Position numbers and translations under genes: made by a program. Source: Victivallales bacterium (lineage in GTDB: Bacteria; Verrucomicrobiota; Lentisphaeria; Oligosphaerales; Oligosphaeraceae). Taken from it: 64,000 nt of DNA. The DNA lies in assembly GCA_017417585.1 (NCBI GenBank), contig JAFPYX010000012.1, positions 1 through 64,000 on the forward strand, read 5' to 3'. Of this stretch, positions 1 to 64,000 are shown in pieces (position 1 is the stretch's first letter; the number at the start of each line of letters is the position of its first letter). A model generated the notes under the pieces. It was given only the letters and a program-made list of their open reading frames with translations. It was not told the DNA's origin and did no database searches.

Positions 1-1
1 C

Positions 2-493
2 TCGCTCATCCATTCCTCGCGCATCGCCGTGAAGAACCCGGAGGACTACGAGGCACGCTCCAATATCGCATGGACGGCGACCTGGGCGCTGAACACCCTC
101 ATCGCCATGGGCAAGACGACCGACTGGGAGGTCCACATGCTCGGGCAGGCCGTCGGTGCGCTGACAGACGCCACGCACGGCATGACGCTCGCCGCCGTCT
201 CCCTGCCATACTACCGCCTCATCCTGCCATGCGGCGTAAAGAAGTTCGCGCGGTTTGCGACCAATGTCTGGGGCATTTCCGCAGATGGCAAATCGGACGA
301 GCAGCTGGCCAACGAGGGCCTGATTGCCTTCGAGGCATGGATGCGCGAAATCGGCGTTTCGATGAACATCACGGAACTCGGCGCAACGAAAGAGATGCTT
401 CCCGCCATTGCAGATGCGACGTTCATCCTCGATGGCGGCTACAAGAAGCTCACGCGGGAGGAGGTGCTGGAAATCCTCCGCCAAAGCCTATAG
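2..493 (+). CDS. Iron-containing alcohol dehydrogenase, C-terminal part (5' truncated)
   Basis: This is the tail of an iron-dependent alcohol dehydrogenase, a cytoplasmic NAD(P)-linked interconversion of alcohols and aldehydes. The frame is open from base 2, so the gene enters from outside the window. The visible all-helical C-terminal domain has the family's metal-ligand region: the sequence DWEVHMLGQAVGA followed by DATHG supplies the two conserved histidines. After it comes the usual LPYYRLI helix and a C-terminus ending LTREEVLEILRQSL, typical of butanol-dehydrogenase-type members. The GTG at 29 is an internal codon, not a start. The substrate cannot be told from this fragment. The next gene, a flavodoxin-fold reductase, follows 21 bp later on the same strand. 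Confidence 0.85.
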   Translation, partial: SLIHSSRIAVKNPEDYEARSNIAWTATWALNTLIAMGKTTDWEVHMLGQAVGALTDATHGMTLAAVSLPYYRLILPCGVKKFARFATNVWGISADGKSDEQLANEGLIAFEAWMREIGVSMNITELGATKEMLPAIADATFILDGGYKKLTREEVLEILRQSL

Positions 494-514
494 AAAACCA
501 ACCCCGGATAATCC

Positions 515-1138
515 ATGAAGACACTCTTGATCAACGGTAGCCCGCATGAACACGGAAACACCGCGCGGGCGTTGTCGGAAATCGCGAAGACGCTGGAGGC
601 CGAAGGCATCGAGGCCGAGCAGGTCTGGATTGGCAACCAGCCAGTCCGGGGATGCGCCGCCTGCAACGCCTGCCGCACAAGCACCCTGGGCAAATGCGCC
701 TTTGGCGACGATGTGTGCAACCGCATCATCGAGAAGCTGCAGGGCGCCGACGCCATTGTCATCGGCTCGCCAACCTACTACGGGCAGCCGTCAGGCCAGC
801 TTCTGGCGGTGTGGCAGCGCATCTGCTATGCGGGCGGCGAATACGTCGCCGGCAAACCGGCCGCCAGCGTCGCGGTATGCCGCCGAGGCGGCTCCACGGC
901 GGCTTTCCAGTGCATGAACATGCCCTTCGAAATGCTCAACTGCCTGGTCGTGGGTTCGCAATATTGGAATGTCGCCTTCGGGCGGACGCCAGGCGAAGCC
1001 CAGCAGGATGCCGAGGGGATGCAGACCATGCGAACCCTGGCGCGAAACATGGCCTGGGTGCTTGGAAACCTCCACCGGGACGGCGCGGCGCCGCGCCCCG
1101 TTCCGGAAGAGTGGGCGCCGATGCATTTCATTCGGTGA
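515..1138 (+). CDS. Flavodoxin-fold NAD(P)H-dependent FMN oxidoreductase
   Basis: The 207-residue protein begins with the FMN-binding signature of the NADPH-dependent FMN reductase/iron-sulfur flavoprotein family (MKTLLINGSPHEHGNTARAL) and continues with a cysteine cluster, GCAACNACRTSTLGKC, at about residues 46-61. The SPTYYGQPSG loop at about 90 is the second flavin-contact region. Such proteins reduce flavins, quinones or small molecules in the cytoplasm. The cysteine spacing is of the CxxCxxC kind seen in Isf-like flavoproteins, so it may carry a metal centre. It lies 21 bp after the alcohol dehydrogenase and may be co-transcribed with it. No strong Shine-Dalgarno precedes the ATG. The exact substrate is unknown. 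Confidence 0.85.
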   Translation: MKTLLINGSPHEHGNTARALSEIAKTLEAEGIEAEQVWIGNQPVRGCAACNACRTSTLGKCAFGDDVCNRIIEKLQGADAIVIGSPTYYGQPSGQLLAVWQRICYAGGEYVAGKPAASVAVCRRGGSTAAFQCMNMPFEMLNCLVVGSQYWNVAFGRTPGEAQQDAEGMQTMRTLARNMAWVLGNLHRDGAAPRPVPEEWAPMHFIR

Positions 1139-1298
1139 AAAAAGGGAATCATATCGTTAAGTTGGGGGACAACTCCCGGAGGCAAAATGGGAGGGACGCG
1201 CCCCCCTGCACCCCTTGGCAAGGGCAATCCAACTCAACGACATAATTCCCAAATTAACACCTGATTCCGTGTGTTATCACCATGGTGACGGGACGTCA

Positions 1299-1406
1299 CC
1301 ACAACACATTCCGTCGGCGGGGCGCCGACGCTACATGCTTCACGCAATTCACGGATCAGATAGCAATAAGAAACCACAGCGCACAATTGTCAACGGCGTG
1401 TTGTGG
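1299..1406. other. Intergenic stretch with nested inverted repeats
   Basis: Between two convergent genes (1139-1417) there is no credible ORF. The outer arms CCACAACAC (1299-1307) and GTGTTGTGG (1398-1406) are perfectly complementary. Just upstream, GGTGAC and GTCACC (1284-1299) form a small hairpin. Inside lies the 26-nt hairpin repeat listed separately. The region may serve as a two-sided terminator or processed RNA, but there is no T-run. Confidence 0.4.
1311..1336 (+). repeat. 26-nt hairpin repeat, copy 1
   Basis: The arms CGTCGGCG (1312-1319) and CGCCGACG (1323-1330) pair perfectly around GGG and are followed by CTACAT. A second copy with two substitutions lies at 38355-38380, where the stem survives through G-U pairs. 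This resembles REP-type intergenic palindromes. Confidence 0.6.
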
Positions 1407-1417
1407 TTTGCATCCAA

Positions 1418-1936
1418 CTATTTCGCGGCCTTCGACTTCCAGCCGTCATAGGCCTTCGCGCCTTTGGAGGTGACCTCGCCGCGTGCGCCGGTCGAGACCA
1501 CCTTGCCGTTTTTGTCGATGACGATCAACATGGGGATGCCGCTCACATTATACTCCTTGGCGAGCTTCTCCCTGAAATCGCTGCCATACGGCACCGCCAG
1601 CCAGGGCATATTCGCCTCGGTCATGTACTTGGACATGTCTTTCTCGGTATTGTCAAAGCTGACGAAGACGATCTGGAAGGACTTCTTGTCCTTCTTGCAT
1701 TCGTTGTAGAATTTCACCAGCATGGGGGTGAACTGGCGGCATGGCGGGCACCAGTGCGCCGAGAAGTAGATCCCGATCAGCTCGACGCCCTTCAGGGCCT
1801 TCGCCGTCTCCACTGTCTTGCCCTTCGCATCGACCAGCGACGTGCCGAACTTGCCCTGCGCCCAGTCCGCCGCCCGCGCCGACAGCATCCCCGCACACAA
1901 CAGCATCATTCCCATCCACGCAATCTTACGCATCAT
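1418..1936 (-). CDS. Secreted thioredoxin-like protein (nucleoredoxin/tryparedoxin type)
   Basis: The 172-residue protein has an N-terminal signal peptide (hydrophobic core at about 4-20, likely cut near ARAA) and a thioredoxin fold with the redox motif WCPPC at residues 62-66, in the context YFSAHWCPPCRQFTP. That longer context is typical of nucleoredoxin/tryparedoxin-like proteins. The cis-proline loop VSGIPMLIV near 133 is intact. It probably reduces disulfides or handles peroxide outside the cytoplasmic membrane. AAGGAGG sits about 8 bases before the first of two ATGs, fixing the start. It is preceded on the same strand by the HIRAN gene unit, but its own RBS and signal peptide suggest a separate role. 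Confidence 0.88.
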   Translation of the reverse strand: MMRKIAWMGMMLLCAGMLSARAADWAQGKFGTSLVDAKGKTVETAKALKGVELIGIYFSAHWCPPCRQFTPMLVKFYNECKKDKKSFQIVFVSFDNTEKDMSKYMTEANMPWLAVPYGSDFREKLAKEYNVSGIPMLIVIDKNGKVVSTGARGEVTSKGAKAYDGWKSKAAK

Positions 1937-2004
1937 GTTGGTTTCCTCCTTCGTTTTTGAAATTCACTCTGAAACACTTGAAACTGCAAAAAAAACGTTA
2001 CCCT

Positions 2005-2439
2005 TTAGACGTCCTTCAGGAAAACCTTGATGACAATCTTGACCCAGTCACCGATCAGTTCCTTGGACTGCACCTGCCCGAAGACCAGCTTTCCGCCATC
2101 CATCAGGCGTGCCAGGACCTCGTTCTTCTCGCGCGGGACGTACCCAATCCGCTCATCCTGCTCGTTCAGGATCTGGATGGCCAGGCTGTCGAACTTGTTG
2201 TCGGCTTCGCGCATGAATTTCAGGATGCTTCCCTCCGCCAGCAAGGCGGTCTTCTGGTCGATGTCCTCCACATGCGTCGTGCCGGCAATGCGGCATTCGA
2301 TCAGGAAGATCTCGCGCACAAAGGGCATCGGGACGGTCAGCCCGCCGCCTTCACGCTTTATGGCGATTGCAAGCCCATGGAGTTCGTCGGCGCTGACTGG
2401 CACCAATCCCCCGCCTGTTGCGCCCGGCACGTCAGCCAT
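2005..2439 (-). CDS. HIRAN-domain protein
   Basis: The 144-residue protein carries a HIRAN domain over about residues 45-140: FLIECRIAGTTHV, READNKFDSLAIQIL and DERIGYVPREKNEVLARLMDGG match the family's pattern of a beta barrel with a conserved glycine-tyrosine-proline strand. HIRAN domains are known from helicases such as HLTF, where they bind 3' DNA ends, and also occur as small stand-alone bacterial proteins whose role is less clear. The gene starts inside the end of the J-domain gene (8-bp overlap, ATGGCTGA), so the two are probably translationally coupled. It is the last gene of a four-gene minus-strand unit. Confidence 0.85.
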   Translation of the reverse strand: MADVPGATGGGLVPVSADELHGLAIAIKREGGGLTVPMPFVREIFLIECRIAGTTHVEDIDQKTALLAEGSILKFMREADNKFDSLAIQILNEQDERIGYVPREKNEVLARLMDGGKLVFGQVQSKELIGDWVKIVIKVFLKDV

Positions 2440-3274
2440 TGCCCTGCCCTCCCCGGCTCCGGCGAAGTTTCTGCACCATCGCGGTCACCTCCTCCAGACG
2501 CGCCAGCAAATCCCCAATCTGCTGGTCCAGCAGACGACGACGCTCGGAGACCGCCTCGGGATTCGCCAGAAGTTCCTTCTCCGTGAAGGGGAATTGCGTC
2601 TGTATGGCCGCGATGCGTTCTTTGAGATCGGCGATCTTGCCCTCGAGCTTGACGATGCGCTGCTGGAGGACCTCCAGCGGATCCATCGTCTTCGTGGATG
2701 CGCGCTGTCCTGCCAGAATCTCCTCTGCCATGTCCTCGACAAGCCGCAGCTCCTGCAGGTCGTTTGCCTTGTAGGCGTCCATCGCCCGCCGCCACAGTTC
2801 CTCGGCAATCGGCGGCAGGTCGGCGTTGAGATCGGGATGCAGGCGCTTGGCCAGCTCGCGGAAGATCCGCTTGATTTCCTTGACCTCGGCGACCGTGAGC
2901 TTTTTTCCGCCCAGAAAGTCCTGTGCCTGGCGCAACTTGCTGTGCAGTTGTTCCACTTGCTCCCGGAACTGCTGGAACTCCTCGGCGAGCTGCTCTTCGA
3001 CCTCGTCGTCATCCAGTATAACCCCGTGGCTGGCGGCCGCCTGCCGGATGGAGAACTCGCGCCTCATGCGCTGAATCGCCAGTTTCAGCTCAAAAATTCT
3101 GGTCTCCTTGTGCCCGAAGGCCAGCTGGTATTCCGCCTCCAGCGCCTTTGTGTACGGCCCGTTCAGCTCGGCGTACTCCATCACCAGCTTCGTGTAGTTC
3201 TCCGCCAGCTCCGCAAGACGCGCCTCCGCGTCCTTCTGCCCAGGCTCCGGAAGTTCCTTCGTGAAATAGACCAT
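2432..3274 (-). CDS. J-domain (DnaJ-like) protein with coiled-coil flanks
   Basis: The 280-residue protein has a helical, coiled-coil-prone N-terminal half and a J-domain-like helix pair at about 125-180, with the diagnostic HPD tripeptide at residues 146-148 (FRELAKRLHPDLN). J domains recruit and stimulate Hsp70/DnaK. No zinc-finger or substrate-binding DnaJ domains follow; instead there is a second coiled coil to the C-terminus. The start at 3274 is chosen because AAGGAGAAGGAAG lies directly before this ATG. A longer frame to 3412 exists but its extra 46 residues look non-coding. It overlaps the HIRAN gene by 8 bp. The function of the pair is unknown. Confidence 0.75.
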   Translation of the reverse strand: MVYFTKELPEPGQKDAEARLAELAENYTKLVMEYAELNGPYTKALEAEYQLAFGHKETRIFELKLAIQRMRREFSIRQAAASHGVILDDDEVEEQLAEEFQQFREQVEQLHSKLRQAQDFLGGKKLTVAEVKEIKRIFRELAKRLHPDLNADLPPIAEELWRRAMDAYKANDLQELRLVEDMAEEILAGQRASTKTMDPLEVLQQRIVKLEGKIADLKERIAAIQTQFPFTEKELLANPEAVSERRRLLDQQIGDLLARLEEVTAMVQKLRRSRGGQGNG

Positions 3275-3369
3275 CTTCCTTCTCCTTGTCGCCAAACCGG
3301 CAATCAGCCCCCCCTGCGTGAACAGTGCGAAGCCCCTGACGATCGCGGCTTTTCCCTTCCTTGAAAACA

Positions 3370-3408
3370 CAAGCGCCCGCCTGGGGTTACGACCAGACAA
3401 GGCGCTTG
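3370..3408 (-). other. Possible hairpin between coiled-coil and J-domain genes
   Basis: CAAGCGCC (3370-3377) and GGCGCTTG (3401-3408) are complementary with a 23-nt loop, followed on the minus strand by TGTTTT. It lies in the 174-bp gap inside the four-gene unit and might attenuate transcription, but the loop is long and the T-run weak. Confidence 0.3.
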
Positions 3409-3448
3409 ACACGCAAAATGCAAACGATTCGCGCGAACCGGGGGATGC

Positions 3449-4813
3449 CTACTTGGCGGGTTTGGGAATCGTCGGCGTCTGCAGCTGCTCGGGCGTGTAG
3501 ATGGAGAAGAGCAGCTCGCGGATGAAGGCCAGCATGAAGAGCCGCGCCTCCAGGGACCCCTGGACGCTTTCAAAACTGTCCTTGACCTCATTCCAGAAGC
3601 CCTCCATGTCGCCCTGGCTGACCTCCAGCGTGCTGGAGTTGGCGATCTTGTGAATCAGCTCCGTTTCGCGGGCGGTGAAGTCGCCCCAGAATTTCGGGAG
3701 CACCTCCTCCAGCTTTCCGGTGGCGTCCTGATCGTAGTTGATTTTCTTGATAATCCGTCCGAAGCCGGCCTTCATCGTTGGGTTGGTCAGCTTGAGCTGG
3801 GAGCCCAGGCTCCGCCAGTCGATGCGGTCCAGCATCAAATCCACGAATTTCTGGTAGGAGCGCAGTTCCTCGACGGCCTTGGCCTTGTCGGCATTGGCGG
3901 CTTCCGCCTTGCTGTCCACCGCCTTGGCGTCCGCCACGATCTGGCGATTTGCCAGCAGCTGATCCTGGTATTTGTTCTGCCAGGCATTCAGTTCGGCTTT
4001 GTTCTTCTCCAGTTCCGCCTGCAGGCGGCTCACTTGCCGCTCGGCATTCTCGCTGGCTTCCTGGGCGCGCTTCTGCGCGGCCTCGCCGGTTTCGGCCAGC
4101 TTCGCGGCCAGTCGCCTGGTCTCGGCGGAGGCGCTGGTGAATTTCTGGGTCGCGGTTTCCAGCTCCGCCTTCATGGCGCGCTGCTGTTTCTTGAGTTCCT
4201 GGACCTCGGAGACGCTGGCCTGCAGCTGTGCGCGCACTCGCTCCACATCCGCCGTCGCGTCGGCGGCCTTCTTGTTCGCGGCGGCCAGCTGCGCCTCCAG
4301 CTCCGTCAGCTTCTCCTGGAGCTCTGCGGCGCCTTCCTGGTTGTTCAAGATCTTCTCGGCCTGCTCGGCGGTGAATTTCAAAGGGGCGAAGGCCAGGAGG
4401 AGCTTCCAGGCCTTATTCTCTTTCAGGTCATAGAACTCGTTGAACTTCTCGTCGGAAAGCACATAGTCCTCTTCCGTGAGCTTGTGCTCCGTGCGATAGG
4501 CCTTGTATTCCTCGGAGTGGAAATAATTCTCCAGTGCCTCATGGAGCTGTTCGTGAACCGGATACCAGGCCCCGAAGAGCGGCTGGCAGGCCGTCTCGGA
4601 AAAATCGTTTTTGGAGGCCTCGTTGACGACCAGTTTTTCAAGCCTCGGCCGCTGGTTGGGGTCGATGCGGTGTCCGCCAAGGGTGCAAATCTTCTGCAGC
4701 TGTGCGTTTTCGTTGATGTATCGGCTGAGGGTGCGCCACGGCAATTCCCCGACCATCATGGCAAAGAGGTCGGGAATCTTCACACCCTGGATTTTCTCGT
4801 TGTTGCCAAGCAT
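3449..4813 (-). CDS. Long coiled-coil protein of unknown function
   Basis: I do not recognise a family. The 454-residue protein has three parts: a helical head (about 1-150) with the pattern LPWRTLSRYINEN and many aromatic residues, a long Ala/Glu/Lys-rich coiled coil (about 158-320), and a conserved-looking helical tail (about 325-440) starting RIDWRSLGSQLKLTNPTMKAGFG. There is no signal peptide, membrane span or nucleotide-binding motif, so it should be cytoplasmic and elongated. It begins 7 bp after the stop of the small Q-rich gene and precedes the J-domain and HIRAN genes. The architecture suggests a scaffold or tether rather than an enzyme, but that is inference. Confidence 0.7.
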   Translation of the reverse strand: MLGNNEKIQGVKIPDLFAMMVGELPWRTLSRYINENAQLQKICTLGGHRIDPNQRPRLEKLVVNEASKNDFSETACQPLFGAWYPVHEQLHEALENYFHSEEYKAYRTEHKLTEEDYVLSDEKFNEFYDLKENKAWKLLLAFAPLKFTAEQAEKILNNQEGAAELQEKLTELEAQLAAANKKAADATADVERVRAQLQASVSEVQELKKQQRAMKAELETATQKFTSASAETRRLAAKLAETGEAAQKRAQEASENAERQVSRLQAELEKNKAELNAWQNKYQDQLLANRQIVADAKAVDSKAEAANADKAKAVEELRSYQKFVDLMLDRIDWRSLGSQLKLTNPTMKAGFGRIIKKINYDQDATGKLEEVLPKFWGDFTARETELIHKIANSSTLEVSQGDMEGFWNEVKDSFESVQGSLEARLFMLAFIRELLFSIYTPEQLQTPTIPKPAK

Positions 4814-4820
4814 CCAGGAA

Positions 4821-5183
4821 TCACTCCTTGTTGAGCATTTTTTGGGCTTCGTTGATAAAGGCTAAAATCATCTGCCGCCGCAGGGAACGGTCAATCTTCT
4901 GCATCGCCATCCGAATCTGCTCGGCCATCGCGGCCTTGTCCTCCACCAGGTAATATTCCATGGCGGAATAGCATGCCAGTTCGGCTTCGCGCCAGCGGTT
5001 CTCCTGGCAAAGCGCAATGACGGCGCTCATCTTGTCGTCCGAACTCTGCTTTTCCTCCTGCTGGCTCTCGGCAGCCTGCTGCTGTTGCTGTTGCTGACGG
5101 AGACGGCGCTTGGCCTTGCGGTCAAGCAACAGCTCGTCATCCTCATTAAAATCTTCTTCGTAACTAATGCGCTTTTTGGCCAT
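4821..5183 (-). CDS. Small charged protein with poly-Gln tract
   Basis: The 120-residue protein is unrecognised. Its N-terminal third is highly charged and contains an uninterrupted run of seven glutamines (RLRQQQQQQQAAESQQEE, residues about 28-45), followed by a helical segment MSAVIALCQENRWREAELACYSAMEYYL that resembles a TPR-like helix pair, and a basic C-terminal helix. It is the first gene of the four-gene minus-strand unit and ends 7 bp before the coiled-coil gene. Poly-Q runs are uncommon in GC-rich bacterial proteins, and the CAG/CAA mix here is mostly CAG/CAA alternating, so it is not a pure triplet microsatellite. Confidence 0.65.
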   Translation of the reverse strand: MAKKRISYEEDFNEDDELLLDRKAKRRLRQQQQQQQAAESQQEEKQSSDDKMSAVIALCQENRWREAELACYSAMEYYLVEDKAAMAEQIRMAMQKIDRSLRRQMILAFINEAQKMLNKE

Positions 5184-5329
5184 GACAGAATGCAGCGAGA
5201 AACGATATTTTCAGAACCAGTTTGCCAGAACAGTAATGGAGAACAAAAGCCGTCGGGAAAAGGGCATATATAAATAGTGGCCGAGACTGCTGCAGCATTG
5301 CCTCGCAGGGTCGGCCTGCTTTGAAAGAC

Positions 5330-5404
5330 TGGAGGCGTGGATCGGATTCGGACCGATGAATAAAGGTTTTGCAGACCTTCGCCTTACCACTTGGCTACCA
5401 CGCC
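5330..5404 (-). tRNA. tRNA-Cys (GCA)
   Basis: On the minus strand the acceptor arm GGCGTGG pairs with CCACGCC. The anticodon loop CTGCAAA carries GCA in an AAGGT/ACCTT stem, and the T arm is ATCGG-TCCGAAT-CCGAT. U73, the cysteine identity base, and an encoded CCA are present. It is 75 nt long. Confidence 0.95.
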
Positions 5405-5469
5405 TTCTTATTTGGGGAATTAGATATACTTTACACCACAAAATGAATTTTGCAATTCTTCCGCACAAA

Positions 5470-6180
5470 TTAAAATTGCGCTTCCGCCTCTTGCGGACGC
5501 GGCTCCTCCCGACGTCCCTCGACCACAATCACCGCCTCGCCCTTGGCCTTCTCGTCAAACTGCGGTGCCAGCTCGCTCAGGCGACCGCGCTTGACACGCT
5601 GGAACTGCTTGGTGAGTTCCAAACAGACGGCGGCGCGGCGGTCGCCATAGACCTCCAGCGCCTCCTGGAGCAGCTTGCCGATGCGGAAGGGCGACTCGTA
5701 GAAGATCAGCGTGTGGCGGCTCTCGGCGTCCTCCTCCAGAAAGGCACGCCGATGGCCCGGCTTCCGCGGAGGGAAGCCCTTGAAGGTGTAGCTGGAGGGC
5801 GGCAGTCCGGAGAGCAGCAGCGCCACGGTTGCCGCGCTGGCTCCGGGGATGACCTCCAGTTCATGGCCGGCCGCCAATGCCGCGACCACCGCCGGGTAGC
5901 CGGGGTCGCTGACCAGCGGATACCCCGCATCGCTGCACAGCCCCACGCGCTTGCCCTCGTCGAGCCACGCGACGATTTTCGCGGCCATCGCGTGCTCGTT
6001 GTGCTCGTGGTTCGCCACATAGAGCTTCGGGCGCTCGATGCCCAGCAAGGACACCAGGCTGCCAGTGTGGCGCGTGTCCTCGCAGCAGAGGATGTCCAGC
6101 GTAGGGAGCGTCTGCTTCAGGCGTTCCGTGGCGTCTCCAAGGTTGCCGATCGGCGTGGCGATGAGGGTCAATGTGGACAT
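5470..6180 (-). CDS. rsmI: 16S rRNA (cytidine1402-2'-O)-methyltransferase RsmI
   Basis: RsmI uses S-adenosylmethionine to methylate the 2'-OH of C1402 in the decoding centre of 16S rRNA. The 236-residue protein has all the family landmarks in order: ATPIGNLGDAT (8-18), CCEDTRHTGSL, ANHEHNEH, LCSDAGYPLVSDPGY, VIPGASAATVALLLSGLP, and FKGFPPRKPGHRR. The motif normally DAGTP reads DAGYP, a mild deviation. It is slightly short at the C-terminus compared with the E. coli enzyme. Its start overlaps the end of the membrane-protein gene by 13 bp. The tRNA-Cys gene follows downstream on the same strand. Confidence 0.93.
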   Translation of the reverse strand: MSTLTLIATPIGNLGDATERLKQTLPTLDILCCEDTRHTGSLVSLLGIERPKLYVANHEHNEHAMAAKIVAWLDEGKRVGLCSDAGYPLVSDPGYPAVVAALAAGHELEVIPGASAATVALLLSGLPPSSYTFKGFPPRKPGHRRAFLEEDAESRHTLIFYESPFRIGKLLQEALEVYGDRRAAVCLELTKQFQRVKRGRLSELAPQFDEKAKGEAVIVVEGRREEPRPQEAEAQF

Positions 6181-6860
6181 GGGCGGTTGGCCGTATGCCG
6201 GAAGAGCAGCACGGCGTGCAAGACGATGAAGAGATAAAAGCCGAGTACCAGCAACTTCTGCTGGCAGGGCCCATAGCAGAGCAGCTGCTTCTTGGCCGCC
6301 AGGTCACGCATGCCACTCAGCACCAGCATGACAATCAGCGCGACAGCACCCCAGGAGAAATTCACTGCGCGGGAAGCGAAGCGACTCGCCGGCGAAGTGA
6401 TGCACAGGGGTATCGCATGACCCAGGCCGCCCAGCGCGATGAAGGTGGAATAATTGTGCCAGTCGGGGTTGCAGTCATAGGGGATCAGCCCGATCATCGC
6501 AAGCCCCAGGCCGCCCATGAGCCCGAAGGCCGCCAGCAGGCAGGCTCGGATGCGCTGAAACCATGTGACCGCAGGACGGGTCGCAAAGTCCCACCCCCGC
6601 AGCAGGAAATATAACGCGGTGCCAAACCCGGCCACCACCAACGCCGAATTGAAGAACAGCCAGGAGGCGACGGTGTTCGGCTGACCGTCCGGCAGACGAA
6701 TCAGCCCAAGTGCGCTCAGGTACTGGTCATACCACACATACGGCTTTGCATAGGCCACCATGCTGAGCAGGAATGCCATCGGAACATAGACGCCCACGTC
6801 CAGCAACAGCCAGGCGAAGCGCCGCAGAAGCTTGTCCGATGGGGCTTTCATTTCAGGCAC
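6168..6860 (-). CDS. Polytopic membrane protein (DUF998-like)
   Basis: The 230-residue protein has about six hydrophobic helices separated by short loops, with the sequence YDQYLSALGLIRLPDGQPN after the first helix and NSALVVAGFGTALYFLLRGW in the second-third helix region. The layout (an ALG motif in the first outer loop, then an N-S pattern) resembles DUF998/Frag1-like integral membrane proteins. This assignment is tentative and no activity is known. The gene ends within the start of rsmI (13-bp overlap) and lies 51 bp downstream of pheT, so it is probably transcribed with both. Confidence 0.6.
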   Translation of the reverse strand: MPEMKAPSDKLLRRFAWLLLDVGVYVPMAFLLSMVAYAKPYVWYDQYLSALGLIRLPDGQPNTVASWLFFNSALVVAGFGTALYFLLRGWDFATRPAVTWFQRIRACLLAAFGLMGGLGLAMIGLIPYDCNPDWHNYSTFIALGGLGHAIPLCITSPASRFASRAVNFSWGAVALIVMLVLSGMRDLAAKKQLLCYGPCQQKLLVLGFYLFIVLHAVLLFRHTANRPCPH

Positions 6861-6911
6861 CTGCGTTCAAACACCATGGATGCCGTGCAGCCAGCCGAGG
6901 CCGAGTTCACG

Positions 6912-9314
6912 CTACCGCAATTCGACGCCGAGCTTCTTGACCAGGCCCTGGCGGAGCTTCTCCTGGAGCTGGTTCACCTCGTCGTCGGTGAAGGTCCTGG
7001 CGGGGTCCTGGTAGGTGATGGTATATGCCATCGACTGCTTGTCCGCGCCGAGCTTCTGCGCATCGGCAAAGAGATCGAAGAGCTCGACCTTCACAACGCC
7101 GGGGATCTTCAGACTCTTGATCGCCTCGGTGACCTGCAAGTTCGTGAGATTCGCGGGCGCCAGGAACGAGATGTCGCGCTCCACACCGGGGAATTGCGGC
7201 AAAGCCACATATTTCTTGGAGGGATGCGGCGCGGCATAGACGGCCTCCAGGTCAATGAGCGCCACATAGAGCTGATGGCGCATGCGGAAGCCCTTGGTCA
7301 GCGCAGGAACGACCGCGCCGAAGACCGCCAGCTCGCGCTTGTTGCGTGCGGTGATCTTCGCGCAGACTCCCTTCTGGAAGGCCGGGTGGTCAGCGGCCTC
7401 GCAGCGGTAGAACTCCGCCAGGCCATTGGCGTCCAGGAAGCCCTCCAAAATGCCCTTCAGCGTGTAGAAATCCGCCTCCTCGGTCTTCTCCTTGCCGAAG
7501 CGCTCCGGATGACGGCGGCCGCTGACCGCGATGCCGATCTGGAGCTTTTCGGCGGGTGCGCCATTCTCCATCTGGAAGACACGCCCCAGCTCGAAGAGCG
7601 CAAGGTCATGCTGGTTGTGCGAGACATTGTGGTGCACGACCGCCAGCAGCCCCGGCAGCATGGTCGGGCGCAGGAACGCCGTATCCGCGGAGATGGGGTT
7701 CGAGACCTTCAGCAGGTCGTCGGCGGTGAGCGTCGTGCCCGCCAGACATTGCGCCTCGGACCACATTGTGTAGTTCATGATTTCGTCCAGCCCCAGGGAG
7801 AGCAGCTTCGCGCGGGCATTCTCCTGCGGGAAGTACTTGTCCTCCTTGGCGGAGCCGCCCAGCGCGGCGACTGGCGTGGCCTCGGGAATCGCGTCCAGCC
7901 CCATCATCTGCGCGACCTCCTCGGCGAGGTCCACGGGCGCATGGAGGTCGAAGCGCCACCATGGCGTGGCAACGGTGAAGGAATCGCCTTCCTGCGCCGT
8001 GGTCTGGATGCCGCGGCGCGCCAGGAGCCCGACCACCTCGTCGGTGGAGAGCTTCAGCCCCAGCAGGTCGTTGATTCGGTTGGCGGAGGCGGTGATCGCC
8101 TCGCTCTGCCAGGGGCGCGGATAGCAGTCGATCGCCTCACCGAGCTGCTCTGCACCGGCCAGTTCGCAAAGTAGGCTTGCGGCGCGTGCGCTGGCCAACG
8201 CGGTGGTTTCGGGAGAGACGCCGCGCTCGTAGGTGTAGCTGGAGTCGGTGGCCTTGTTGAGGGCGCGGCTGGAGAGGCGGATGTTCGTGCGGTCGAAGGC
8301 GGCGGCCTCCAGCAGCACCGTGGTGGTGTTTTCGGTGATCATCGAGTTCTCGCCGCCCATGATGCCCGCCAGCGCCACGCCCTTCTCCGCATCCGCGATC
8401 AGCAGGTTCTCCGGGGTGAGCTTCAGCTTCGTGCCGTCCAGCGTGACGATCTCCTCGCCGTCATTCGCACGGCGCACGACAATCTGGTGCCCGGCCAGTT
8501 GACTCAGGTCAAAGGCGTGCAGCGGCTGGCCGTATTCGAGCATGATGTAGTTGGTGATGTCCACCACGTTGTTGATGGAGCGAAGGCCCACGGCCTCCAG
8601 GCGCTTCTTCATCCACTCCGGCGAAGGACCGACCTTGATGTTCGCGAAGACTCGGCCGATGTAGCGGCTGCAGAACTCCGGAGCGTCAATGCGGATGGAC
8701 GCGTAGTCGGAAGATTTCACCGCCGAATTGACCTTCACGGGCGTTTCGGGGTAGCGCAACGCATTGCCAGTCAGCGCGGAGATCTCGCGTGCGATGCCGA
8801 TGTGCGAGAGCCAGTCGGGGCGGTTCGGGGTCACTTCCCAGTCGATCACCGTGTCGCATTCGAAGAGTTCGCGGACGGACTTGCCCAGCGGCGTGTCCGG
8901 CGGCAGGATCAGCAGACCGTTGTGGTCTTCGGAAAGGCCGAGCTCCTTGGCGGAGCACATCATCCCGCAGGAGTCCACGCCGCGCAGCTTCGACTTCTTG
9001 ATCACGAAGCCGCCGCCAAAGTCCGTGCCGATGGTCGCCAGCGGGACGCGGCAGCCCGCGTCGCAGTTCGGCGCGCCGCAGACAATCTGCAGGGGTTCGC
9101 CAGTGCCGGGATCCACGGTGCACACGCTCATGTGGTCCGAGTTCGGGTGCGGGACGCGGGTGAGGATCTGGGCGACAATCACGCCCTCCGGGATGGTTCC
9201 CGTGGTCTCGATGCTCTCCGGCTCCAGCCCGGCGGAAGTCAGATGGTCGGCAAGTTCCTGGGCGCTCCACGAAATGTCGGTGTAGTCGCGCAGCCAATTC
9301 AAGGAAGTTTTCAT
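6912..9314 (-). CDS. pheT: Phenylalanyl-tRNA synthetase beta subunit
   Basis: PheT is the large subunit of the alpha2-beta2 enzyme that charges tRNA-Phe. The 800-residue length is normal. Seen in order: the start MKTSLNWLRDYTDI, the EMAP-II-like tRNA-binding domain (about 40-150, HPNSDHMSVCTVDPG, QIVCGAPNC), the B3/B4 editing domain (about 210-380, RYIGRVFANIKVGPSPEWMKKRL, MLEYGQPLHAFD), B5 (about 400-475), the catalytic-like domain (about 480-690) and a C-terminal anticodon-binding FDX-ACB domain (about 705-800, FPGVERDISFLAP). pheS is not adjacent, so subunit genes are separated here. A candidate promoter lies at 9384-9411. Confidence 0.97.
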   Translation of the reverse strand: MKTSLNWLRDYTDISWSAQELADHLTSAGLEPESIETTGTIPEGVIVAQILTRVPHPNSDHMSVCTVDPGTGEPLQIVCGAPNCDAGCRVPLATIGTDFGGGFVIKKSKLRGVDSCGMMCSAKELGLSEDHNGLLILPPDTPLGKSVRELFECDTVIDWEVTPNRPDWLSHIGIAREISALTGNALRYPETPVKVNSAVKSSDYASIRIDAPEFCSRYIGRVFANIKVGPSPEWMKKRLEAVGLRSINNVVDITNYIMLEYGQPLHAFDLSQLAGHQIVVRRANDGEEIVTLDGTKLKLTPENLLIADAEKGVALAGIMGGENSMITENTTTVLLEAAAFDRTNIRLSSRALNKATDSSYTYERGVSPETTALASARAASLLCELAGAEQLGEAIDCYPRPWQSEAITASANRINDLLGLKLSTDEVVGLLARRGIQTTAQEGDSFTVATPWWRFDLHAPVDLAEEVAQMMGLDAIPEATPVAALGGSAKEDKYFPQENARAKLLSLGLDEIMNYTMWSEAQCLAGTTLTADDLLKVSNPISADTAFLRPTMLPGLLAVVHHNVSHNQHDLALFELGRVFQMENGAPAEKLQIGIAVSGRRHPERFGKEKTEEADFYTLKGILEGFLDANGLAEFYRCEAADHPAFQKGVCAKITARNKRELAVFGAVVPALTKGFRMRHQLYVALIDLEAVYAAPHPSKKYVALPQFPGVERDISFLAPANLTNLQVTEAIKSLKIPGVVKVELFDLFADAQKLGADKQSMAYTITYQDPARTFTDDEVNQLQEKLRQGLVKKLGVELR

Positions 9315-9383
9315 GGATTTGGATTCGCCTTGTGGCGGGTTTTGAAAGTTATGGTGGTTTCCTGACGCAATGTGCTAATTCGT

Positions 9384-9411
9384 ACTATAAAGGCCTTTTC
9401 CAAACTCGCCG
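9384..9411 (-). promoter_or_regulatory. Candidate pheT promoter
   Basis: On the minus strand TATAGT (complement of 9384-9389) sits 16 bp after CGGCGA (9406-9411), within GGCGAGTTT...GAAA. The same layout recurs at 13648-13675 before a glycosidase gene. The -10 match is good; the -35 match to TTGACA is poor. Confidence 0.5.
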
Positions 9412-9468
9412 TGAAAAGCCCCGACAGATATTATATTGAGCCAGGTTCCATTCCAAACCATCCCGGCA

Positions 9469-10731
9469 ATGAAAACGACTCTCGCCTTCCCCGCGCTCCT
9501 TGTGCTCAGCATGACCATTCTCGCCCAATCCACGCCGCCTGCCATCTCGCCCAATCTCGCCCAGAAATTTCGTTTCGATGCGGACGGCAACTTTCGCGTG
9601 ATGCAAATCACCGACCCGCAGGGTGCCTACCCATTGGAACAGCCGGTCAAAGAGCTGATCCGGCAGGGCATCCGCAAATACCGCCCGTCGCTCATCATCC
9701 TGACCGGCGACAACACCGCCTGCTACAACCGGCATGGCGAATTCGAGCAGGCCGTCCACGAATTCATGGACATCTTCGTAGAGGAGCAGGTCCCCCACGC
9801 CATCACCTTCGGCAACCACGACTCCGAGCGCAAAGGAGCAGATTTCTACACCCGCCAAGAGCAGTATGACATCTATAAGCAAATCGGCGGCAATTATTTC
9901 GTGGACTTTGACATCCAAGAACTCTCCGGCGTGGGCAGCGGCGCCATCCCGGTTTACGCCTCCGACGGCACCGCACCGCTTTTCAACCTGATCGTGATGG
10001 ACTCCGGCGACTACCCGCCGCAGGGCGGCTACGACGGTTGCCGCACCGACCAGATCCGCTGGTACGAAGAGAATGCGGGCACTCTGCCCTGCCTCTGGTT
10101 CCAGCACATCATCGTCTGCGAGGTCAACAAGACCAACGTCCTCGTGCACATTCCCTCCCGCCCCGCCAACATCCAGCTCCTGGAAACCGAGGACACTGCG
10201 GAAGGCGACCCGGAGGGTTTCTTCAGCGAGCCGCTCAAACGCTGGATCAAGAAACTGCCAGAGACGGCAATATGGTCCGCCCCCCTTAAGCAATACATCC
10301 TTGCTGACGCCAACGCAGTCTGGGCAAATGCGCTGAAAATGTACATGATCCAGCCGGAGGGAACCGTCTGGAATGATGACGTGGCCGCCTTTGACCGCCT
10401 CGCCGAAGGCGTCGGCATCGGCGAGCTGAAGGAAAAGCCCTGCCCGCCGTCTTGGGAGGTCTATACCAACCCCGAGCACACCTATGAGGGGCGCACCCTC
10501 TACCAGAGCTGGCTCAAGATGGGCAACCTCAAGGGCGTCTATTTCGGTCACGACCACATGAACACCTTCGACGTGACCGACTGCAACGGCATCCGGCTCG
10601 GCTTCTGCAAGGCCGCCACGCTCTGCTCCTACAACGACGGCGACCCCGGCTTCCGCATCTTCGACATCCACGCCGATGCCACCTACGACACCCAAATCGT
10701 CACCGCCAGGCAACTAGGGATCATCAAGTAA
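9469..10731 (+). CDS. Secreted calcineurin-like metallophosphoesterase
   Basis: The protein (420 residues from the ATG at 9469) has a signal peptide (KTTLAFPALLVLSMTILA) and the metallophosphoesterase motif series: QITDPQ, LTGDN, FGNHDSE, a middle HII histidine, and GHDHMN near the C-terminus. These bind a two-metal centre that cleaves phosphoester bonds. The first motif, usually DxH, reads DPQ, replacing the histidine ligand with glutamine; the other ligands are intact. The overall layout resembles purple-acid-phosphatase-like (PAP29-type) phosphodiesterases. The TTG at 9436 would add 11 residues before the signal peptide, so the ATG is preferred. It diverges from pheT and converges with the following glycosidase gene. 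Confidence 0.85.
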   Translation: MKTTLAFPALLVLSMTILAQSTPPAISPNLAQKFRFDADGNFRVMQITDPQGAYPLEQPVKELIRQGIRKYRPSLIILTGDNTACYNRHGEFEQAVHEFMDIFVEEQVPHAITFGNHDSERKGADFYTRQEQYDIYKQIGGNYFVDFDIQELSGVGSGAIPVYASDGTAPLFNLIVMDSGDYPPQGGYDGCRTDQIRWYEENAGTLPCLWFQHIIVCEVNKTNVLVHIPSRPANIQLLETEDTAEGDPEGFFSEPLKRWIKKLPETAIWSAPLKQYILADANAVWANALKMYMIQPEGTVWNDDVAAFDRLAEGVGIGELKEKPCPPSWEVYTNPEHTYEGRTLYQSWLKMGNLKGVYFGHDHMNTFDVTDCNGIRLGFCKAATLCSYNDGDPGFRIFDIHADATYDTQIVTARQLGIIK

Positions 10732-10746
10732 GTCCGTATCCCCGGA

Positions 10747-13596
10747 TTATTTGTCGAAGTCACGGTCGCAATCGGCGGGAGTATATGGCACGGCGGTAAT
10801 TTGGTTGCCCCATGGTTCGCAACCATAAGCCCCCAGGACTTCGGCCTTCACCCAACCGTCCCGGCCATTCTTCGAGGCCTGGGTGCTCTCGCCGGACAGA
10901 ATCAGGGGTCCGTCTGAAAGTACCAGCGAAAAGAGCGCGCCACAGGGAGCGCCGCCGCCATCCATGCCCTTGACCACCAGTTCGTTCTCGCCCTCACGCA
11001 GGTACTTGAGGACGTCCAGGGTCCAGGCGCATTGCCATTCCTCCTGCCGCACCACCTCGTGGCCATTGATGGTGCACGTGAAATAGTCGTCCACCACGAC
11101 GGAGAGTACGGCGCTATTTATTTTTTGTAAATTGTTTATTCTAAATTTGTTACGTAAATATTCAACATCCCCGTCCGCAAGATTCTGGCCTGGATACCAG
11201 ACCCAGCTTGCCTTCTCGAAAGTCGTCGGCAGTTCGACCTTCTCGGCCAGCCGTTGCGTTGACGGGCGCTTCAAAGGCGGCGCGATGGTCTTGGCGGCAT
11301 CACGATAGATGTGGATTCCGTAGGGACCGAACTCCTCGGTGAAGGAACCATTCTCGGCAATCACATTGCGCCCTTCGCTGACGACCCGCAGTTTCGCCGG
11401 AAGCTTTCCCGTGAACGTGGCGGTGACTGGTTCGGGGGACTCGTTGAGGACAATCCAGAGGTCGTCGCCTTCTGCGGTGCGCTTCTGGCAGATGCGGATG
11501 GATTCCGCCTCGCAGGTGACTTCGCCCTCGATGGTGTCGCCCACCAGATAGCGCGAGAGCGCCTCGACTTCATGGAGATTCGCCGCCAGGTCCGCCACAA
11601 ACGGATGATCCGTCGGCACGCTCATTGTCCCCCAGTACATCAGACCGGTCGCGCCGTGGGAGATCGCCTCGTAGATCATGAAGCGCGTCTCCTCGCGGGT
11701 CGGGTAGATCATCACGCCGGACTTGTTCCACTTCCCCCAGGCGAAGCCCTGGAGGGTCATCCACAGCGGCCTGCGGCCGCGCACGACCTCGTCGCAGATG
11801 TCGGTGTATTTCCCCACGGAGGTCATCGTCTTGTCCGTGAGGTCGGAGTGTGAGTTCGGGCTGGGGATCGGGTAGATGTCCACGCCGTAGGTGTCGCAGG
11901 CATTCGCGTAGGGTCGCAGGTCTTCGGCCTTTCCGCGCGGCGCCTCGTTCAGGAAGACGGGATGGTAGGGGTCCAGCAGGCTCATCGTCTCGTAAAGGCG
12001 TTGGTAAGGCGCCACCGGCCGGCCGCTCCAGGCAGGTTCATCCGTGGAGAACCAGGCGATGGTGGAGGGATGGTTCATCGCCTCCACGATCTTTCCGGTC
12101 GGCTTCTCCAGCCAGGCGGACAATTCTTCGGGCGTGCGTTCCTTCTGCGCCTCGGAGGGCACCATCACCATCGCCAGCAGCCCGTAGTCCGCCAGCTTGT
12201 CCATCTGCGTGTAATTGCACAGTACCATGTTGAAGCCCATCTTGGCCATCATCTCTGCGGCCTCGGTGACGGAGTTCCCCTCGCCGAGATAGTTCCAGCT
12301 GCCAATCGGGAAGAAGGGTTCGCCGTCCACATACATCACGCGCCTGGAGTCGAAGGTGACCACATGCGCCCCCTCCGCCAATTGCGGCGGCGGGACCACG
12401 CGGAAATTCTTGGCGGCGGAGGCAATCACTTTCCCGTCCGCATCCAGCGCGACCGCCTCGATGGGATACTCGCCGACCTTCGCAGGCACGGCGAACTCGA
12501 AAGGCACCTCCGGAGCGCCTGGCTTCGAGAGCGTCTCGCCGTTGAAGGCAAAGCGCACTGTGGCGGCAGGAATGCTCAGGAAAGCCGCACCAGAGAACGC
12601 GCCTTGCGTGCCCGCCACGGTTGAATCATGATAGCTCCACGGGCAGTCCAGCGCAAGTTCGACCGGCAGCACCGGCGAGGTCGTCGGGACAAGCTTGATG
12701 TTGTCGAAATAAACCGTCCCGAGGTTCTTGAGCTCGCCGACGATGGTCACTTCCATGTCGCGGTCAGGCGTGAAGGTAAGGGACTTGTGCTGCCAGCTGG
12801 AGAACGAGTCCTGCCAGATTTCATTGCCGGGCAAAATGTTATCATCATCGTAGGCCGCCATGCGGAACCATGTCGCGCCCTGGATGTCCAGGAACTGTCG
12901 GTCCGTTCCGCCCTTCACGTCATACGAGAGCTTGTAGAGCTGGCCGCCTTTCACCTGGATGCCCGCCTGGGAGATCCGCGCGGTCGCCTCGGTGCCGTTA
13001 AGCTTCACCAGCTTGCCGTGCGCCTTGTCGCCAGAGTCCTCGGTCACGGCGTTCTCCAGCGTCCAGCACTTGTCGCCGGCATTGAACGAGCCGTTCTGCA
13101 ATTTCCCCGGCGTGACCTCCAGAACGGGCGCGGTGAACTCCACCTTCGAGCCCGTCTTCGCGCGGAAGACCGCGTATGGCTTGCTTCCCTGGTCGGGCAT
13201 GATTCCCGTCACCACCACATCCTGCCAGTCGCCGGTGCAGGTGAACTCCTTCAGCATGCACCAGTAGGAAGGCTCGCTGCGTTCGACATAGATGCACCCC
13301 TGGGCACCCGCCGCACCGCGAACCTTCGCCGTGAAACGGTACTCCACGCCATCTTCCATCGTGACGCCGTATTGCACCACATTTGCGTTGGCGTCCGACC
13401 GCGAAATCACCAGTCCTCTGCTGCCGTCGTCATACGAGACGACCTCGAACTCCACGCCACTCTGCGGTTCCCATGCGGCAGGCCAGGCTCCGTTGGACGC
13501 CTGCTCCGCCAGCGAGGCATTCCGCAGCAGATTATCGGCCTGGGCACAGGCACACGCGAACAATGCGGCAAGAATCGTCAAAAGGCGTTTGGACAT
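10747..13596 (-). CDS. Secreted glycosidase-like protein (TIM-barrel core with lectin-like flanks)
   Basis: The 949-residue protein starts with a signal peptide (MSKRLLTILAALFACACAQA). GGAGGAG lies 5 bases before the ATG at 13596, which is preferred to an in-frame codon 18 bp upstream. Two carbohydrate-binding-module-like jelly rolls (about 20-310; LLRNASLAEQASNGAWP and LQNGSFNAGDKCWTLEN start each) lead into a clan-GH-A-like barrel. Its features include YVDGEPFFPIGSWNY, MAKMGFNMV, the putative acid/base in WFSTDEP, and GVDIYPIP. A C-terminal galactose-binding-like domain (WVWYPGQNLADGD onward) resembles that of rhamnosidases. The family is not certain. A short AT-rich rare-codon patch (11114-11166) sits inside this last domain. 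Confidence 0.75.
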   Translation of the reverse strand: MSKRLLTILAALFACACAQADNLLRNASLAEQASNGAWPAAWEPQSGVEFEVVSYDDGSRGLVISRSDANANVVQYGVTMEDGVEYRFTAKVRGAAGAQGCIYVERSEPSYWCMLKEFTCTGDWQDVVVTGIMPDQGSKPYAVFRAKTGSKVEFTAPVLEVTPGKLQNGSFNAGDKCWTLENAVTEDSGDKAHGKLVKLNGTEATARISQAGIQVKGGQLYKLSYDVKGGTDRQFLDIQGATWFRMAAYDDDNILPGNEIWQDSFSSWQHKSLTFTPDRDMEVTIVGELKNLGTVYFDNIKLVPTTSPVLPVELALDCPWSYHDSTVAGTQGAFSGAAFLSIPAATVRFAFNGETLSKPGAPEVPFEFAVPAKVGEYPIEAVALDADGKVIASAAKNFRVVPPPQLAEGAHVVTFDSRRVMYVDGEPFFPIGSWNYLGEGNSVTEAAEMMAKMGFNMVLCNYTQMDKLADYGLLAMVMVPSEAQKERTPEELSAWLEKPTGKIVEAMNHPSTIAWFSTDEPAWSGRPVAPYQRLYETMSLLDPYHPVFLNEAPRGKAEDLRPYANACDTYGVDIYPIPSPNSHSDLTDKTMTSVGKYTDICDEVVRGRRPLWMTLQGFAWGKWNKSGVMIYPTREETRFMIYEAISHGATGLMYWGTMSVPTDHPFVADLAANLHEVEALSRYLVGDTIEGEVTCEAESIRICQKRTAEGDDLWIVLNESPEPVTATFTGKLPAKLRVVSEGRNVIAENGSFTEEFGPYGIHIYRDAAKTIAPPLKRPSTQRLAEKVELPTTFEKASWVWYPGQNLADGDVEYLRNKFRINNLQKINSAVLSVVVDDYFTCTINGHEVVRQEEWQCAWTLDVLKYLREGENELVVKGMDGGGAPCGALFSLVLSDGPLILSGESTQASKNGRDGWVKAEVLGAYGCEPWGNQITAVPYTPADCDRDFDK

Positions 13597-13647
13597 GAAT
13601 ACTCCTCCGGGCAAAAATGATTATGGGGTTGAAATGATGGCCTTCAT

Positions 13648-13675
13648 ACTATAGAGGAAATTTCAAAACTCGCCA
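13648..13675 (-). promoter_or_regulatory. Candidate promoter of the secreted glycosidase gene
   Basis: On the minus strand TATAGT (complement of 13648-13653) lies 16 bp after TGGCGA (13670-13675). The block GGCGAGTTTTGAAA is shared with the pheT upstream site, so the two genes may share a sigma factor or regulator. The 5' leader would be about 45 nt. Confidence 0.5.
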
Positions 13676-14827
13676 TCGAAATTTGCCTTTGCCTTCACTG
13701 CTGTCCGGTAAAAGTCCAATTCCCGCGGAACGTAAAAAAGTCAACGTCTGGCATTGGACCTGTCTCCGGCATCCCTGGCGGGCTGCGCGGCATCATTCCA
13801 GTCTCCCGGGCGGAGCGCCAGTGGCCTTCCGCCGGAAATCAGCCGGTTCGCAACGATGGATGGTGGGTTGCCCCCCAACCACCCGCCCTTTCAAATTTAA
13901 CGCACGGTGCCGAGGGATGCAAGCCCGTTCCCGAAAAGTCATCAAAGTCATTCAGAGACCAAGAAAGCCTGTGCTTTTCTGAGACGCGCAACAATTGTCG
14001 TAAAGCAATCTCTTTGAACGGTGAAGCAACCTTTTTGAACGGTGGGGAAACCTCTTTGAACGGCGGAAAGCCTACGATTTTTCCAATATGCAGAACAGAC
14101 TATAGTTGTTTGAACGGAAAAGCCTGTATTTTCCTAGAACGCGCCACGCCAGGGACATGGCCTGTGGCGGATTCAGGGAAACCGGCAAGCCTGACAGCGG
14201 CATTCCCGTTGTTTTCTAGGAAGATGTGGAAATCAGGCAAGTTGTCGGCGGCATTCCGGATTTTTGCCGGGCAGCGGTGTTTTGCCTTCGTCAAGATTGT
14301 GGCGGAACGAGTCGCCCTGTCTGCCATCCCATCCGCATCCAAAAACGGATTCCGCCGTAAATGGGCACGCTCCAATCCGCATTTCGGCGCATGCGTGCGT
14401 CGTGCCCTGCCCGTCACGCATGGCGTTCTGAAGTCTCCGCCGGATTCACCTAGCCACGCAGAAAACAGCGGAAGGCCGACGTCCGCCTTACTGACTTTGC
14501 GTGAAACCGCCACCAGCCTCCTCAGTCGCGGTCCGCAGGAACGTCCTGTGGCAGAACGAAGTAAATCGCTGCCTTTTGCCCTTTGTATTTTGTGGGGAAC
14601 CGACATCTGCCGGGCGGCAGTGATGCAGAATCGAAGGAACACCCTGCCGCAGATGGCACATACCCTGTTCCGTATTGCTGAAAACATCTTAAGTCACGTG
14701 AAATTCACCAATTTGGCGTTATGTTATCCATGATTTTTCCTCTTTCAGAACATTCCAAGTCCATCGGTCACGGACGGTTGTCCTCTCGTGTGCCGATTGC
14801 ATTTACCACCCACAAAATCATAACATC
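13676..14827. other. Gene-poor region of about 1.15 kb
   Basis: No ORF here is convincing. A 239-codon plus-strand frame (14014-14733) has no recognisable domain, no RBS and starts within tandem repeats; an overlapping minus-strand frame is equally long. Visible structure: three 21-bp tandem units at 14010-14072, a fourth partial unit near 14106, and a pair of related 29-bp segments at 13964-13992 and 14119-14147 (22 of 29 identical). The whole looks like decayed repeat DNA. A TTATCCATG near 14720 is only a weak DnaA-box match and is not supported by other boxes. Confidence 0.6.
14010..14072 (+). repeat. Three tandem 21-bp units
   Basis: Units at 14010-14030, 14031-14051 and 14052-14072 share the core TTTGAACGG followed by a purine-rich stretch and AAC. 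A partial unit precedes them (end at 14009) and the core TTTGAACGG recurs at 14109-14117. The 21-bp period equals two DNA turns, as in iterons or protein-binding arrays. Confidence 0.75.
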
Positions 14828-15061
14828 ATGGACAAGAAAGAAATCTTCGCAGACGGCATTGGGCAGATCCATTTCGCGGGCGGCATGGTCCGTTTTGACC
14901 TCGTGACCCTCCAGCCCGCCGAAGAGGGCAAGGCGCCTGTCCCCGAATCCCACACTCGTCTCATCATGCCCCCGCAGGGCTTCCTCGCCGCCTTCAACTC
15001 CATGCAGCAGCTCATCGACAAGCTCGTCGAAGCAGGCGTGCTGAAGAAAAATCAGCAATAA
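14828..15061 (+). CDS. Small conserved-looking protein of unknown function
   Basis: The 77-residue protein is not recognised with confidence. It reads like a compact folded protein: MDKKEIFADGIGQIHFAGGM, then a strand VRFDLVTLQP, a Pro/Glu loop, RLIMPPQGFLAAFNSM and a C-terminal amphipathic helix QLIDKLVEAGVLKK. The strand-loop-helix pattern with MPPQGF recalls DUF3467-type small proteins. There is no signal peptide. It directly precedes the O-heptosyltransferase gene (148 bp) on the same strand and could be its accessory. A heptad repeat tract begins inside its last codons and overlaps the stop. Confidence 0.65.
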   Translation: MDKKEIFADGIGQIHFAGGMVRFDLVTLQPAEEGKAPVPESHTRLIMPPQGFLAAFNSMQQLIDKLVEAGVLKKNQQ

Positions 15062-15084
15062 GCAATTGGCAATTGGCAATTAAC
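15050..15084 (+). repeat. Heptanucleotide tract (AATTGGC type)
   Basis: Five 7-bp units in register: AATCAGC, AATAAGC, AATTGGC twice, then AATTAAC. The tract starts inside the 3' end of the 77-residue gene and includes its stop codon. Confidence 0.8.
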
Positions 15085-15208
15085 AATCGCAGTGTTCTCC
15101 ACGGCGGCACCTAACGGACTGGTGAAATCCGAGACCAGCGGCCTTGGGTTTTAAGCCCAATTTGGTGTCTTCATGGTAGCTAGTGTTCATCTTTCAACTT
15201 TCGCGACA

Positions 15209-16561
15209 ATGCCGAACTTTACCCTCAACCCCGACTTCGGCGCGACCGCCGGCAACTACAGCATCAACATTGCGCCTGTCGCGCCTGTGCCCGCATCGTC
15301 GTCTGCTGTGCCGGCGAAATCCACGGGCGACCCGGACTTGGCGCCGGGGCAGAAGCGCCCCGAAGGTGCGCAGAAGTCGATCTACGGCGAAATTCCGCAG
15401 ATTCCCGTGCTGGACGCCGTGGAGGGCATCAAGTTCGACTTCAACCACGGCATCCGCATCCTCTTCCCGCGCAACGAGAAGACCTACCATGTCACCTTCA
15501 TGGACGTCGACACGGGGGTCATCCTCTTCAGCAACGACACCCAGCCAGGCGCCTTCATCACCTCCGTCAAGAAGTTCTACATCAAGTTCCGCCTGATCAT
15601 CCACGAGAAGGGAAACGACAAGCCGATCTTCCAGCACGACATGGACCTCAAGAACCAGGAGGTAATGGTCCAGCTGCCCGTGGGAACCATCGGCGACTCG
15701 ATCGGTTGGTTCTCCTACGTCGAGCGCTTCCAGAAGAAGCACCAGTGCAAGCTCGTCTGCGTGATGACGCCGTGGATCGCCACACTGGTCAAGGACCAGT
15801 ACCCCGACATCACCTTCATCCCCCCGGAGGAGACGGTGAACTACAAGCCCTACGCCTCCTACTACATGGGACTCTTCTTCCGGGGCGACGTGGACAACCA
15901 GCCCATCGACTTCCGATACATCGGACTCCACCGAACCGCAGGCTACATCCTCGGGCTCGACGGCACTGACCTGGACGACCTCCCGCCGCGCTTCAACCTC
16001 TCCGCCCCGCGGCAAATCAAGGAGAAGTACGTCTGCATCGCGGCGCAGTCCTCCAGCCAGGCGAAGTACTGGAACAACCCCTTCGGCTGGATGGCAGTCG
16101 TCAAGTTCCTCAAGGACAACGGGTACCGGGTGCTGTGCATCGACAAGGAGAAGGTCCACGGCATCGGCCTGCACTGGAACTACATCCCCTACGGTGCGGA
16201 GGACTTCACCGGCGACCGCCCCCTCCAGGAGCGCGTGGACCTCATCAAGGACACGGATTTCTTCATCGGGCTCTCCAGCGGGCTGTCGTGGGTGGCCTGG
16301 GGCTGCCAGGTGCCAGTCGTGATGATTTCGGGCTTCACCCATCCCACCAACGAGTTCCACACGCCCTACCGCATCATCAACTACCACACCTGCCACTCCT
16401 GCTGGAACGACATGCGAGAGAACTTCGACCATTTCGACTTCCTCTGGTGTCCGCGCCACAAGGGGGACGAACGGCAGTTCGAATGCACCCGCCTCATCTC
16501 CCCCGAGCAGGTCATCGCCACCATCAAGAAAATCCCCACCTTCCGTCCTGCGGAAGGCTGA
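15209..16561 (+). CDS. TibC/BAHT-type protein O-heptosyltransferase
   Basis: The protein (450 residues from the ATG at 15209) matches the autotransporter strand-loop-strand O-heptosyltransferase family (TibC, AAH, BAHTCr), which transfers heptose from an ADP-activated donor to serines of autotransporter passengers in the cytoplasm. Visible are IGDSIGWFSYVERFQKKH, the GT-B sugar-nucleotide half (KYVCIAAQSSSQAKYWNNP, ITDGL-like FFIGLSSGLSWVAWG), and four C-terminal cysteines (395, 398, 414, 426) in the CHSC, WCP and ECTR contexts. These match the iron-binding cysteines of TibC. No autotransporter acceptor is in this window. The ATG at 15209 is preferred over a GTG at 15173 because family proteins start near it. 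Confidence 0.87.
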   Translation: MPNFTLNPDFGATAGNYSINIAPVAPVPASSSAVPAKSTGDPDLAPGQKRPEGAQKSIYGEIPQIPVLDAVEGIKFDFNHGIRILFPRNEKTYHVTFMDVDTGVILFSNDTQPGAFITSVKKFYIKFRLIIHEKGNDKPIFQHDMDLKNQEVMVQLPVGTIGDSIGWFSYVERFQKKHQCKLVCVMTPWIATLVKDQYPDITFIPPEETVNYKPYASYYMGLFFRGDVDNQPIDFRYIGLHRTAGYILGLDGTDLDDLPPRFNLSAPRQIKEKYVCIAAQSSSQAKYWNNPFGWMAVVKFLKDNGYRVLCIDKEKVHGIGLHWNYIPYGAEDFTGDRPLQERVDLIKDTDFFIGLSSGLSWVAWGCQVPVVMISGFTHPTNEFHTPYRIINYHTCHSCWNDMRENFDHFDFLWCPRHKGDERQFECTRLISPEQVIATIKKIPTFRPAEG

Positions 16562-16607
16562 GAGCCTTTCTGTGTGCGTAATTGCCTTGCGCGAGTGGTG
16601 CCTCGCA

Positions 16608-16643
16608 CAGGTTTCCAGTAGTTCCAGAGGTTCCAGATTTTCC
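16608..16643 (+). repeat. Four 9-bp tandem units
   Basis: CAGGTTTCC, AGTAGTTCC, AGAGGTTCC and AGATTTTCC follow in perfect 9-bp register in the 269-bp gap before the acetyltransferase gene. The rest of that gap holds only a short GGGGGC/GCCCCC hairpin at 16797-16813. Confidence 0.65.
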
Positions 16644-16830
16644 GAGACTTCTCGAACCGAAAGGGAATCTGGTATAACCTTTGTTATCGCATCACGAGTT
16701 GTCAGCACCGGCCTCAATGCTGGCGCGGAAGACAAAATCGATGTCTTTTGAGACGGAACTTTGGCGGTAGTGCGCTCATTCGTCAATCGCAACCCCGGGG
16801 GCTTTTCGCCCCCTTTCCCCTCCCTTCCCC

Positions 16831-17445
16831 ATGGAAGAACGCCCCGAAGTCCCCGTCAGCTGCCTGTTCCAGGGTTGCTACAACCCCGCCTACGAGGCGA
16901 GAATCCGCGAAGGGAAGGCTCTATGCCATCAATACAACCAACTTTGCCCTAATGACTTGGAGGGACAGCGCAAAATCCTCGCAAGGCTGCTGGGCAAAAT
17001 GGGTCGCGAAACGGTCATCACCCCGCCATTCTGGTGCGACTATGGCTACAACATCGAGGTGGGGGACTACTTCTATTCCAACCATAACCTGATTGTCACC
17101 GACGGCGTAAAGGTCTCCTTCGGCGACCATGTCTTCATCGCGCCAAACTGCACCTTCACCACCGCCGAGCATCCCATCGACCCGGAGCAGCGTGCCGCAG
17201 GGCTGGAAATCGCCAAGCCCATTGCCGTCGGCAACAACGTCTGGATTGGAACTGGCACCATCGTGCTGGCTGGCGTGACCATCGGGGACAACACGGTGGT
17301 CGGCGCAGGAAGCGTGGTGACAAGGGACCTCCCCGCCAACGTCGTGGCAATGGGCGTGCCCTGCCGTGCCAAACGCGCCATCACCGCCGCAGACCGAACC
17401 CGCTACCCCTTCCACGAGAGCGTGGCAGCCCAATGGCGGCCTTGA
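16831..17445 (+). CDS. Sugar O-acetyltransferase (Maa/LacA/NodL family)
   Basis: The 204-residue protein is a left-handed beta-helix acyltransferase that moves acetyl from acetyl-CoA to a sugar hydroxyl. An N-terminal Maa domain (LARLLGKMG, PPFWCDYGYNIEVGDYFYSNHN) precedes hexapeptide repeats. The catalytic histidine is in FTTAEHPIDPEQR, and the C-terminal IGDNTVVGAGSVVTRDLPANVVAMGVP closes the fold. The acceptor is unknown; the nearby O-heptosyltransferase raises the possibility of glycan decoration. A six-pair GC hairpin (16797-16813) ends 17 nt before the ATG and could affect expression. No other RBS is visible. Confidence 0.9.
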   Translation: MEERPEVPVSCLFQGCYNPAYEARIREGKALCHQYNQLCPNDLEGQRKILARLLGKMGRETVITPPFWCDYGYNIEVGDYFYSNHNLIVTDGVKVSFGDHVFIAPNCTFTTAEHPIDPEQRAAGLEIAKPIAVGNNVWIGTGTIVLAGVTIGDNTVVGAGSVVTRDLPANVVAMGVPCRAKRAITAADRTRYPFHESVAAQWRP

Positions 17446-17576
17446 GAACACCGCGGCTCGCCGTGTGAATTGACAAACCCTATGAGGCGGCTTCGTTCGC
17501 GCCCACCGCTCCTGCAATAGTCGAATTGGACATTCGCAGGGAAACCAAGATGGAATAAAGTATTACCCGTTGCACT

Positions 17577-17999
17577 TCACGGCGTCATGCTCAGGATGCG
17601 AATCTGCTGGCCAGGATGCCGCACCGATAGTTGGTTCCTCGCCATGGACTCCGTGAGCGCATCCTGAAGCGTCGTGCTGCTCGTGTTCCACGGTCCTTCG
17701 CCACGCCGATACTGGTATTTTACGGTGACGCGTTGGGACTTGCCGTCAATCTTGGCCGACAGGATGCGGATCTTCTTGCCTGGATGGCGCTGTGAAATCT
17801 GGTTCTTCATCGTCGATTCCGAGGTCGCGCCTTTCAGCGTGGTGCTGGAAGTCGTCCAGGTGTCGCTTCCGGCGTTTTGGTATTGATACTGCACATAGAC
17901 CGACGACTTCGGGGACACCACGGGACGTTCGTCCGCAGAGACCAGCGGCAGCGCCGCGCCCAACAGCCACAACAAACACAAAATGCGATTCTTATGCAT
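17577..17999 (-). CDS. Small secreted protein made of two tandem repeats
   Basis: The family is not recognised. After a signal peptide (MHKNRILCLLWLLGAALPLVSA) the mature part consists of two copies of a unit of about 47 residues. Each has an aromatic strand (VQYQYQNAG and VKYQYRRGE), the motif W-x-TSSTTL, a helix ending in N-Q, and RHPGKKIRILS or RHPGQQIRILS. The duplication suggests a dimer-like single-chain fold. GGAGGT lies 6 bases before the ATG. A TATAGT element (complement of 18045-18050) is placed suitably upstream. It stands alone between an acetyltransferase gene and a small secreted protein on the opposite strand. Confidence 0.75.
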   Translation of the reverse strand: MHKNRILCLLWLLGAALPLVSADERPVVSPKSSVYVQYQYQNAGSDTWTTSSTTLKGATSESTMKNQISQRHPGKKIRILSAKIDGKSQRVTVKYQYRRGEGPWNTSSTTLQDALTESMARNQLSVRHPGQQIRILSMTP

Positions 18000-18177
18000 A
18001 ATTCTACCTCCGAAAGTACGAACGTTGTTTCAAGTATTTCAGATACTATAGCCATGCCTCACAACTCCGTAGCCACACCGGAGAAATATAACAACTTCTC
18101 AACCTTGTCAGACAAAAACAAGTGAATCTCATGAATAAAACTGGGAATCATCCGTGAAACCAAGTGTCTAACGACAC

Positions 18178-18516
18178 GTGCGCATATACCGTCACATCCG
18201 TTTCTGGACCTGGCTCGTCGGCATTCTCCTGCTGACTCTGGAGCCCGCCCATACCTTCCTGCACGGCAACGAGGCATCGCCTCGCCCGCACAGCTCGACA
18301 CAGTGGCATGACACGGCAGAAATCGCCGCAGAGACAGGCCTGTCCCCAGAAGAGTGTCTGCTCTGCAATGGACTGCTGAGCCTCTGCGCGTGTCCGACTC
18401 CGCACTTCCCGGAACCGGAACTTGCCACGCCAGCACGGATTGCTCTTTATTCCATATATTACCCGGGCATCTCGCATACATTATCCGATGCCCGGGCACC
18501 GCCGGTGCACTCCTGA
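18178..18516 (+). CDS. Small exported cysteine-pair protein (possibly DUF2946-like)
   Basis: The 112-residue product has an N-terminal hydrophobic segment (WTWLVGILLLTLEPAHTFLHG) and then a short mature part with CLLCNGLLSLCAC and the C-terminal sequence DARAPP. A C-x2-C pair plus an R(G/A)PP end is reminiscent of DUF2946-type small periplasmic proteins associated with metal handling. The start is a GTG without a clear RBS, and overlapping minus-strand frames exist, so the call is moderate. A pseudopilin gene with a natural His-rich end follows 138 bp later on the same strand. Confidence 0.5.
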   Translation: MRIYRHIRFWTWLVGILLLTLEPAHTFLHGNEASPRPHSSTQWHDTAEIAAETGLSPEECLLCNGLLSLCACPTPHFPEPELATPARIALYSIYYPGISHTLSDARAPPVHS

Positions 18517-18654
18517 AAACGCCAGTCGGCGGCCGAGCCGACACCTCAGGCAAATCACCATAACCGTTTATGGATAATAGGTTGCGGTATTATCTGCAAC
18601 CGCGTCCGGTTTGCCATGTCATGTAAATACAAACGTTTCAGGAGAATTGCACCA

Positions 18655-19350
18655 ATGTCAAACACCTTCCCTGGGCGCACTGTGCGCCAATTTACCCTCA
18701 TTGAACTGCTGGTCGTCATCGCCATCATCGCCATTCTGGCCGGCATGCTCCTCCCCGCCCTTTCCAAGGCTCGCGCACGCGCACAGGCCGCCGCTTGCAT
18801 GAACAACCTGAAGCAAGCCGGGCTGGCTTTGACCATGTACTCCATGGACTTCGACACCCGCCTCTCCGTGGTCCACGGCGGAACCTTCGCCCACCCCACC
18901 GAACTGGCTGGCGAACCGCTCTGGTATACTCCGCTTCTTGAGGACAACTATGGCTATCGGCTCAAATACCTCAAATGCAATGCAGATGACGGCTATAACG
19001 AGGACGAAGGCATCCAGAGCTACATGGTCAATGCCATGTTCACCTTCGGGCGCTCCATCTCCAAAGTCTCAGCCGCACGTCGCATCGTACTCTCCGAGCG
19101 AGGCTTCGAGGACAACGGCGAGGCCTACGAGCACCAGTGCTACCCTGGAATGAGCGAACCCGAAGACTGGGAGGAGTTCGTGGACGCGAAGCGCCACAAT
19201 GGACGCTCCAACTATCTCTATCTCGACGGCCATGTCGTCTCCGTGACTTTTGCTGAAACCATTGGCGACGGCAGCATCCAGGAGAATGACCATTTCGTCT
19301 CCGAGTACCACAACCAGTACGAGGAGCCGGAGGGCCATCACCACCACTAA
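18655..19350 (+). CDS. Type II secretion-like pseudopilin, H-X9-DG family
   Basis: The 231-residue protein has the prepilin peptidase site and helix [20 protein letters not shown] right after a short basic leader, followed by [28 protein letters not shown], and the H-X9-DG signature ([12 protein letters not shown]) near the C-terminus. This family is greatly expanded in PVC bacteria, where individual members are of unknown role. AGGAG lies 10 bases before the ATG at 18655; an upstream in-frame ATG at 18616 lacks one. The protein ends GHHHH, a natural histidine tail. A strong hairpin terminator follows. Confidence 0.9.
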
Positions 19351-19383
19351 ATCGTGATTCGGACATAAATTCTTCGCTCTGAC

Positions 19384-19421
19384 AAGCGCGGTCACTTCAG
19401 TTTCGCGAAGTGACTGCGCTT
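19384..19421 (+). terminator. Rho-independent terminator after the pseudopilin gene
   Basis: A 15-pair stem (AAGCGCGGTCACTTC with GAAGTGACTGCGCTT, one G-U pair) around an 8-nt loop, followed by CTTAGACTTTTG. The T-run is interrupted, but the stem is strong. Confidence 0.75.
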
Positions 19422-19580
19422 CTTAGACTTTTGCAATGGCGATACATCTGTCATACCCTGAAAATCATGGCGGCAAATCAACGATATGATTCCCTAACGA
19501 AGCTGTAGATTCCTTTCATTGAGGTTTTGCCACAGCCCTTAAAGTAAGCCTGGGGTGCTGAATAGATAAAAGAACTTTTC

Positions 19581-20438
19581 CTATTTGAGCAACTCCGCGA
19601 TGACGGAATTGTTGACGTCGCGGGTGAACATCTGGAAACCTGTAATGCCATGGGCAATATTTGTGGCGCAATCTTTTGCGTTATTGACGCCCCATGTCCA
19701 GATTCGGATGTTTCTGGCTGTGGCGCGCTCCAGGTTTTCCGGAGTCACAGTCTCCAGCTGGCCCGCATGGAGACAGATGATCTGGTAGCCATCGGTTGCA
19801 GAGGAGTCGATGAGTTCTGGTGTCAAAGGTTCGCCGGGCCACCTTGTGTTGCAATAGACAAGACCCGGCAATAGGGTTGCGACGCAGGTCACGGCCTCCT
19901 TCTCCCCCGTAAAGAGATTGATGATGGTCCTATGCTGCATATTGTGGGCGATGAGGCTTTGCACCATTCGTTTGGCAACCTCAGACCGCCAGGGTTCTGA
20001 ACGAAGCGTCAGATAGGCAATGCTGTCGGACTGCTCGCAGATGGAGAGCATTGTGTCCAGTGTGCATGGACGCAGGCTTTCTCCTGCAAACGGATGCTCG
20101 AACTCCAGATCGCGAATCTGGCTGAAGGACATATCGTGGATGGACGTGAAGTTCTCCTTGTTGAAACCTGTGATTTTGCCATCCTGGGTGAAAGTATAAC
20201 CCGAGTCATGGCAGAGGACGATTTCGCCGTCGCTGCTGAACCTCATGTCGGCCTTGAAGCCGTCAAAGCCCTCCTCGATTCCTTTGCGGAAATGCATTTC
20301 CGTATTGCCTGCCAAAATGCCTTTGCCGTGGTAGTTGCCGAGCACCGAGTATTCGATATTCATGACCTGGCGTTCAGACGGGGCGCTGAAGTAGTTTCTG
20401 AACTTTTTGTCGGCGGCGGATAGAGTGTCCATTGGCAT
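19581..20438 (-). CDS. Glycerophosphodiester phosphodiesterase-like protein with altered metal site
   Basis: The 285-residue protein has the GDPD TIM-barrel pattern: HGKGILAGNTEMHFRKGIEEGFDGFKADMRFSSDGEIVLCHDSG matches the HRG...ENT...IELDV...HD core, and the end TWGVNNAKDC with GITGFQMFTRDVN matches the last strands. Key residues differ: HRG is HGK, and the metal-ligand glutamate of the IELD motif is lysine (FKADM). The usual second-strand E-x-K is also not evident. It may be a non-catalytic or differently acting relative. There is no signal peptide, so it should be cytoplasmic. No RBS is visible before the ATG. It is unlinked to transporter genes. Confidence 0.8.
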   Translation of the reverse strand: MPMDTLSAADKKFRNYFSAPSERQVMNIEYSVLGNYHGKGILAGNTEMHFRKGIEEGFDGFKADMRFSSDGEIVLCHDSGYTFTQDGKITGFNKENFTSIHDMSFSQIRDLEFEHPFAGESLRPCTLDTMLSICEQSDSIAYLTLRSEPWRSEVAKRMVQSLIAHNMQHRTIINLFTGEKEAVTCVATLLPGLVYCNTRWPGEPLTPELIDSSATDGYQIICLHAGQLETVTPENLERATARNIRIWTWGVNNAKDCATNIAHGITGFQMFTRDVNNSVIAELLK

Positions 20439-20665
20439 CCGTTGTAGTCGGGAGGAGATAAGGGGATATTTGGCGTGCCTGAGGGGTTGCGGATAATATA
20501 AATGCCGAAAAACTTGTCGTCATTGGGAAGCGAAATATCCATCAATGATGCTTCCATTGACTATCAACTGCGGGGACAGTCACTTCGCCTTTGATCCCCA
20601 AGTAGGCACCTGAAACAAACTGTCTGAACCTGAAGTCTAACATGCAAGACTTGGAATCTACGATC

Positions 20666-20700
20666 ATAAACTTTAAGCTTTCAGCTTTAAGTCTTAAGCC
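20666..20700 (+). repeat. Heptanucleotide tract (TTAAGCT type) in a gene-free gap
   Basis: Units ATAAACT, TTAAGCT, TTCAGCT, TTAAGTC and TTAAGCC follow in a 7-bp register, with weaker units back to about 20617. The TAAGCCCAATT that ends the tract also occurs near 15150. The rest of 20439-20815 shows no gene. Confidence 0.7.
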
Positions 20701-20815
20701 CAATTAGGTATCCACATTTGGAGAATACAGTCTTTCTTATTGGGATAATAGCTGCGTCAAAGACTATCATAAGGTGAACATAAAGTGAATAAACGGGGTC
20801 AAAAGGCTTATGGCA

Positions 20816-20858
20816 TAAAAACAGAAAACGCCTTCAACCCTATTGAGTCGAAGGCGTT
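20816..20858 (-). terminator. Terminator downstream of tRNA-Thr
   Basis: Reading the minus strand, AACGCCTTC and GAAGGCGTT (20850-20858 and 20827-20835) form a 9-pair stem with a 14-nt loop, followed by TTCTGTTTTT. Confidence 0.85.
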
Positions 20859-20864
20859 AAGAAC

Positions 20865-20940
20865 TGGAGCCAGAAGTCGGAATCGAACCGACGACCGCCT
20901 GATTACAAGTCAAGTGCTCTACCAACTGAGCTATTCTGGC
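20865..20940 (-). tRNA. tRNA-Thr (TGT)
   Basis: On the minus strand the acceptor GCCAGAA pairs with TTCTGGC. The D stem is GCTC/GAGC, and the anticodon loop CTTGTAA carries TGT. The T arm is GTCGG-TTCGATT-CCGAC. The discriminator is T with an encoded CCA. It is 76 nt long. Confidence 0.95.
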
Positions 20941-20994
20941 TGGTGATTATCATGGAGATATCCCATAATATAGAACTAAAATTGCAATTTGGTC

Positions 20995-21000
20995 TATAGT
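20995..21000 (+). promoter_or_regulatory. Candidate -10 element of the GH42-like gene
   Basis: TATAGT followed by AAG lies about 40 bp before the ATG at 21040. Transcription starting near 21007 would exclude upstream start codons at 20989 and 21007. No convincing -35 is seen. Confidence 0.45.
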
Positions 21001-21039
21001 AAGACCATGTTCGCATCGTCTTTCCACAGAAAAACCGCC

Positions 21040-24000
21040 ATGTACAAAAAGTTTCTTCCTCTTCTTCTGATGTGCCTTGCGCTCCCAATCCTCTCCGCCC
21101 AAGAACCACGCGTGATCTACGACGGCTCGTCGCCAGTGCTCTGGGAGACGGTGCAAGGCTATGAATGGAACAGAGAACACTGCGCCTACAACCGCATCGG
21201 CTACGACCGCGAGGCCGGCGCGGTCACCTGGGAGTTCCGTCGCAAGGCGGGGCCGGAGAAGCAGAACCTTACCATCTCCTACACGCCGATTTCTTTTGAG
21301 CCGTCCGACAGGTATGTCCTGGAGATGCGCAACCTGGGCGATGCGCCCGCCCGGCTGGAATTCGACCTGCTGCACTACGGCGAAAAAGCGCCCTGCTACA
21401 ACTACTCGGAGTGCTGGAAGTGTCCGCGCAACGGCATCGTGCCCAACGACGGCGAATGGCATCGCGTGGAGTTCGTCTGGAAGGGCGACTGGCTGGGCAG
21501 CCCCGAAGTGGTGATGCCCATCACGCGCCTGGACATCTATGCGCTGCTGGTGCCGCTGGATACCCCGATGCACCTTCAGTTCCGCCGCATCGAGGTGATG
21601 GACGAGCGACCGCCTCAAGGCACGCTTGCCACGCCACTGGCGCTGCCATCCCAATTGACTGCCGGAGAGGAATTCGACTGCCCGGAGCTGGCGGTGGATT
21701 TTGCATCGGAGGGACGGATGCCCATTGACCCGCGCGTCTGGCTGGAGTTCACGCCTGTCGATTCCGCCGCAATAGCAGGCGAGCAGTTCCCCGTGCGTTG
21801 CGAACTCACAGGACGCGAAACACAGGAGCGACGCTGGCTCATCCCTGCGCAGAAGGTTTTACTGCCCAAGTACATCTACTCCGGCAACTATCAGGCAACA
21901 TTGCATTGCGGAGAATGCGTGGTCGGAGAGCCGTTCGCCGTAGCGATTGCGGGTGTTGATGGCATCCCGAGGCTCACTCTTGCACAAGTTCTTCCCTTCC
22001 AAGGCGCGCCGACCATCCATCTGGACGGGAAACCGGTCCCCGGCGTGATGAAGGCGACCTTCACGCACGGCCCGAAGTCCATCGCGGCTTTCGCGAAGGC
22101 TAATGTGGATCTTTTCAGTTTTGACGCCACGCCGACCGAGAACACCACCGTTCTGCACTGCCTCGCCTGCGAGACCGCTCCCGGCGTCTTCCACTACGAG
22201 GAATTCGACGAGCGTGTGATGATGGTGCTGCGTCAGCATCCAAATGCATACATCATGCCGCGTCTCTTCCTCAGCGCGCCGCTGTGGTGGCTGCTCGACC
22301 ACCCCGAGGCGTGTGTGACGGAGGAAGACGCACAGGGCAACCACAGCCGTTTCGACTACCAGCGGAGCCGTCCTGTCCCCTGCTGGGCCTCCGAGGCCTG
22401 GCGGGAATACACCTGCGACCGCATCAGACGCCTCATCGAGCACATCCGCAAGGCACCATACGCCTCGCGCGTGATTGGTTTCGAACTCTCCAGCGGAACC
22501 ACCCAGGAGTGGATGGGCTGGGGCTCCAATGAGAATGCCTGGACGGGGTTCTGTCCCGCCAACCGCGATGGCTTCCGCAAGTGGCTCACGCGCAAATACC
22601 AGAGTGACAAAGCGCTCCAGGCAGCCTGGAAAGACGGCACAGTCACGCTGGCGACTGTCGAGCTGCCCACCCGTGCCGAACGCGAAGCACGGCCAAAAGA
22701 TTCGCCGGACTTGCGCCAAATGGATGTGAGCGCCGACCTCAAATGCGTGGACTATGACTCGTATTTCGCGGAGATGACCGCCGAGACCATCGCGGTGCTC
22801 TGCCATGCCGTCACAGAGGGGTCAGATGGGCGGATGCTCGCCGGGGCATTCTACGGCTACGTCTTCGAACTCTGCGGCAGCCAGCGGCTGCTCAACTCTG
22901 GACATTGCGCCACGACGGATCTGCTGGACAACCCGGACGTGGATTTCCTCTGTGCCCCCATCAGCTACTGCTACCGCCAGGTTGGCGGCGAGGGCACACC
23001 GATGCAGATGAACGCGACCGGCTCGCTGAAACTCCACGACAAGCTGTGGTTCGTGGAAGTGGACATGCGCACTTCCGAAACGGATTGTCCACCTGGTTAT
23101 GCGGGCAAGGCACCCGATTTGGCAGGAGACTTTCTGCAACAGGAGAAACAGGCCGCCTTCACGCTCTGCAATGGCCTGGCGCAGTGGTGGTTCGACGTCG
23201 GATACATCTCCTACGAGAATCCCACGCTGATGGCCCGCATCGGCGAATTGGCGCAGACCATCAAGGAACTCACGATGACCTGCGACCGCACTTCCGCCGC
23301 ACAAATCGCCGTGGTGGTGGACGACAAGAGCCTCCCGTGGGCGCGCGTCCCCAGCGACTGGCCGCTGGAGAACATCACCTACCTCGTGCCCGAACTGGAA
23401 CGCCTGGGCGCCTCTGTTCAATATTATTACGCATCGGACCTGGACAAGCTCCCGGAGAGCACGCGCGTCATCCTGCTGACGACCTCGCTGGCACCCTCCC
23501 CCGCCCAGGCCGCCGCGCTAAAACGCTGGCAGGCGGACGGTCGCGTGATTTTCTTCTTCCATGCCCCAGGGATGATTCCCTTCCGGGAAGACCTCACGCC
23601 CGAGGAGTCCATGCGGGAGTTCACCGGAATGCCAATCGCCCTGGCGGATGAAGTCAAGCCCGCACCCGTGAAAGTTACGAATCCAGGCGGCGACTGGCTG
23701 CCCGAGGCCATACTCGGAACCGAGTTGCGCAAGACCTACTGGGGCACGCGGGGCCGCCCCATCAAGCCTGCGCCCGTCGTGGTGCCGGATGCGCAGACGA
23801 CAGTCCTGGCGCAGTTTGTCAGCGGCGAGCCAGCCATCGCGGTCAAGGAGTTTGGCGACTGGACGGGAGTCCACCTGGCGACCGCCTACGTGCCACGCGA
23901 GTTGTTCCTCGCCGGAATGCGCAAGGCGGGCGTCCACCGCTATATTGAGACCGCCGACCAGGTGTGGGCGACACGCGACCTCCTGGGCATCTGTGTGAAG

Positions 24001-24150
24001 GAGGCTGGTGAGCGCGCCATCCGACTCCCCTCCCCCGCCACAATGCTTCACGACGCATACACCGGCGAGGACTTCACTCCAGACGCCGATGGCGTCTTCC
24101 ATGTCGACTTCGCACCGCTTTCCACCCGCCTGTTCGTCATCCAAAAGTAG
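21040..24150 (+). CDS. Secreted GH42-like glycoside hydrolase
   Basis: The 1036-residue protein has a signal peptide (MYKKFLPLLLMCLALPILSA) and an N-terminal jelly roll of about 170 residues, then a large barrel related to GH42 beta-galactosidases. Evidence includes the acid/base region VIGFELSSGTTQEWMGWG and the GH42-type CPANRDGFRKWLTRKYQSDK, where a CPxCxxxF(R/K)xWL pattern is usual. A downstream trimer-like Rossmann domain (IAVVVDDKSLPW, LPESTRVILLTTS) and a C-terminal beta domain also match GH42 architecture. It would act on exogenous galactoside-containing glycans at the cell surface. The start at 21040 is favoured by the signal peptide and the upstream -10 element. Confidence 0.82.
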   Translation: MYKKFLPLLLMCLALPILSAQEPRVIYDGSSPVLWETVQGYEWNREHCAYNRIGYDREAGAVTWEFRRKAGPEKQNLTISYTPISFEPSDRYVLEMRNLGDAPARLEFDLLHYGEKAPCYNYSECWKCPRNGIVPNDGEWHRVEFVWKGDWLGSPEVVMPITRLDIYALLVPLDTPMHLQFRRIEVMDERPPQGTLATPLALPSQLTAGEEFDCPELAVDFASEGRMPIDPRVWLEFTPVDSAAIAGEQFPVRCELTGRETQERRWLIPAQKVLLPKYIYSGNYQATLHCGECVVGEPFAVAIAGVDGIPRLTLAQVLPFQGAPTIHLDGKPVPGVMKATFTHGPKSIAAFAKANVDLFSFDATPTENTTVLHCLACETAPGVFHYEEFDERVMMVLRQHPNAYIMPRLFLSAPLWWLLDHPEACVTEEDAQGNHSRFDYQRSRPVPCWASEAWREYTCDRIRRLIEHIRKAPYASRVIGFELSSGTTQEWMGWGSNENAWTGFCPANRDGFRKWLTRKYQSDKALQAAWKDGTVTLATVELPTRAEREARPKDSPDLRQMDVSADLKCVDYDSYFAEMTAETIAVLCHAVTEGSDGRMLAGAFYGYVFELCGSQRLLNSGHCATTDLLDNPDVDFLCAPISYCYRQVGGEGTPMQMNATGSLKLHDKLWFVEVDMRTSETDCPPGYAGKAPDLAGDFLQQEKQAAFTLCNGLAQWWFDVGYISYENPTLMARIGELAQTIKELTMTCDRTSAAQIAVVVDDKSLPWARVPSDWPLENITYLVPELERLGASVQYYYASDLDKLPESTRVILLTTSLAPSPAQAAALKRWQADGRVIFFFHAPGMIPFREDLTPEESMREFTGMPIALADEVKPAPVKVTNPGGDWLPEAILGTELRKTYWGTRGRPIKPAPVVVPDAQTTVLAQFVSGEPAIAVKEFGDWTGVHLATAYVPRELFLAGMRKAGVHRYIETADQVWATRDLLGICVKEAGERAIRLPSPATMLHDAYTGEDFTPDADGVFHVDFAPLSTRLFVIQK

Positions 24151-24182
24151 GCGGGCGTGGAACGGCAGACACGAGACATTTT

Positions 24183-24210
24183 AACCTTTAAACTTTAACC
24201 TTTAAACTTT
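24183..24210 (+). repeat. Heptanucleotide tract (AACCTTT/AAACTTT) before a start codon
   Basis: Four exact 7-bp units alternate AACCTTT and AAACTTT and end 4 nt before the ATG at 24215. No Shine-Dalgarno sequence is present between tract and start. Confidence 0.85.
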
Positions 24211-24214
24211 GTCT

Positions 24215-24991
24215 ATGGAATTCAGCATCAGTGCACAGCCTCCGCAATTTGAGGCCATCGCGGCCGCGGGGTTCAAATACGTCGATCCGTTTTTCAGCAG
24301 CGGTTTCTCGCAATGCAACTCCGAGGAGGAATTCCAGTCGCTGGGCGACCTGCTCAAGCGCACTGGCCTGACCGTCTGGGGCTCGGCTGGGCTCTTCCCG
24401 AGGACTTTTCATCTGGTGGGACCGGAGGCAAAATTGGAGGAAGCCGTGGAGTTCATCCGCATAGGCATGAAGCGCGCAGCGGCCTACGGCACGAAGGCGG
24501 TTGTCTTTGGCTCAGGGGATGCCAGACGAATTCCGGCGGGCTTCGACCCGCGCGAAGCATACGCGCAGCTGGTCGCGCTGGGCAAGGCGATTGCTCCAAT
24601 TGCACAGGAGCATGGCGTGAAGATCGCGGTCGAGAACCTCAACTGCAACGAGACCAACACCTTGACCAGCCTTGCCAGCACCCTGAAATATGTTCAGGAT
24701 GTCGGGCATCCGGCTTTCCAGCTGCTCATCGACATCTTCCATTTCCAGCGCAGCGACCGCGACCTGCTCGGCTTGGCGAACGCCGCGCCGCATTTCATCC
24801 ACGCGCACATCGCCACCTACGAAAACCGCAAGTTCCCCGGCCTGGAGGAGTGCGACTTCTCCGCGAATCTCCATGAACTCAAACGCCTCGGCTATGAAGG
24901 AGCCATCACCATCGAGGCCAAAGGCGACTGGACGGTCGAATGCCTCCGCCATGCCCTGGAAACCCTCCGCGATGCCTGGGAAACGGCCTAG
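24215..24991 (+). CDS. Sugar phosphate isomerase/epimerase-like TIM-barrel protein
   Basis: The 258-residue protein belongs to the xylose-isomerase-like TIM-barrel superfamily. The order of metal-ligand strands is visible: VFGSGDARRIP, VKIAVENLNCNETN (glutamate ligand), FQLLIDIFHFQRS (aspartate and histidine), FIHAHIATYENRKFPG (histidine) and GAITIEAKGD (final glutamate). It is cytoplasmic and probably isomerises or epimerises a keto-sugar released by the neighbouring glycosidases. The ATG at 24215 is used; a TTG two codons upstream lies in the repeat tract. It sits between the GH42-like and GH2 genes on one strand. Confidence 0.85.
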   Translation: MEFSISAQPPQFEAIAAAGFKYVDPFFSSGFSQCNSEEEFQSLGDLLKRTGLTVWGSAGLFPRTFHLVGPEAKLEEAVEFIRIGMKRAAAYGTKAVVFGSGDARRIPAGFDPREAYAQLVALGKAIAPIAQEHGVKIAVENLNCNETNTLTSLASTLKYVQDVGHPAFQLLIDIFHFQRSDRDLLGLANAAPHFIHAHIATYENRKFPGLEECDFSANLHELKRLGYEGAITIEAKGDWTVECLRHALETLRDAWETA

Positions 24992-25003
24992 ACGACTTCC
25001 GGC

Positions 25004-25045
25004 CTTCAGACTTTCAAACTTTAACCTTTACCCTTTAAACTTTTA
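25004..25045 (+). repeat. Heptanucleotide tract (ACTTTAA type) before the GH2 gene
   Basis: Six 7-bp units, CTTCAGA, CTTTCAA, ACTTTAA, CCTTTAC, CCTTTAA and ACTTTTA, keep register to within 8 nt of the ATG at 25054. It is the same type of tract as at 24183 and 31561. Confidence 0.85.
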
Positions 25046-25053
25046 ACGGATTT

Positions 25054-26883
25054 ATGCATCTCCCCCGCCCCGAATATCCGCGTCCGCAATTCGTGCGGAA
25101 TGAATGGTTGAACCTCAATGGCACCTGGACCATCGAGTTCGACCCTGGCAAGAGCGGCGAGGCGCGCAAGCTCCACGAAAGCCATGGCTTTGCGCAAAAG
25201 ATCACCGTGCCCTTCTGTCCCGAGAGCAAACTCTCCGGCGTGGCGCACAAGGACTTCATCGAGCGGATGTACTACCACCGCGTCATCACGGTGCCGAAGG
25301 CGTGGTCGGGCAAACGCGTGCTGCTGCATTTCGGGGCCGTGGACTATGACTGCAAGGTCTTCGTGGACGGAAAATTCGCGGGGCGTCACGTGGGTTCCAG
25401 CGACTCCTTCGAGTTCGACATCACCGCTTTGGCAAAGCCCTGCAAGCGCCAGCACCTGGTCGTGGAGGTCGCCGACGAACTGCGCAGCTTTGTCCAGACG
25501 GGCGGGAAGCAAAGCCAGCGCTACGAGTCCTACGGATGTGCCTACACCCGCACCACCGGCATCTGGCAGACCGTCTGGCTGGAGGCAACTGCCTGCCGAG
25601 CCATCGACTATGTGCAGATCCGCCCGGACCTGGACGGAAGTCAATTCGTCTTCCTGCCGGAATACCACTCGGCCGCAGCCACCGACAAGCTTGCCGTAAC
25701 TGTATATGACTCCTCCGGCAAGAAAGTCATGGGACAGGCAACCGGCGCGGCCGCGAACGGCGTCCCGGTGGTGGTCCAGCTCAAGAAGGCGATAGCCTGG
25801 GAGCCGGGAAATCCCTACCTCTATCAGCTGCGCTACGAATTGCGGGACGCGCAAGGTGCTCTGCTCGACGAGGTGCGCTCCTACGCGGGCTTGCGCAAGG
25901 TATCCATCGTCGGCGACCAGTTCCTCTTGAACAACAAGCCCATCTTCCAGAGACTTGTCCTCGACCAGGGATTCTATCCCGACGGTGTCTGGACCGCGCC
26001 CTCGGACGACGCGCTCAAGCGCGACATCGAACTCTCGATGGCCGCAGGCTTCAATGGCGCGCGCCTCCACCAGAAGGTCTTCGAGCCGCGCTTCCATTAC
26101 TGGGCGGACAAGCTGGGCTACCTGACCTGGGCGGAGTCGCCTTCGTGGGGACTGGCTTGCTGCGACCCCAATCAATTTTCGCCCGAACAGGTCTGGCATT
26201 CCGCCGCAAATTTCACTGCAGAGTGGACGAGTCTCGTGCGGCGCGACTTCAACTCGCCGTCCATCATCGCCTGGACGCCCTTCAACGAAACCGGTGCCAA
26301 CGAAGACACCATCCATCTCCTGCGACTCATCCAGGGACGCATCTACGACCTCACCAAGGCTCTCGACCCCACGCGCCCCTGCAACGAGACCAGCGGCTAT
26401 GTCCACTGCAAGACCGACCTCTGGACCGTGCATGCCTACTGCAAAAACGCCACGGAACTCCATGACACGTTGATTCCCGAGGCCGGCAAGGCCATGCAGG
26501 CCTACGCCAGCGAGTTCACAACTCAGACGCTTCAGTCCAATCAGCCTGTGATGATGCGACCGCTGGAGACGGGCTATACTGGCCAGCCCTACATCCCGGA
26601 CGAGATTGGCGGCTTCAAATACCTCCCGCCAAAGCAGAAAGCCTTCAACCAGCAGTCCTGGGGATACTATGGAATGAACCTCCAGGATGCCAAGGAGTGG
26701 CTCCGGCTCATGGCCGAGCAAATTCGATTGCTAGAATCTCTCCCGCAAGTCGCGGGCTTCTGCTACACCCAGCTCACCGACGTGGAGCAGGAGCAGAACG
26801 GCGTCTATTGCTACGACCGCACTCCCAAGGCTCCCGCCAAGGAGCTGGCCAAGGTCTTCGGGCACGGCAAACTCACGAGGTAG
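25054..26883 (+). CDS. GH2-family glycoside hydrolase (beta-galactosidase/glucuronidase type)
   Basis: The 609-residue protein lacks a signal peptide and should act in the cytoplasm. Seen in order: the GH2 sugar-binding jelly roll (about 1-180; FVRNEWLNLNGTWTIEFDPG, MYYHRVITVP, VFVDGKFAGRHVGSSDSFEFDIT), an immunoglobulin-like domain (about 185-290), and the TIM barrel with IIAWTPFNETGANE, where the glutamate of FNE is the acid/base. DEIGGF near 515 holds the probable nucleophile. Retaining exo-beta-glycosidase activity is expected. It follows the epimerase-like gene by 62 bp and precedes a glycosyltransferase by 9 bp, suggesting one operon. Confidence 0.92.
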   Translation: MHLPRPEYPRPQFVRNEWLNLNGTWTIEFDPGKSGEARKLHESHGFAQKITVPFCPESKLSGVAHKDFIERMYYHRVITVPKAWSGKRVLLHFGAVDYDCKVFVDGKFAGRHVGSSDSFEFDITALAKPCKRQHLVVEVADELRSFVQTGGKQSQRYESYGCAYTRTTGIWQTVWLEATACRAIDYVQIRPDLDGSQFVFLPEYHSAAATDKLAVTVYDSSGKKVMGQATGAAANGVPVVVQLKKAIAWEPGNPYLYQLRYELRDAQGALLDEVRSYAGLRKVSIVGDQFLLNNKPIFQRLVLDQGFYPDGVWTAPSDDALKRDIELSMAAGFNGARLHQKVFEPRFHYWADKLGYLTWAESPSWGLACCDPNQFSPEQVWHSAANFTAEWTSLVRRDFNSPSIIAWTPFNETGANEDTIHLLRLIQGRIYDLTKALDPTRPCNETSGYVHCKTDLWTVHAYCKNATELHDTLIPEAGKAMQAYASEFTTQTLQSNQPVMMRPLETGYTGQPYIPDEIGGFKYLPPKQKAFNQQSWGYYGMNLQDAKEWLRLMAEQIRLLESLPQVAGFCYTQLTDVEQEQNGVYCYDRTPKAPAKELAKVFGHGKLTR

Positions 26884-26892
26884 CAGGCTGCA

Positions 26893-27705
26893 ATGCTCGG
26901 CGTCGTCATTGTCAGTTATCATTCGCCGGAACGCACGGCGCATTTCGTGACGGAAGAGCTTCCAAAGCTGCCGTGGGAATATCGTGTCTGCGTGGTGGAT
27001 GTAGCCGCGACCACCGATACGGAGCAATGTCTGTCCGAACGCCTCCCACCGGAGACGCTTCGGCTGGAATTTGCGGAGAATCTCGGCTACTCGCGGGGCA
27101 ACAACCGCGGTGCCGAGCGGCTGCGCCAGGAATGTCCCGGCCTGGAGTATCTGCTCATCTGCAATGACGACATCGAGTTCCCCGCACCCCAAACCCTCAA
27201 TGCGATGATGGCGGCACTTCAGGCGGATGCCACCCGCGGCATTGTCGGACCGGACTGCATTGGTCCCGATGGTCTCCACCAGTCGCCCTGGGACTCCGCA
27301 GACGATCTGGGGAAACGCGAGCGCTGGCGCAAGGCGCCCTCCCCCTTCGGCGGACCATCCCGCAATTGCTATGCGGTTCGCGGATGCTGCCTGCTGGTGC
27401 GGGCGGAACCCTTCTTCAAAATCGGCGGTTTTGACGAGGATTTCTTCCTTTTCTTTGAGGAGCCTGTTCTGGGCGAGAAGTTTACGAAAACAGGCCTGAG
27501 CACTTGGTATGAGTCATCCGCGCAAATCCGCCACTTGGGCAGCGCGACCATCAAACGCTCACTTTCCTCGTGGCGAATCTACCGTATCTACCGCCGGAGT
27601 TTCTTCCGCATGGCCCACAATTATTGGGGCTGGTCAAGATTGAAATGCCTCCTCTGGCCCGTCACCCACTTTATTGCACGCATTGTTCAGCTGATATTGA
27701 GATAA
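26893..27705 (+). CDS. GT2-family glycosyltransferase (rhamnosyltransferase-like)
   Basis: The 270-residue protein begins with the GT-A signature LGVVIVSYHSPERT, followed by AENLGYSRGNNRGAE and the metal-binding LLICNDDIEF. GCCLLVRAEPFFKIGGFDEDFFLFFEEPVLGEKFTKTG corresponds to the acceptor-site region of family 2 rhamnosyl- and galactosyltransferases. The C-terminal segment LKCLLWPVTHFIARIVQLIL may associate with the membrane. It adds a sugar from a nucleotide donor to a cell-surface glycan, with the exact sugar unknown. It lies 9 bp after GH2, a surprising partner for a catabolic gene, and may be unrelated functionally. Confidence 0.9.
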   Translation: MLGVVIVSYHSPERTAHFVTEELPKLPWEYRVCVVDVAATTDTEQCLSERLPPETLRLEFAENLGYSRGNNRGAERLRQECPGLEYLLICNDDIEFPAPQTLNAMMAALQADATRGIVGPDCIGPDGLHQSPWDSADDLGKRERWRKAPSPFGGPSRNCYAVRGCCLLVRAEPFFKIGGFDEDFFLFFEEPVLGEKFTKTGLSTWYESSAQIRHLGSATIKRSLSSWRIYRIYRRSFFRMAHNYWGWSRLKCLLWPVTHFIARIVQLILR

Positions 27706-28030
27706 AAAACCACTCGGCTTAGCGACATGTCCGACATGGCCTCCGTAAGAACTGACAGTGGGGTCTGCACAGATTTTCCTTGTCTATGCATAAATTGAAA
27801 CTCCGCCTTCTTTGTTTGGACACCGCTTTCCCAAGAAGTATCATATATGCTTAATTTTTATTGTATTTCATATGAAATTATATAATATTTATTTTAGTGT
27901 TTCCTTCTTGCATTCTTTCATTGTGCCATTATAGTAGAGCTCCATCGTTGGGTTCGTCCATTGGGCACGATTTTGCCATCGGGCTTGCAATCTGGGAAAA
28001 CCGCATTAAATTAACCTCAAAGGTAAATCA
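27706..28030 (+). other. AT-rich leader before higBA
   Basis: These 325 bp contain no convincing gene. From about 27840 the DNA is strikingly AT-rich (runs such as TTATATAATATTTATTTTAG), unlike the flanking GC-rich genes, and probably holds the higBA promoter and operator. The sharp composition change fits acquisition of the toxin-antitoxin cassette. Confidence 0.5.
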
Positions 28031-28327
28031 ATGCAAATTGAATACCGTACCCGCCAGTTGGAATTGGTGTGTACCAGCATACCAGTTGCAGAACGCCGAT
28101 ACAGCGAACGGATGGCAGAGCGCATTCACCTGCGAATAGAACAGATACGTGCTGCCGAAAACATCGGGGAACTGCTTCGTCAAAGACTTGGCCGCTGCCA
28201 TGCGCTCTCCGGCGACCGGGCAGGACAATACGCGATGGACCTGGCCCATCCATTCCGCCTCATTTTCATCGGATACGGAGACCATTTGCAGATTGCTGAA
28301 ATACAGGAGATTGTTGATTATCATTGA
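28031..28327 (+). CDS. higB: HigB-type toxin (RelE superfamily)
   Basis: The 98-residue protein is a RelE/ParE-fold toxin of the HigB group: a short N-terminal strand, then IEQIRAAENIGELLRQRLGRCHALSGDRAGQYAMDLAHPFRLIFIG. The motif LGRCHxLxGDRxGxYAxDLxxPxRLIF is typical of HigB proteins that cut mRNA in translating ribosomes. The toxin gene comes first and the antitoxin gene 9 bp later, the gene order characteristic of higBA modules. The upstream region is AT-rich. The pair is probably autorepressed by HigA. Confidence 0.88.
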   Translation: MQIEYRTRQLELVCTSIPVAERRYSERMAERIHLRIEQIRAAENIGELLRQRLGRCHALSGDRAGQYAMDLAHPFRLIFIGYGDHLQIAEIQEIVDYH

Positions 28328-28336
28328 GGAGGAAAA

Positions 28337-28762
28337 ATGTTCAGAAGCAGTAGCTATATGGCCATCCCGCCAGGGGAAACCATCAAAGAGCAGTTGGAGG
28401 ACCGCAACCTGACGCAGAAAGACCTGGCCAGGCTGACCGGACTGTCGGAGAAGCACATCAGCCGCCTGGTCAATGGTCTGGTCATCCTCACACCGGAGAC
28501 CGCCGCCCGGCTGGAGCAGGCGATTGAGGTGCCCGCCCGTTACTGGCTGGCTTTGGAGGCAGGATACCGCGCGGACCTGTTGAAGGTAGAGGAGGAAAAC
28601 GCCGCCGCCACCCGGCAGAAAGACGGCCTGTCGATGCAGGAGTGGATCACTCAGGAACTCACGCCACGGCTCCTCACCGACCCCAAGTGCGCCCAGCGGG
28701 TCCTGCGGGCTTGTCGCTGCCATCGCGACCGCCAGGGCAGAATCCATCCCATCGAAGCCTGA
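28337..28762 (+). CDS. higA: HigA-type antitoxin (XRE helix-turn-helix)
   Basis: The 141-residue protein has the HigA start IPPGETIKEQLEDRNLTQKDLARLTGLSEKHISRLVNG, an XRE-family helix-turn-helix at about residues 15-60. It continues through PETAARLEQAIEVPARYWLALEAGYRADL, also characteristic of HigA. A longer than usual C-terminal half (about 85-141) has no clear domain. It should neutralise HigB and repress the operon. Its ATG follows a good GGAGGA box 7 nt upstream, in the short gap after higB. Confidence 0.88.
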   Translation: MFRSSSYMAIPPGETIKEQLEDRNLTQKDLARLTGLSEKHISRLVNGLVILTPETAARLEQAIEVPARYWLALEAGYRADLLKVEEENAAATRQKDGLSMQEWITQELTPRLLTDPKCAQRVLRACRCHRDRQGRIHPIEA

Positions 28763-28804
28763 TGGCATCATTCAACATAACGAATTAAACTCTATATCCC
28801 AGCA

Positions 28805-29263
28805 ATGAAACTTATCTGCCAGAACAAACGCGCCTACCACGACTACACGGTGCTGGAGAAAATCCAGGCGGGCATCGCCCTGACGGGCACGGAGGTGAAG
28901 TCCTGCCGAGGCGGCACGATGTCGCTGGCGCAGTCCTACGTGCATTTCGAGCCTCGCGCGGCGAAACTGGTGAACGCGAACATCGCGACCTACGCGATGG
29001 GCAGCTACAACAACCACGTGCCCACCCGCCAGCGGCAGCTGCTGCTGCACAAGGTGGAGATCCGACGGCTCAAGCGCGCGGTGGAGGCCAAAGGCCTCAC
29101 TGTGATTCCGCTTCAGGCCTACTTCGACGACAAAGGTCATGTAAAGCTCGACCTGGGACTCTGCCGCGGCAAGAATGTCCAGGACAAGCGCGAAGACCTC
29201 AAGGAGAAGATCGACCGGCGCGAAACCGACCGACTCATGAAAAGTCGAAAATTCAAAGGGTAA
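28805..29263 (+). CDS. smpB: SsrA-binding protein SmpB
   Basis: SmpB binds tmRNA and delivers it to stalled ribosomes for trans-translation. The 152-residue protein has all conserved blocks: NKRAYHDYTVLEKIQAGIALTGTEVKSCRGG, AQSYVHF, NIATYAMGSYNNHVPTRQRQLLLHKVEI, GLTVIPLQAYFDDKGHVKLDLGLCRGKN and the basic C-terminal tail DKREDLKEKIDRRETDRLMK. The tmRNA gene is not in this window. The last codons already follow the 7-bp register of the repeat array that begins here. It stands directly downstream of higBA. Confidence 0.96.
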   Translation: MKLICQNKRAYHDYTVLEKIQAGIALTGTEVKSCRGGTMSLAQSYVHFEPRAAKLVNANIATYAMGSYNNHVPTRQRQLLLHKVEIRRLKRAVEAKGLTVIPLQAYFDDKGHVKLDLGLCRGKNVQDKREDLKEKIDRRETDRLMKSRKFKG

Positions 29264-29498
29264 AATCGAAAGGCCAGAGGCCAGAGGCCAGAGGCTAGAG
29301 GTTAAAGGTGAGAGGTCAGAGGTGAGAGGTCAAAGGTGAGAGGTCAGAGGTGAGAGGTCACAGCCATCAGGTCACAGGTCACAGGTCTCAGGCCTCAGGC
29401 CCCAGGTCACAGGACTCAGGTCACATGTCACAGCCATCAGGTCACAGGTCTCAGGCCTCAGGCCCCAGGTAAAACTTTAAATTTTAAACTTGATATAG
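29243..29498 (+). repeat. Large degenerate heptanucleotide array between smpB and queA
   Basis: About 36 consecutive 7-bp units without a phase break. From 29271 the units are AGGCCAG (three times), AGGCTAG and alternating AGGTGAG/AGGTCAG. These are followed by AGGTCAC, AGGTCTC, AGGCCTC and AGGCCCC types, with AGCCATC recurring twice at a 70-bp interval. From 29467 the units become ACTTTAA-like, and the register ends exactly at the queA ATG (29499-29501). Four weaker units extend back into the smpB 3' end from 29243. Confidence 0.95.
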
Positions 29499-30551
29499 AT
29501 GTTGGTTTCCGATTTCGATTTTGAATTGCCGAAGGAGCTGATCGCGCAGTATCCGACGAAGGAGCGCGATGCCGCGCAGATGCTCGTGATGGAACGCGCC
29601 ACCGGCAAGCGCCTTTTCACGGACTTCCGGCACTTTGCGGACTACCTCCAGGCAGGCGACTGCCTGGTGCTCAACGACACCCGCGTGATTCCCGCACGCC
29701 TTTGGGGGCACCGTCCGCAGACCGGCGGCAAGGTGCAGGTCTTCATGCTGGAAAGCCGAGGCGGGCGCACCTGGCAGGCGTTTCTGAAGCCCGGACGGCG
29801 GCTGGCGATTGGCGACCAAGTGGTCATCGATGGCGCGGGAGTCGCCCTGACCGTTCGCGAGAAAGCGCCAGACGGTGCCTGTCTGGTGGAGTTCGACTTC
29901 GACGACGTGCTGTCCATCTTGGAGGAATTCGGCAAGACGCCGCTGCCGCCCTACATCAACCGCGCTCCAGAGGAGTCGGACAAGGAGGATTACCAGACCG
30001 TCTATGCCGAGCATCCCGGCTCGGTGGCCTGCCCGACGGCGGGCTTGCACATGACCGAGGCGATTCTCGCACAGCTGCAGGCCAAGGGCGTGCGGATTGC
30101 GCGGCTCACGCTGCATGTCGGCGCAGGGACCTTCCGGCCCGTCGAGGCCGCCACCGTGGAGGAGCACGTGATGCACGAGGAGCGCTATACGCTCTCCGAG
30201 GAGGCCGCCGCGGTCATCAACTCCACGCACCGCTCTGGTGGAATGGTCTTCTGCATGGGAACGACTTCCGTGCGAACCATCGAGACCTGCGCAATCCCCG
30301 GCACCCACGAGGTCCGACCGGGTTCCGGACGCACCAGCATTTTCCTCTACCCGCCCAAGCAGCCGCAGGTCGCCGACGGGCTCCTGACCAACTCCCACCT
30401 CCCGCAGTCCACCCTCATTATGCTGGTATGCTGTTTCGCGGGCCACGACAACACGATGGACGCCTACCGCGAGGCCATCGCGCGGCGGCTGCGCTTCTTC
30501 AGCTATGGCGACTGCATGCTCCTGCTTCCGCCGGGAAGATATTTGACTTAA
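29499..30551 (+). CDS. queA: S-adenosylmethionine:tRNA ribosyltransferase-isomerase QueA
   Basis: QueA transfers and isomerises the ribosyl moiety of S-adenosylmethionine to 7-aminomethyl-7-deazaguanine in tRNA, giving epoxyqueuosine. The 350-residue protein shows DFDFELPKELIAQYP, LVLNDTRVIPARLWG, TPLPPYI, YQTVYAEHPGSVACPTAGLHMTE, LHVGAGTFRPV, HVMHEERY, TTSVRTIE, TSIFLYPP and LLTNSHLPQSTLIMLVCCFAG, all family blocks. The start codon is the last three bases of the heptad array, with no Shine-Dalgarno sequence between. The queuosine pathway partners (tgt, queG) are not adjacent. Confidence 0.97.
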   Translation: MLVSDFDFELPKELIAQYPTKERDAAQMLVMERATGKRLFTDFRHFADYLQAGDCLVLNDTRVIPARLWGHRPQTGGKVQVFMLESRGGRTWQAFLKPGRRLAIGDQVVIDGAGVALTVREKAPDGACLVEFDFDDVLSILEEFGKTPLPPYINRAPEESDKEDYQTVYAEHPGSVACPTAGLHMTEAILAQLQAKGVRIARLTLHVGAGTFRPVEAATVEEHVMHEERYTLSEEAAAVINSTHRSGGMVFCMGTTSVRTIETCAIPGTHEVRPGSGRTSIFLYPPKQPQVADGLLTNSHLPQSTLIMLVCCFAGHDNTMDAYREAIARRLRFFSYGDCMLLLPPGRYLT

Positions 30552-30671
30552 AACCCGGGCAACTGAAAGACCGCAGACAACTTTCTCGCCTCAGCCAATG
30601 TGCAGTTTCCATTTGAGGAGATATATTAAAGTATCTTTGTCCATTTTAGTCATTTTAGGAAACCACATCCA

Positions 30672-31544
30672 ATGCAACTTCAAGGCTGCTACACCGCACT
30701 TGTCACGCCGTTCAAAAACGGCGCCGTGGACTTTGATGCGCTTGCGCATTTGGTTGACTTGCAGATCGCCGGCAACGTCTCCGGCATCGTCCCGGTGGGT
30801 ACCAGCGGCGAATGTCCGACATTGTCGGTCGAGGAACACCTCAAGGTCATCGAGTTCGTGGCGGAACGCGTGAACCACCGCTGCCAGATCATCGCCGGCA
30901 CCGGCGCGAACTCCACCGCCGAGGCCATCCGCCTATCCAAGGCGGTGGTGGCAATGGGAGTGGACGCGACCTTGCAGGTCACGCCCTACTACAACAAGCC
31001 CTCCGGCGAAGGCCTCTACCGTCATTTCACCACCGTCGCCGAGGAATCCGGCCTGCCGGTCGTCCTCTACAACGTTCCCGGCCGTACCGGCAAGGAGATT
31101 CCGCTGGACATCATCGAGCGCCTCTCCCACAACCCGCTGATGGTGGCGGTCAAGGAAGCAGGCGGCTCGGTCGAGCGGGTGAATGCCATCCGGAACCTCT
31201 GCGGCATCACGGTCCTCTCCGGCGACGACAGCCTGGCGCTGCCGATGATGTCGGTCGGCGCGACCGGCGTCATCTCCGTGGCTTCCAATGTCATACCCGC
31301 CGAAATCCAGGAGATGTGCCGTCTGGCGCTGGGCAACGACTTCGCCGCCGCGCGCAAGATCCACGAGTTCTGGTATCCGTTGAACAAGTCGCTGTTCATC
31401 GAGACCAACCCCGTGCCTGTCAAGGCGGCGCTGGCAGACCTCGGGTTGATTGAAGAGGAATACCGTCTGCCGTTGTGCGAGATGGCCCCCAAGAACCGCG
31501 AGGTTCTGCGCGAGGCCATGCGAAAGACCGGGTTGCTGAAATAA
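30672..31544 (+). CDS. dapA: 4-hydroxy-tetrahydrodipicolinate synthase DapA
   Basis: DapA condenses pyruvate with aspartate semialdehyde, the first committed step to lysine and diaminopimelate. The 290-residue protein has the class I aldolase features: GCYTALVTPF, the T44-S45 pair in VGTSGECPTLS, Y133 in VLYNVPGRTG, and Schiff-base lysine K161 in MVAVKEAGGS. LSGDDSLALPMMSVGATGVISVASNV is also characteristic. Length and motifs indicate a functional enzyme. The 120-bp gap from queA contains an AT-rich stretch (about 30610-30640) that may hold a promoter. Confidence 0.97.
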   Translation: MQLQGCYTALVTPFKNGAVDFDALAHLVDLQIAGNVSGIVPVGTSGECPTLSVEEHLKVIEFVAERVNHRCQIIAGTGANSTAEAIRLSKAVVAMGVDATLQVTPYYNKPSGEGLYRHFTTVAEESGLPVVLYNVPGRTGKEIPLDIIERLSHNPLMVAVKEAGGSVERVNAIRNLCGITVLSGDDSLALPMMSVGATGVISVASNVIPAEIQEMCRLALGNDFAAARKIHEFWYPLNKSLFIETNPVPVKAALADLGLIEEEYRLPLCEMAPKNREVLREAMRKTGLLK

Positions 31545-31560
31545 TTCGCAATGCGGCGTG

Positions 31561-31595
31561 GGCACCTTTAACCTTGAAACTTGAAACTGAAAGTG
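31561..31595 (+). repeat. Heptanucleotide tract overlapping the DUF177 start
   Basis: Units GGCACCT, TTAACCT, TGAAACT twice and GAAAGTG keep a 7-bp register. The likely TTG start codon (31581) lies within the tract, so the repeat encodes the first residues. Confidence 0.8.
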
Positions 31596-32135
31596 GGCGA
31601 ATACTCCCGCCAACCTGTCAAAGGCCTTCAGTTTGACCTGCTGGACTTGGCCCCCGAGGGGAAAGTCCTGGAAGGCGATTTGGATTGTGCGGAGTTTGAC
31701 CTGGACGACCTGCCCCGGCGCACCTTCACGGCGCCCATCCACTACAAGTTGAAGTTGACCCCTTTCAATGCTTCAAAGGATCTTCTTGTCCAGGGAAGCC
31801 TCTCCAGCTCCCTCAACGTCGTCTGCGACCGTTGCGACGAGGAGTTCAGCTGGTCCTTTTCCATCGATGAAGTCTGCCACGAATACGAGAATGCCTTTGG
31901 CACCACCGTGGATCTCACCGATGACTTGCGGGAGGATATATTAATATCTTTACCGCAGCATTTTCTTTGTCAGGACGATTGTCAGGGACTCTGCCCCCAT
32001 TGCGGCAAAAATCTGAACGAGGGTCCATGTGATTGCGAGGAGTCTTCTACAGAAGACGACGAGCCGTCGGGCGCGGAGGCCGAGGGGGATGACAACCCCT
32101 GGCATGCCCTGGACGACCTGAATCTTCCAAAATAA
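31581..32135 (+). CDS. DUF177/YceD-family protein
   Basis: The 184-residue protein belongs to the DUF177 (YceD) family, almost always encoded just before rpmF and linked to 23S rRNA metabolism. Landmarks are the cysteine-rich region SLNVVCDRCDEEF near 80-92 and CQDDCQGLCPHCGKNLNEGPCDC near 128-150. The C-terminus is acidic. No ATG is available: the start is a TTG at 31581 or a GTG at 31593, both in or next to a heptad tract. A short AT-rich patch with codons ATA TTA ATA TCT TTA (31936-31953) lies just before the second cysteine cluster. It heads the rpmF-plsX-fab cluster. Confidence 0.85.
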   Translation: MKLKVGEYSRQPVKGLQFDLLDLAPEGKVLEGDLDCAEFDLDDLPRRTFTAPIHYKLKLTPFNASKDLLVQGSLSSSLNVVCDRCDEEFSWSFSIDEVCHEYENAFGTTVDLTDDLREDILISLPQHFLCQDDCQGLCPHCGKNLNEGPCDCEESSTEDDEPSGAEAEGDDNPWHALDDLNLPK

Positions 32136-32177
32136 TTTCTTTAATTCCCTACAACCAAATAGCTTAAGGAGTTAATC

Positions 32178-32369
32178 ATGGCAGTTCAACAAAGCAAAGT
32201 CAGCAAGATGCGGGTCCGCCAGCGCAAGGCCGCCAACCGGTACAAGGGCATCCAGCCCACCACGTGCCCCAACTGCGGTGCGCCGTGCCTTCCCCACCGC
32301 GTCTGCAAGGCCTGTGGCTACTATGGTGGCAAGCAGGTCATCCAGGTCAAGACTGCAAAGGAAGACTAG
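32178..32369 (+). CDS. rpmF: 50S ribosomal protein L32
   Basis: L32 is a small zinc-binding protein of the large ribosomal subunit. The 63-residue sequence MAVQQSKVSKMRVRQRKAAN matches the basic N-terminal tail that reaches into rRNA, and CPNCGAPCLPHRVCKACGYYGGKQV supplies the two CxxC zinc pairs. AAGGAG lies about 9 bases before the ATG. It is in the usual place between the DUF177 gene and plsX. Confidence 0.96.
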   Translation: MAVQQSKVSKMRVRQRKAANRYKGIQPTTCPNCGAPCLPHRVCKACGYYGGKQVIQVKTAKED

Positions 32370-32445
32370 GCAAGTGAGTTTCATCTAGTTCCAAGGACGT
32401 TTTTTCCTTCCTGGAGCTGGATGTCTCGCGCGTTGTCGGCGGCGC

Positions 32446-33486
32446 ATGAGTACACCCGACATAGCCATAGCCGTAGATGTCATGGGGGGCGACTATGCCC
32501 CCGATGCCATCATGGACGGCATCGCCGAGGCCTTTGAGCGCTTCGGCGATGCCTATAAGTTATTTTTAGTGGGAGACCAGCGGCGGATTCGCGAGAATCT
32601 TTCCCGGCTGGGACTCTCCGAGGACGACATGCGCCTGGAAATCGTCCATGCCGAGGAGGTCATCGGGATGGACGAACATCCGGTGAAGGCGATCCGGGAA
32701 AAACGCAGGAGTTCCATCAATATTACGATGGACCTCGTGAAGAACGGTCGGGCACAGGGTGCCTTCAGCGCCGGTTCGACTGGTGCCGCAGTAGGTTCCG
32801 CCTTCCTGAAGTGGCGGATGCTCCCCGGCCTGGCGCGTCCCGGGCTGGCCACGTTGCTTCCGAAGGAGACCGGCGGTCACTGGGTGTTGATGGACTCCGG
32901 CGCCACCGTGGACTGCACGCCGACTTATCTGGCCCAGTTCGCGGTCATGGGCGATCTCTACGCCCGCCATATTCTCCACCGCGAGAATCCCTCCGTCGGG
33001 CTGCTCTCCAATGGCACGGAAGTCGGCAAGGGGAACCGCCAGACGCAGGACGCCTTCCGCCTGATTCGCGAGATCCCCGGCATCAACTTCATTGGCAACG
33101 TAGAGGGGCATGACCTTTTCAAAGAGGACCTGGATGTCGTGATCTGCGATGGCTTTGTAGGCAACATCGTCCTCAAGACCAGCGAGCAGCTGGCCCGCAG
33201 TATCTCGAAGATGATCAAGGATTCCATCATGTCCAAGACGATGTGGAAGATGGGCGGGCTTTTGTGCAAAGGCGCCTTTGGCGCCGTCAAGCAGGCCACC
33301 GACGCCTCCGAGATCGGCGGAGTCCCCTTGTTGGGCGTAAACGGCTGTTGCATCATCGGCCATGGCAACTCGAATGGCCATGCGGCCGCCAACGGCATCC
33401 GCGCGGTCGGGGAGTTCATCTCCAGCCGCATCAACGAAAAGATTGTCGCCCAGGTGCATGAGTCCGCACTGGACCAATTGATTTAG
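32446..33486 (+). CDS. plsX: Phosphate acyltransferase PlsX
   Basis: PlsX makes acyl-phosphate from acyl-ACP, feeding PlsY in phospholipid synthesis. The 346-residue protein has IAVDVMGGDYAPDAIMDGI, HAEEVIGMDEHPVKAIREKRRSS, AFSAGSTGAAVG, DSGATVDCTPTYLAQFA and DVVICDGFVGNIVLKTSEQL, all conserved. A brief AT-rich run (AAGTTATTTTTAGTG, near 32556-32570) interrupts the GC-rich codon use. It leads directly into fabD (16 bp gap), consistent with a lipid operon. fabH, commonly found after plsX, is absent here. Confidence 0.96.
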   Translation: MSTPDIAIAVDVMGGDYAPDAIMDGIAEAFERFGDAYKLFLVGDQRRIRENLSRLGLSEDDMRLEIVHAEEVIGMDEHPVKAIREKRRSSINITMDLVKNGRAQGAFSAGSTGAAVGSAFLKWRMLPGLARPGLATLLPKETGGHWVLMDSGATVDCTPTYLAQFAVMGDLYARHILHRENPSVGLLSNGTEVGKGNRQTQDAFRLIREIPGINFIGNVEGHDLFKEDLDVVICDGFVGNIVLKTSEQLARSISKMIKDSIMSKTMWKMGGLLCKGAFGAVKQATDASEIGGVPLLGVNGCCIIGHGNSNGHAAANGIRAVGEFISSRINEKIVAQVHESALDQLI

Positions 33487-33502
33487 ATCCATAAGCATTT
33501 AT

Positions 33503-34393
33503 ATGACGCGATTTGGGTTAGTTTTTGCCGGACAGGGCGCCCAGCACCCCGGCATGGGCGCGCAACTTTATCAAACCTCAACGGCAGCCCGGAAAATCTA
33601 CGACCAGGCGGACGCCATCCTCGGCTGGCCGCTTTCCCGTCTCTGCTTCGAAGGCCCCCAGGAGGATCTCACCGCCTGCGCGCATTGCCAACCTGCCATC
33701 TACGCCACCTCACTGGCGGCATGGGGCGCACGGCAGGAAGCCGGGCTGGGCGATGCGGAACCCTCCATCGCGGGCGGACTCTCGCTTGGCGAACTGGCGG
33801 CGCTCACGGCGGCGGGAGCCTTCGATTTTGAAAACGGCCTGAAAGTGGTGGCCGAGCGCGGACGGCTGATGGACGAGCTATGTCAGCGAACGCAAGGCGC
33901 GATGGCGGCGGTGCTGGGCGCGGAGCCCGAACAGGTTTCAGAGGTCTGCGCCGCCCATGGAATCGACGTGGCCAACTACAACTGTCCCGGTCAGCTGATC
34001 ATCAGCGGCGAGGCGAAGGCGGTGCAGGCCGCATGCGAAGGCCTGGTGCCGATGGCGCTGAAAGTCGTCCCGCTGGAAGTCGCCGGGGCGTACCATTCGC
34101 GGCTGATGCGTCCGGCGGGCGAGGCTTTCCGCGCCTTCCTGGCGGGCATTCCGATTCAGGTTCCGGTCCTTCCCGTGCCCCACAACGTCACCGGCGAGCT
34201 GGCCGCGGCGTCGACGGACGCCATACGCGACCGTCTGGCCGAGCAGATCTACTCGCCGGTTCGGTGGGAGTCGTGCTGCCGCCTCATCATGCGTTCCTGC
34301 GACAAGCTGCTGGAACTCGGGCCGGGGCAGGTCCTCACCGGCCTCGCCCGCCGAATCGACCGGCGCTTCCCCGCCGAGGCAACGAACCTGTAA
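33503..34393 (+). CDS. fabD: Malonyl-CoA:ACP transacylase FabD
   Basis: FabD loads malonyl from CoA onto acyl carrier protein. The 296-residue protein has FAGQGAQHPGMG near the N-terminus, the nucleophile serine S94 in GGLSLGELAAL, the arginine region VVAERGRLMDE, and the catalytic histidine in VAGAYHSRLM. QVLTGLARRI closes the fold. It is followed by fabG after 89 bp. Length and motifs are normal. The second FabD copy seen in some genomes is not in this window. Confidence 0.96.
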   Translation: MTRFGLVFAGQGAQHPGMGAQLYQTSTAARKIYDQADAILGWPLSRLCFEGPQEDLTACAHCQPAIYATSLAAWGARQEAGLGDAEPSIAGGLSLGELAALTAAGAFDFENGLKVVAERGRLMDELCQRTQGAMAAVLGAEPEQVSEVCAAHGIDVANYNCPGQLIISGEAKAVQAACEGLVPMALKVVPLEVAGAYHSRLMRPAGEAFRAFLAGIPIQVPVLPVPHNVTGELAAASTDAIRDRLAEQIYSPVRWESCCRLIMRSCDKLLELGPGQVLTGLARRIDRRFPAEATNL

Positions 34394-34482
34394 AAAGCGA
34401 AATGTGAAAAAAAGAATATCACCAGACCACATTCCATAAATCCTTTCGCCGCCAAAGCCCACCACAATCCCCTTCCTTAGCC

Positions 34483-35247
34483 ATGCAAAGCAAACTACTT
34501 GAAAACAAAACCGCATTGGTCACCGGCGGAACCCGCGGCATCGGCTATGCCATTGCGGGGACCTTCCTTCGGGAAGGCGCACGCGTCGCCATCCTGGGCA
34601 CTTCGGCGGACAAGGCGATCGCCGCCGCAATGAAGCTCGCCCGGGAGGCGCAAGTCTCCATCGAGCAGGTCACCGGCTTTGGCGTGGACGTGAAGGACAC
34701 CGCCGCCGTCGCCACCACCATCGAGAGTGCAATCGCGCTCTTCGGCGGAAAGCTCGACATCCTCGTGAACAACGCCGGCATCACCCGCGACAACCTGGTT
34801 CTTCGGCTTGACGAGGCGGAATGGGATGCCGTTCTGGACACCAATCTCAAAGGCGTCTTCAACTGCATCCGCGCCGCCGTCCGCCCGATGATCCGCGCCC
34901 GGGGCGGCCGCATCATCAACATCTCCTCCGTGGTCGGGCTGATGGGGAACCCCGGACAGGCGAACTACTCCGCCGCCAAGGCCGGAGTGCTGGGTCTGAC
35001 CAAGACCGTCGCCCGCGAACTGGCCTCCCGAAACATCCTGGTCAATGCCATCGCGCCAGGTTTTGTGGACACCGACATGACCGCCGTGCTTGCCGAGGAA
35101 TACCGCCAGAAGCTCACCGAGCAAATTCCCCTGGGACGCATCGCCACCCCGCAGGAAATCGCCGAGGTCGCGCTTTTCCTCGCCGGCCCTGGTGCCAGCT
35201 ACCTCACCGGACAGTGCCTCTCCGTCGATGGCGGAATGCACATGTGA
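34483..35247 (+). CDS. fabG: 3-oxoacyl-ACP reductase FabG
   Basis: FabG uses NADPH to reduce beta-ketoacyl-ACP in fatty-acid elongation. The 254-residue short-chain dehydrogenase has the cofactor motif TGGTRGIGYAIA (14-25), NNAGITRDNL (96-105), and the catalytic triad S149, Y162 and K166 in ISSVVGLMGNPGQANYSAAKAG. The tail YLTGQCLSVDGGMHM is characteristic of FabG. It is followed by a spacer with a good promoter, then acpP. A weak stretch between fabD and fabG suggests it can also be transcribed separately. Confidence 0.96.
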   Translation: MQSKLLENKTALVTGGTRGIGYAIAGTFLREGARVAILGTSADKAIAAAMKLAREAQVSIEQVTGFGVDVKDTAAVATTIESAIALFGGKLDILVNNAGITRDNLVLRLDEAEWDAVLDTNLKGVFNCIRAAVRPMIRARGGRIINISSVVGLMGNPGQANYSAAKAGVLGLTKTVARELASRNILVNAIAPGFVDTDMTAVLAEEYRQKLTEQIPLGRIATPQEIAEVALFLAGPGASYLTGQCLSVDGGMHM

Positions 35248-35285
35248 GGCCCCCTGCGGGCACGCGCGTACCCGCGCAAAGCAAC

Positions 35286-35313
35286 TTGCAATTCGCCTCT
35301 GATGGATTATAGT
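35286..35313 (+). promoter_or_regulatory. Promoter of acpP
   Basis: TTGCAA (35286-35291), a 16-bp spacer and TATAGT (35308-35313) lie about 110 bp before the acpP start. The same TATAGT with a 16-bp spacer occurs before rplK. High demand for ACP fits a dedicated promoter. Confidence 0.7.
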
Positions 35314-35422
35314 AAGGAAATTTCCTTTTCCGCGCGCCATTTTCCGCTGGTTCATTTCGCGACATATGGCGGTGCGTCATCCCCTTTCATCATTACCACC
35401 AAACTGATTAGGAGTCAATAAC

Positions 35423-35698
35423 ATGGCAGACATCCAGAAGATTACGGAAAGCGTGAAGGCCATCATCGTCAAGCAGTTGGCCGTCAATGCAGACCAAGTC
35501 ACCCCGGAAGCCCGTTTCATTGAAGACCTCAACGCCGACTCTCTGGACACCGTTGAGCTGGTGATGGAGTTTGAGGAGACCTTCGACCTGCGCATCTCCG
35601 ATGACGTGGTCGAGAACATGCTCACCGTCGGCGCCGCCATCGACTACATCGCCAAGAAATTGGACGAGAAAGCCGCCGCCGAAAACAAAGAGGCATAG
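35423..35698 (+). CDS. acpP: Acyl carrier protein
   Basis: The 91-residue protein carries growing acyl chains on a phosphopantetheine attached to serine S40 in the [14 protein letters not shown] motif. The acidic helix II and the rest of the four-helix fold ([34 protein letters not shown]) are typical. The C-terminal extension rich in Lys, Ala and Glu is somewhat longer than in E. coli ACP. TTAGGAG lies upstream of the ATG. A strong terminator follows, so acpP can be made as a short transcript. Confidence 0.97.
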
Positions 35699-35754
35699 TC
35701 CCCTTCAGCGGCTTTCCCGGATTTCCCACCGCAAAACATGGGAGATTGATGAAA

Positions 35755-35792
35755 AACGCCACACTTCCCCTTCGGAGTTGTGGCGTTTTTTT
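35755..35792 (+). terminator. Terminator after acpP
   Basis: AACGCCACA (35755-35763) pairs with TGTGGCGTT (35779-35787), followed by a T7 run. It is a classic intrinsic terminator separating acpP from fabF. Confidence 0.9.
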
Positions 35793-35911
35793 ACCGCTGC
35801 CCGAACATAATCTTAAAAAAATATTATAACATAACTATAACAAATCATTTACAAAATTAATCAACTCAATCAATCCCGTCGAAAGGCGAAATGGCACGAG
35901 GAGTCAGTCGG

Positions 35912-37167
35912 ATGAAAGAGTCACGTCGAATTGTGGTAACAGGTCTGGGAGTAGTCTCTCCGGTGGGGAGCAGTGTGGAGAGCGCCTGGTCGAATCTGCT
36001 GGCGGGGCATTCCGGTGTCCGTCGGATTTCCACGTATGCGGAGCAGGAGTATCGTTGCCAGGTTGCCGGTGAAGTCACTGGGCTGGACATGGACAAGTAT
36101 TTGCCTCCCAAGGAGCAGCAGCGCATGGATCCGTTCTGCCACTATGCCTTGGCGGCGGCCCAGCAGGCGATGGAGTCATCGGGGTTGCAGGTCGGGCAGG
36201 ACATTGCGCCGGAACGCATCGGCTCGCTGGTCTCCTCCGGCATTGGCGGGCTGACCACCTCCACCCTGCAGTCCCAACGGCTGGGCACCCTCGGTTCCCG
36301 GCTGGTCTCCCCCATGACCATCCCGGAGATCATCGCGGACATGGCGACCGGACATATCGCCATCCGCTTCAATCTCCAGGGACCCAACTTCGGCATCGTC
36401 TCCGCATGCGCATCGGGGCTTCATTCCATCGGCGAGGCCGCGTGGATCATCCAACGTGGAGACGCCGAGGTGATGCTCGCCGGCGGCGCCGAGGCCGGCG
36501 TGGTGGCGCTGGGACAGGTGCCTTCGGTGCCATGCGCGCGCTGACCACCACCCACAACGACGACCCCGAACACGCCTCCCGCCCCTTCGACGCCACGCGC
36601 GATGGTTTCGTGCCCGGCGCCGGCGCGGGCATTCTAGTATTAGAGGAACTATCTCATGCAAAAGAACGTAATGCAAATATTTTAGCAGAAGTCTCAGGCT
36701 ACGGGGCGACTTGTGACGCCCACCACATCACCGCCCCGGTGGAGGACGGCTCCGGGGCGGCGCGTGCCATTCGCGTGGCGCTGGAACATGCCGGGCTTTC
36801 CGCCGAGGACATCGGCTATGTGAATGCACACGGCACCTCGACGCCGCTCAACGACCTGGTGGAGACCCGCGCGCTCAAGCTGGCGCTGGGCGACCACGCC
36901 TATCGCACCGCCATCTCCAGCACCAAGTCCATGACCGGGCACATGCTCGGCGCGGCCGGCGGCTTCGAGTCCGTGGTCTGTGTCCTGGCGCTACAGCACG
37001 GCATGGCCCCTGGCACGATGAACCTGACCACCCCCGACCCGAACTGCGACCTGGACTACCTGCCCAACGCCGCCCGAGAACTGCCGGCGTTGCGCCACGC
37101 CCTGAAGCTCAACATGGGCTTCGGCGGCCACAACGCCGCCGTGGTGTATTCGCGGTTCGAGGGCTAA
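35912..37167 (+). pseudogene. fabF: 3-oxoacyl-ACP synthase II FabF, interrupted by a one-base frameshift
   Basis: The two halves together give a complete KAS II of about 418 residues. The first frame (from ATG 35912, AGGAG 9 nt upstream) covers RRIVVTGLGVVSPVG to the active-site cysteine in FGIVSACASGLHS and AGGAEAGVVALG, then runs into a stop at 36544. The second frame continues TGAFGAMRALTTTHND through DATRDGFVPGAGAG, both catalytic histidines (NAHGTSTP and TGHMLGAAGG) and GFGGHNAAV to 37167. Reading continues if one G is added at the GGG run 36511-36513. Since FabF is normally needed, a sequencing or assembly error is as likely as a true mutation. Confidence 0.85.
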
Positions 37168-37188
37168 TCCAAACCTTTCTTTTCAGCC

Positions 37189-38340
37189 ATGAACTACCAG
37201 TATCAAGACAAAGGCGAACGCCAGGCAGTGCTTCGAAAGCTGCGGCGTCTGGTGGTGAAAGTCGGTTCCAATCTGGTGCGCGAGAATCCCGCCGTACGAA
37301 CCGCCGAGCTCATCGGCCGGCTGGCGGCCCTGCGCAGCCGCGGCATCGAGGTCATCCTGGTTACCTCCGGCGCCATCCCGCTTGGCATGTCCATCTTGGA
37401 GCGCACCACACGCCCCAAGGACATGGCGAAAGTCCAGGCGCTGGCGGCGCTGGGGCAATGCTATCTGATGCGACATTATGAGAACGCCTGCGAGGCACAT
37501 GGCTTCCATTGCGCACAACTGCTGCTTACCGCCGCCGACCTCCAGAACCGAGACCGCAATCTCCATGTCACCGCATGCCTCCGGGCACTCCTGGAGGAGG
37601 GCGTGCTGCCGGTCATCAACGAGAATGACTCCGTCTCGGTCGAGCAAATCAAAATCGGCGACAACGACACGCTGGCCGCCATGGTGGCCACCATGCTGGG
37701 AGCCGACCTCACGGTGCTGTTGACCACCATCGACGGCTTCCACGAGAACGAAAAGCCGGACGGCCCGCTCGGACAGCGAATCAGCGTCATCCGCGAACTG
37801 GACGACCGCCTGCTCGCCATGGCCGGCACGACGGACGGGAACCCCTACTCCACCGGCGGGATGGTCACCAAACTCCATGCGGCGTCCATCTGCACCACGG
37901 GAGGCCATGCACTAGCCATCGTGGACGGGCACGACTTCAACGACCTGGAACGCTTCCTGGACGGCGAGGACTGCGGGACGCTGTTCCTGCAGCCGTCCCT
38001 TACGCACCCGATGCGCTCCTGGCAACGCTTCCTGGCCTTCTTCTCCGAGCCAGCAGGGACCCTCATTCTGGACGCCGGCGCCGCCGATGCGGTGACCAAC
38101 CGCAACAAGAGCCTCCTTCCCGGCGGTCTTCTGGGAGCCAGCGGCACCTTCCGAAAGGGCGACGCCGTCCGGCTGGTCGGTCCCGACCGCACGGAAATCG
38201 CGCGCGGCGTGGTGAATTTCTCCTACGAGGAACTCGCCCGCATCTGCGGAGCGAAGACCACCGAGCTGGCCACCCGGCTGGGCCATCCGGTGGAAAACAC
38301 CGAGGTCGTACACAAGGACCACCTGGTGATTATCAAATAG
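37189..38340 (+). CDS. proB: Glutamate 5-kinase ProB with PUA domain
   Basis: ProB phosphorylates glutamate in the first step of proline synthesis. The 383-residue protein has an amino-acid-kinase domain (RRLVVKVGSNLV, VTSGAIPLGM, QLLLTAADLQNRDR, VLPVINENDSVSV, GDNDTLAAMVA, GGMVTKLHAA) and a C-terminal PUA domain (about 290-370, AGTLILDAGAADAV, KSLLPGGLLGASGTFRKGDAVRLVG), the full-length architecture of E. coli ProB. It follows fabF by 21 bp. proA is not adjacent. Confidence 0.96.
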   Translation: MNYQYQDKGERQAVLRKLRRLVVKVGSNLVRENPAVRTAELIGRLAALRSRGIEVILVTSGAIPLGMSILERTTRPKDMAKVQALAALGQCYLMRHYENACEAHGFHCAQLLLTAADLQNRDRNLHVTACLRALLEEGVLPVINENDSVSVEQIKIGDNDTLAAMVATMLGADLTVLLTTIDGFHENEKPDGPLGQRISVIRELDDRLLAMAGTTDGNPYSTGGMVTKLHAASICTTGGHALAIVDGHDFNDLERFLDGEDCGTLFLQPSLTHPMRSWQRFLAFFSEPAGTLILDAGAADAVTNRNKSLLPGGLLGASGTFRKGDAVRLVGPDRTEIARGVVNFSYEELARICGAKTTELATRLGHPVENTEVVHKDHLVIIK

Positions 38341-38354
38341 CCTTCCTTGCTTTT

Positions 38355-38380
38355 CCGTTGGCGGGGCGTCGACGCTACAT
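38355..38380 (+). repeat. 26-nt hairpin repeat, copy 2
   Basis: CGTTGGCG-GGG-CGTCGACG followed by CTACAT matches the copy at 1311-1336 with two substitutions. Both changes turn Watson-Crick pairs into G-U pairs, so the RNA hairpin is kept. Confidence 0.6.
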
Positions 38381-38405
38381 CATTCCCCATTCCCCATTCC
38401 TCATT
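38378..38405 (+). repeat. Heptanucleotide tract (CCCCATT type) before the U32 gene
   Basis: Units CATCATT, CCCCATT twice and CCTCATT run in register to 5 nt before the ATG at 38411. It abuts the hairpin repeat. No Shine-Dalgarno sequence is present. Confidence 0.8.
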
Positions 38406-38410
38406 ATTAT

Positions 38411-40867
38411 ATGGAACTTCTATCTCCTGCTGGCAATCTCGAAACCGCGATGGCGGCCTTCGAGTATGGCGCCGACGCCGTGTATGTCGGCCTCAAGCAA
38501 TTCTCCGCCCGTGCGGACGCCGAGAACTTCTCCCCCGAGGACCTGGAAGTCCTGATGGGGCTGGCCCACGACAACCCGGACTGGCCGCGCAAGGTCTATG
38601 TCGCCGTCAACACCCTGCTGAGGCAGGAGGAAATGCCGCAGTTGCTCCCATTGCTGCACCACCTGCGCGACCAGGCGGTGGACGGCGTGATCGTGCAGGA
38701 TTTTGCCACCGCGCACCTCCTCCGGCACTATTTCCCAGAGCTGCCGCTGCACGCCTCCACCCAGATGGCAATCCACAACGCCCCGGGCATGGAAGCCTGC
38801 CGCAACCTGGGCTTCAGCCGCGTCATCGCCGCCCGCGAACTCACACTGGATGAAATCGCGAAGCTGGCAGCCGTGCCCAATATCGAACTGGAGGTTTTCG
38901 TCCATGGCGCGCTCTGCTATGCCTACAGCGGCCTGTGCCTGCTCTCCAGCGTGTTGCGGGGCAGCAGCGGGAACCGCGGCGAATGCAGCTACGTCTGCCG
39001 CAACAGCTGGACCGTCGGCGACCACGGGCACACTGTCCAGGAGAACTGCAGCCTGATGTCGATGAAGGACCTGGCGCTCACGGACGCCGTGGGCACCCTG
39101 AAGAAGCTCAAAGTCGCCTCGGTCAAGATCGAAGGGCGCAAGAAGACCCCGCTCTACGTCGCGGCGGTCACCAACTACTACCGCAATCTAATCGACGGCA
39201 CCTTCGAGCCAGGGGAACGCCAGCAGTGCGAACAGGACATCAAGACCATCTTCTCGCGGCCCTGGACCAAGTTCTTTCTCTTCAACAGCCGCGCCGCCGC
39301 CATCACCGACCCACACACCACCGGCCCCCGCGGCTCGGAGGTAGGCGTGGTCTCCGCCGTGGTGCCCGGCCCCCGCGAGAACTCCCCGGACTGCCTGCGT
39401 TTCCAGCTGAAGAACCAGATTCTCTCGAAACACGACGGCCTCCAGGTCGAGCCCCCTGGCCAGGGACGCCCGTATGGCTTCCCGGTGGACGAATTGCGAG
39501 TCTATGCCCAAGGCGGGCAGGACCGCTTTGAAACTGTCTTCACCGCCGAACCGGAGATGACGGTCGAGGTCCCCCTCCCCCACGACCACCCGGTGATCGC
39601 CCCCGGCCAGAAGGTCTTCTGCACCTCCTCCCAGGAGGTCAAGAGCCGCTACAGTTGGCCCTCCATCCGCCCCGCGCTGATGCGCTCGCGCCACCCCGTC
39701 TATTTTGCGCTCACCATCTCGCGCGACCGCCTCACGGTGGTTTCGCAGCCTTGCATCGGCGAACGCGAATTGCCGGACGTGACTACCACGCTCCTGCTGG
39801 ACAAGCCGCTGGGAAACGCCAAGAATCCCCCGGAAAAGCTCGACGAGGCCGTCCGAAAGTGCTTCGCCAAGCTCGGCGACACCGAATTCGAGCTCCAGGA
39901 CATCCGCATCAACAACCCCGAGCAGCTTTTCGTGCCGATATCCACCCTTAACGAACTGCGGCGGCTGGCGGCCGAGCAAGTCTCCGCGATGCTTGAGGAG
40001 GAGCGCGGCAACGACATCACCTCCATCACCAGTGCCGAGGCGGCCTGGCACCCCGAACCCCCGAATGACGCTCCGGAACACCCGGCATGGATCCTGAAGG
40101 TGGACCGCCCATTCCTGCTCAACCTCCTCTCCGCCGACGAACTCGCACCCGCCCACGAAGTCATCGTGGACCTCGGAATGACCGCCGACGAAGACATCTT
40201 CGAACCCCTGCGCGCACTCTCCGCGAAACTCGGCAAAAAACGCCTGCGCCTTGCAATTCCGACCCTGATGCGCGCCAACGAAGACGAGCATGACTGGCCC
40301 ACGCTGGCCTATCGGCTGCTCCAGATGGGGCTGCGAAAGTGGCAGATCTCCAACCTGGGAGCTTTGCCAGTGCTGGCGGACGGCATGGTGACGCCGCAAA
40401 ACTGCTCCATCACCACCGACTGGCCGCTCTACGTGACCAACCGCACGGCCGCGCATTTCCTCGCCGAACAGGGCTTCGAGCGAGTCACCCTGGCGCCGGA
40501 CGACACGCTGGAAAACACGATGACACTGCTCAACGACCTCTCGCCCATCGCTGAAGTCCCCGTCTTCCAGGACACGCCGCTGGCCATCTCCGCAGTCTGC
40601 GCAAACGCCAGCATGAAGGGCTTCTGCCCAGGTGCGAAGGCGTGCAAATTCACCGAACTGGAACTGACTGGCCACAATGGAGAGGAACTTGTTGCCGTGA
40701 ACCATCGCTGCCACTCCGTCTTCCTCCGCAAGCAGCCCCTTGACCGCACCAGGCTTCTTCCCAGCCTTGCCGCCGCCGGGGCAAGGTATTTCCGCGCAGA
40801 CTTCATCTGGCGCAACTGGTCGCCTCGCGATGTCCGCCTCAAGTGGCTGGAACTGACAAAATACTAG
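38411..40867 (+). CDS. Peptidase U32 family protein (DUF3656-containing, RlhA-like)
   Basis: The 818-residue protein begins MELLSPAGNLETAMAAFEYGADAVYVGLKQFSARADAENF and has the U32 signature ELEVFVHGALCYAYSGLCLLSS with the cysteine set GNRGECSYVCRNSW. A long C-terminal region (about 300-818) matches the DUF3656 type found in large U32 proteins. Members such as RlhA and TrhP hydroxylate RNA rather than digest protein, so an RNA-modification role is likely here too, supported by the dus gene 10 bp downstream. The start is preceded by a heptad tract, with no SD sequence. Confidence 0.88.
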   Translation: MELLSPAGNLETAMAAFEYGADAVYVGLKQFSARADAENFSPEDLEVLMGLAHDNPDWPRKVYVAVNTLLRQEEMPQLLPLLHHLRDQAVDGVIVQDFATAHLLRHYFPELPLHASTQMAIHNAPGMEACRNLGFSRVIAARELTLDEIAKLAAVPNIELEVFVHGALCYAYSGLCLLSSVLRGSSGNRGECSYVCRNSWTVGDHGHTVQENCSLMSMKDLALTDAVGTLKKLKVASVKIEGRKKTPLYVAAVTNYYRNLIDGTFEPGERQQCEQDIKTIFSRPWTKFFLFNSRAAAITDPHTTGPRGSEVGVVSAVVPGPRENSPDCLRFQLKNQILSKHDGLQVEPPGQGRPYGFPVDELRVYAQGGQDRFETVFTAEPEMTVEVPLPHDHPVIAPGQKVFCTSSQEVKSRYSWPSIRPALMRSRHPVYFALTISRDRLTVVSQPCIGERELPDVTTTLLLDKPLGNAKNPPEKLDEAVRKCFAKLGDTEFELQDIRINNPEQLFVPISTLNELRRLAAEQVSAMLEEERGNDITSITSAEAAWHPEPPNDAPEHPAWILKVDRPFLLNLLSADELAPAHEVIVDLGMTADEDIFEPLRALSAKLGKKRLRLAIPTLMRANEDEHDWPTLAYRLLQMGLRKWQISNLGALPVLADGMVTPQNCSITTDWPLYVTNRTAAHFLAEQGFERVTLAPDDTLENTMTLLNDLSPIAEVPVFQDTPLAISAVCANASMKGFCPGAKACKFTELELTGHNGEELVAVNHRCHSVFLRKQPLDRTRLLPSLAAAGARYFRADFIWRNWSPRDVRLKWLELTKY

Positions 40868-40877
40868 TATTCCACGC

Positions 40878-41846
40878 ATGCCCCATGCCCAGCCCATCGC
40901 CGCACTGGCACCCATGGCCGGCTACACCGACTTGCCCTTCCGGCGTGCCTGCCGGCGCTACGGGCTCTACTATGGGACAACCGCGCTCGTCGACGCCGGG
41001 GCGCTTGTCCACGGCAATCCGGACTGCGTGCCGATCCTCCACCGCGGCGAAGAGGAGGAGTGGCTGCAAGTCCAGCTCCTCGGTAGCATCCCCACTGACA
41101 TCCGAACCTCCACCCGGATCCTTCGCGACGGCCCGTGGCACTTCGACGCATTGGACTTCAATATGGGATGCCCCGTGCGAAAGGTCATCAAACGTCTTGC
41201 CGGAGCCGCCCTGATGACCCAGCCTGCCCGCGCACTGGAATGCCTCAAGGAAATCCGCGACAACTGGCCGGGCGTCCTCACCGTCAAGATGCGTATCCTC
41301 AAGGAGGACGACCCGGAGCCGACCATTCGCCTCGCCCAGCGGCTGGAGGCCGTTGGCGTGCAGGGCATCGCCATCCATGGCCGCCTGGCACGGATGCTCT
41401 ATTCCGGACCGGTCCACACGCAGATTATCCGTGCAGTGCGTGAAAATGTCCATGTCCCGGTCACCGCGAATGGCGGGATTTTCACCTTGGAGGACGTCAG
41501 CCGACTTGCCGAGGCAACCGGCTGCGAACGCGTGATGGTCGCCCGCGGTGCGATCGGCGTGCCGTGGATTTTCCGGGACATCGCCACGGGAACCGTCCTT
41601 CCCGTCTCCCGCGAGGAACTTCTGGAGACCATGACCTTTCATGTGGAGGAAATGGTTCGCGAATACGGTGAAAAGAGCGCGATGATCCTTAGCCGGAAAG
41701 TGATATCATCCTATCTAAGCGGGCGGGGCTTCCCCCACGAGCTGCGTGCCCAGGTGGTCAAGATCGCCTCTTGGCAGGACTTCATGGATTTGCGTGCCAG
41801 GTTGACCGGTTGTTCCACGGCGCAGGTCGCCGACTTCCACGGCTAG
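40878..41846 (+). CDS. dus: tRNA-dihydrouridine synthase
   Basis: Dus uses FMN and NADPH to reduce uridines in the tRNA D-arm. The 322-residue protein has IAALAPMAGYTDLPFRRACRRYG, LDFNMGCPVRKVIKRLAGAAL with the catalytic cysteine, LTVKMRI, GVQGIAIHGR, VPVTANGGIFTLEDV and VMVARGAIGVPWIF, the family order. It is a DusB-like size, but the subfamily is not assigned. It follows the U32 gene by 10 bp. Its stop codon marks the left edge of the duplicated rpmA segment. Confidence 0.94.
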   Translation: MPHAQPIAALAPMAGYTDLPFRRACRRYGLYYGTTALVDAGALVHGNPDCVPILHRGEEEEWLQVQLLGSIPTDIRTSTRILRDGPWHFDALDFNMGCPVRKVIKRLAGAALMTQPARALECLKEIRDNWPGVLTVKMRILKEDDPEPTIRLAQRLEAVGVQGIAIHGRLARMLYSGPVHTQIIRAVRENVHVPVTANGGIFTLEDVSRLAEATGCERVMVARGAIGVPWIFRDIATGTVLPVSREELLETMTFHVEEMVREYGEKSAMILSRKVISSYLSGRGFPHELRAQVVKIASWQDFMDLRARLTGCSTAQVADFHG

Positions 41847-41860
41847 TGTGAATTCCCGTC

Positions 41861-41900
41861 AAAAAAGCCCGTTGCGCAGGGGAGCGCAACGGGCTTTTTT
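41861..41900. terminator. Bidirectional terminator between dus and rpmA
   Basis: GCCCGTTGCGC and GCGCAACGGGC form an 11-pair stem around AGGGGA, with six A on one side and six T on the other, so it can end transcription of both convergent genes. A copy lies at 47568-47607. Confidence 0.95.
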
Positions 41901-41926
41901 GTCATCAAATCCCAGGCGGGGACTGC

Positions 41927-42187
41927 CTACTCGGCGGCGGCCTCGACGGGGATGATGTTGATCTTGCGGGAGGTCTTCACGAACTGCACCGTGCCATCCA
42001 CGAGGGCATACACCGTGAAGTCACGGCCCATGCCGGCATTCTTGCCAGGGAAGAACTTGGTGCCGCACTGGCGGATGATGATGCTGCCGGCGGTGACCTT
42101 CTGGCCGCCGTAGGCCTTCACACCACGATATTGCGGATTGCTGTCACGGCCGTTACGGCTCGAAGACTGACCTTTCTTGTGTGCCAT
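41927..42187 (-). CDS. rpmA: 50S ribosomal protein L27 (copy A)
   Basis: The 86-residue protein is L27 of the large subunit: [48 protein letters not shown] and a C-terminal [19 protein letters not shown] lies 9 nt before the ATG at 42187; an upstream in-frame codon is not used. The partner rplU and obg are not adjacent, unlike the usual rplU-rpmA order. A second copy at 47634-47882 differs at several positions. Copy A has the family-like G-R-D after GM and copy B the family-like NVG, so the two have diverged in different ways. Confidence 0.94.
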
Positions 42188-42340
42188 AGCTATGTACTCC
42201 TCAAAAATGGAATGGCTGGTAATGACGAATGACAAGCATTTAATATAACCGCTGCTGGCGATTCTTCAAACGATTTGAAGAAAATTGGGCGCAGCAGCGG
42301 TCATTTTGTTGCGCCCTGTCCCCGCAAAAAGCATCGAATT

Positions 42341-42383
42341 AAACTTCAGGACTTCAGGTCCCAGGACCCGGCAGCCAGGACTA
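42341..42383 (+). repeat. Heptanucleotide tract (AGGACCC type)
   Basis: Units AACTTCA, GGACTTC, AGGTCCC, AGGACCC, GGCAGCC and AGGACTA are in a 7-bp register. It sits at the 3' end of the broken DUF1016 gene. The unit type resembles those of the large array at 29271. Confidence 0.6.
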
Positions 42384-43552
42384 TGGCGTGTCATGCGCTT
42401 CGCGTTCCCCCTCTGCCGGGAGTGCCTTTTTCTCGAAGACAAGACGTTGCTGGCGGATGATCCGCTTGAACGAGTCCACGGACGGCAATACTGTCTTGTA
42501 CTGCCTTGCGAAGATGCGGTGGTGCTCACATTCGGGAAGTGTCATCTTGACGGTCGCGTCGTTGACCTCCTCGCTGCTGAGCAGAATGCCGATGGTGGGG
42601 TTCTCGTCGGGAAGTTTCACCACCCTGTCGTAGTAGTGGACATACATCTGCATCTGTCCGAGGTCCTGGTGCGTGATTTTGGCGAGCTTCAGGTCGAAGA
42701 CGAAGAAGGAGCGGGTCAAGCGGTTATAGAAAACCAGGTCAACCTTATAGTGTTCCTCCTCGAAGGTGAAGCGGACTTGCCGTCCGACGAAGGTGAATCC
42801 CTTGCCAAGTTCGAGCATGAACTCGGCAAGGTGGTCGATGATGGCCTGCTCCAGTTGCGTCTCCGAATAGTCGCTTCTTTCCGGCAGTCCGAGGAACTCC
42901 AGCGTGTACGGATCCTTCAGAGGCTCCTCGGCAACTTCCGGCCTTGGGGCCTTGCGCATCAGTTCCCTCACTCCGGCCTCCCCCTTGTGCTTCATGGAAC
43001 GCTCGTAGAGCTGAACAGAGGGACCGTCGATTGCTCCCTGTCCCCCTTGTGCTTCATGGAACGCTCGTAGAGCTGAGAGCCGATTTGCCGCGACATCTGA
43101 CGAAACGACCATTGCCCCTCGGCGGCCTCCTTTTCGTAGAAGTTACGCGCCGCAGGGTCGGCGATACGCATCAGCACGAGGTAGTGCGACCACGAGAGGC
43201 AGAAATCATCTATAGATGGACGATTTTCGCCTCAGGTTTCGGGACGACGCCTAATTCCCCAATTGGATAAACAGTGTTTAGCGAATTCGAGTAAACAAGG
43301 AAGAATTGCCGCATCAGCTTCAAATTCGCCATACTCCAGCCTTTGCCGAATCGGTCGGTCAGCCTTGATGATAGTTCTGCCAGCGTCTTGTCACCATAGC
43401 CGCCTTGCTCGTCCTCGACAATCACCCTGCCGATCTCATAGTAGGTGTACACCAGACGCGACATTGGCAACGGCGGCGACCTTGCGCCGAGCCTCCTCAA
43501 TCAGCAAAATGACGCGCTCGGAAAGGGATGGAGTATTCTTCGCGGGCTTCAT
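42381..43552 (-). pseudogene. DUF1016 (YhcG-type PDDEXK nuclease) pseudogene
   Basis: Minus-strand pieces of one DUF1016 protein follow in three reading frames. First is MKPAKNTPSLSERVILLIEE to VAAVANV (start 43552, GGAGGA 3 nt upstream). Next come SRLVYTYYEIGRVIVEDEQGG to PKPEAKIV, LSWSHYLVLMRIADPAARNFYEKEA to LYERSMKHKG, and LYERSMKHKGEAGVRELMRKAP through the PDDEXK core VDLVFYNRLTRSFFVFDLKL to the end. Breaks are at about 43462, 43212 and a 62-bp duplication at 42979-43076. DUF1016 nucleases are known from defence and mobile contexts. At least three lesions make this a genuine pseudogene. Confidence 0.88.
42979..43076 (+). repeat. 36-bp direct repeat (62-bp offset) inside the DUF1016 gene
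   Basis: The 36-bp segment starting TCCCCCTTGTGC recurs identically at 42979 and 43041. The 62-bp offset is not a multiple of three, so it breaks the frame and duplicates the peptide LYERSMKHKG. Confidence 0.9.
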
Positions 43553-43931
43553 GGTTCCTCCTCCAACGATGTAAAGTGGTTCGCTCTTGCCTTGCATGTC
43601 CAACCAAACCTCCACTTTCAGCCCAAGGTTCAGCCGTTTTGAGATGAAAGCCAGAAGTTTTGCCGTGGACCCGGTGGAACTGCGTGTGCTGACATAAAAA
43701 CGGTCGTGAACAGCTTCCCGCCGCCGGCGACAATCTCCGGGAGGTCCTGCCAGCGTTCCTCCAGCAGCTTCCGCCTGACCTTGGCACCGTCTGGGTTGCT
43801 GGGCCTCCGCACCCAGCGCTCCTCTACCAGCTTCCGCCAGGTCATGCCGCCCAGCCGCAAATCTCCCAACGCACTGTCCACGCCCAATGGCGCCAGCGTG
43901 GCAATCGGTTGCCAACAATCTTGATGTCCAT
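43553..43931 (-). pseudogene. 5' remnant of a GlmU-like gene plus unidentified coding-like piece
   Basis: From the ATG at 43931 the minus strand encodes, after one frameshift, IATLAPLGVDSALGDLRLGG followed by MTWRKLVEERWVR. This matches residues 10-42 of the intact GlmU-like gene at 47991-48917. Beyond about 43806 the homology stops. The remaining 250 bp are open in one frame and include STGSTAKLLAFISKRLNLGL and VEVWLDMQGKSEPLYIVGGG, which looks like real protein but is not recognised. It may be the fused tail of another gene captured in the same rearrangement. Confidence 0.65.
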
Positions 43932-43971
43932 GGCAAAAAATTCTCAGTGTTTCACGAAAAGTCGTGTAGCC

Positions 43972-44008
43972 AAGAGCCACTGGCTCTTATATATTGGCTC
44001 TCATATAT
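43972..44008. repeat. Small hairpin and 14-bp tandem repeat below the GH115 gene
   Basis: AAGAGCC-ACT-GGCTCTT forms a hairpin (43972-43988). It overlaps two 14-bp units, TGGCTCTTATATAT and TGGCTCTCATATAT. It lies just downstream of the GH115 stop and may stabilise or end that transcript. Confidence 0.45.
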
Positions 44009-44036
44009 AACTAATGCAGGAATGCGGTTTCGCTCC

Positions 44037-46022
44037 TCAGGACAGCCCCTGAAGCACTTCTTCCACCAGCGCTTTCACCTTTCGGAAGTCCACCTTGGTG
44101 CAACGGTCGTACCAGTGCGCGAAGTCGCCGACGAGATATTGCGGCAGCAGTCTTTCGAAGGCAAAGAACGCCTTGCGTGCGTCGACGAGATGACGTCTCG
44201 CGCCCGCGAAGTCCGACGCCCAGAAATTCCGCAAGGCCAGCTGGCAGCCCCGCTCGCATTCGCAGAAATGCAAATCAAGACCAGACGGATAAACAAGTTG
44301 CGCATATAGCAATGCAGCCTCCTGCGGAGCCACGCCGCCGACCATGCGCCGCGTCTGCTTGTGGACGGCGGCAAAGCGCGCCGCCTGGCGTTCCAGCAGC
44401 CGAAGCCACTCGTCGAGTTTGCCGGTTTCGGGAAACATGTCCCCCAGCGCGGCCAAGTGTATCGCGTCCAGCCGCATATAGTAGGTGGCCCGGTCGCCGG
44501 TTTCCGGCGGACGGATGCGGTCGCGCAGCATCCACAGTGCCTGGAGCGTCCGGGCGATCATCAGACCGTCGGTACAATAGGCGACGCCGCGGGAGTTCTT
44601 CAGGAACGCCTTGAAGTACTCCCAGTAGCACGCGCAAATTTCCTCGTGGCAACCAGAGAAATGCTCCTCCACCCAGCGCCGCAGGAACTCGTCCGGCGAA
44701 AATTCCGCCGGTTGCGCGGTGATTTCCGCAGTGGCCTGCAGCCCATGGATGAACTCGCGGACATTCGACGCGTTGAAGATCGCGTAGCAGAGCGGCCGGG
44801 TTTTCATCGCCTCGGTCAGGACGCGATGGAAGTCCCGTGCGCCGATGGCCTGCGCCAGATGCGTGCCGATCACCACCGCATGGTGGCAATATACGCCATA
44901 CCATGCGCCCGGACGGACGGGCGACTGGAAGAAGTCGTCCTGCAGCCGCCAGCCCGCGCAGTTGTCGGCGAAGACGGTGATGACGTCGGGGGGCAGCTCC
45001 AGCAGTCCGCGCTGGTTGAAGACGACGCCCTCCGCCCACAGCGTGGTGGAGCAGAGCGCCCGGTCGTCGCCGGTGATCTCCCGCACCAGCGCCTGCTGCT
45101 CGCGGATGGCTCCGGAAATCACCGCCGCGCGTTCCGCGTCGCCCTCCGGCGCCTTGCCGGCCTCCCAGAACGGGCGGTCCGAACGTCCGCGCAGCCCCAG
45201 CTGCCAGATGACCTCGGGGTACTTCGCCCAGCGGCGGATGGAGTCGCGCCAGACCTCGCGCAGAGCCTCGGGATCGGAGAAGTAGGAGAATTCCCGCACC
45301 TGTCCGCGTGCCTTCCAGTAGTTGTCGAAGGCGAAGGCGCTCACGCCCAGCGGCTCCACGTGGTGCATGGTGAGGATGAAGCCCCGCCGCGCGAACTCCT
45401 CCAGCAGCATCTCCTCGTCGGGATTGCGAATATCGACGAAGCTGCTGGGGATAACCAAGTTATACCCCATGCGCAGAAATGTCTCCGCCAACTTGCGAAC
45501 GGTTTTCCGGGAAAGCACCGTCTGGTAGTGCGGATAGTCGATGTGGCGCGCGCCGCCGGGCTCCCAGCCCGTCAGCAGGTCCTCGTCATTGATGAAGACG
45601 CCGCGGTAGCGCACTGCGGGGCTGGCGACCTCGTGGCGGATTTCCGGCCATGTCCAGTCGGCCAGCCGCCGGACCGGCACCGACGTCCACAGGTAGTCTG
45701 GCGTGACTTTCAACCACTTGCGGCTGAAGGCATAGACGCCGTAGATGGCGCCGCGGACATCGGGGCCTTCGATGCAAAGCAGATTTCCTGCCTCGGAGTG
45801 CAGACGACAGCTCTCCACGGCGTCAGGCGGAAACTCCTCCGGCACCACGCGGGCGACGATTCCGTCGCGCGCCGCCACCCCCTCCACGACCTGTGGCGCA
45901 ACCGCGCCGCCCGTGACCGCCGCGATGTCCCGCGCTAAATCCTCCGCCGCCAGCCGCACCGCCTCCGAAACATCGCCGGAAACGTGTATGCGCAAACTTT
46001 CAACAAGTTCAAACCGCTTCAT
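44037..46022 (-). CDS. GH115-like alpha-glucuronidase
   Basis: The 661-residue protein resembles GH115 enzymes, which remove 4-O-methyl-glucuronic acid from xylan. An N-terminal Rossmann-like domain (about 1-110, LRIHVSGDVSEAVRLAAEDLARDIAAVTGG) leads to the barrel with RYRGVFINDEDLLTGW, MGYNLVIPSSF, and WQLGLRGRSDRPFW. C-terminal helices follow (LFPETGKLDEW-like repeats). No signal peptide is present, so it may act on imported oligosaccharides. It is shorter than many GH115 proteins (about 800-1000 residues), lacking the C-terminal jelly roll. The ATG at 46022 is preferred to a TTG at 46031. It lies within the rpmA-bracketed island. Confidence 0.82.
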   Translation of the reverse strand: MKRFELVESLRIHVSGDVSEAVRLAAEDLARDIAAVTGGAVAPQVVEGVAARDGIVARVVPEEFPPDAVESCRLHSEAGNLLCIEGPDVRGAIYGVYAFSRKWLKVTPDYLWTSVPVRRLADWTWPEIRHEVASPAVRYRGVFINDEDLLTGWEPGGARHIDYPHYQTVLSRKTVRKLAETFLRMGYNLVIPSSFVDIRNPDEEMLLEEFARRGFILTMHHVEPLGVSAFAFDNYWKARGQVREFSYFSDPEALREVWRDSIRRWAKYPEVIWQLGLRGRSDRPFWEAGKAPEGDAERAAVISGAIREQQALVREITGDDRALCSTTLWAEGVVFNQRGLLELPPDVITVFADNCAGWRLQDDFFQSPVRPGAWYGVYCHHAVVIGTHLAQAIGARDFHRVLTEAMKTRPLCYAIFNASNVREFIHGLQATAEITAQPAEFSPDEFLRRWVEEHFSGCHEEICACYWEYFKAFLKNSRGVAYCTDGLMIARTLQALWMLRDRIRPPETGDRATYYMRLDAIHLAALGDMFPETGKLDEWLRLLERQAARFAAVHKQTRRMVGGVAPQEAALLYAQLVYPSGLDLHFCECERGCQLALRNFWASDFAGARRHLVDARKAFFAFERLLPQYLVGDFAHWYDRCTKVDFRKVKALVEEVLQGLS

Positions 46023-46067
46023 CGCGTCCAAAATGATTTGAGAATAATACGAAATGCAGAGTCGCTT

Positions 46068-47291
46068 CTACAGCTCGCCATCGGCCGCCAGGAACTCCAT
46101 CAGGTTCAGATGACGGATGCCATTGCGACGCTGTAGCAGCGGATCCAACGTGAAAAGATATTTCGGATAGTTGTCGTGTATCGCCTCCAACGAGGCATAC
46201 TCGCGTTCCTCGGTCTGTGGATCGGCAATGGACATTGCGACCTGAAGATAATAATAGATGCCGTCACGTTGCGCAATGAAGTCGCATTCCAATGCCCCGA
46301 CACGTCCAACACTTACTTTATATCCCTGTGACAACAAGTAAATGTACAACACATTTTCAAGCACCGGTCCATAATGGATCCGCACATCCGTGCTGGAGGC
46401 AAAATAAATCCCCGTGTCGGCCAGGTAGTACTTTTCCTCGCCCCGCAACGAACGCCTGGACTTCAGGTCGAAGCGCTGGCATTTGTATAGAATCCGCGCC
46501 GCCAACAGGATATCGAGATACCGCTTCAGCGTCTCCCGCTTGACCACCGCCTGGTTGGTATTCTTCAAATACTTGACGATGTTGTCCAAATTCGTGGAAC
46601 TCCCAAAGTTCTGGATCAGATAGGGCATGACCTTGTCAAACGCCAGGCGATTCCGAATTTTATTCCGCGGCGCGACGTCCTTCCGCAGAATCTGCTCCAT
46701 CACATTGGCCACGTATGTAGCTTGAGCCGCCGCATCGGGAAATTCCACCGCCTGGGGAAACCCACCGCCACGCAGATAGCGGGTAAACTCCTCGGCAAGT
46801 CCCAGCACTTCCTGACCATGGAAGCGCTTCATCTCCAGATACTCGTGAAAATTCAACGGAAACAAGAGAATTTCCACATAACGGCCGGTGAGTTTGGTCA
46901 CCAGTTCGCCACTGAGCAGGTAGGAGTTGGAACCCGTAATGAAAATCGAGTAATTTCCCTCTTCCCGGTAGGCATTGATAATTTGCTCAAATCCATTGAC
47001 ATTTTGAACTTCATCCACAAACAGATACTTCTTGGAGCCATCGTTCCCAAAACTGTCGATGACCGCCGCCAACTGCTCTGGACGCTTGACCGAGAGATAG
47101 TTGCGCGTATCCAGATTAATATACAGTATGTCCTTCGGGGGAACCCCGCTCTCGCGCAGCTCCTCCATGATCGTCTCCAGCAAACAAGACTTGCCACAGC
47201 GTCGAATGCCGGTGATCACCTTGATCAGGTCACTATGATAAAAAGGACGAACCTTTCGCAGGTATGCCTCGCGGCGATAGAGCTTTTTCAT
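46068..47291 (-). CDS. AAA-family ATPase with DUF4143 domain
   Basis: The 407-residue protein has an AAA_14 ATPase domain with Walker A GIRRCGKS (about 28-35), Walker B KYLFVDEVQN (about 88-97) and sensor IFITGSNSYLL, and a C-terminal DUF4143 domain with PD-(D/E)XK-like character (ENVLYIYLLSQGYKVSVGR, ALECDFIAQRDGIYYYLQVAMS). Such proteins are abundant in gut anaerobes and often mobile; function is poorly defined. GGAGGT lies 7 nt before the ATG at 47291. It is less GC-rich than its neighbours, consistent with acquisition. A 14-bp inverted repeat lies 59 bp upstream. Confidence 0.92.
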   Translation of the reverse strand: MKKLYRREAYLRKVRPFYHSDLIKVITGIRRCGKSCLLETIMEELRESGVPPKDILYINLDTRNYLSVKRPEQLAAVIDSFGNDGSKKYLFVDEVQNVNGFEQIINAYREEGNYSIFITGSNSYLLSGELVTKLTGRYVEILLFPLNFHEYLEMKRFHGQEVLGLAEEFTRYLRGGGFPQAVEFPDAAAQATYVANVMEQILRKDVAPRNKIRNRLAFDKVMPYLIQNFGSSTNLDNIVKYLKNTNQAVVKRETLKRYLDILLAARILYKCQRFDLKSRRSLRGEEKYYLADTGIYFASSTDVRIHYGPVLENVLYIYLLSQGYKVSVGRVGALECDFIAQRDGIYYYLQVAMSIADPQTEEREYASLEAIHDNYPKYLFTLDPLLQRRNGIRHLNLMEFLAADGEL

Positions 47292-47349
47292 TGCTGGCAC
47301 CTCCTATGATTAAAAACATACTCAATATAGTCTATCTTGCGAAAAATGC

Positions 47350-47400
47350 CAGTTAACGGGGTAAATTTCTCGATTTTTACAACAAATACCCCGTTAACTG
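47350..47400. repeat. 14-bp perfect inverted repeat upstream of the AAA ATPase gene
   Basis: CAGTTAACGGGGTA (47350-47363) and TACCCCGTTAACTG (47387-47400) flank 23 nt and are followed by CCTGTTTTTTT. No plus-strand gene precedes it, so it is more likely an operator or element end than a terminator. The remaining bases to 47551 show no gene. Confidence 0.8.
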
Positions 47401-47567
47401 CCTGTTTTTTTCACTTTTCACCCCACCGCCGGGTACTCTCGCCAAGAACGCCGAATGGAAAGGATTTCGCGGGCGCTTCCACCTCCAAGAGAAGCCGAGC
47501 CAGCCCCCCTGGCGACTTCAGCAAGACACCCGCGATGGAAACACAGCATTCGTGTGAATTCCCGTCG

Positions 47568-47607
47568 AAAAAAGCCCGTTGCGCACGGGAGCGCAACGGG
47601 CTTTTTT
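47568..47607. terminator. Terminator of rpmA copy B
   Basis: It has the same 11-pair GCCCGTTGCGC/GCGCAACGGGC stem as at 41861, here around ACGGGA, flanked by A and T runs. Confidence 0.92.
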
Positions 47608-47633
47608 GTCATCAAATCCCAGTCGGGGACTGC

Positions 47634-47882
47634 CTACTCGGCGGGGATGATGTTGATCTTGCGGGAGGTCTTCACGAACTGCACCGTGCCATCCACGAGG
47701 GCATACACCGTGAAGTCACGGTCCATGCCGACATTCTTGCCAGGGAAGACCTTGGTGCCGCACTGGCGGATGATGATGCTGCCGGCGGTGACCTTCTGGC
47801 CGCCGTAGGCCTTCACACCACGATATTGCGGATTGCTGTCACGACCGTTACGGCTCGAAGACTGACCTTTCTTGTGTGCCAT
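47634..47882 (-). CDS. rpmA: 50S ribosomal protein L27 (copy B)
   Basis: The 82-residue protein is nearly identical to copy A over the first 54 residues. It differs at [14 protein letters not shown] (copy A has [14 protein letters not shown]) and ends IIPAE rather than [14 protein letters not shown] box precedes the ATG, and the leader is conserved, so both copies appear expressible. The intact GlmU-like gene lies just upstream (108 bp), whereas copy A is followed by only a fragment of that gene. Two rpmA genes in one bacterial genome are unusual. Confidence 0.93.
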
Positions 47883-47990
47883 AATTATCTGCTCCTTGAA
47901 ATTGAAAAAGGCTGGTGATGACGAATGACAAGCGCTTGATATAACCGCTGCTGGCGATTCTTCAAATGCGCCAGAGCAAATTCCCTCGCC

Positions 47991-48917
47991 TCACAGGTCC
48001 TTTTTGATGACCTCGCCCGGCATGGTGACCACGTCCGCAGAGATTTTCACGCCCGGATAAATGGAGGTGTTCACTCCAAGATGGACATTTTCGGCGATGA
48101 CCGCGCCGAAGTGGTCGCGGCCGGTGTCCACCTGCTTTCGTCCGACCTGGCTGGCGATATTCGCGCCGTCATGCCGCCAGTTGGAGATCATCGTCCCCGC
48201 GCCCAGATCGACATCGTCGGCCAGGATGGAATCCCCCACGAAGGCCGCATGGGGCACCTTCACGTTGTCCATCAGGATGGAATTCTTGATTTCGGCACCC
48301 TGCCCGATCCGGCAGCCATCGCCAATCGTGGTATTTCCGCGAATGGTGCAGTTGGGACCGATCAGGCAATGTTCGCCAATCATGACATTTCCCGTGATAT
48401 AGACCCCCGGCAGAATCATCGAGCTGTCGCCCAGGTCGAGGTTGCCGTCGATCACCGAACCCTCGTTGATGACGCCATTGATGACGCCATGCGGCGCATT
48501 GCACAGCACATCCTCCTGGATGGTCAGCAAATCCCAAGGGAAACGCACCACCAGGCAATCTGCCACCGGCATCTGGATGACCTTCTGGCCGGACGAGCGA
48601 GGACGGCCTCCAGGAACCGCCATTCCCAGGGCGTTCTTCAGCGGGACGCGGGTGCCTGTGGCCAGCTGCGTGCCGTCCTCCGCAAGCACGACAAAATCTT
48701 CGGAAAGCGCGGCCAGTTCCTCCAGCAACGCCTCGGATGGCCAGAAGCCGAGGCTTGTGTTCAGCGTCAGATCGCTTTCCTTGCCCAGGATCCGGACCCA
48801 GCGTTCCTCCAGCAACCGTCGCCAGGCCATTCCGCCCAACCGCAAATCACCTAGCGCTTTCCGCTTCCCCAAGGGTGCCAAAGTGGGAATCGACGGTTCA
48901 AGGACATTGATTTTCAT
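47991..48917 (-). CDS. GlmU-like sugar nucleotidyltransferase/acyltransferase family protein
   Basis: The 308-residue protein has a short N-terminal domain (PTLAPLGKRKALGDLRLGG, then MAWRRLLEERWVR) like the NTP_transf_4 type of GlmU-like proteins from Bacteroidetes and PVC bacteria, and a left-handed beta-helix C-terminal half. The latter has hexapeptide repeats GSVIDGNLDLGDSSMIL, IGPNCTIRGNTTIGDGCRIG and NWRHDGANI. It is shorter than bona fide GlmU (about 450) and lacks a canonical nucleotide-binding GxG start, so the activity may be limited to acyl or sugar transfer. Its first 40 residues recur as a broken fragment at 43806-43931. Confidence 0.8.
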   Translation of the reverse strand: MKINVLEPSIPTLAPLGKRKALGDLRLGGMAWRRLLEERWVRILGKESDLTLNTSLGFWPSEALLEELAALSEDFVVLAEDGTQLATGTRVPLKNALGMAVPGGRPRSSGQKVIQMPVADCLVVRFPWDLLTIQEDVLCNAPHGVINGVINEGSVIDGNLDLGDSSMILPGVYITGNVMIGEHCLIGPNCTIRGNTTIGDGCRIGQGAEIKNSILMDNVKVPHAAFVGDSILADDVDLGAGTMISNWRHDGANIASQVGRKQVDTGRDHFGAVIAENVHLGVNTSIYPGVKISADVVTMPGEVIKKDL

Positions 48918-49004
48918 AGTGGTGAATTGTTGGAACTAGATCCATTAAGGGAAAAGAGACGCATTTCAATATAATGCACCGTCGGGATTGTGGACAGGGA
49001 GGAG

Positions 49005-49907
49005 CTAATTTCTTCCGTGCGCCATCCACCGCCTTCGATGGAGGACAAGCACCACGACAAGCACCGCCAAAGGCGCCCCCAGCCAGGCCAGCATGGTGAC
49101 CAGGCAGGCCACAGTCCCCTGCAACCAGTATCGCAGATCCGCTTTCAAATCCTGGAGATTCTTCTGTTCATAAAGTTCCGCCATTTCCTCCTTTTCCTCC
49201 GCCTCCAGCTCTTCGCGTAAATCTCCTTCGGCCTCGCCGCCACGCAACTCATGAACAACCACCCCTGTCGGCAACTCGAAAATGCCCTCTGGGAAATTCG
49301 GCGAGAGATCATAATCCCGATAGCGCACTTCCCTGAGCAGCCGTCCGTCCACATCAAACTTCCGGCAAAGAAGAATCATCTGCGAGGTTCCGGAGACCAG
49401 ATATTCCTCCACGAGGAAGCCTTTTTCTGCCGGAGTCCTCACCATGATGTCCCAGCAAAACTGTCCGTCATAGACCCGTTTCCCCTCTGTGATTTCGCAC
49501 TCCCGCCGAAGCTTCGGCACCGGAAGCCCATGCTGGCTTCGAATCCCCCGTGCGGTGTTCTTTCCGACCCTCACGACCGTTTTGCCCCCTTTGGTGTAAT
49601 ACACGCGGAAGACATGCTGCCCGATTTTCAGTGCCGCCGGTTCAAGCCGTTCGCCATCCTTCAGGCGTTCGGTCATCCGTTCCACCGTCCCGTCTGGGTT
49701 TCGCCGCTGCCACGTCAGGAACTCTGTAACCGTCTGGCCCCGCGTCACGCGTTCGGTCACCTGCATGGTCTGCGTCGCCATCAGCTTGCAGGCCCGCTCC
49801 AGATGCATGCGGGCATTGTCTTCCGCAGAAAGCATCGAACACAACATCAGGCACCCCAGCAGGAGGCAAATCTTAAAGAAACTGTCTTGGAATGAAAATG
49901 CCTTCAT
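49005..49907 (-). CDS. Exported LolA-like protein with C-terminal membrane anchor
   Basis: The 300-residue protein has a signal peptide (SFFKICLLLGCLMLCSMLSA), a beta-rich middle (about 40-215) resembling LolA/MucB-type half-barrels (TEFLTWQRRNPDGTVERM, RKFDVDGRLLREVRYRDYDLSPNFPEGIFELPTG), an acidic coiled coil, and a C-terminal transmembrane helix (GTVACLVTMLAWLGAPLAVL) with a basic end. The C-terminal anchor would tether it to the inner membrane. The strand series ending DYDLSPNFPEGIFELP is typical of outer-membrane lipoprotein-sorting family members. It follows the O-antigen-ligase-like gene by 9 bp. Confidence 0.68.
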   Translation of the reverse strand: MKAFSFQDSFFKICLLLGCLMLCSMLSAEDNARMHLERACKLMATQTMQVTERVTRGQTVTEFLTWQRRNPDGTVERMTERLKDGERLEPAALKIGQHVFRVYYTKGGKTVVRVGKNTARGIRSQHGLPVPKLRRECEITEGKRVYDGQFCWDIMVRTPAEKGFLVEEYLVSGTSQMILLCRKFDVDGRLLREVRYRDYDLSPNFPEGIFELPTGVVVHELRGGEAEGDLREELEAEEKEEMAELYEQKNLQDLKADLRYWLQGTVACLVTMLAWLGAPLAVLVVVLVLHRRRWMAHGRN

Positions 49908-49916
49908 GGAAAAAGA

Positions 49917-51443
49917 TCAATTGACATTGCACAAAGCGTCCACGAGCATCGTGTCGGCTGACCGGCATTGCAATTCCGGGAAGGAACACATCAGGCTTGA
50001 CAAGCTTTTCTTGTCCGGATAATCGGTGGCTATCAGAATGACCGGACGCTCCCAGACCAATCCTTCCAAAGCCAGTTCCGGAAAGGGATGCCGCAGCAGG
50101 GCGTGGTCGAGGAGAACACCGTCGGGCTGGCGTTCTGGCGGGAGGGCCGTGACGGCGATCAGCGCGGCGTTCGCCGCATTCCCCTCGGCCACCACCATCC
50201 AAGGCTGACCGGAAGGACTCTCGGCAACGGCGTATTCCTGAAGGGCCGCCGTCATGGCCGGAATGCCAGCCACGCCGCCCGTATTTTTCCAGACTTGAAT
50301 CTCGTAGCCCATTTCGAGCAACGGCAGCAATTTGTCGCGCAGACTCTTCTGCGGCTCCTCGGCGAACCACGCCAGGCGTTTGCCATTTGGGACGCGCGGG
50401 CGGAGCCGGAAAGAGTCCGCGTCTCGGCATTCCCGCACACCAGGAGTCGTGGTGTAATACCATTGCGAGGTGAAATGCCGCCCCATCGAATAGACTGCTC
50501 CGCAGAGCGCCAGCGCAGTCACCGCCGCAAATGCAGCGGCGATTCCAAACGTCATCCCGGAGACCGCCATGCGGCGGCTCTCCTGCGGCTCAGGAGACTT
50601 CTTGCGATGGCGCAGAAGCCGCCATCCTCCCCGGAGTAAAACCATCGCCGCCAGGGAAATGTAGGTATATTGCACCGTAGTGGAGCGCAGACAGGTATTG
50701 AATTGTCCGACAATCAGGTATCCCCCCAGCGCCGCCGCCAACTGCAGCGCCACCTCATCATCATTTCGCTTCCACAAGGCCAAGCCCAGGAAGACGGGCA
50801 CCAGCGCCAGGGCCAACACTCCTCCGGCGACTGGCAACCCCCAAGTTGCGGCCAGAGTCAGGAAGTCATTCAACATGGTCTTGTATCGTTCCTCCTTTCC
50901 CAATGGCTGATAGAAGAGGGAATAGAGCTTTCCGGGGCTTTCGCCGACGCCCTGACGGGGATACTGGGAAATCAACATGGTCCCGCCACGCCAGAGATAG
51001 AACCGATGTGCGATGGCAAGGTCCCCGTCCATATCTCGCATGCTGTCCAGACGTTTTCCTCCTGCGGGCAGACAGCATAGCGTGGCCAGGAAAAACGCCA
51101 GGGGCAACCAAGGCGCCCCGATGCGTACAGCCGGCGAACTGGCGTGCGGGGCACGGCGTTTTTTCCAGCCGCTGAAGCTGCGCAGGAGCGCGAGCGTCCC
51201 CAGCGCAGCCGCCACGCCCAGATACGCGCCGCGCGAATAGGTCATTCCCACCGCGACATAACAAGGGAAGGAAACCGCCGCAGTGACCGACACGCCTAGC
51301 CAGGCGCGTTTGCGGAAGCACCAGAAGAGGCAGCCGGAGGCTACCGCCAGCATGGCCAGCCATGCGCCTGTGTAGTTTGGATTGCCAAACCACAGCGAAA
51401 GCCGTTCATGCCCTTGATAAAAACAGGTCAAGTAGTGATTCAT
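49917..51443 (-). CDS. O-antigen ligase-like (Wzy_C) membrane protein with extra C-terminal domain
   Basis: The 508-residue protein has about eight hydrophobic helices and the Wzy_C/WaaL signature region YSRGAYLGVAAALG and AHRFYLWRGGTMLISQYPRQGVGESPGKLYSLFYQPLG, the periplasmic loop of O-antigen ligases and polymerases. After the last helix (about 355-375) is a soluble domain of about 140 residues with alpha/beta character (ESPSGQPWMVVAEGNAANAALIAVTALPP, GVLLDHALLRHPFPELALEG) not typical of the family. The start at 51443 is uncertain: a GTG at 51479 would place the N-terminus inside the rpoC terminator, so it is less likely. The N-terminal helices may be truncated. Confidence 0.72.
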   Translation of the reverse strand: MNHYLTCFYQGHERLSLWFGNPNYTGAWLAMLAVASGCLFWCFRKRAWLGVSVTAAVSFPCYVAVGMTYSRGAYLGVAAALGTLALLRSFSGWKKRRAPHASSPAVRIGAPWLPLAFFLATLCCLPAGGKRLDSMRDMDGDLAIAHRFYLWRGGTMLISQYPRQGVGESPGKLYSLFYQPLGKEERYKTMLNDFLTLAATWGLPVAGGVLALALVPVFLGLALWKRNDDEVALQLAAALGGYLIVGQFNTCLRSTTVQYTYISLAAMVLLRGGWRLLRHRKKSPEPQESRRMAVSGMTFGIAAAFAAVTALALCGAVYSMGRHFTSQWYYTTTPGVRECRDADSFRLRPRVPNGKRLAWFAEEPQKSLRDKLLPLLEMGYEIQVWKNTGGVAGIPAMTAALQEYAVAESPSGQPWMVVAEGNAANAALIAVTALPPERQPDGVLLDHALLRHPFPELALEGLVWERPVILIATDYPDKKSLSSLMCSFPELQCRSADTMLVDALCNVN

Positions 51444-51480
51444 TTCAGACGGCCAAGGGGATCGCTCCCCGCACCCCACG

Positions 51481-51509
51481 AAAAAAGGGGGACGCGAACG
51501 TCCCCCTTT
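51481..51509 (-). terminator. Terminator of the rpoBC operon
   Basis: GGGGGACG and CGTCCCCC form an 8-pair stem around a CGAA/TTCG tetraloop with a T6 tail on the minus strand, about 20 bp after the rpoC stop. Confidence 0.95.
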
Positions 51510-51528
51510 CGCTGTATTCTACGCTCGA

Positions 51529-54500
51529 TTAATCGACGTCATCCAGCAGGTCTGCGTCAGAGGCATGCCGACCGCGTCCGGCATCCGGATCCGGAATGCT
51601 GGTGTCGTAGAGTTCCGCGTCGGCGGAGCCGCTGTCGTTCTCCACCATTGCTTCCGCCTCGGAGTCCGAGGTGTTCTGCAGGAAGTCGTCCTGGTAGACG
51701 CTGTCGCCGTAGTTGTTCGCGTAGGCCTTTCCATCCTTGTTGTTGACAATCAAGGTCAGGTTGCCATTGGCATCGCGGGTGTAGAGCATGGGGTCGCGCA
51801 CTTTCGCAAAGCCGGTACCGGCCGGAATCAGGTGTCCCATGATCACGTTTTCCTTGAAGCCGTGGAGATAGTCCACGCGCCCGAGCGTGGCGGCCTCGGT
51901 CAGGATGCGCGGAGTATCCTGGAAGGATGCCGCGCTGATGAAGGAGTCCGTCGAGAGCGACGCCTTGGTGACGCCCTGGATCATCTGCTGGCCGGAAGCC
52001 GGCGTGAGCGGACGGTCGCCGAGCGTCTCGCTGGTCTCCATGATGCGCTTGTTGACGGCGTTGAATTCCTGCTGGTCGACGGTCTCGCCGAAGAGGAACT
52101 GCGTGTCGCCCGGATCCGTGATGCGGATCTTGCGCATCATCTGGCGCACGATGATCTCGATGTGCTTGTCGCTGATGTCCACGCCCTGCGCCAGATAGAC
52201 GCTCTGGACCTGGTCCACCAGCATGCTCTGGAGTTTCTGCGGGCCGCAGATCTCCAGATACTCGTTCAGCACCTCGGAGCCGTCGGTCAGGCGCTGCCCG
52301 GCCGTCACCGCGTCGCCTTCACGCAATACGATGCGCTTGCCCAGCGGCACTGCCTGCTCCCAGTTCTCGCCGCTCTCGCTGTCCTCGAACTTCACGATGG
52401 TCTTGTTGCGGACCTGGTGGATCTGCTTGATGTAGCCGGCACGCTCCACCAGCACGGCGGCCTCGCGGGGCCGGCGCGCGTCGAAGAGTTCGGAGACACG
52501 CGGCAGACCCATCGTGATGTCGCTGGTCTTGTTGGAGGACTCGCGCGGGGTCCTGGCCAGGATGGTGCCGACGGCGATCTTGGCACCGGCCGGATAGAGG
52601 ATCTGCGCCCCGGCGAAGACCGGGTAGTGCTTCAGGGACTTCCGGGTCTTCTTGTCCACGATCTCCAGGGCGGGCGACACGGCGTCCGAGTGCTGCTTGA
52701 CGCGGATTTCCTGCTTGCCGCTCTGGGCATTCAGTTCGCTGGACATGGTCTGCCCGTCGATCAGGTCGACGTACTCCAGCACACCGGCCGTCTCCGCGAT
52801 GATGGAGTCGTTGAACGGGTCCTGGACGGCGATCACCGTGCCGACCTTGAGCGTCTGGTGATTCTCCACCAGCAGCTGCGCGCCATGCGGAAGCTGGATC
52901 AGCGCCAGTTCGTTGCTGGTCACATGTGGCTTGCCCTCCTCGTTGAAGGAGACCGCCATCACGTGGATGCTGGCATTGCGGTTGTTGACCAGCTTGATCG
53001 CCTTGCCGTTTTCATCCTTGCTGTCCAAGGTCTCGACGCCGTCGAAATCCAAGTAGGCGACATTCTCGCGATCCTTGAGAGCCTGGCTCTGGGCCTTGAT
53101 CCTCTCGTCGGACCAGCCCTTCTGCTTGCCATCCTCGGCGAGCTTGTCCAGCTTCACCTGGAGGCCGGCATAGATGTTCTCCCACTGCATGCGGATCTCG
53201 CGGTCTTCGCCATTGCCCGACGCGGTACCGCCGCTGTGGAAGGTACGCAGGGTCAGCTGGGTACCCGGCTCGCCAATGGACTGCGCGGCGATGATGCCCA
53301 GCGCGTCGCCCTCCATCGGAAGACGTCCATTGGCCAAAAGACGACCGTAGCACTTCATGCAGACGCCGCGTTCGGACTCGCAGGTGAGCACGGAGCGGAT
53401 ATGAACGCGCTTGTGGCCGGCGTCGATGATCTTCTTGGCGATTTCGGGAGTGATCTCCTCGCCGGCCGCCACGATCATGCGCTGCTCGGAATCGCGGATG
53501 TCATCCACCGAGAAGCGACCGACAATGCGGTCCTGCAACTTGAGCTTGACGTCGTTGCCCTCGCGGATTTCCTCGACGTAGAGGCCGTTGCTGGTGCCGC
53601 AGTCCTTCTCGCTGCAGATCACGTCGTGCGCAACATCGACCAGCCGGCGGGTCATGTAACCGGCGTCGGCGGTCTTCAGGGCGGTATCGGCCATACCCTT
53701 GCGGGAGCCGTGGGTGGAGTTGAAGTACTCCAGTCCCGTAAGGCCTTCACGGAAGTTGTGAAGGATCGGGGTCTCCAGAATGTTGCCGTTCGGGTCGGAC
53801 ATCAGTCCGCGCATGCCGGAGAGCTGGGTGACCTGTTCGTCCGAACCACGTGCGCCGGAGTCCAGCATCGCCCACACGGGGTTGATTTCGGAACGGCCGA
53901 GGTTGTCGGAGATGGTCTTGCGAAGTTCGGAAGTAAGCTCTTTGCGGACATTCTGCCACTTGTCGATGCTTTCGTTCTTGCGCTCGTTGTCCGTGATGGC
54001 ACCACGCTCCGCATTGGCGCGAAGACGCTTGATTTCCTTGTTGGCCGCATCGATGAGCTCCTGCTTCTTGGTCGGGATGAGCATGTCGGAAGTCGAGATC
54101 GAGAAGCCCGCCAGAGTCGACCACTCGTAGCCCAGGTTCTTCAGGCGGTCGAGCAGCTTGATCAGCTCGTTGTGACCACAGCACTCGAAGCAGTCCTTGA
54201 TCATCCTGGCGACGTCCTTCTTGCCGGCCGGCTGATTCCAGAAGCCCATGACGGACGGCCAGATCTCGTGGAAGATGCAGCGCCCGGCAGTGGTCTCGAT
54301 GTATTTCTGACCGCGGGTGCCGCGGCCCCAGACCATCTTGCGGTCCAGCTCCGCATAGCGCTCCTTCTCCGGCCCTTCTGGAAGGTTGTCGATTCGGGCC
54401 TGCTCCTCCGGAGAGCGGTAGTAGGGATTCCGGAACTTGATGAAGTCGTGGATGTCAATGCCGACCTCGACCTGATGGCGCAGGCTGTGGCTGTTCTCAT

Positions 54501-56193
54501 TGGCCATCTTGCGCAACTCCAAGGCACGCAGGACTTCGCTGTAGTCCTGGAAATAGCGCTGCTGGCTGCCGGCCTTCTGGAAGGCCGCCTGGCGGCGCTT
54601 GTCCTCGTAGCACAGGTAATAGACGCCCAGAACCATGTCCTGAGACGGGACGGTAAGGGGCTTGCCGCTGGCCGGGCTGAAGATGTTGTTGCTGGAGAGC
54701 ATGATCAGCTTCGCCTCCAGCTGGGCCTCGTTGGAAAGCGGCACATGGACGGCCATCTGGTCGCCGTCGAAGTCAGCGTTGAAGGCGGTGCAGACCAGCG
54801 GATGCAGCCGGATCGCCTGCCCGTCGATCAGGACGGGGTCGAACGCCTGGATGGAGAGTCGGTGCAGCGTGGGGGCGCGGTTGAGCATGATGGGGTGTCC
54901 GGTGACCACCTCGTCCAGCACATCCCACACCACGGGGTCGCGCGCTTCGATGAGCTTCTGGGCATTGCCATGGTACTGGACCAGCCCCCGTTGCATGAGC
55001 TGATGCACGATGAACGGCTCGAAGAGCTTGAGAGCCATCTCCTTGGGAAGACCGCACTGGTGCAGCTTGAGTTCCGGACCGACGACGATGACCGAGCGTC
55101 CGGAGTAGTCCACGCGCTTGCCCAGGAGGTTCTGGCGGAAACGGCCCTGCTTGCCCTTGAGCATGTCGGTGAGGCTCTTGAGCGGACGGTTGCTGGTACC
55201 GGTCACGGCGCGGCCGTGCCGGCCGTTGTCCAGCAGGGCATCCACCGCCTCCTGCAGCATCCGTTTCTCATTGCGGATGATGACTTCCGGCGTGTAGGTG
55301 GTAAGCAGATTCTTAAGCCTTCCGTTGCGGTAGATGACCCGGCGATAGAGGTCGTTGAGGTCACTGGTCGCAAATCGGCCGCCAGGCAAATCCACCAGCG
55401 GACGCAATTCGGGCGGGATCACGGGGAGGATGCGCAGGATCATCCAACGCGGATCCATGTGGTTGTTCAGGAAGCCCTCGACCAGGCGGATGCGCCGGAC
55501 GATGGACTTGCGCTGCTGCTTGCTCTTGGTCGTCGCGAGATGCTCGGTGAGTTCATCGCGCTCCCGGTTGAGGTCGATCTGCCCCAGGAGCTTCTCGATG
55601 GTCTCCGCGCCCATGCCGGCCTCGAAGGAGTCGCCATAGTTGCGGCGGTTTTCCTGATATTCCTCCGGGGTGAGTATCTGCTTGTATTCCAGCGTGGTGT
55701 CGCCGGGGTCGGTGACCACGTAGCTTTCGTAGTAAAGCACCAGGTCCAGGTCCTTCTGGGCCATGTCGAGCATCAGGCCAATGCGGGAGGGCATGCACTT
55801 GTAGAACCAGATGTGCGAAACCGGCACGGCCAGCTCAATGTGCCCCATGCGCTCGCGGCGCACGCGGTTGGTGGTCACTTCCACGCCGCAACGTTCGCAG
55901 ACCTTGCCCTTGTCCTTGCTCTTCTTGTATTTTCCGCAGGCGCACTGGTAGTCCTTCTTCGGTCCAAAGATGCGCTCGCAGAAGAGCCCGTTGGGTTCCG
56001 GCTTGTAGGTTCGGTAGTTGATGGTCTCGGGACTTTTGACCTCACCATGGCTCCAGCTCAGAATCGTCTCCGGCGAAGCGACGCCGATGGCGACATAGTC
56101 CGAATTCTTGATCAAATCCACGGCCTCCGCGTCAGATTTCGGATTCAGGCCAGCAGGCATCGAGGTGGTCTTCTTGTTGAAAAGCTCTTCCAC
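51529..56193 (-). CDS. rpoC: RNA polymerase beta' subunit
   Basis: RpoC is the catalytic clamp subunit of RNA polymerase. The 1554-residue protein begins with the zinc-ribbon [19 protein letters not shown] and has the active-site [12 protein letters not shown], the bridge-helix/trigger-loop region ([21 protein letters not shown]) and [20 protein letters not shown]. It ends with an unusually acidic tail ([18 protein letters not shown] onward, about 40 residues). Length is longer than the E. coli protein (1407), within the range of PVC and spirochaete enzymes. It follows rpoB by about 125 bp. A long antisense frame (51565-56868) is a GC-rich shadow. Confidence 0.98.
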
Positions 56194-56319
56194 GGTATTA
56201 CCTCGTTAGATGGAACGGACCGGCGCGGGAAAAGGCGCCTTGCCCATTCAGATGGTGGTTCCTTTGGCGGTGACGGCCCAGGCATCGCTTGCCCGCCGTC
56301 GGCCCCGCCACTCTTTCTT

Positions 56320-59300
56320 TTACATCATTTGAGCGGCGCGGCTGTTGACGCGGATGTCCAGGCACAGGCTCTTCATTTCCTGGCGAAGGACATTGAAGGA
56401 TTCAGGCACTCCGGCGACCAAAGTGCCGTTGCCATCACGGGAGATGTTGCGGTAGATCTGATAACGGCCAGTGCAATCGTCGCTCTTGACCGTCAGCATT
56501 TCCTGCAAGGTGTATGCGGCCCCGTATGCCTCCAGGGCCCATACTTCCATTTCACCGAAACGCTGGCCGCCCTGATGGGCCTTGCCGCCCAGCGGCTGCT
56601 GGGTCACCAGCGAGTATTTGCCGGTTGCACGGGCGTGAATCTTGTTGACGACCAGGTGGTCCAGCTTCAGCATGTAGATCATGCCGACCATGACGCGCTG
56701 CGCGAAGGCATCGCCGGTGCGGCCATCGTAGAGTCGGATCTTGCCGTCGATGTCCACGAAGTCGTCGGTGCGGTCGATGCCCTTGTCGTCGATGATTTCG
56801 CCGCCGGTACAAAGGGCGTCGTTGCGCTCGCCGAGCTTCCAGCCCTTCTCCTCAATGAGGTGCCGTAGCTCCAGCTTGCCGTTTTCCGGCTCCTGGCCGG
56901 AGACCTTCTGGAGGGCGCGGGTGACCTTCGCGGGCACCGTCACACCGGCGGCCTCGGCGACCTTGACCAGACGCGCACGTTCCAGCAGGTCGCGCATGAC
57001 ATCCTCCTGGAGACCGTCGAAGGTCGGGGTGGCGATGTTGATTCCCAAAATCTTGGCGGCCCACCCGACGTGCGTCTCGAAGACCTGGCCGATGTTCATT
57101 CGGGAAGGAACGCCGACAGGGTTCAGGATGATCTCCACCGGCGTGCCGTCCGCCATGAAAGGCAGATCCGCCACCGAGACGATCTTGGAGACAATGCCCT
57201 TGTTGCCATGGCGGCCGGAGAGCTTGTCGCCAATGGAAAGACGGCGCTTGCTGGCGATATAGACCTTGACCTCGTTGATGGTGCCCGGATTGGAGCCGTT
57301 GTTCTTCTGCAACAGTTCGATGGCCTCCTTGCAGCACTGGTCGTTGTCTCGCAGCGCCCCGCGATAGCGCTTGACGATCTCATCAATCTTGCGCTTGTCC
57401 TCGCCCTCCCGCATCTGGTAGCGGTCGTAGTTGTTGGCCAGGCGGTTGAGCATGAGCTTGGTGATCTTGCGGTCCGCCGGAATCAGCTCCTCCGACTCGT
57501 GCGTCTCGGGATTCTCGGAGGTGACATCGCATGGCAGTTTCTGGCCAAGATACTCGTCGCTGAGTTCCTTGACCAGATTGTCGATGATGGTCTTTTTCTC
57601 ATTCTCGTAGGACTGGCGGGTCTCCGCCTGGCGCTGCTTGAGCTCCAGCTTGGTCACGCGGATCTTGGCCGGATCCTGCGCACGGGTCAGGCGCAGGTCC
57701 ATCACAATGCCGTCGTTGCCGGGCTCCGTGACCAGGCAGGTGGCCTTGACATCCGTGGATTTCTCGCCGAAAATCGCGTGCCAGAGGCGCTCCGTGGGCT
57801 CCAGGTCACTCTCCGCCTTCGGAGAGACCTTTCCGACCAGGTAGTCGCCGGGCTTGACTTCCGCACCGATGCGGATGACGCCTTCGGTGTCTAGGTTCTT
57901 GAGCATCTCGGCCTTCGTGTTGGGGATGTCGCGCGTAATCTCATCCCGGCCGCCCTGCTTGCTCTCGCGAGCCTCAACCTGCTGGAGGTTGATGTGCACT
58001 GAGGTGTAGACGTCGTCCTGCACCAGCTTCTCGCTGATCACAATGGCGTCTTCAAAGTTGTAGCCGCGCCAGCTCATGAATGCGACCAGCACGTTGCGGC
58101 CCAGGGCCAATTCGCCCTCGTCCGTGCATGCGCCGTCCGCCAGCGCCTGCCCCTTGACGACCTTCTGCCCCGCTGTGACGATGGGCCGCTGGTTCACCAA
58201 TGTGCAGGCATTGGAACGCAGGAATTTGTAAAGGATATAGACCTGGCATTCGTCCGTATCGCAGGAAAGCACATAGTCATCCGCCGTCTTTCCTTCCGGC
58301 AATTTGCCGTCCGGAGTGACGATGACCTTGTAGCCGTCCGCCCAGGCCACGATGCCAGCACGGGAGGCGACCTGAATCGCATGGGAATGGCTGGCGATGA
58401 CGCCCTCCATGCCTGTGCCGACCAGGGGACGTTCCGGACGCATCAGCGGCACTGCCTGGCGCTGCATGTTGCATCCCATCAGCGCGCGGTTGGCGTCATC
58501 ATGCTCCAGGAAGGTGATCACGCTGGCGGCCGCGGAGATCATCTGCTTCGGGGAGATGTCCGCATATTCGACCTCCTCGCGCGGGAACTCGCCGGCCTCG
58601 CCGCCGAAACGGCCGAGCACGCGCTCGTTCTTGAAGCTGCCATCTTCGTTGCGGGGTGCATTCGCCTGTGCAATGACGTGTTCCTCCTCCTCGGCAGCCT
58701 TGAGATAGACGATCTCGGGGTTGCCCTTCTTGTCCGTCACGACCTTGCCGTTCTTGACCTTGCAGTAGGGCGTCTCGATAAAGCCGAACTCATCCAGATG
58801 CGCATAGAGCGCCAGGCTGGAGATCAAGCCGATGTTCGGGCCTTCCGGCGTCTCGATCGGGCAGATTCGCCCGTAGTGGCTGGCGTGGACGTCGCGGACC
58901 TCGGTGCCGGCTCTGTCACGCGTAAGGCCGCCGGGCCCCAATGCGGAAAGCCTGCGCTTGTTGGTCAGTTCAGAGAGGCAGTTGGTCTGGTCCATGAACT
59001 GGGAAAGCTGATTGTGCTGGAAGAAGTCCTGGATCTGATTCTCAAAATGCTTGGAGTTGATCAGCTTCGCGATGGGCGGCAATTCGCTGCCGTCGTTGCG
59101 AAGGTTGTTCAGCTTGCCGATGGTGTTCTGCGCCACGCGCGCCAATCCCACGCGGCATGCCTTCTGCAGCAGCTCGCCGATGGTACGGATGCGGCGACGG
59201 GAGAGATGGTCGATGTCGTCCGGGGCACCGTTGGTCTTGGCCAGGCGCATGAGCTGCCGGGTGGCGGCGGCAAGATCCTCCTTGGTCAGAGTGCGGACAT

Positions 59301-60375
59301 TGGTGGGCACGTTGATTCCGAGGCGCTGGTTCATCTTGTAGCGGCCGACCAGCCCGAGGTCGTAGTGGCGCTCGTCCTGGTAGATGCGTTCGAAATGCGC
59401 CTTCGCTGTGGCTGCGGTGGCCGCCTCGTTGGGCGTGGGACGTAGCCGATGGTAGATCTCGCGCTGGGCATCCTCGCAGGTGACCGTGGTGTCCTCGGAG
59501 AGGCATTTCACGAAGTAGTCTCCAAGCTCGTCCGTCTGAACGACCTTGATTTCCTTGATGCCGGCCTCCAGCAGATTGCGGAGGATGTTCTCGTTGAGGT
59601 TGTCCAGCGCGTTGGCCAGGACAAATTCCTCGTCCTGCGGGTCGGACACATTCTCGACGGCAGTGAATCGCGCGGGATCCTCGTCCTTCATCAGGGCCTT
59701 GACGCTCTTGGTCTGGACCCCGTAGACCGCATCTAGGATCTCCTCGTTACTGTTGTATCCAAACGCACGGAGGAAGGTCGAAACCAGGAACTTGCGGCGG
59801 CGGCGCTTGCGGTCAAGATAGATGTTCATCTTGTCCTTCGGATCGAACTGCACCTCGATCCAGGAGCCGTGGTCGGCGATGATCTTGAAGGAGTAGAGTT
59901 CCTTCCCGCTGGCATGACGGGTACGCTCGAAGCAGATGCCCGGAGAACGGTGAAGCTGGCTGACGATGACACGCTCGGAGCCGTTGATGATGAACGAGCC
60001 GCTCGGAGTCATCAGCGGGATGCGCCCCATGTGGATGCGCTCTTCGCGGATGTCTTTCGAGCTGTTGCCCTTCATGCGGAAAGTCGCATAGATGTCGGCC
60101 TGGTAGTTGCCGCCCGCCTTGAGCAATTCCGGCAAGTCGGAATCACCATCCTCAATCTCATACTTGAGAAATTCGATTCCGGAGTAGTTTTTGCTCCCTG
60201 ACTCCTTCGTCGGGAACATGTCCATGAATACACTTTGAAGACCGTCGCGTTTGCGCTTCTCGGGCGCTACGCCCTTCTGCAGAAAATCCGCGAAGGACTT
60301 TGTCTGGATGCCGATCAAATCCGGTATCGGCATGACTTCCTTGAGCTGACCAAATGAGATTCGTGCGCCTTTCAT
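56320..60375 (-). CDS. rpoB: RNA polymerase beta subunit
   Basis: RpoB forms the other half of the catalytic cleft. The 1351-residue protein has the standard fork and rifampicin regions ([59 protein letters not shown]), [15 protein letters not shown], the [15 protein letters not shown] motif and the C-terminal [24 protein letters not shown]. Motifs at the rifampicin pocket look wild-type (the D-Q-T-N motif and the [10 protein letters not shown] arginine). It is preceded by rplL after about 245 bp containing an attenuator-like hairpin. Confidence 0.98.
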
Positions 60376-60553
60376 GGCTCTTGACCTGAGGGGGTTGGAG
60401 GAGAAAAAAGGGTGGACTCTTCTAGGGCATCTAGGATTTCCAATGGTCCTAGCAGCCCCTGCAAAAACGCCAATCCATCTTCTAAATAACTGCGGGCAAT
60501 CTATTTAGTCTCATTGCCCGGCAACGCGAACGGAAATGGCTTCAAAATACGAC

Positions 60554-60601
60554 AAAATCCGGAGCCGCCATTCCCCTCTCGGGGAAACGACGGTTCCGGA
60601 T
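60554..60601 (-). terminator. Attenuator-like hairpin between rplL and rpoB
   Basis: On the minus strand a long stem (ATCCGGA with TCCGGAT, continued by CCCC/GGGG and other pairs) ends in a GAGA loop and is followed by TTTTGTCG. It could let part of rplL transcription stop, as in other bacteria where an attenuator sits in the rplL-rpoB gap. Confidence 0.8.
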
Positions 60602-60621
60602 GAATTCAGCACAAAGACTGA

Positions 60622-61002
60622 TTATTTGACTTCGACCTTGGCGCCGGCATCTTCGAGCTGCTTCTTCAGCTGGGCAGCCTCGTCCTTGCTCACGCCAGTC
60701 TTGACCGGCTTCGGGGCACCCTCGACCAGGTCCTTGGCCTCCTTCAGGCCCAGGCTGGTGATGGCGCGGACGGCCTTGATGACGTCGATCTTCTTGGCGC
60801 CGGCATCGGTCAGCACCACGTCGAACTCGGTCTTCTCTTCCTCGGCGGGAGCGGCGGCGGCGGCGGGACCGGCGGCCACGGCCACGGGGGCGGCGGCGCT
60901 GACACCCAGCTCATCCTCAAGGGTCTTGACGAGGTCGGAGACCTCCAGAACGGTCAGACCTTTGATCCACTCGACAACTTGTTCTTTGGTAATGTCGCTC
61001 AT
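60622..61002 (-). CDS. rplL: 50S ribosomal protein L7/L12
   Basis: The 126-residue protein forms the ribosomal stalk that recruits translation factors. An N-terminal dimerisation domain ([27 protein letters not shown]), a flexible Ala/Pro hinge (about 35-55) and the C-terminal factor-binding domain ([25 protein letters not shown]) are all present. The gene lies 15 bp after rplJ with an AGAGGAACAAAA leader. Several copies of this protein per ribosome fit the hairpin placed before rpoB. Confidence 0.98.
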
Positions 61003-61017
61003 TTTTGTTCCTCTAGG

Positions 61018-61557
61018 TTACGCGGCTTGCTCTTTCTTTTCACGGAAAGCATTTAACACATACACGATACTCGACAACTTCGCGTTGAGGACGCGAACCA
61101 GACCACTGGCAGGAGCCTGTAGCAGTCCAAGCAACTGACCCAGCAGCACCTCGCGGGGCGGCAGCTCGGCCAACGCCGCAACCTCGGCGGCGCTGAGAAG
61201 CTTGCCATCCAGGAAGCCCAGCTTCACAGCCACCCGGGCCTTCTTCTCCGCATCCGGGGTGGCCTTGATCAGGTCCTTGATCGCCTTCGCCATGGCAACC
61301 GGGTCGTTGCTTCCGCTCACGACCGCCGTGGCTTCGACGATGTTCTGCTCCGCGACCGACTGGTAGCCCAAAGCCTCGGCGGCCTTGTGGATCAAAGTGT
61401 TCTTGACCACGTGGCACTGAGCGCCAATGGCGGCCAGCTGGGTGCGGAAGGCGCTGAACTCCGCCACCGTCAGGGCGCGGAATCCAATCAGAAAGAAGGA
61501 CTGGTCCTTCAGGAGGCCCTTGACGACCTCAAGCATTTGAATCTTTTCCGACCTCAT
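61018..61557 (-). CDS. rplJ: 50S ribosomal protein L10
   Basis: L10 anchors the L7/L12 stalk to 23S rRNA. The 179-residue protein has SFFLIGFRALTVAEFSAFRTQLAAIG, HVVKNTLIHKAAEALG, and a C-terminal helix that binds L7/L12 (VRVLNAKLSSIVYVLNAFREKKEQ). The ATG at 61557 overlaps the rplA stop region (1-base spacing) and is preceded by GGAGAAGGC; a longer frame upstream starts within rplA. The tight spacing leaves no room for the long L10-binding leader found in E. coli, so autoregulation must differ. Confidence 0.95.
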   Translation of the reverse strand: MRSEKIQMLEVVKGLLKDQSFFLIGFRALTVAEFSAFRTQLAAIGAQCHVVKNTLIHKAAEALGYQSVAEQNIVEATAVVSGSNDPVAMAKAIKDLIKATPDAEKKARVAVKLGFLDGKLLSAAEVAALAELPPREVLLGQLLGLLQAPASGLVRVLNAKLSSIVYVLNAFREKKEQAA

Positions 61558-61558
61558 G

Positions 61559-62263
61559 CTATGCCTTCTCCTTGATCTTGACGTTGACATCGAGCGGGAT
61601 GCCGGGGCTCATCGTTGCGCAGATGGTGGCTGCACGCATATAGACGCCCTTCACCGCCGCAGGCCGTGCACGCAGGATGGCCGCGAAGGCCGCATGCAGG
61701 TTGTCCGCCAGCGCGTCGGCGGCAAAGGACAACTTGCCAATCGGCATCATCACGCAGCCCGCCTTGTCACAGCGGTATTCCACACGACCAGCCTTGGCTT
61801 CCTTGACCGCCGTCGCCGTATCATCGGTGACGGTGCCGGTCTTGGGGTTCGGCATGAGGCCGCGCGGACCGAGGACACGGCCCAGCGTACGCACGTCTTT
61901 CATGGCCGCCGGAGTCGCGATGAGAACATCGAAATCCAGCCAGCCGCCCTTCATCTTCTGCAACAGCTCCTGGTGGCCGACCTCGTCGGCGCCGGCGGCC
62001 TTCGCGGCTTCCGCCGCATCGCCGTCCGCAACCACCACGACCCGCTGTGTCTTGCCAGTGCCGCGCGGCATCACGAGGGCGCCACGGACAATCTGGTCGG
62101 ACTGCTTGGGGTCGATGCCCAGGGTGAAAGCCACTTCGACGGTCTCGTCGAACTTGGCCTTGGGCATGGCCTGGAGCAACTTGATGCCTTCCTCGAAGGC
62201 GTAGTTCTTGCTGCGGTCGAGACCTTCGCAGCGAGAGCGGTAGAGTTTGCTTCGCTTCTTCAT
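61559..62263 (-). CDS. rplA: 50S ribosomal protein L1
   Basis: L1 binds 23S rRNA at the E-site stalk. The 234-residue protein has [35 protein letters not shown], the second-domain region [33 protein letters not shown] and [22 protein letters not shown]. Conserved rRNA-contact residues are intact. It overlaps rplK by 4 bp (ATGA), and rplJ follows immediately. Confidence 0.98.
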
Positions 62264-62685
62264 TCGACCACCTCAATTCCCATGCTGCGAGCAGTGCCGG
62301 CGATGATCTTCACCGCGGCGTCCACGCTACGAGCGTTTAAGTCTTTCTTCTTGGTCTCCGCAATCGCCTCAAGGTCCTTGCGGGTAACCTTTCCGACCTT
62401 CTCGGAGCCCGTCGCATGAGCGCCAGTCTCGATTCCAGCCGCCTTCTTGAGCAGAACGGCGGCGGGCGGCGACTTGGTGATGAAGGTGAACGAACGGTCC
62501 TGGTAGACCGTGATGACCACCGGAATCACCAAACCGGCCTGCTTCTGGGTCGCGGCGTTGAACTCCTTGCAGAACTGCATGATGTTCACACCGGCCTGGC
62601 CAAGCGCGGGTCCCACGGGGGGAGCCGGATTGGCGGCGCCGGCGGGAATCTGCAGCCGCACGATGCCCGTGACTTTCTTTGCCAT
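62260..62685 (-). CDS. rplK: 50S ribosomal protein L11
   Basis: L11 binds the GTPase-associated region of 23S rRNA. The 141-residue protein has the N-terminal proline-rich domain ([32 protein letters not shown]) and the C-terminal rRNA-binding domain ([30 protein letters not shown]). The 198-bp gap to nusG contains a good promoter. Stop overlaps the rplA start by 4 bp. Confidence 0.98.
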
Positions 62686-62809
62686 GTTGGTTTCCTGTTT
62701 GACAGCACTGGTAAGGGCTGGCAGGTTCCCTCCCAGATGCCGTCGGTTGTTCTTGACTCACGGAAACCCGTCCGGGTCTCCGCCCTGCCAGACGAAATGC
62801 AAATGCGGT

Positions 62810-62837
62810 ACTATAGCACCACCCCGCAGGTTTTCAA
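62810..62837 (-). promoter_or_regulatory. Promoter of the rplK-rplA-rplJ-rplL-rpoB-rpoC operon
   Basis: On the minus strand TTGAAA (complement of 62832-62837), a 16-bp spacer, and TATAGT (complement of 62810-62815) match a sigma-70-type promoter. The leader to the rplK start is about 120 nt. Confidence 0.75.
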
Positions 62838-62883
62838 GCGGCCAAGGCAGAATTGCCGCCTATTCGGGCTGGTTCATGGAGCC

Positions 62884-63495
62884 TCAGGCGTCCTCAACCC
62901 GCTCGACATCCTCGTAGCCAATCTCGGTCGGAGTGGCCCGGCCGAAGATGTTCACCGAGACCTTGAGACGCTGGCGCTCGCTGTCCACGCTCTCAATCAC
63001 GCCTTCATAGCCGATGAACGCGCTGTTGCCGATCAGACGCACGGTGTCGCCGACCTTGTACTCCACCTTGGGCTTCGGCGCGGAGTTCATAGCCTCCTCC
63101 TCAACCCGTAGCATCTCGGCAACCTCGTAGTCGGACAGCGCGGCGGGCTTGGTGCCGCCGACAAAACCGATGATGCCCGGCGTTCCCTTGACCAGATCCC
63201 AGACCTCAGAACGAATCCGGCCTTCCTCGTCAAAGAGCCGGAGTTGAATCAAGACATACCCTGGATAGCGCTTCTTGTTGCGGACCACAAGCTTGTTATT
63301 CTTGTCCCGCTTCTCTTCCTTGACCATCGGCACCCGCACGTCACCGATGCCGTCGTCCATGCCCTGATGGGCATCGTAGTCACGCTGCGAAATCAGTGTC
63401 TCCAGCGCCTTTTCCTCCTGACCAGTCACTGTCTGCAACACAAACCAGGACCCTTTTGACGCATCGTTTTCCATGGGCACCGCCGCCTCACTCAT
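62884..63495 (-). CDS. nusG: Transcription termination/antitermination factor NusG
   Basis: NusG binds RNA polymerase and couples transcription to ribosomes or Rho. The 203-residue protein has the NGN domain with WFVLQTVTGQEEKALETLI, RYPGYVLIQLRLFDEE and GTPGIIGFVGGTKPAALSDYEV, and a C-terminal KOW domain (KVGDTVRLIGNSAFIGYEGVIESVD). Length is typical. An insertion (DDGIGDVRVPMVKEEKRDKN) in the NGN domain is longer than in E. coli. It is preceded by secE after about 30 bp. Confidence 0.96.
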   Translation of the reverse strand: MSEAAVPMENDASKGSWFVLQTVTGQEEKALETLISQRDYDAHQGMDDGIGDVRVPMVKEEKRDKNNKLVVRNKKRYPGYVLIQLRLFDEEGRIRSEVWDLVKGTPGIIGFVGGTKPAALSDYEVAEMLRVEEEAMNSAPKPKVEYKVGDTVRLIGNSAFIGYEGVIESVDSERQRLKVSVNIFGRATPTEIGYEDVERVEDA

Positions 63496-63525
63496 ATCAT
63501 GTAATTAAACTGGGGACCGTATGGC

Positions 63526-63726
63526 TTAGTTCATGCCGGCGACCAGGCGGACGGCCATCGCGAAGATGCCATCCAGGACCGCGACCACCACCGTCATGAT
63601 GACCAGACCGGAAATCACGGCACGGGTGGACTCGAAAAGTTCCTTGCGAGTCGGCCAAGTGCACTTCTTAAGTTCACGGACGGTCTCGGAATACAACTTT
63701 TGAATTGCAGTGACGGGATTCGTCAT
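63526..63726 (-). CDS. secE: Preprotein translocase subunit SecE
   Basis: SecE is the small essential subunit of the SecYEG channel. The 66-residue protein has the cytoplasmic amphipathic helix AIQKLYSETVRELKKCTWPTRKELFESTRAV and a single membrane helix (SGLVIMTVVVAVLDGIFAMAVRLV), the minimal form of most bacteria. It lies between tRNA-Trp and nusG, the universal order. Confidence 0.96.
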   Translation of the reverse strand: MTNPVTAIQKLYSETVRELKKCTWPTRKELFESTRAVISGLVIMTVVVAVLDGIFAMAVRLVAGMN

Positions 63727-63790
63727 CGTCAGATCTCGGTTTTAGGATGAAATTGCCAAACGGAGGGAGGAACTCCCATTTAAAAAGGAA

Positions 63791-63866
63791 TGGCAGGAGA
63801 GGCAGGGATCGAACCTGTGACCTGCGGTTTTGGAGACCGCTGCTCTACCAATTGAGCTACTCTCCT
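63791..63866 (-). tRNA. tRNA-Trp (CCA)
   Basis: On the minus strand the acceptor AGGAGAG pairs with CTCTCCT. The anticodon loop CTCCAAA carries CCA in a GCGGT/ACCGC stem, and the T arm is CAGGG-like with TTCGATC. The discriminator G73 and an encoded CCA are present. It is 76 nt long, in the usual place between rpmG and secE. Confidence 0.96.
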
Positions 63867-63915
63867 GCAAGGCAAAATGCCTGGCTCGCCGTAGGGGCAG
63901 ACGCCCTAGCGGCCA

Positions 63916-64000
63916 CTAGCGCACCTCGCGGTGAACCGTCATCTTCTTGTCGAAGGGGCAGAACTTCTTCTTCTCAAGACGGCCGGGAGTGTTGCGCTTG
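63916..64000 (-). CDS. rpmG: 50S ribosomal protein L33 (5' end beyond the window)
   Basis: The last 27 codons of L33 are visible: KRNTPGRLEKKKFCPFDKKM, then TVHREVR. The gene is cut by the window end. The usual second zinc-pair cysteine after CP is replaced (CPFD), so this L33 may not bind zinc through that position. The neighbouring tRNA-Trp and secE confirm its identity. Confidence 0.92.
   Translation of the reverse strand, partial: KRNTPGRLEKKKFCPFDKKMTVHREVR

Follow-up and report, generated by a model that had tools for sequence, protein, structure and literature searches.

A J protein gene paired with a HIRAN gene across bacteria: a possible route for directing Hsp70 to DNA ends

The locus and its two gene pairs

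The window, a 64,000-nucleotide stretch of DNA from a Victivallales bacterium, contains four minus-strand open reading frames that had been noticed in a sequence-only reading and are indeed present. In the gene order poly-Q, coiled coil, J, and HIRAN, the first three are separated by gaps of 7 bp and 174 bp, and the last two overlap by 8 bp. The features of the locus are as follows:

4821-5183, minus strand: poly-Q gene (120 aa; seven consecutive Q)
3449-4813, minus strand: coiled-coil gene (454 aa)
2432-3274, minus strand: J protein gene (280 aa)
2005-2439, minus strand: stand-alone HIRAN protein gene (144 aa)
2831-2839, minus strand: HPD codons of the J gene (residues 146-148, the Hsp70-stimulating motif)
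3363-3408, minus strand: terminator-like hairpin with a T-rich tail, separating the coiled-coil and J genes
1981-3464, no strand: J-HIRAN insertion, for which blastn found no counterpart at the syntenic locus in genome L068
5330-5404, minus strand: tRNA-Cys, upstream of the poly-Q/coiled-coil pair (context marker)

The tRNA-Cys was also matched in the regions of seven relatives among those compared. The window's own neighbours of the J and HIRAN genes are housekeeping-looking genes.

The proposal that the four genes form one unit, to which their close spacing on a single strand lends itself, is contradicted by the different phylogenetic distributions of the two pairs, by an empty site in a congeneric genome, and by the terminator-like hairpin that lies in the 174-bp gap between the pairs. 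The poly-Q and coiled-coil genes are adjacent in 39 of 47 same-family or same-order genomes searched, mostly without J or HIRAN; the coiled-coil gene is present in 42 of 59 genomes, the window's own being among those searched, and the poly-Q gene adjoins it in all 39 genomes having poly-Q. When the four-gene neighbourhood was looked for in 58 other relatives, it was seen in none (0/58). At the syntenic locus of L068, a genome of the same genus, 143 nt without J or HIRAN stand in place of 1,484, and the coiled-coil gene there is also followed by a similar hairpin. Furthermore, G001 and G026 carry J on a contig other than that of the resident pair, with the G001 J protein being 38% identical to that of the window and the two coiled-coil proteins 85% identical. 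The poly-Q and coiled-coil genes are thus an unrelated resident pair outside the J-HIRAN system, and a genuine four-gene complex in this lineage is exceedingly improbable. A cytoskeletal role, which had also been suggested, found no support for J-HIRAN.

Pairing and mobility of the J and HIRAN genes

J and HIRAN, by comparison, are consistently paired. Among HIRAN relatives in GTDB genomes, the same J family lies directly upstream of HIRAN in 79 of 80 loci, often only a few bases away, and a short J-like remnant, judged by eye, is retained in the one exception (L096). The pair was found in 14 named phyla; as a two-gene cassette, the suggested coupling of HIRAN to an Hsp70-recruiting J protein is much better supported than a sequence-only reading could show. 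It is carried by the named isolates Lacrimispora amygdalina and Caproiciproducens galactitolivorans, among others.

Starting from J instead of HIRAN, a sample of 391 genomes gave an adjacent HIRAN gene for 21 of 22 HPD-bearing J genes—one of these with an internal stop—and the HPD motif is retained in 21/21 J genes with an adjacent HIRAN. For the HPD-bearing J gene of G709, no HIRAN was found within the 224 nt preceding the contig end. None of the eight HPD-less J-like genes in this sample has an adjacent HIRAN, a group for which the tree requires two changes. The distances among J proteins and among HIRAN proteins are correlated over 55 loci (r 0.92, Spearman 0.54), with none of 2000 permutations giving as high a correlation. 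In the window's phylum, a sister J family keeps HPD with a nearby HIRAN in none of the six loci fetched, and HPD therefore does not require HIRAN. As a source of the signal, this sister family was set apart by a tree, albeit a quick one with a long-branch warning.

With respect to mobility, the empty site in G002 was counted as evidence, as was G001, whose J protein is far less similar to that of the window than its coiled-coil protein is and is encoded on another contig than the resident pair. No match was found when two J proteins were searched against 50,697 phage and 72,556 plasmid records, and an initial viral scan with a small HIRAN alignment found nothing; later viral scans detected J-HIRAN in three viral contigs (L191-L193) and divergent J-HIRAN pairs in two others (L194 and L195). 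Each of 18 carrier genomes searched contains at most one full-length J copy. In the best explanation available, to which we give just under an even chance as a whole, J-HIRAN would be a separate, horizontally acquired two-gene cassette in which HIRAN recognises DNA ends or single-stranded DNA and brings the J protein there for the loading of DnaK.

The two proteins and a proposed mechanism

The J protein is predicted to consist of an N-terminal helical coiled coil, a central J domain with HPD, and a C-terminal helical hairpin. The single-sequence match to Pfam DnaJ (PF00226) is below threshold (26.0 against a cut-off of 27.8 bits, E 1e-5), and whole-model Foldseek and VIA searches returned generic helical bundles and were uninformative. 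The J domain is nevertheless accepted, as had been proposed, because a family profile and an AlphaFold2 model agree: the profile matches solved J domains across HPD (best E 4.5e-7), and the model shows helix, HPD loop, and helix with block-mean pLDDT above 90, the flanking helices spanning residues 128-145 and 155-169. The motif is near-invariant (H 57/57, P 56/57, and D 57/57) in alignment A3, which comprises 56 of the 80 loci plus the window, with J lengths of 262-305 aa. A J pairing filter kept 78 of the 80 loci, L096 being without J and the J frame of L122 extending past HIRAN; HPD is present in 74 of these, the other four being the short open reading frames of L114, L120, and L147, together with L135, which has HSD. 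The J protein thus likely recruits the cell's Hsp70 chaperone, as judged from its sequence. The host genome has Hsp70 matches, of which the two best are fragmentary and lie at the ends of contigs.

The HIRAN assignment was borne out by a Pfam HIRAN (PF08797) match well over the cut-off (52.5 against 24.7 bits, E 4.5e-14) and by the HIRAN fold of the model, which matches lp_0118 with Z 19.2 and the HLTF HIRAN domain with Z 12.9; DNA complexes are among its structure matches. The N-terminal part, of about 40 aa, was modelled with low confidence. For the pocket, residues that we take to be the DNA contacts of HLTF were compared in alignment A4, which has the window and 72 of the 80 loci, with HIRAN lengths of 125-148 aa. 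All 73 sequences share N81 and D84, which align with N91 and D94 of HLTF; position 56 is His or an aromatic residue (H/Y/F), and position 100 is Tyr or Phe. W132, conserved in 72 of the 73, lies within about one residue, by offset, of the position of HLTF F142. The DNA-binding pocket is only partly conserved, since the equivalent of HLTF R71 is Thr in the window protein and mostly Thr or Ser in the family. From its fold and these partly conserved positions, the HIRAN protein is a likely DNA-end binder.

The lack of conservation at R71, together with matches of the model to SmpB (Z about 4-6) and a comparison of the HIRAN and SmpB folds in the CoCoNuT paper (PMC11090510), could also suit a HIRAN that binds RNA or protein within a ribosome- or protein-quality-control device. 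This we regard as very unlikely, given SmpB matches far weaker than those to HLTF and lp_0118 and the invariant N and D pocket positions. A HIRAN protein acting as a regulated client or antitoxin-like partner, whose folding or turnover J controls via DnaK (compare HipI-HipN), is distinctly unlikely. Bacterial HIRAN domains are proposed as HipN antitoxin parts in PMC8262856, and the tight operon, the patchy distribution, and the limit of one full-length J copy per carrier genome would fit; however, no constant kinase or toxin accompanies the pair, whose constant neighbour is the J gene (79/80), and a HipS-like domain of about 100 aa does not fit because only about 40 residues precede the HIRAN domain.

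In the preferred explanation, the HIRAN protein would bind DNA 3′ ends or single-stranded DNA and act together with, and probably in contact with, the co-encoded helical J protein. The J protein's HPD, given its near-invariance, would stimulate DnaK, so that Hsp70 might be loaded onto whatever occupies the DNA end or stalled fork. Candidate targets are complexes of repair, replication, or transcription that have stalled, or invading DNA and its proteins.

Gene neighbourhoods and relation to known systems

No constant third partner was found when 382 neighbours were clustered by blastp, with no cluster exceeding five loci. Some loci have an optional partner, whether Sel1-repeat proteins, ADP-ribosylglycohydrolase, or McrBC genes; Sel1, ADP-ribosylglycohydrolase, and McrC were all lineage-specific and were rejected as a general third partner. 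Because the seed sequences of their profiles came from these very loci, only the named extra matches go beyond the seeds, namely L128, L160, and L242 for Sel1, L108 and L136 for McrC, and, weakly, L157 and L244 for ADP-ribosylglycohydrolase. The last enzyme is encoded at five of 80 loci, which span 240 kb, and in none of 20 control regions, which span 764 kb, a difference possibly due to chance; its link rests on fusion to J in two loci, not on frequency. L143 and L149, with identical sequence around the ADP-ribosylglycohydrolase gene start, were counted as one event.

Enrichment near defence genes, which the sequence-only reading had proposed to check, stands only as suggestive. At E<=1e-10, PADLOC families numbered 69 for 128 neighbours and 214 for 123 neighbours; the J-based sample gave 91 for 114 neighbours, and 122 control genes, taken from distal stretches of contigs that carry the pair, gave 23. 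These are counts of families, not proteins (one restriction subunit matched seven). The PADLOC and Pfam sets cover 251 of the 259 nearest and next-nearest neighbours of at least 100 aa (third neighbours left out), 122 of 136 control genes, and 114 of 119 genes of the J-based sample, one of the five dropped from the last being a masked stretch. For the window's HIRAN, the PADLOC match is confined to the C-terminal part of PDC-M03B, and the matches of its J to LmuB are of coiled-coil type; no catalogued PADLOC system was found in which J and HIRAN both match parts.

An anti-phage or anti-plasmid module, in which HIRAN senses invader DNA ends and an effector is then activated or released through J and DnaK, would account for the higher family counts. 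McrC relatives also lie near five of 80 loci and 1 of 21 loci of the J-based sample but in none of the 20 control regions, McrB and McrC directly follow HIRAN in L236, and an LlaJI endonuclease gene lies upstream in viral contig L191; furthermore, phage sensing by bNACHT25 is reported to require DnaJ (PMC12169576). However, several families can be matched by one restriction subunit, the window's neighbours look housekeeping-like, the two J proteins tried matched none of the phage or plasmid records searched, and neither J nor HIRAN is an obvious toxin or nuclease, which leaves this module rather unlikely. A broader reading is held tentatively, at well short of an even chance: an undescribed, widely transferred, chaperone-based DNA-damage or genome-defence pathway with HIRAN as sensor and lineage add-ons. 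In it, Sel1 would serve as scaffold, ADP-ribosylglycohydrolase might strip ADP-ribose at the same site, or McrBC would provide restriction. In the preferred explanation, too, these additions, present in some lineages, point to a stress or conflict role.

As a two-gene system found in 14 phyla, with natural ADP-ribosylglycohydrolase fusions, the pair is small and directly testable in named isolates; if the proposal is true, a DNA-end sensor would direct Hsp70 to DNA via a dedicated J protein. A literature search found no published bacterial J protein paired with HIRAN (a mention in Iyer 2006 or Kile 2015 is possible) and no description of dedicated Hsp70 recruitment to DNA ends as a bacterial pathway, and in the portions of the literature consulted, bacterial HIRAN domains are termed uncharacterized or given proposed roles only. 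The HipI-HipN and diDNase-HIRAN-HipA clusters, as described in PMC8262856 and PMC11706625, are likewise bacterial HIRAN pairs or clusters with a proposed conflict role; J-HIRAN differs in having J instead of a constant HipA kinase, HipS domain, or diDNase. Indeed, no constant adjacent HipA-type kinase gene was found among the neighbours, J being constant and the next largest cluster comprising five loci. The ARPP-HIRAN neighbourhood (PMC9503650) is similarly a two-gene HIRAN arrangement in an ADP-ribose context, shared by those J-HIRAN loci with ADP-ribosylglycohydrolase, but its partner is ARPP rather than a J protein.

Lactobacillus plantarum lp_0118 (PDB 3k2y) is likewise a bacterial HIRAN protein that is small and stands alone. 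It matches with Z 19.2 across 102 residues but is only 24% identical, and it is listed as uncharacterized. The HIRAN domains of HLTF and Rad5 share the fold (Z 12.9 and 10.2), with N and D invariant at the N91 and D94 positions, whereas the HIRAN of the pair stands alone (144 aa) without an SNF2 motor, with mostly Thr or Ser at the R71 position and W132 near that of F142. Finally, the window J protein resembles what we take to be class C J-domain proteins in having a J domain without a zinc finger in a specialised protein, but its J domain lies amid a helical protein whose likely targeting partner is encoded adjacently.

Two gene pairs in the window

The four minus-strand open reading frames described in a sequence-only reading are present in the window, with the spacing claimed there:

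4821-5183, minus strand, poly-Q gene
3449-4813, minus strand, coiled-coil gene
2432-3274, minus strand, J-domain gene (HPD motif)
2005-2439, minus strand, HIRAN gene

In Pfam, the HIRAN protein gave a clear match (52.5 bits, cut-off 24.7) and the J protein one slightly below the DnaJ cut-off (26.0 versus 27.8 bits); matches of the poly-Q and coiled-coil proteins were weak or of coiled-coil type only, and neither protein matched a known family.

The same reading had taken the four genes for a single unit; instead, they form two unrelated pairs, as indicated by their distributions, an empty locus in a genome of the same genus (G002), and their occurrence on separate contigs. Among 59 genomes, including the window's own (assembly size 3.26 Mb), the coiled-coil protein was found in 42 and the poly-Q protein in 39, with all carriers confined to the 47 genomes related at genus, family, or order level and neither protein occurring in the 12 genomes that share only the class. 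By match coordinates, the poly-Q gene adjoins the coiled-coil gene in 39 of 39 genomes. A near-full-length J relative occurs in four of the 59 genomes (the window's own, G001, G026, and G044); three of these, all but G001, also have a close HIRAN relative. The J match in G001 stops 126 bp short of a contig end, so that HIRAN there is beyond judging. In both G001 and G026, the J gene and the poly-Q/coiled-coil pair lie on different contigs. In G002, this resident pair is followed by a thioredoxin-like gene; the matching blocks there stand 143 nt apart, versus 1,484 nt, including the J and HIRAN genes, in the corresponding stretch of the window. Furthermore, the J proteins of the window and G001 are 38% identical and their coiled-coil proteins 85% identical, a sequence comparison that points to separate acquisitions. 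A terminator-like hairpin between the coiled-coil and J genes (MFE −30.7 kcal/mol for an 81-nt stretch, z −2.31) was also found by a consensus terminator scan; because that scan gave 8 sites overall versus 5.0 expected, the hairpin alone is weak evidence. The similar hairpin 3′ of the coiled-coil gene in G002 has a z of only −0.56.

The resident pair (3449-5183) is a lineage-restricted core pair located beside tRNA-Cys (5330-5404). The 454-residue coiled-coil protein has a conserved head and tail, and the small poly-Q protein appears TPR-like by eye.

Distribution of the J-HIRAN pair

The claimed coupling of the HIRAN gene to the J-domain gene was borne out, and the two genes constitute a genuine unit. 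A GTDB genome scan with a three-sequence HIRAN alignment yielded 466 relatives, with a Victivallis-labelled MAG among the nearest J-HIRAN relatives found. In the best 80 of these 466, a match to a J profile (four sequences from the window's relatives) lies directly upstream of HIRAN in 79 loci, mostly with spacing from an overlap to a few bases; the one exception, L096, has an apparent short J remnant by eye. A phylum was named for 76 of the best 80 of 466, giving 14 phyla, a count that contamination may inflate, since most of the 76 loci are from MAGs.

In the reverse test, a J alignment searched against 391 genomes of the class of genome G072 found J matches in 30, of which 22 have the HPD motif and 8 do not. 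HIRAN adjoins J in 21 of the 22 HPD-bearing matches (one of these HIRAN genes having an internal stop), with no HIRAN in the 224 nt left before the contig end in the other genome (G709), and in 0 of the 8 HPD-less matches. The HPD-less proteins form a clade of seven and one long branch amid HIRAN-linked J proteins; thus, by this quick tree with long-branch warnings, the HPD-less, HIRAN-less state represents at most two events. Clostridial J-like proteins in which HPD is replaced by HPEL or HPQV (L217 and L219-L225) lack HIRAN, and most adjoin an apparent ABC transporter gene by eye.

Across 288 genomes of the window's phylum, a J search at E ≤ 1e-15 gave 20 matches, five of them near-full-length; HIRAN adjoins J in these five, namely the window's own genome, three fetched loci, and G135, whose match coordinates are identical to those of the match in the L083 genome. 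The other 15 comprise one fragment at a contig end and matches to the J domain and C-terminal part only. A sister J family (315-405 aa; six fetched loci, L182-L185, L189, and L190) shares the J domain and C-terminal hairpin with the window-type J. HPD is retained in those members whose sequence was displayed, and HIRAN is absent from all six 8-kb loci, which counts against a strict HPD-HIRAN rule.

The J-HIRAN pair is mobile. It also occurs in IMG/VR contigs L191-L193 and, in more divergent form, in L194 and L195. In L195, an AAA ATPase gene precedes the divergent pair (74-2346), and a Vsr-like gene follows it by eye. Divergent HIRAN genes occur in phages (32 records, e.g., Pseudomonas and Xanthomonas phages and Bacillus phage G; H3-H17); the two J proteins tried against phage records gave no match. 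The window's own genome carries a second HIRAN gene (99 aa; contig C76, L078 123-756) in a phage-like stretch, beside a gene that, by eye and judging from a motif, resembles one for a ClpS adaptor.

Predicted structures of the J and HIRAN proteins

The J model is all helical and of high confidence (mean pLDDT 92.4, pTM 0.84). Its helices fall within residues 11-122 and at 128-145 before the HPD loop, and at 155-169 and 173-188 after it, followed by a C-terminal hairpin. The HPD motif is nearly invariant, and Pro229 is invariant in the alignment. The J profile matches solved J domains, aligned on HPD (best E 4.5e-7); a domain search gave no zinc-finger or client-binding match, and structure searches with the whole model returned nothing informative.

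The HIRAN model (mean 77.2) is confident from about residue 40, with a low-scoring N-terminus, and has the HIRAN fold, matching lp_0118 (Z 19.2, 1.4 Å over 102 residues) and the HLTF HIRAN domain (Z 12.9). Invariant columns among 73 sequences include G53, T54, R77, N81, D84, G99, P102, and N106. HMMER alignments place N81 and D84 on N91 and D94 in HLTF numbering; these two, with R71, Y72, Y93, and H110, are presumably DNA contacts of HLTF. HLTF F142 is named as a DNA contact in PMC8262856.

Neighbouring genes, possible role, and precedents

Beyond J and HIRAN, there is no constant neighbour gene, and the partners are optional and lineage-specific. In 5 of the best 80 of 466 loci, comprising L160 and every one of the four from Actinomycetota, and in 5 of 21 J-based loci, a Sel1-repeat protein gene lies about 75 bp away or less; McrC is near the pair in 5 of the same 80 and 1 of the 21. 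An ADP-ribosylglycohydrolase is naturally fused to J upstream of HIRAN in L139 (4076-6004) and L153 (4170-5996) and directly follows HIRAN in L143 and L149, which are identical in sequence there; matches in L157 and L244 are more distant and weaker. None of these three partners was found in 20 control regions. In G026, J is closely preceded by a macro-domain gene. PADLOC families matched, counted as families rather than genes, numbered 69, 214, and 91 near the pair versus 23 in the control. Defence is the leading candidate among rival biological roles for J-HIRAN. Mechanistically, HIRAN would bind DNA ends or single-stranded DNA, J and HIRAN would form a complex, and DnaK would be loaded at DNA; that the J protein is directed to DNA ends is a prediction we offer tentatively, as a serious possibility.

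PADLOC lists no system that corresponds to the pair, and no description of it was found in the literature searched, a scope outside which the original HIRAN paper (Iyer 2006) falls. The J and HIRAN domains themselves are already known. HIRAN domains have been proposed as DNA-end sensors in Hip modules (PMC8262856), HIRAN-HipA-diDNase clusters (PMC11706625) and an ARPP-HIRAN neighbourhood (PMC9503650) have been described, and phage sensing by bNACHT25 requires host DnaJ (PMC12169576).

Follow-up and report, generated by a model that had tools for sequence, protein, structure and literature searches.

What occupies the gap between smpB and queA in this Victivallales-type genome, and does it belong to these two genes in particular? 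The original prediction, made within the 64,000-nucleotide stretch of DNA analysed here (the window), described a degenerate heptanucleotide array of 36 units, held in register from the last codons of smpB to the queA start codon and not explained by coding. The features of the locus are as follows.

28805 to 29263, plus strand: smpB (ORF list), 152 amino acids, with its final residues (...KSRKFKG*) encoded within the 7-bp register.
29243 to 29270, plus strand: four weak units (AGTCGAA, AATTCAA, AGGGTAA and AATCGAA) that keep the core's register but are poorly conserved; they consist mostly of smpB codons and overlap the stop codon of that gene.
29271 to 29473, plus strand: core array of 29 AGGNNNN-type units (AGGCCAG, AGGTGAG, AGGTCAC, AGGTCTC, AGGCCTC, AGGCCCC and off-type AGCCATC) in exact register, with a sub-block lag-7 identity of 0.71-0.81.
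29362 to 29470, plus strand: higher-order repeat AGCCATC-AGGTCAC-(AGGTCAC)-AGGTCTC-AGGCCTC-AGGCCCC, two copies 70 bp apart, the second one AGGTCAC unit shorter.
29474 to 29498, plus strand: AT-rich start-proximal units ACTTTAA, ATTTTAA and ACTTGAT followed by ATAG, a G-poor leader without a Shine-Dalgarno sequence; the 18 bases preceding the ATG are identical in the same-genus genome G003.
29499 to 30551, plus strand: queA (ORF list), 350 amino acids, the downstream gene, present in 54 of 60 relatives.

The gap itself (29264-29498) is built from 7-bp units. Across 29243-29498, identity was 0.703 at lag 7, 0.698 at lag 14 and 0.66 at lag 21, with harmonics continuing at 28, 35 and 42, and did not exceed 0.31 at lags not divisible by 7; 2000 first-order shuffles gave a mean of 0.264 (sd 0.031) and a maximum of 0.39. 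The original prediction had staked the array on this periodicity, and autocorrelation finds it strongly. Parsing from 29271 gave 32 consecutive units up to 29494 with zero phase slip, in the order AGGCCAG (three times), AGGCTAG, AGGTTAA, alternating AGGTGAG and AGGTCAG(A), AGGTCAC, AGCCATC, AGGTCAC..., AGGCCTC, AGGCCCC, ..., AGGTAAA, ACTTTAA, ATTTTAA, ACTTGAT and finally ATAG plus ATG. Tandem Repeats Finder called periods of 7, 14, 21 and 28 on the same region, and AGCCATC returns after exactly 70 bp (29362 and 29432), which bears out the predicted higher-order repeat. The count and the two ends need adjustment. About 32 units are good and about four (29243-29270) are weak, rather than 36 being equal; the start within smpB holds as regards register, but similarity is low there (lag-7 identity of 0.44 over 29231-29262); and the register reaches 29494, but the last four bases before the ATG form no recognisable unit.

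The smpB-queA array has many counterparts: this Victivallales-type (Lentisphaeria) genome carries heptanucleotide arrays dispersed across many intergenic places and numbering from dozens to a few hundred, so that the array is not a feature specific to queA. Sibling arrays in the window are as follows.

15050 to 15086, plus strand: GCAATTG array overlapping a called stop codon.
20667 to 20697, no strand assigned: weak TAAGCTT/AAACTTT array in a divergent gap.
24180 to 24209, plus strand: TTTAACC/TTTAAAC array, 5 bp from the next gene's called start.
25013 to 25046, plus strand: ACTTTAA/CCTTTAC array, 7 bp from the next gene's called start.
31564 to 31587, plus strand: short CTTTAAC/CTTGAAA array at a called gene start.
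38381 to 38404, plus strand: CATTCCC array, degenerate in the sister genome (CATTCCTCATTATTA).

Tandem Repeats Finder also reported 21-bp tandem repeats in the window at 14003-14063 (2.9 copies) and 24943-24984 (2.0 copies). Beyond the window, we surveyed 0.97 Mb of its genome (3.26 Mb over 103 contigs; contamination estimated at 8.5%), taking contigs mostly in numerical order, and detected 56 lag-7 arrays, a density that is somewhat overestimated because some sampled regions had been chosen for their pattern-search matches. Shuffled sequences contained no arrays at any period, and, among periods that are not multiples of 3 or 7, periods 2, 4, 5, 8, 10, 11, 13, 16, 17, 19 and 20 gave 0-2 arrays each in the same 0.97 Mb. 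The same-genus genome G003 also had a period-7 excess: a slightly lower threshold gave 64 arrays in 0.77 Mb. In approximately 1.27 Mb of QueA-neighbourhood DNA from mixed bacteria, 7 was the commonest period (25 arrays), with 14 of these arrays located in a single Uhrbacteria locus (L084) and three belonging to the sister genome itself. That locus, from an Uhrbacteria metagenome-assembled genome (MAG), carries no fewer than 14 heptamer arrays within 21 kb (3795-17208), mostly as inverted pairs such as AGAATTT/AAATTCT and GGTGCGT/ACGCACC. Long, near-perfect heptamer arrays were seen in Paenibacillus (L045:2408-2606, L046:7281-7421 and L038:3-97; GATACAG, TAGTGAG and GTGATGA), and at the start of contig C4 of G000 (L138:330-560) AGGT-type heptamers form a higher-order repeat of about 86 bp in which some units are not 7 bp long.

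An assembly or binning artefact is so unlikely that we give it scarcely any weight. It would fit the observation that 18 of 103 sampled contig starts in G000 and G003 fall within a 7-bp array (other periods gave 0-3, except 14), but coherent syntenic genes flank the arrays, which recur in separate same-genus genomes and follow gene-linked rules, and the separately assembled G003 is likewise 7-bp-periodic between smpB and queA. The contig breaks indicate repetitiveness, not invention: because contigs start in heptamer arrays, we take short-read assembly to break there, and, because unusually many contigs end in them, the arrays also limit short-read assembly of these genomes.

For comparison between species we used G003 as the sister, a separately assembled genome of the same genus with 90-91% QueA identity; the closest named QueA matches were the Victivallales bacterium MAG RGIG8156 from water-buffalo rumen (90%) and Lentisphaeria bacterium UBA1724 (75%). 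Among 80 orthologous gaps, arrays were present in both species in seven, only in the window's genome in seven, only in the sister in seven and in neither in 59, which is co-occurrence above chance (odds ratio 8.4, Fisher p = 0.002). Where both species have an array, the unit type usually differs (for example, CATTCCA in one species, and AATTCGT, AGGTCTC and CTAACCT in the other). Because orthologous gaps mostly carry another unit type, whole arrays have been replaced and not just lengthened in 7-nt steps, and we conclude that arrays turn over fast between sister species, the gaps differing in both length and unit type in this comparison of two species. The smpB-queA gap of G003 is also 7-bp-periodic and consists of 77 bp of ACTTTAA/AATTGAG units against 238 bp in the window, by the gene finder's boundaries. 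The original prediction had slippage in unit number altering the queA leader in 7-nt steps; what the sister comparison mainly shows is instead replacement of unit type, with the gap going from 238 to 77 bp and the ATG-adjacent 18 bases unchanged. Neighbouring genera have only short, non-repeat spacers between smpB and queA. The SmpB C terminus, read by eye, is ...KSRKFKG* in the window and ...KSRKFKV* in G003, in which the stop codon lies inside the array, against ...RAMKR* or ...RAIKGA* in array-free relatives. Because array-bearing and array-free genomes differ in this manner, the last SmpB residues and the stop codon were probably supplied by the array. Further, two more distant genomes have independent heptamer arrays in the queA leader, made of GGCTTAT (L106) and ACAGACC (L116).

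The arrays draw on a small set of units. The 123 arrays with a perfect tandem pair in the two species use 55 of 1172 possible unit classes, led by AACCTCT (27 arrays), ACCTGAG (15), AATGAGG (11), AATTAGC, AAAGGTT and ACCTCTC (10 each), AATTACG (8) and AAACTTT (7). The commonest units contain GG at most, and many lack it; TAACTGA is absent from the 45 most frequent of the 55 tandem unit classes. The lexicon is common within the genus and different among genera. Each of the genus's four genomes contains the sequence CTAACCTCTAACCTCTAACC, which occurs once elsewhere in the order. A pattern search across the order located AATTRSS arrays in four genera of the family, and the string-reversed AATTRSS control was abundant in genus g9 (three genomes) and also occurred in G015 of genus g3; as the control is itself abundant in g9, lexicons differ by genus. 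CTAACCN arrays, mostly CTAACCA, are abundant in G013 and G008; in the whole genome of G013 a four-unit CTAACCN pattern matched 182 times (the matches listed being CTAACCA), far above any other genome in the phylum sample. Within the window's genome, the off-type unit CAGCCATCAGGT recurs inside AGGT arrays at five further places, spread over four contigs, with no occurrence of the reversed control. AGCCATC is embedded in AGGTCNC arrays on contigs C4 (two places), C6, C29 and C46, and a list of its occurrences within AGGT-type arrays adds C78 to these contigs. Its recurrence in separate arrays suggests that array segments may be copied between loci.

The placement of arrays relative to genes is not random. 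Array density was 0.53 per kb in co-directional gaps, 0.23 in convergent gaps and 0.07 in divergent gaps (Fisher p = 0.01 by gap counts), and arrays often abut start or stop codons. With gene starts taken from a simple hexamer-score gene finder, 38.5% of arrays lay within 12 bp of a start, against 22% under random placement and a maximum of 35% in 2000 simulations; the frequency at stops was as expected (24% against 22%) in the random-placement simulation. The arrays follow an edge-linked polarity, strict at starts, being C-rich on the coding strand before a start and G-rich after a stop. Within 15 bp of a start, the coding strand was G-poor in all 43 arrays, compared with 68% (383/566) of array-free 40-nt flanks, arrays that share a lexicon not being fully independent observations. 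Within 15 bp of a stop, it was G-rich in 24 of 32 arrays, compared with 42% (199/478) of array-free flanks of the same length, so that polarity at stops, with its eight exceptions, is weaker than at starts, and it has no clear selective reason. Within 30 bp of any gene edge, the G-rich strand pointed outward in 80 arrays and inward in 10. Wherever a gap held arrays of both signs, the G-rich one preceded the C-rich one (12/12), and internal splits of single long arrays gave nine G-to-C and three C-to-G switches. Units with equal G and C were oriented at starts and less clearly at stops (AATTACG, 6:1 and 3:3, respectively). The smpB-queA array obeys the same polarity, with AGG-type units after smpB and ACTTTAA-type units before queA, and the change between them, described at the outset as a switch, is therefore not arbitrary. 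In the Uhrbacteria locus the G-rich arm came first in every inverted pair seen, in DNA where gene calls are too poor to give edge positions.

These observations bear on whether the arrays are neutral, that is, whether they arise by microsatellite-like slippage anywhere, are purged by selection only from coding sequence, and have no role and no constraint on polarity. That arrays are gained, lost and replaced rapidly from one sister species to the other, that units are degenerate and that lexicons are genus-specific would all suit such an expansion. It is nevertheless strained by the polarity, both in the 43 start-side arrays and in the G-then-C order, and the under-representation in divergent gaps and the reused lexicon also argue against it; we consider it unlikely. 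Stop codons in the units were rejected as the organising rule, their enrichment being modest overall (sense p = 0.0025), strongest at starts and not significant at stops. A G-quadruplex basis was likewise rejected: the units are too G-poor, and GG-poor arrays also tend outward (14:4).

We considered what the arrays might do at gene starts. None of 31 array-led starts had a 5-mer Shine-Dalgarno core, compared with 15% of other genes, and the predicted minimum free energy over positions -45 to +15 was -4.2 kcal/mol at array-led starts against -9.8 kcal/mol at others (p = 1e-7). The predicted weak structure and the missing Shine-Dalgarno sequence would fit a Shine-Dalgarno-independent leader, by analogy with the role proposed for TAACTGA repeats (PMC4679880); both properties follow partly from the G-poor composition. 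At the smpB-queA array itself, other candidates were rejected: no Rfam family matched that would indicate a structured RNA or riboswitch leader, and the window yielded tRNAs only; a single weak promoter-like match lay at the smpB end; and terminator-like matches were confined to the minus strand inside smpB.

Alternatively, the arrays could be RNA hairpin elements, acting as terminators or intercistronic spacers, with heptamer arms that are G-rich 5' and C-rich 3'. The G-then-C order is what such elements would show, clear inverted heptamer pairs exist in G008 (L209) and in the Uhrbacteria locus, and the array in the window folds better than shuffles (z of -2.5, or -1.3 for the exact gap). As a general basis this fails, since array-bearing gaps fold no better than others: the mean folding z was -0.47 in 80 array-bearing co-directional gaps and -0.75 in 150 gaps that lack arrays. 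Folding predictions leave start-side arrays unstructured, and the coding strand at the smpB-queA array has no T-tract terminator. We regard hairpins as a highly improbable explanation.

The explanation that we favour, and hold to be on balance somewhat probable, is slippage of heptamers and their copying between loci, combined with selection at gene edges, with start-side arrays serving as unstructured leaders that lack a Shine-Dalgarno sequence. First, DNA-polymerase slippage or template switching in 7-nt steps would lengthen arrays. Second, ectopic conversion would copy segments between arrays, spreading a small unit lexicon and swapping unit types in place. Third, selection would exclude arrays from coding sequence and mostly from divergent promoter regions, and would restrict their orientation, leaving a G-poor coding strand before starts and a mostly G-rich one after stops. 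Finally, start-proximal units, including ACTTTAA-ATTTTAA-ACTTGAT before queA, may act as a weakly structured 5' leader that has no Shine-Dalgarno sequence. MutS is present in the window's genome, so loss of mismatch repair is not needed, and such loss is rejected as the cause because array-rich and array-poor genomes alike have MutS. Against the favoured explanation stand the weaker polarity at stops, the partly compositional origin of the properties seen at array-led starts, and the period itself, since slippage in general does not account for exactly 7 rather than 5, 8 or 10.

A dedicated writer, such as a telomerase-like or break-healing activity that builds heptamers onto gene edges in the direction away from the gene, extending the G-rich strand 3' outward, would give a single rule for both gene ends, the G-then-C order within gaps and the replacement of unit types at orthologous gaps, and the polarity reported for the Xanthomonas and Nostoc repeats (PMC4692102) is the same. 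The many unit types, however, would require many templates, eight of 32 stop-side arrays are exceptions, and the genome gave one reverse-transcriptase match and no candidate writer. We consider this reading a long shot.

How do the arrays relate to known heptamer systems? Literature searches on heptamer repeats in Lentisphaerae or Verrucomicrobia gave nothing relevant, in keeping with the original prediction, which knew of no such description for this kind of genome, and the excerpted accounts of STRR and long simple sequence repeats (PMC4679880, PMC4692102) do not mention the Victivallales lineage. The comparison with STRR-type heptamers of heterocystous cyanobacteria proposed at the outset is apt, and there are heptamer elements in Beggiatoaceae, Xanthomonas and Geobacter as well (PMC4679880, PMC4692102, PMC2700814). 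Like STRR and long simple sequence repeats, the arrays consist of 7-bp units in tandem that hold strict register to an extent far beyond chance, and they are scattered over many intergenic places of one genome; they differ in being degenerate and mixed. Geobacter metallireducens likewise has tandem heptamers dispersed in its genome, namely four-heptamer elements (GGACCGG) and five-heptamer sites (MTYCTGA) proposed to be regulator or RNA elements, but these have fixed copy number and lie partly within genes (PMC2700814). The TAACTGA repeats of Beggiatoaceae, some cyanobacteria and Bacteroidetes resemble the arrays here in that they closely precede start codons and stand where a Shine-Dalgarno sequence would be, and a translational role has been proposed for them, some hosts having mixed heptamer types; they differ in comprising one fixed unit in near-exact copies, with no stop-side mirror rule in the excerpted account (PMC4679880).

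The closest parallels are the Xanthomonas GGGAATC and Nostoc/Anabaena GGGGA(C/T)T repeats, which, as reported in PMC4692102, belong to G-rich, G-quadruplex-capable unit families. Their coding strand is C-rich in the 50 bp preceding a start and G-rich beyond a stop, and they overlap stop codons. Like the arrays here, they are intergenic, dispersed genome-wide, mostly between aligned neighbour genes and under-represented between divergent ones, and related species keep their position and vary their length and sequence. Unlike those genomes, each with one unit family, this one has many unit types, including AT-rich ones without GG (AATTAGC, AATTACG and AAACTTT), replaces unit types at orthologous gaps and has commonest units with at most GG, short of the GGG or GGGG tracts able to form G-quadruplexes. 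What appears new, then, is that the polarity rule still shows in a lineage whose unit types are many and in several cases lack GG, and that orthologous gaps there have had one type replaced by another. Because one genome holds several unit types and the same gap holds different arrays in relatives, the effect of unit sequence can be told apart here from those of polarity and position, and the G-quadruplex explanation for Xanthomonas and Nostoc becomes testable because AT-rich units, too, seem to obey the polarity. In most genomes heptanucleotides outnumber every other class of longer simple sequence repeat (Mrazek et al. 2007, as described in PMC4679880 and PMC4692102), an over-representation long noted in bacteria without an accepted reason, although a polymerase-footprint slippage hypothesis is recounted in PMC4679880. 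A tentative and rather doubtful reading is that heptamer arrays of unrelated sequence obey a single edge-linked polarity in four or more distant lineages, namely Xanthomonas, Nostoc, this Victivallales family and (from a small sample) Uhrbacteria, the G-rich strand running outward, 5' to 3', from either end of the gene. On that reading, a common mutational or selective process, independent of unit sequence and of G-quadruplex capacity, would write 7-bp repeats or set their orientation with respect to gene boundaries.
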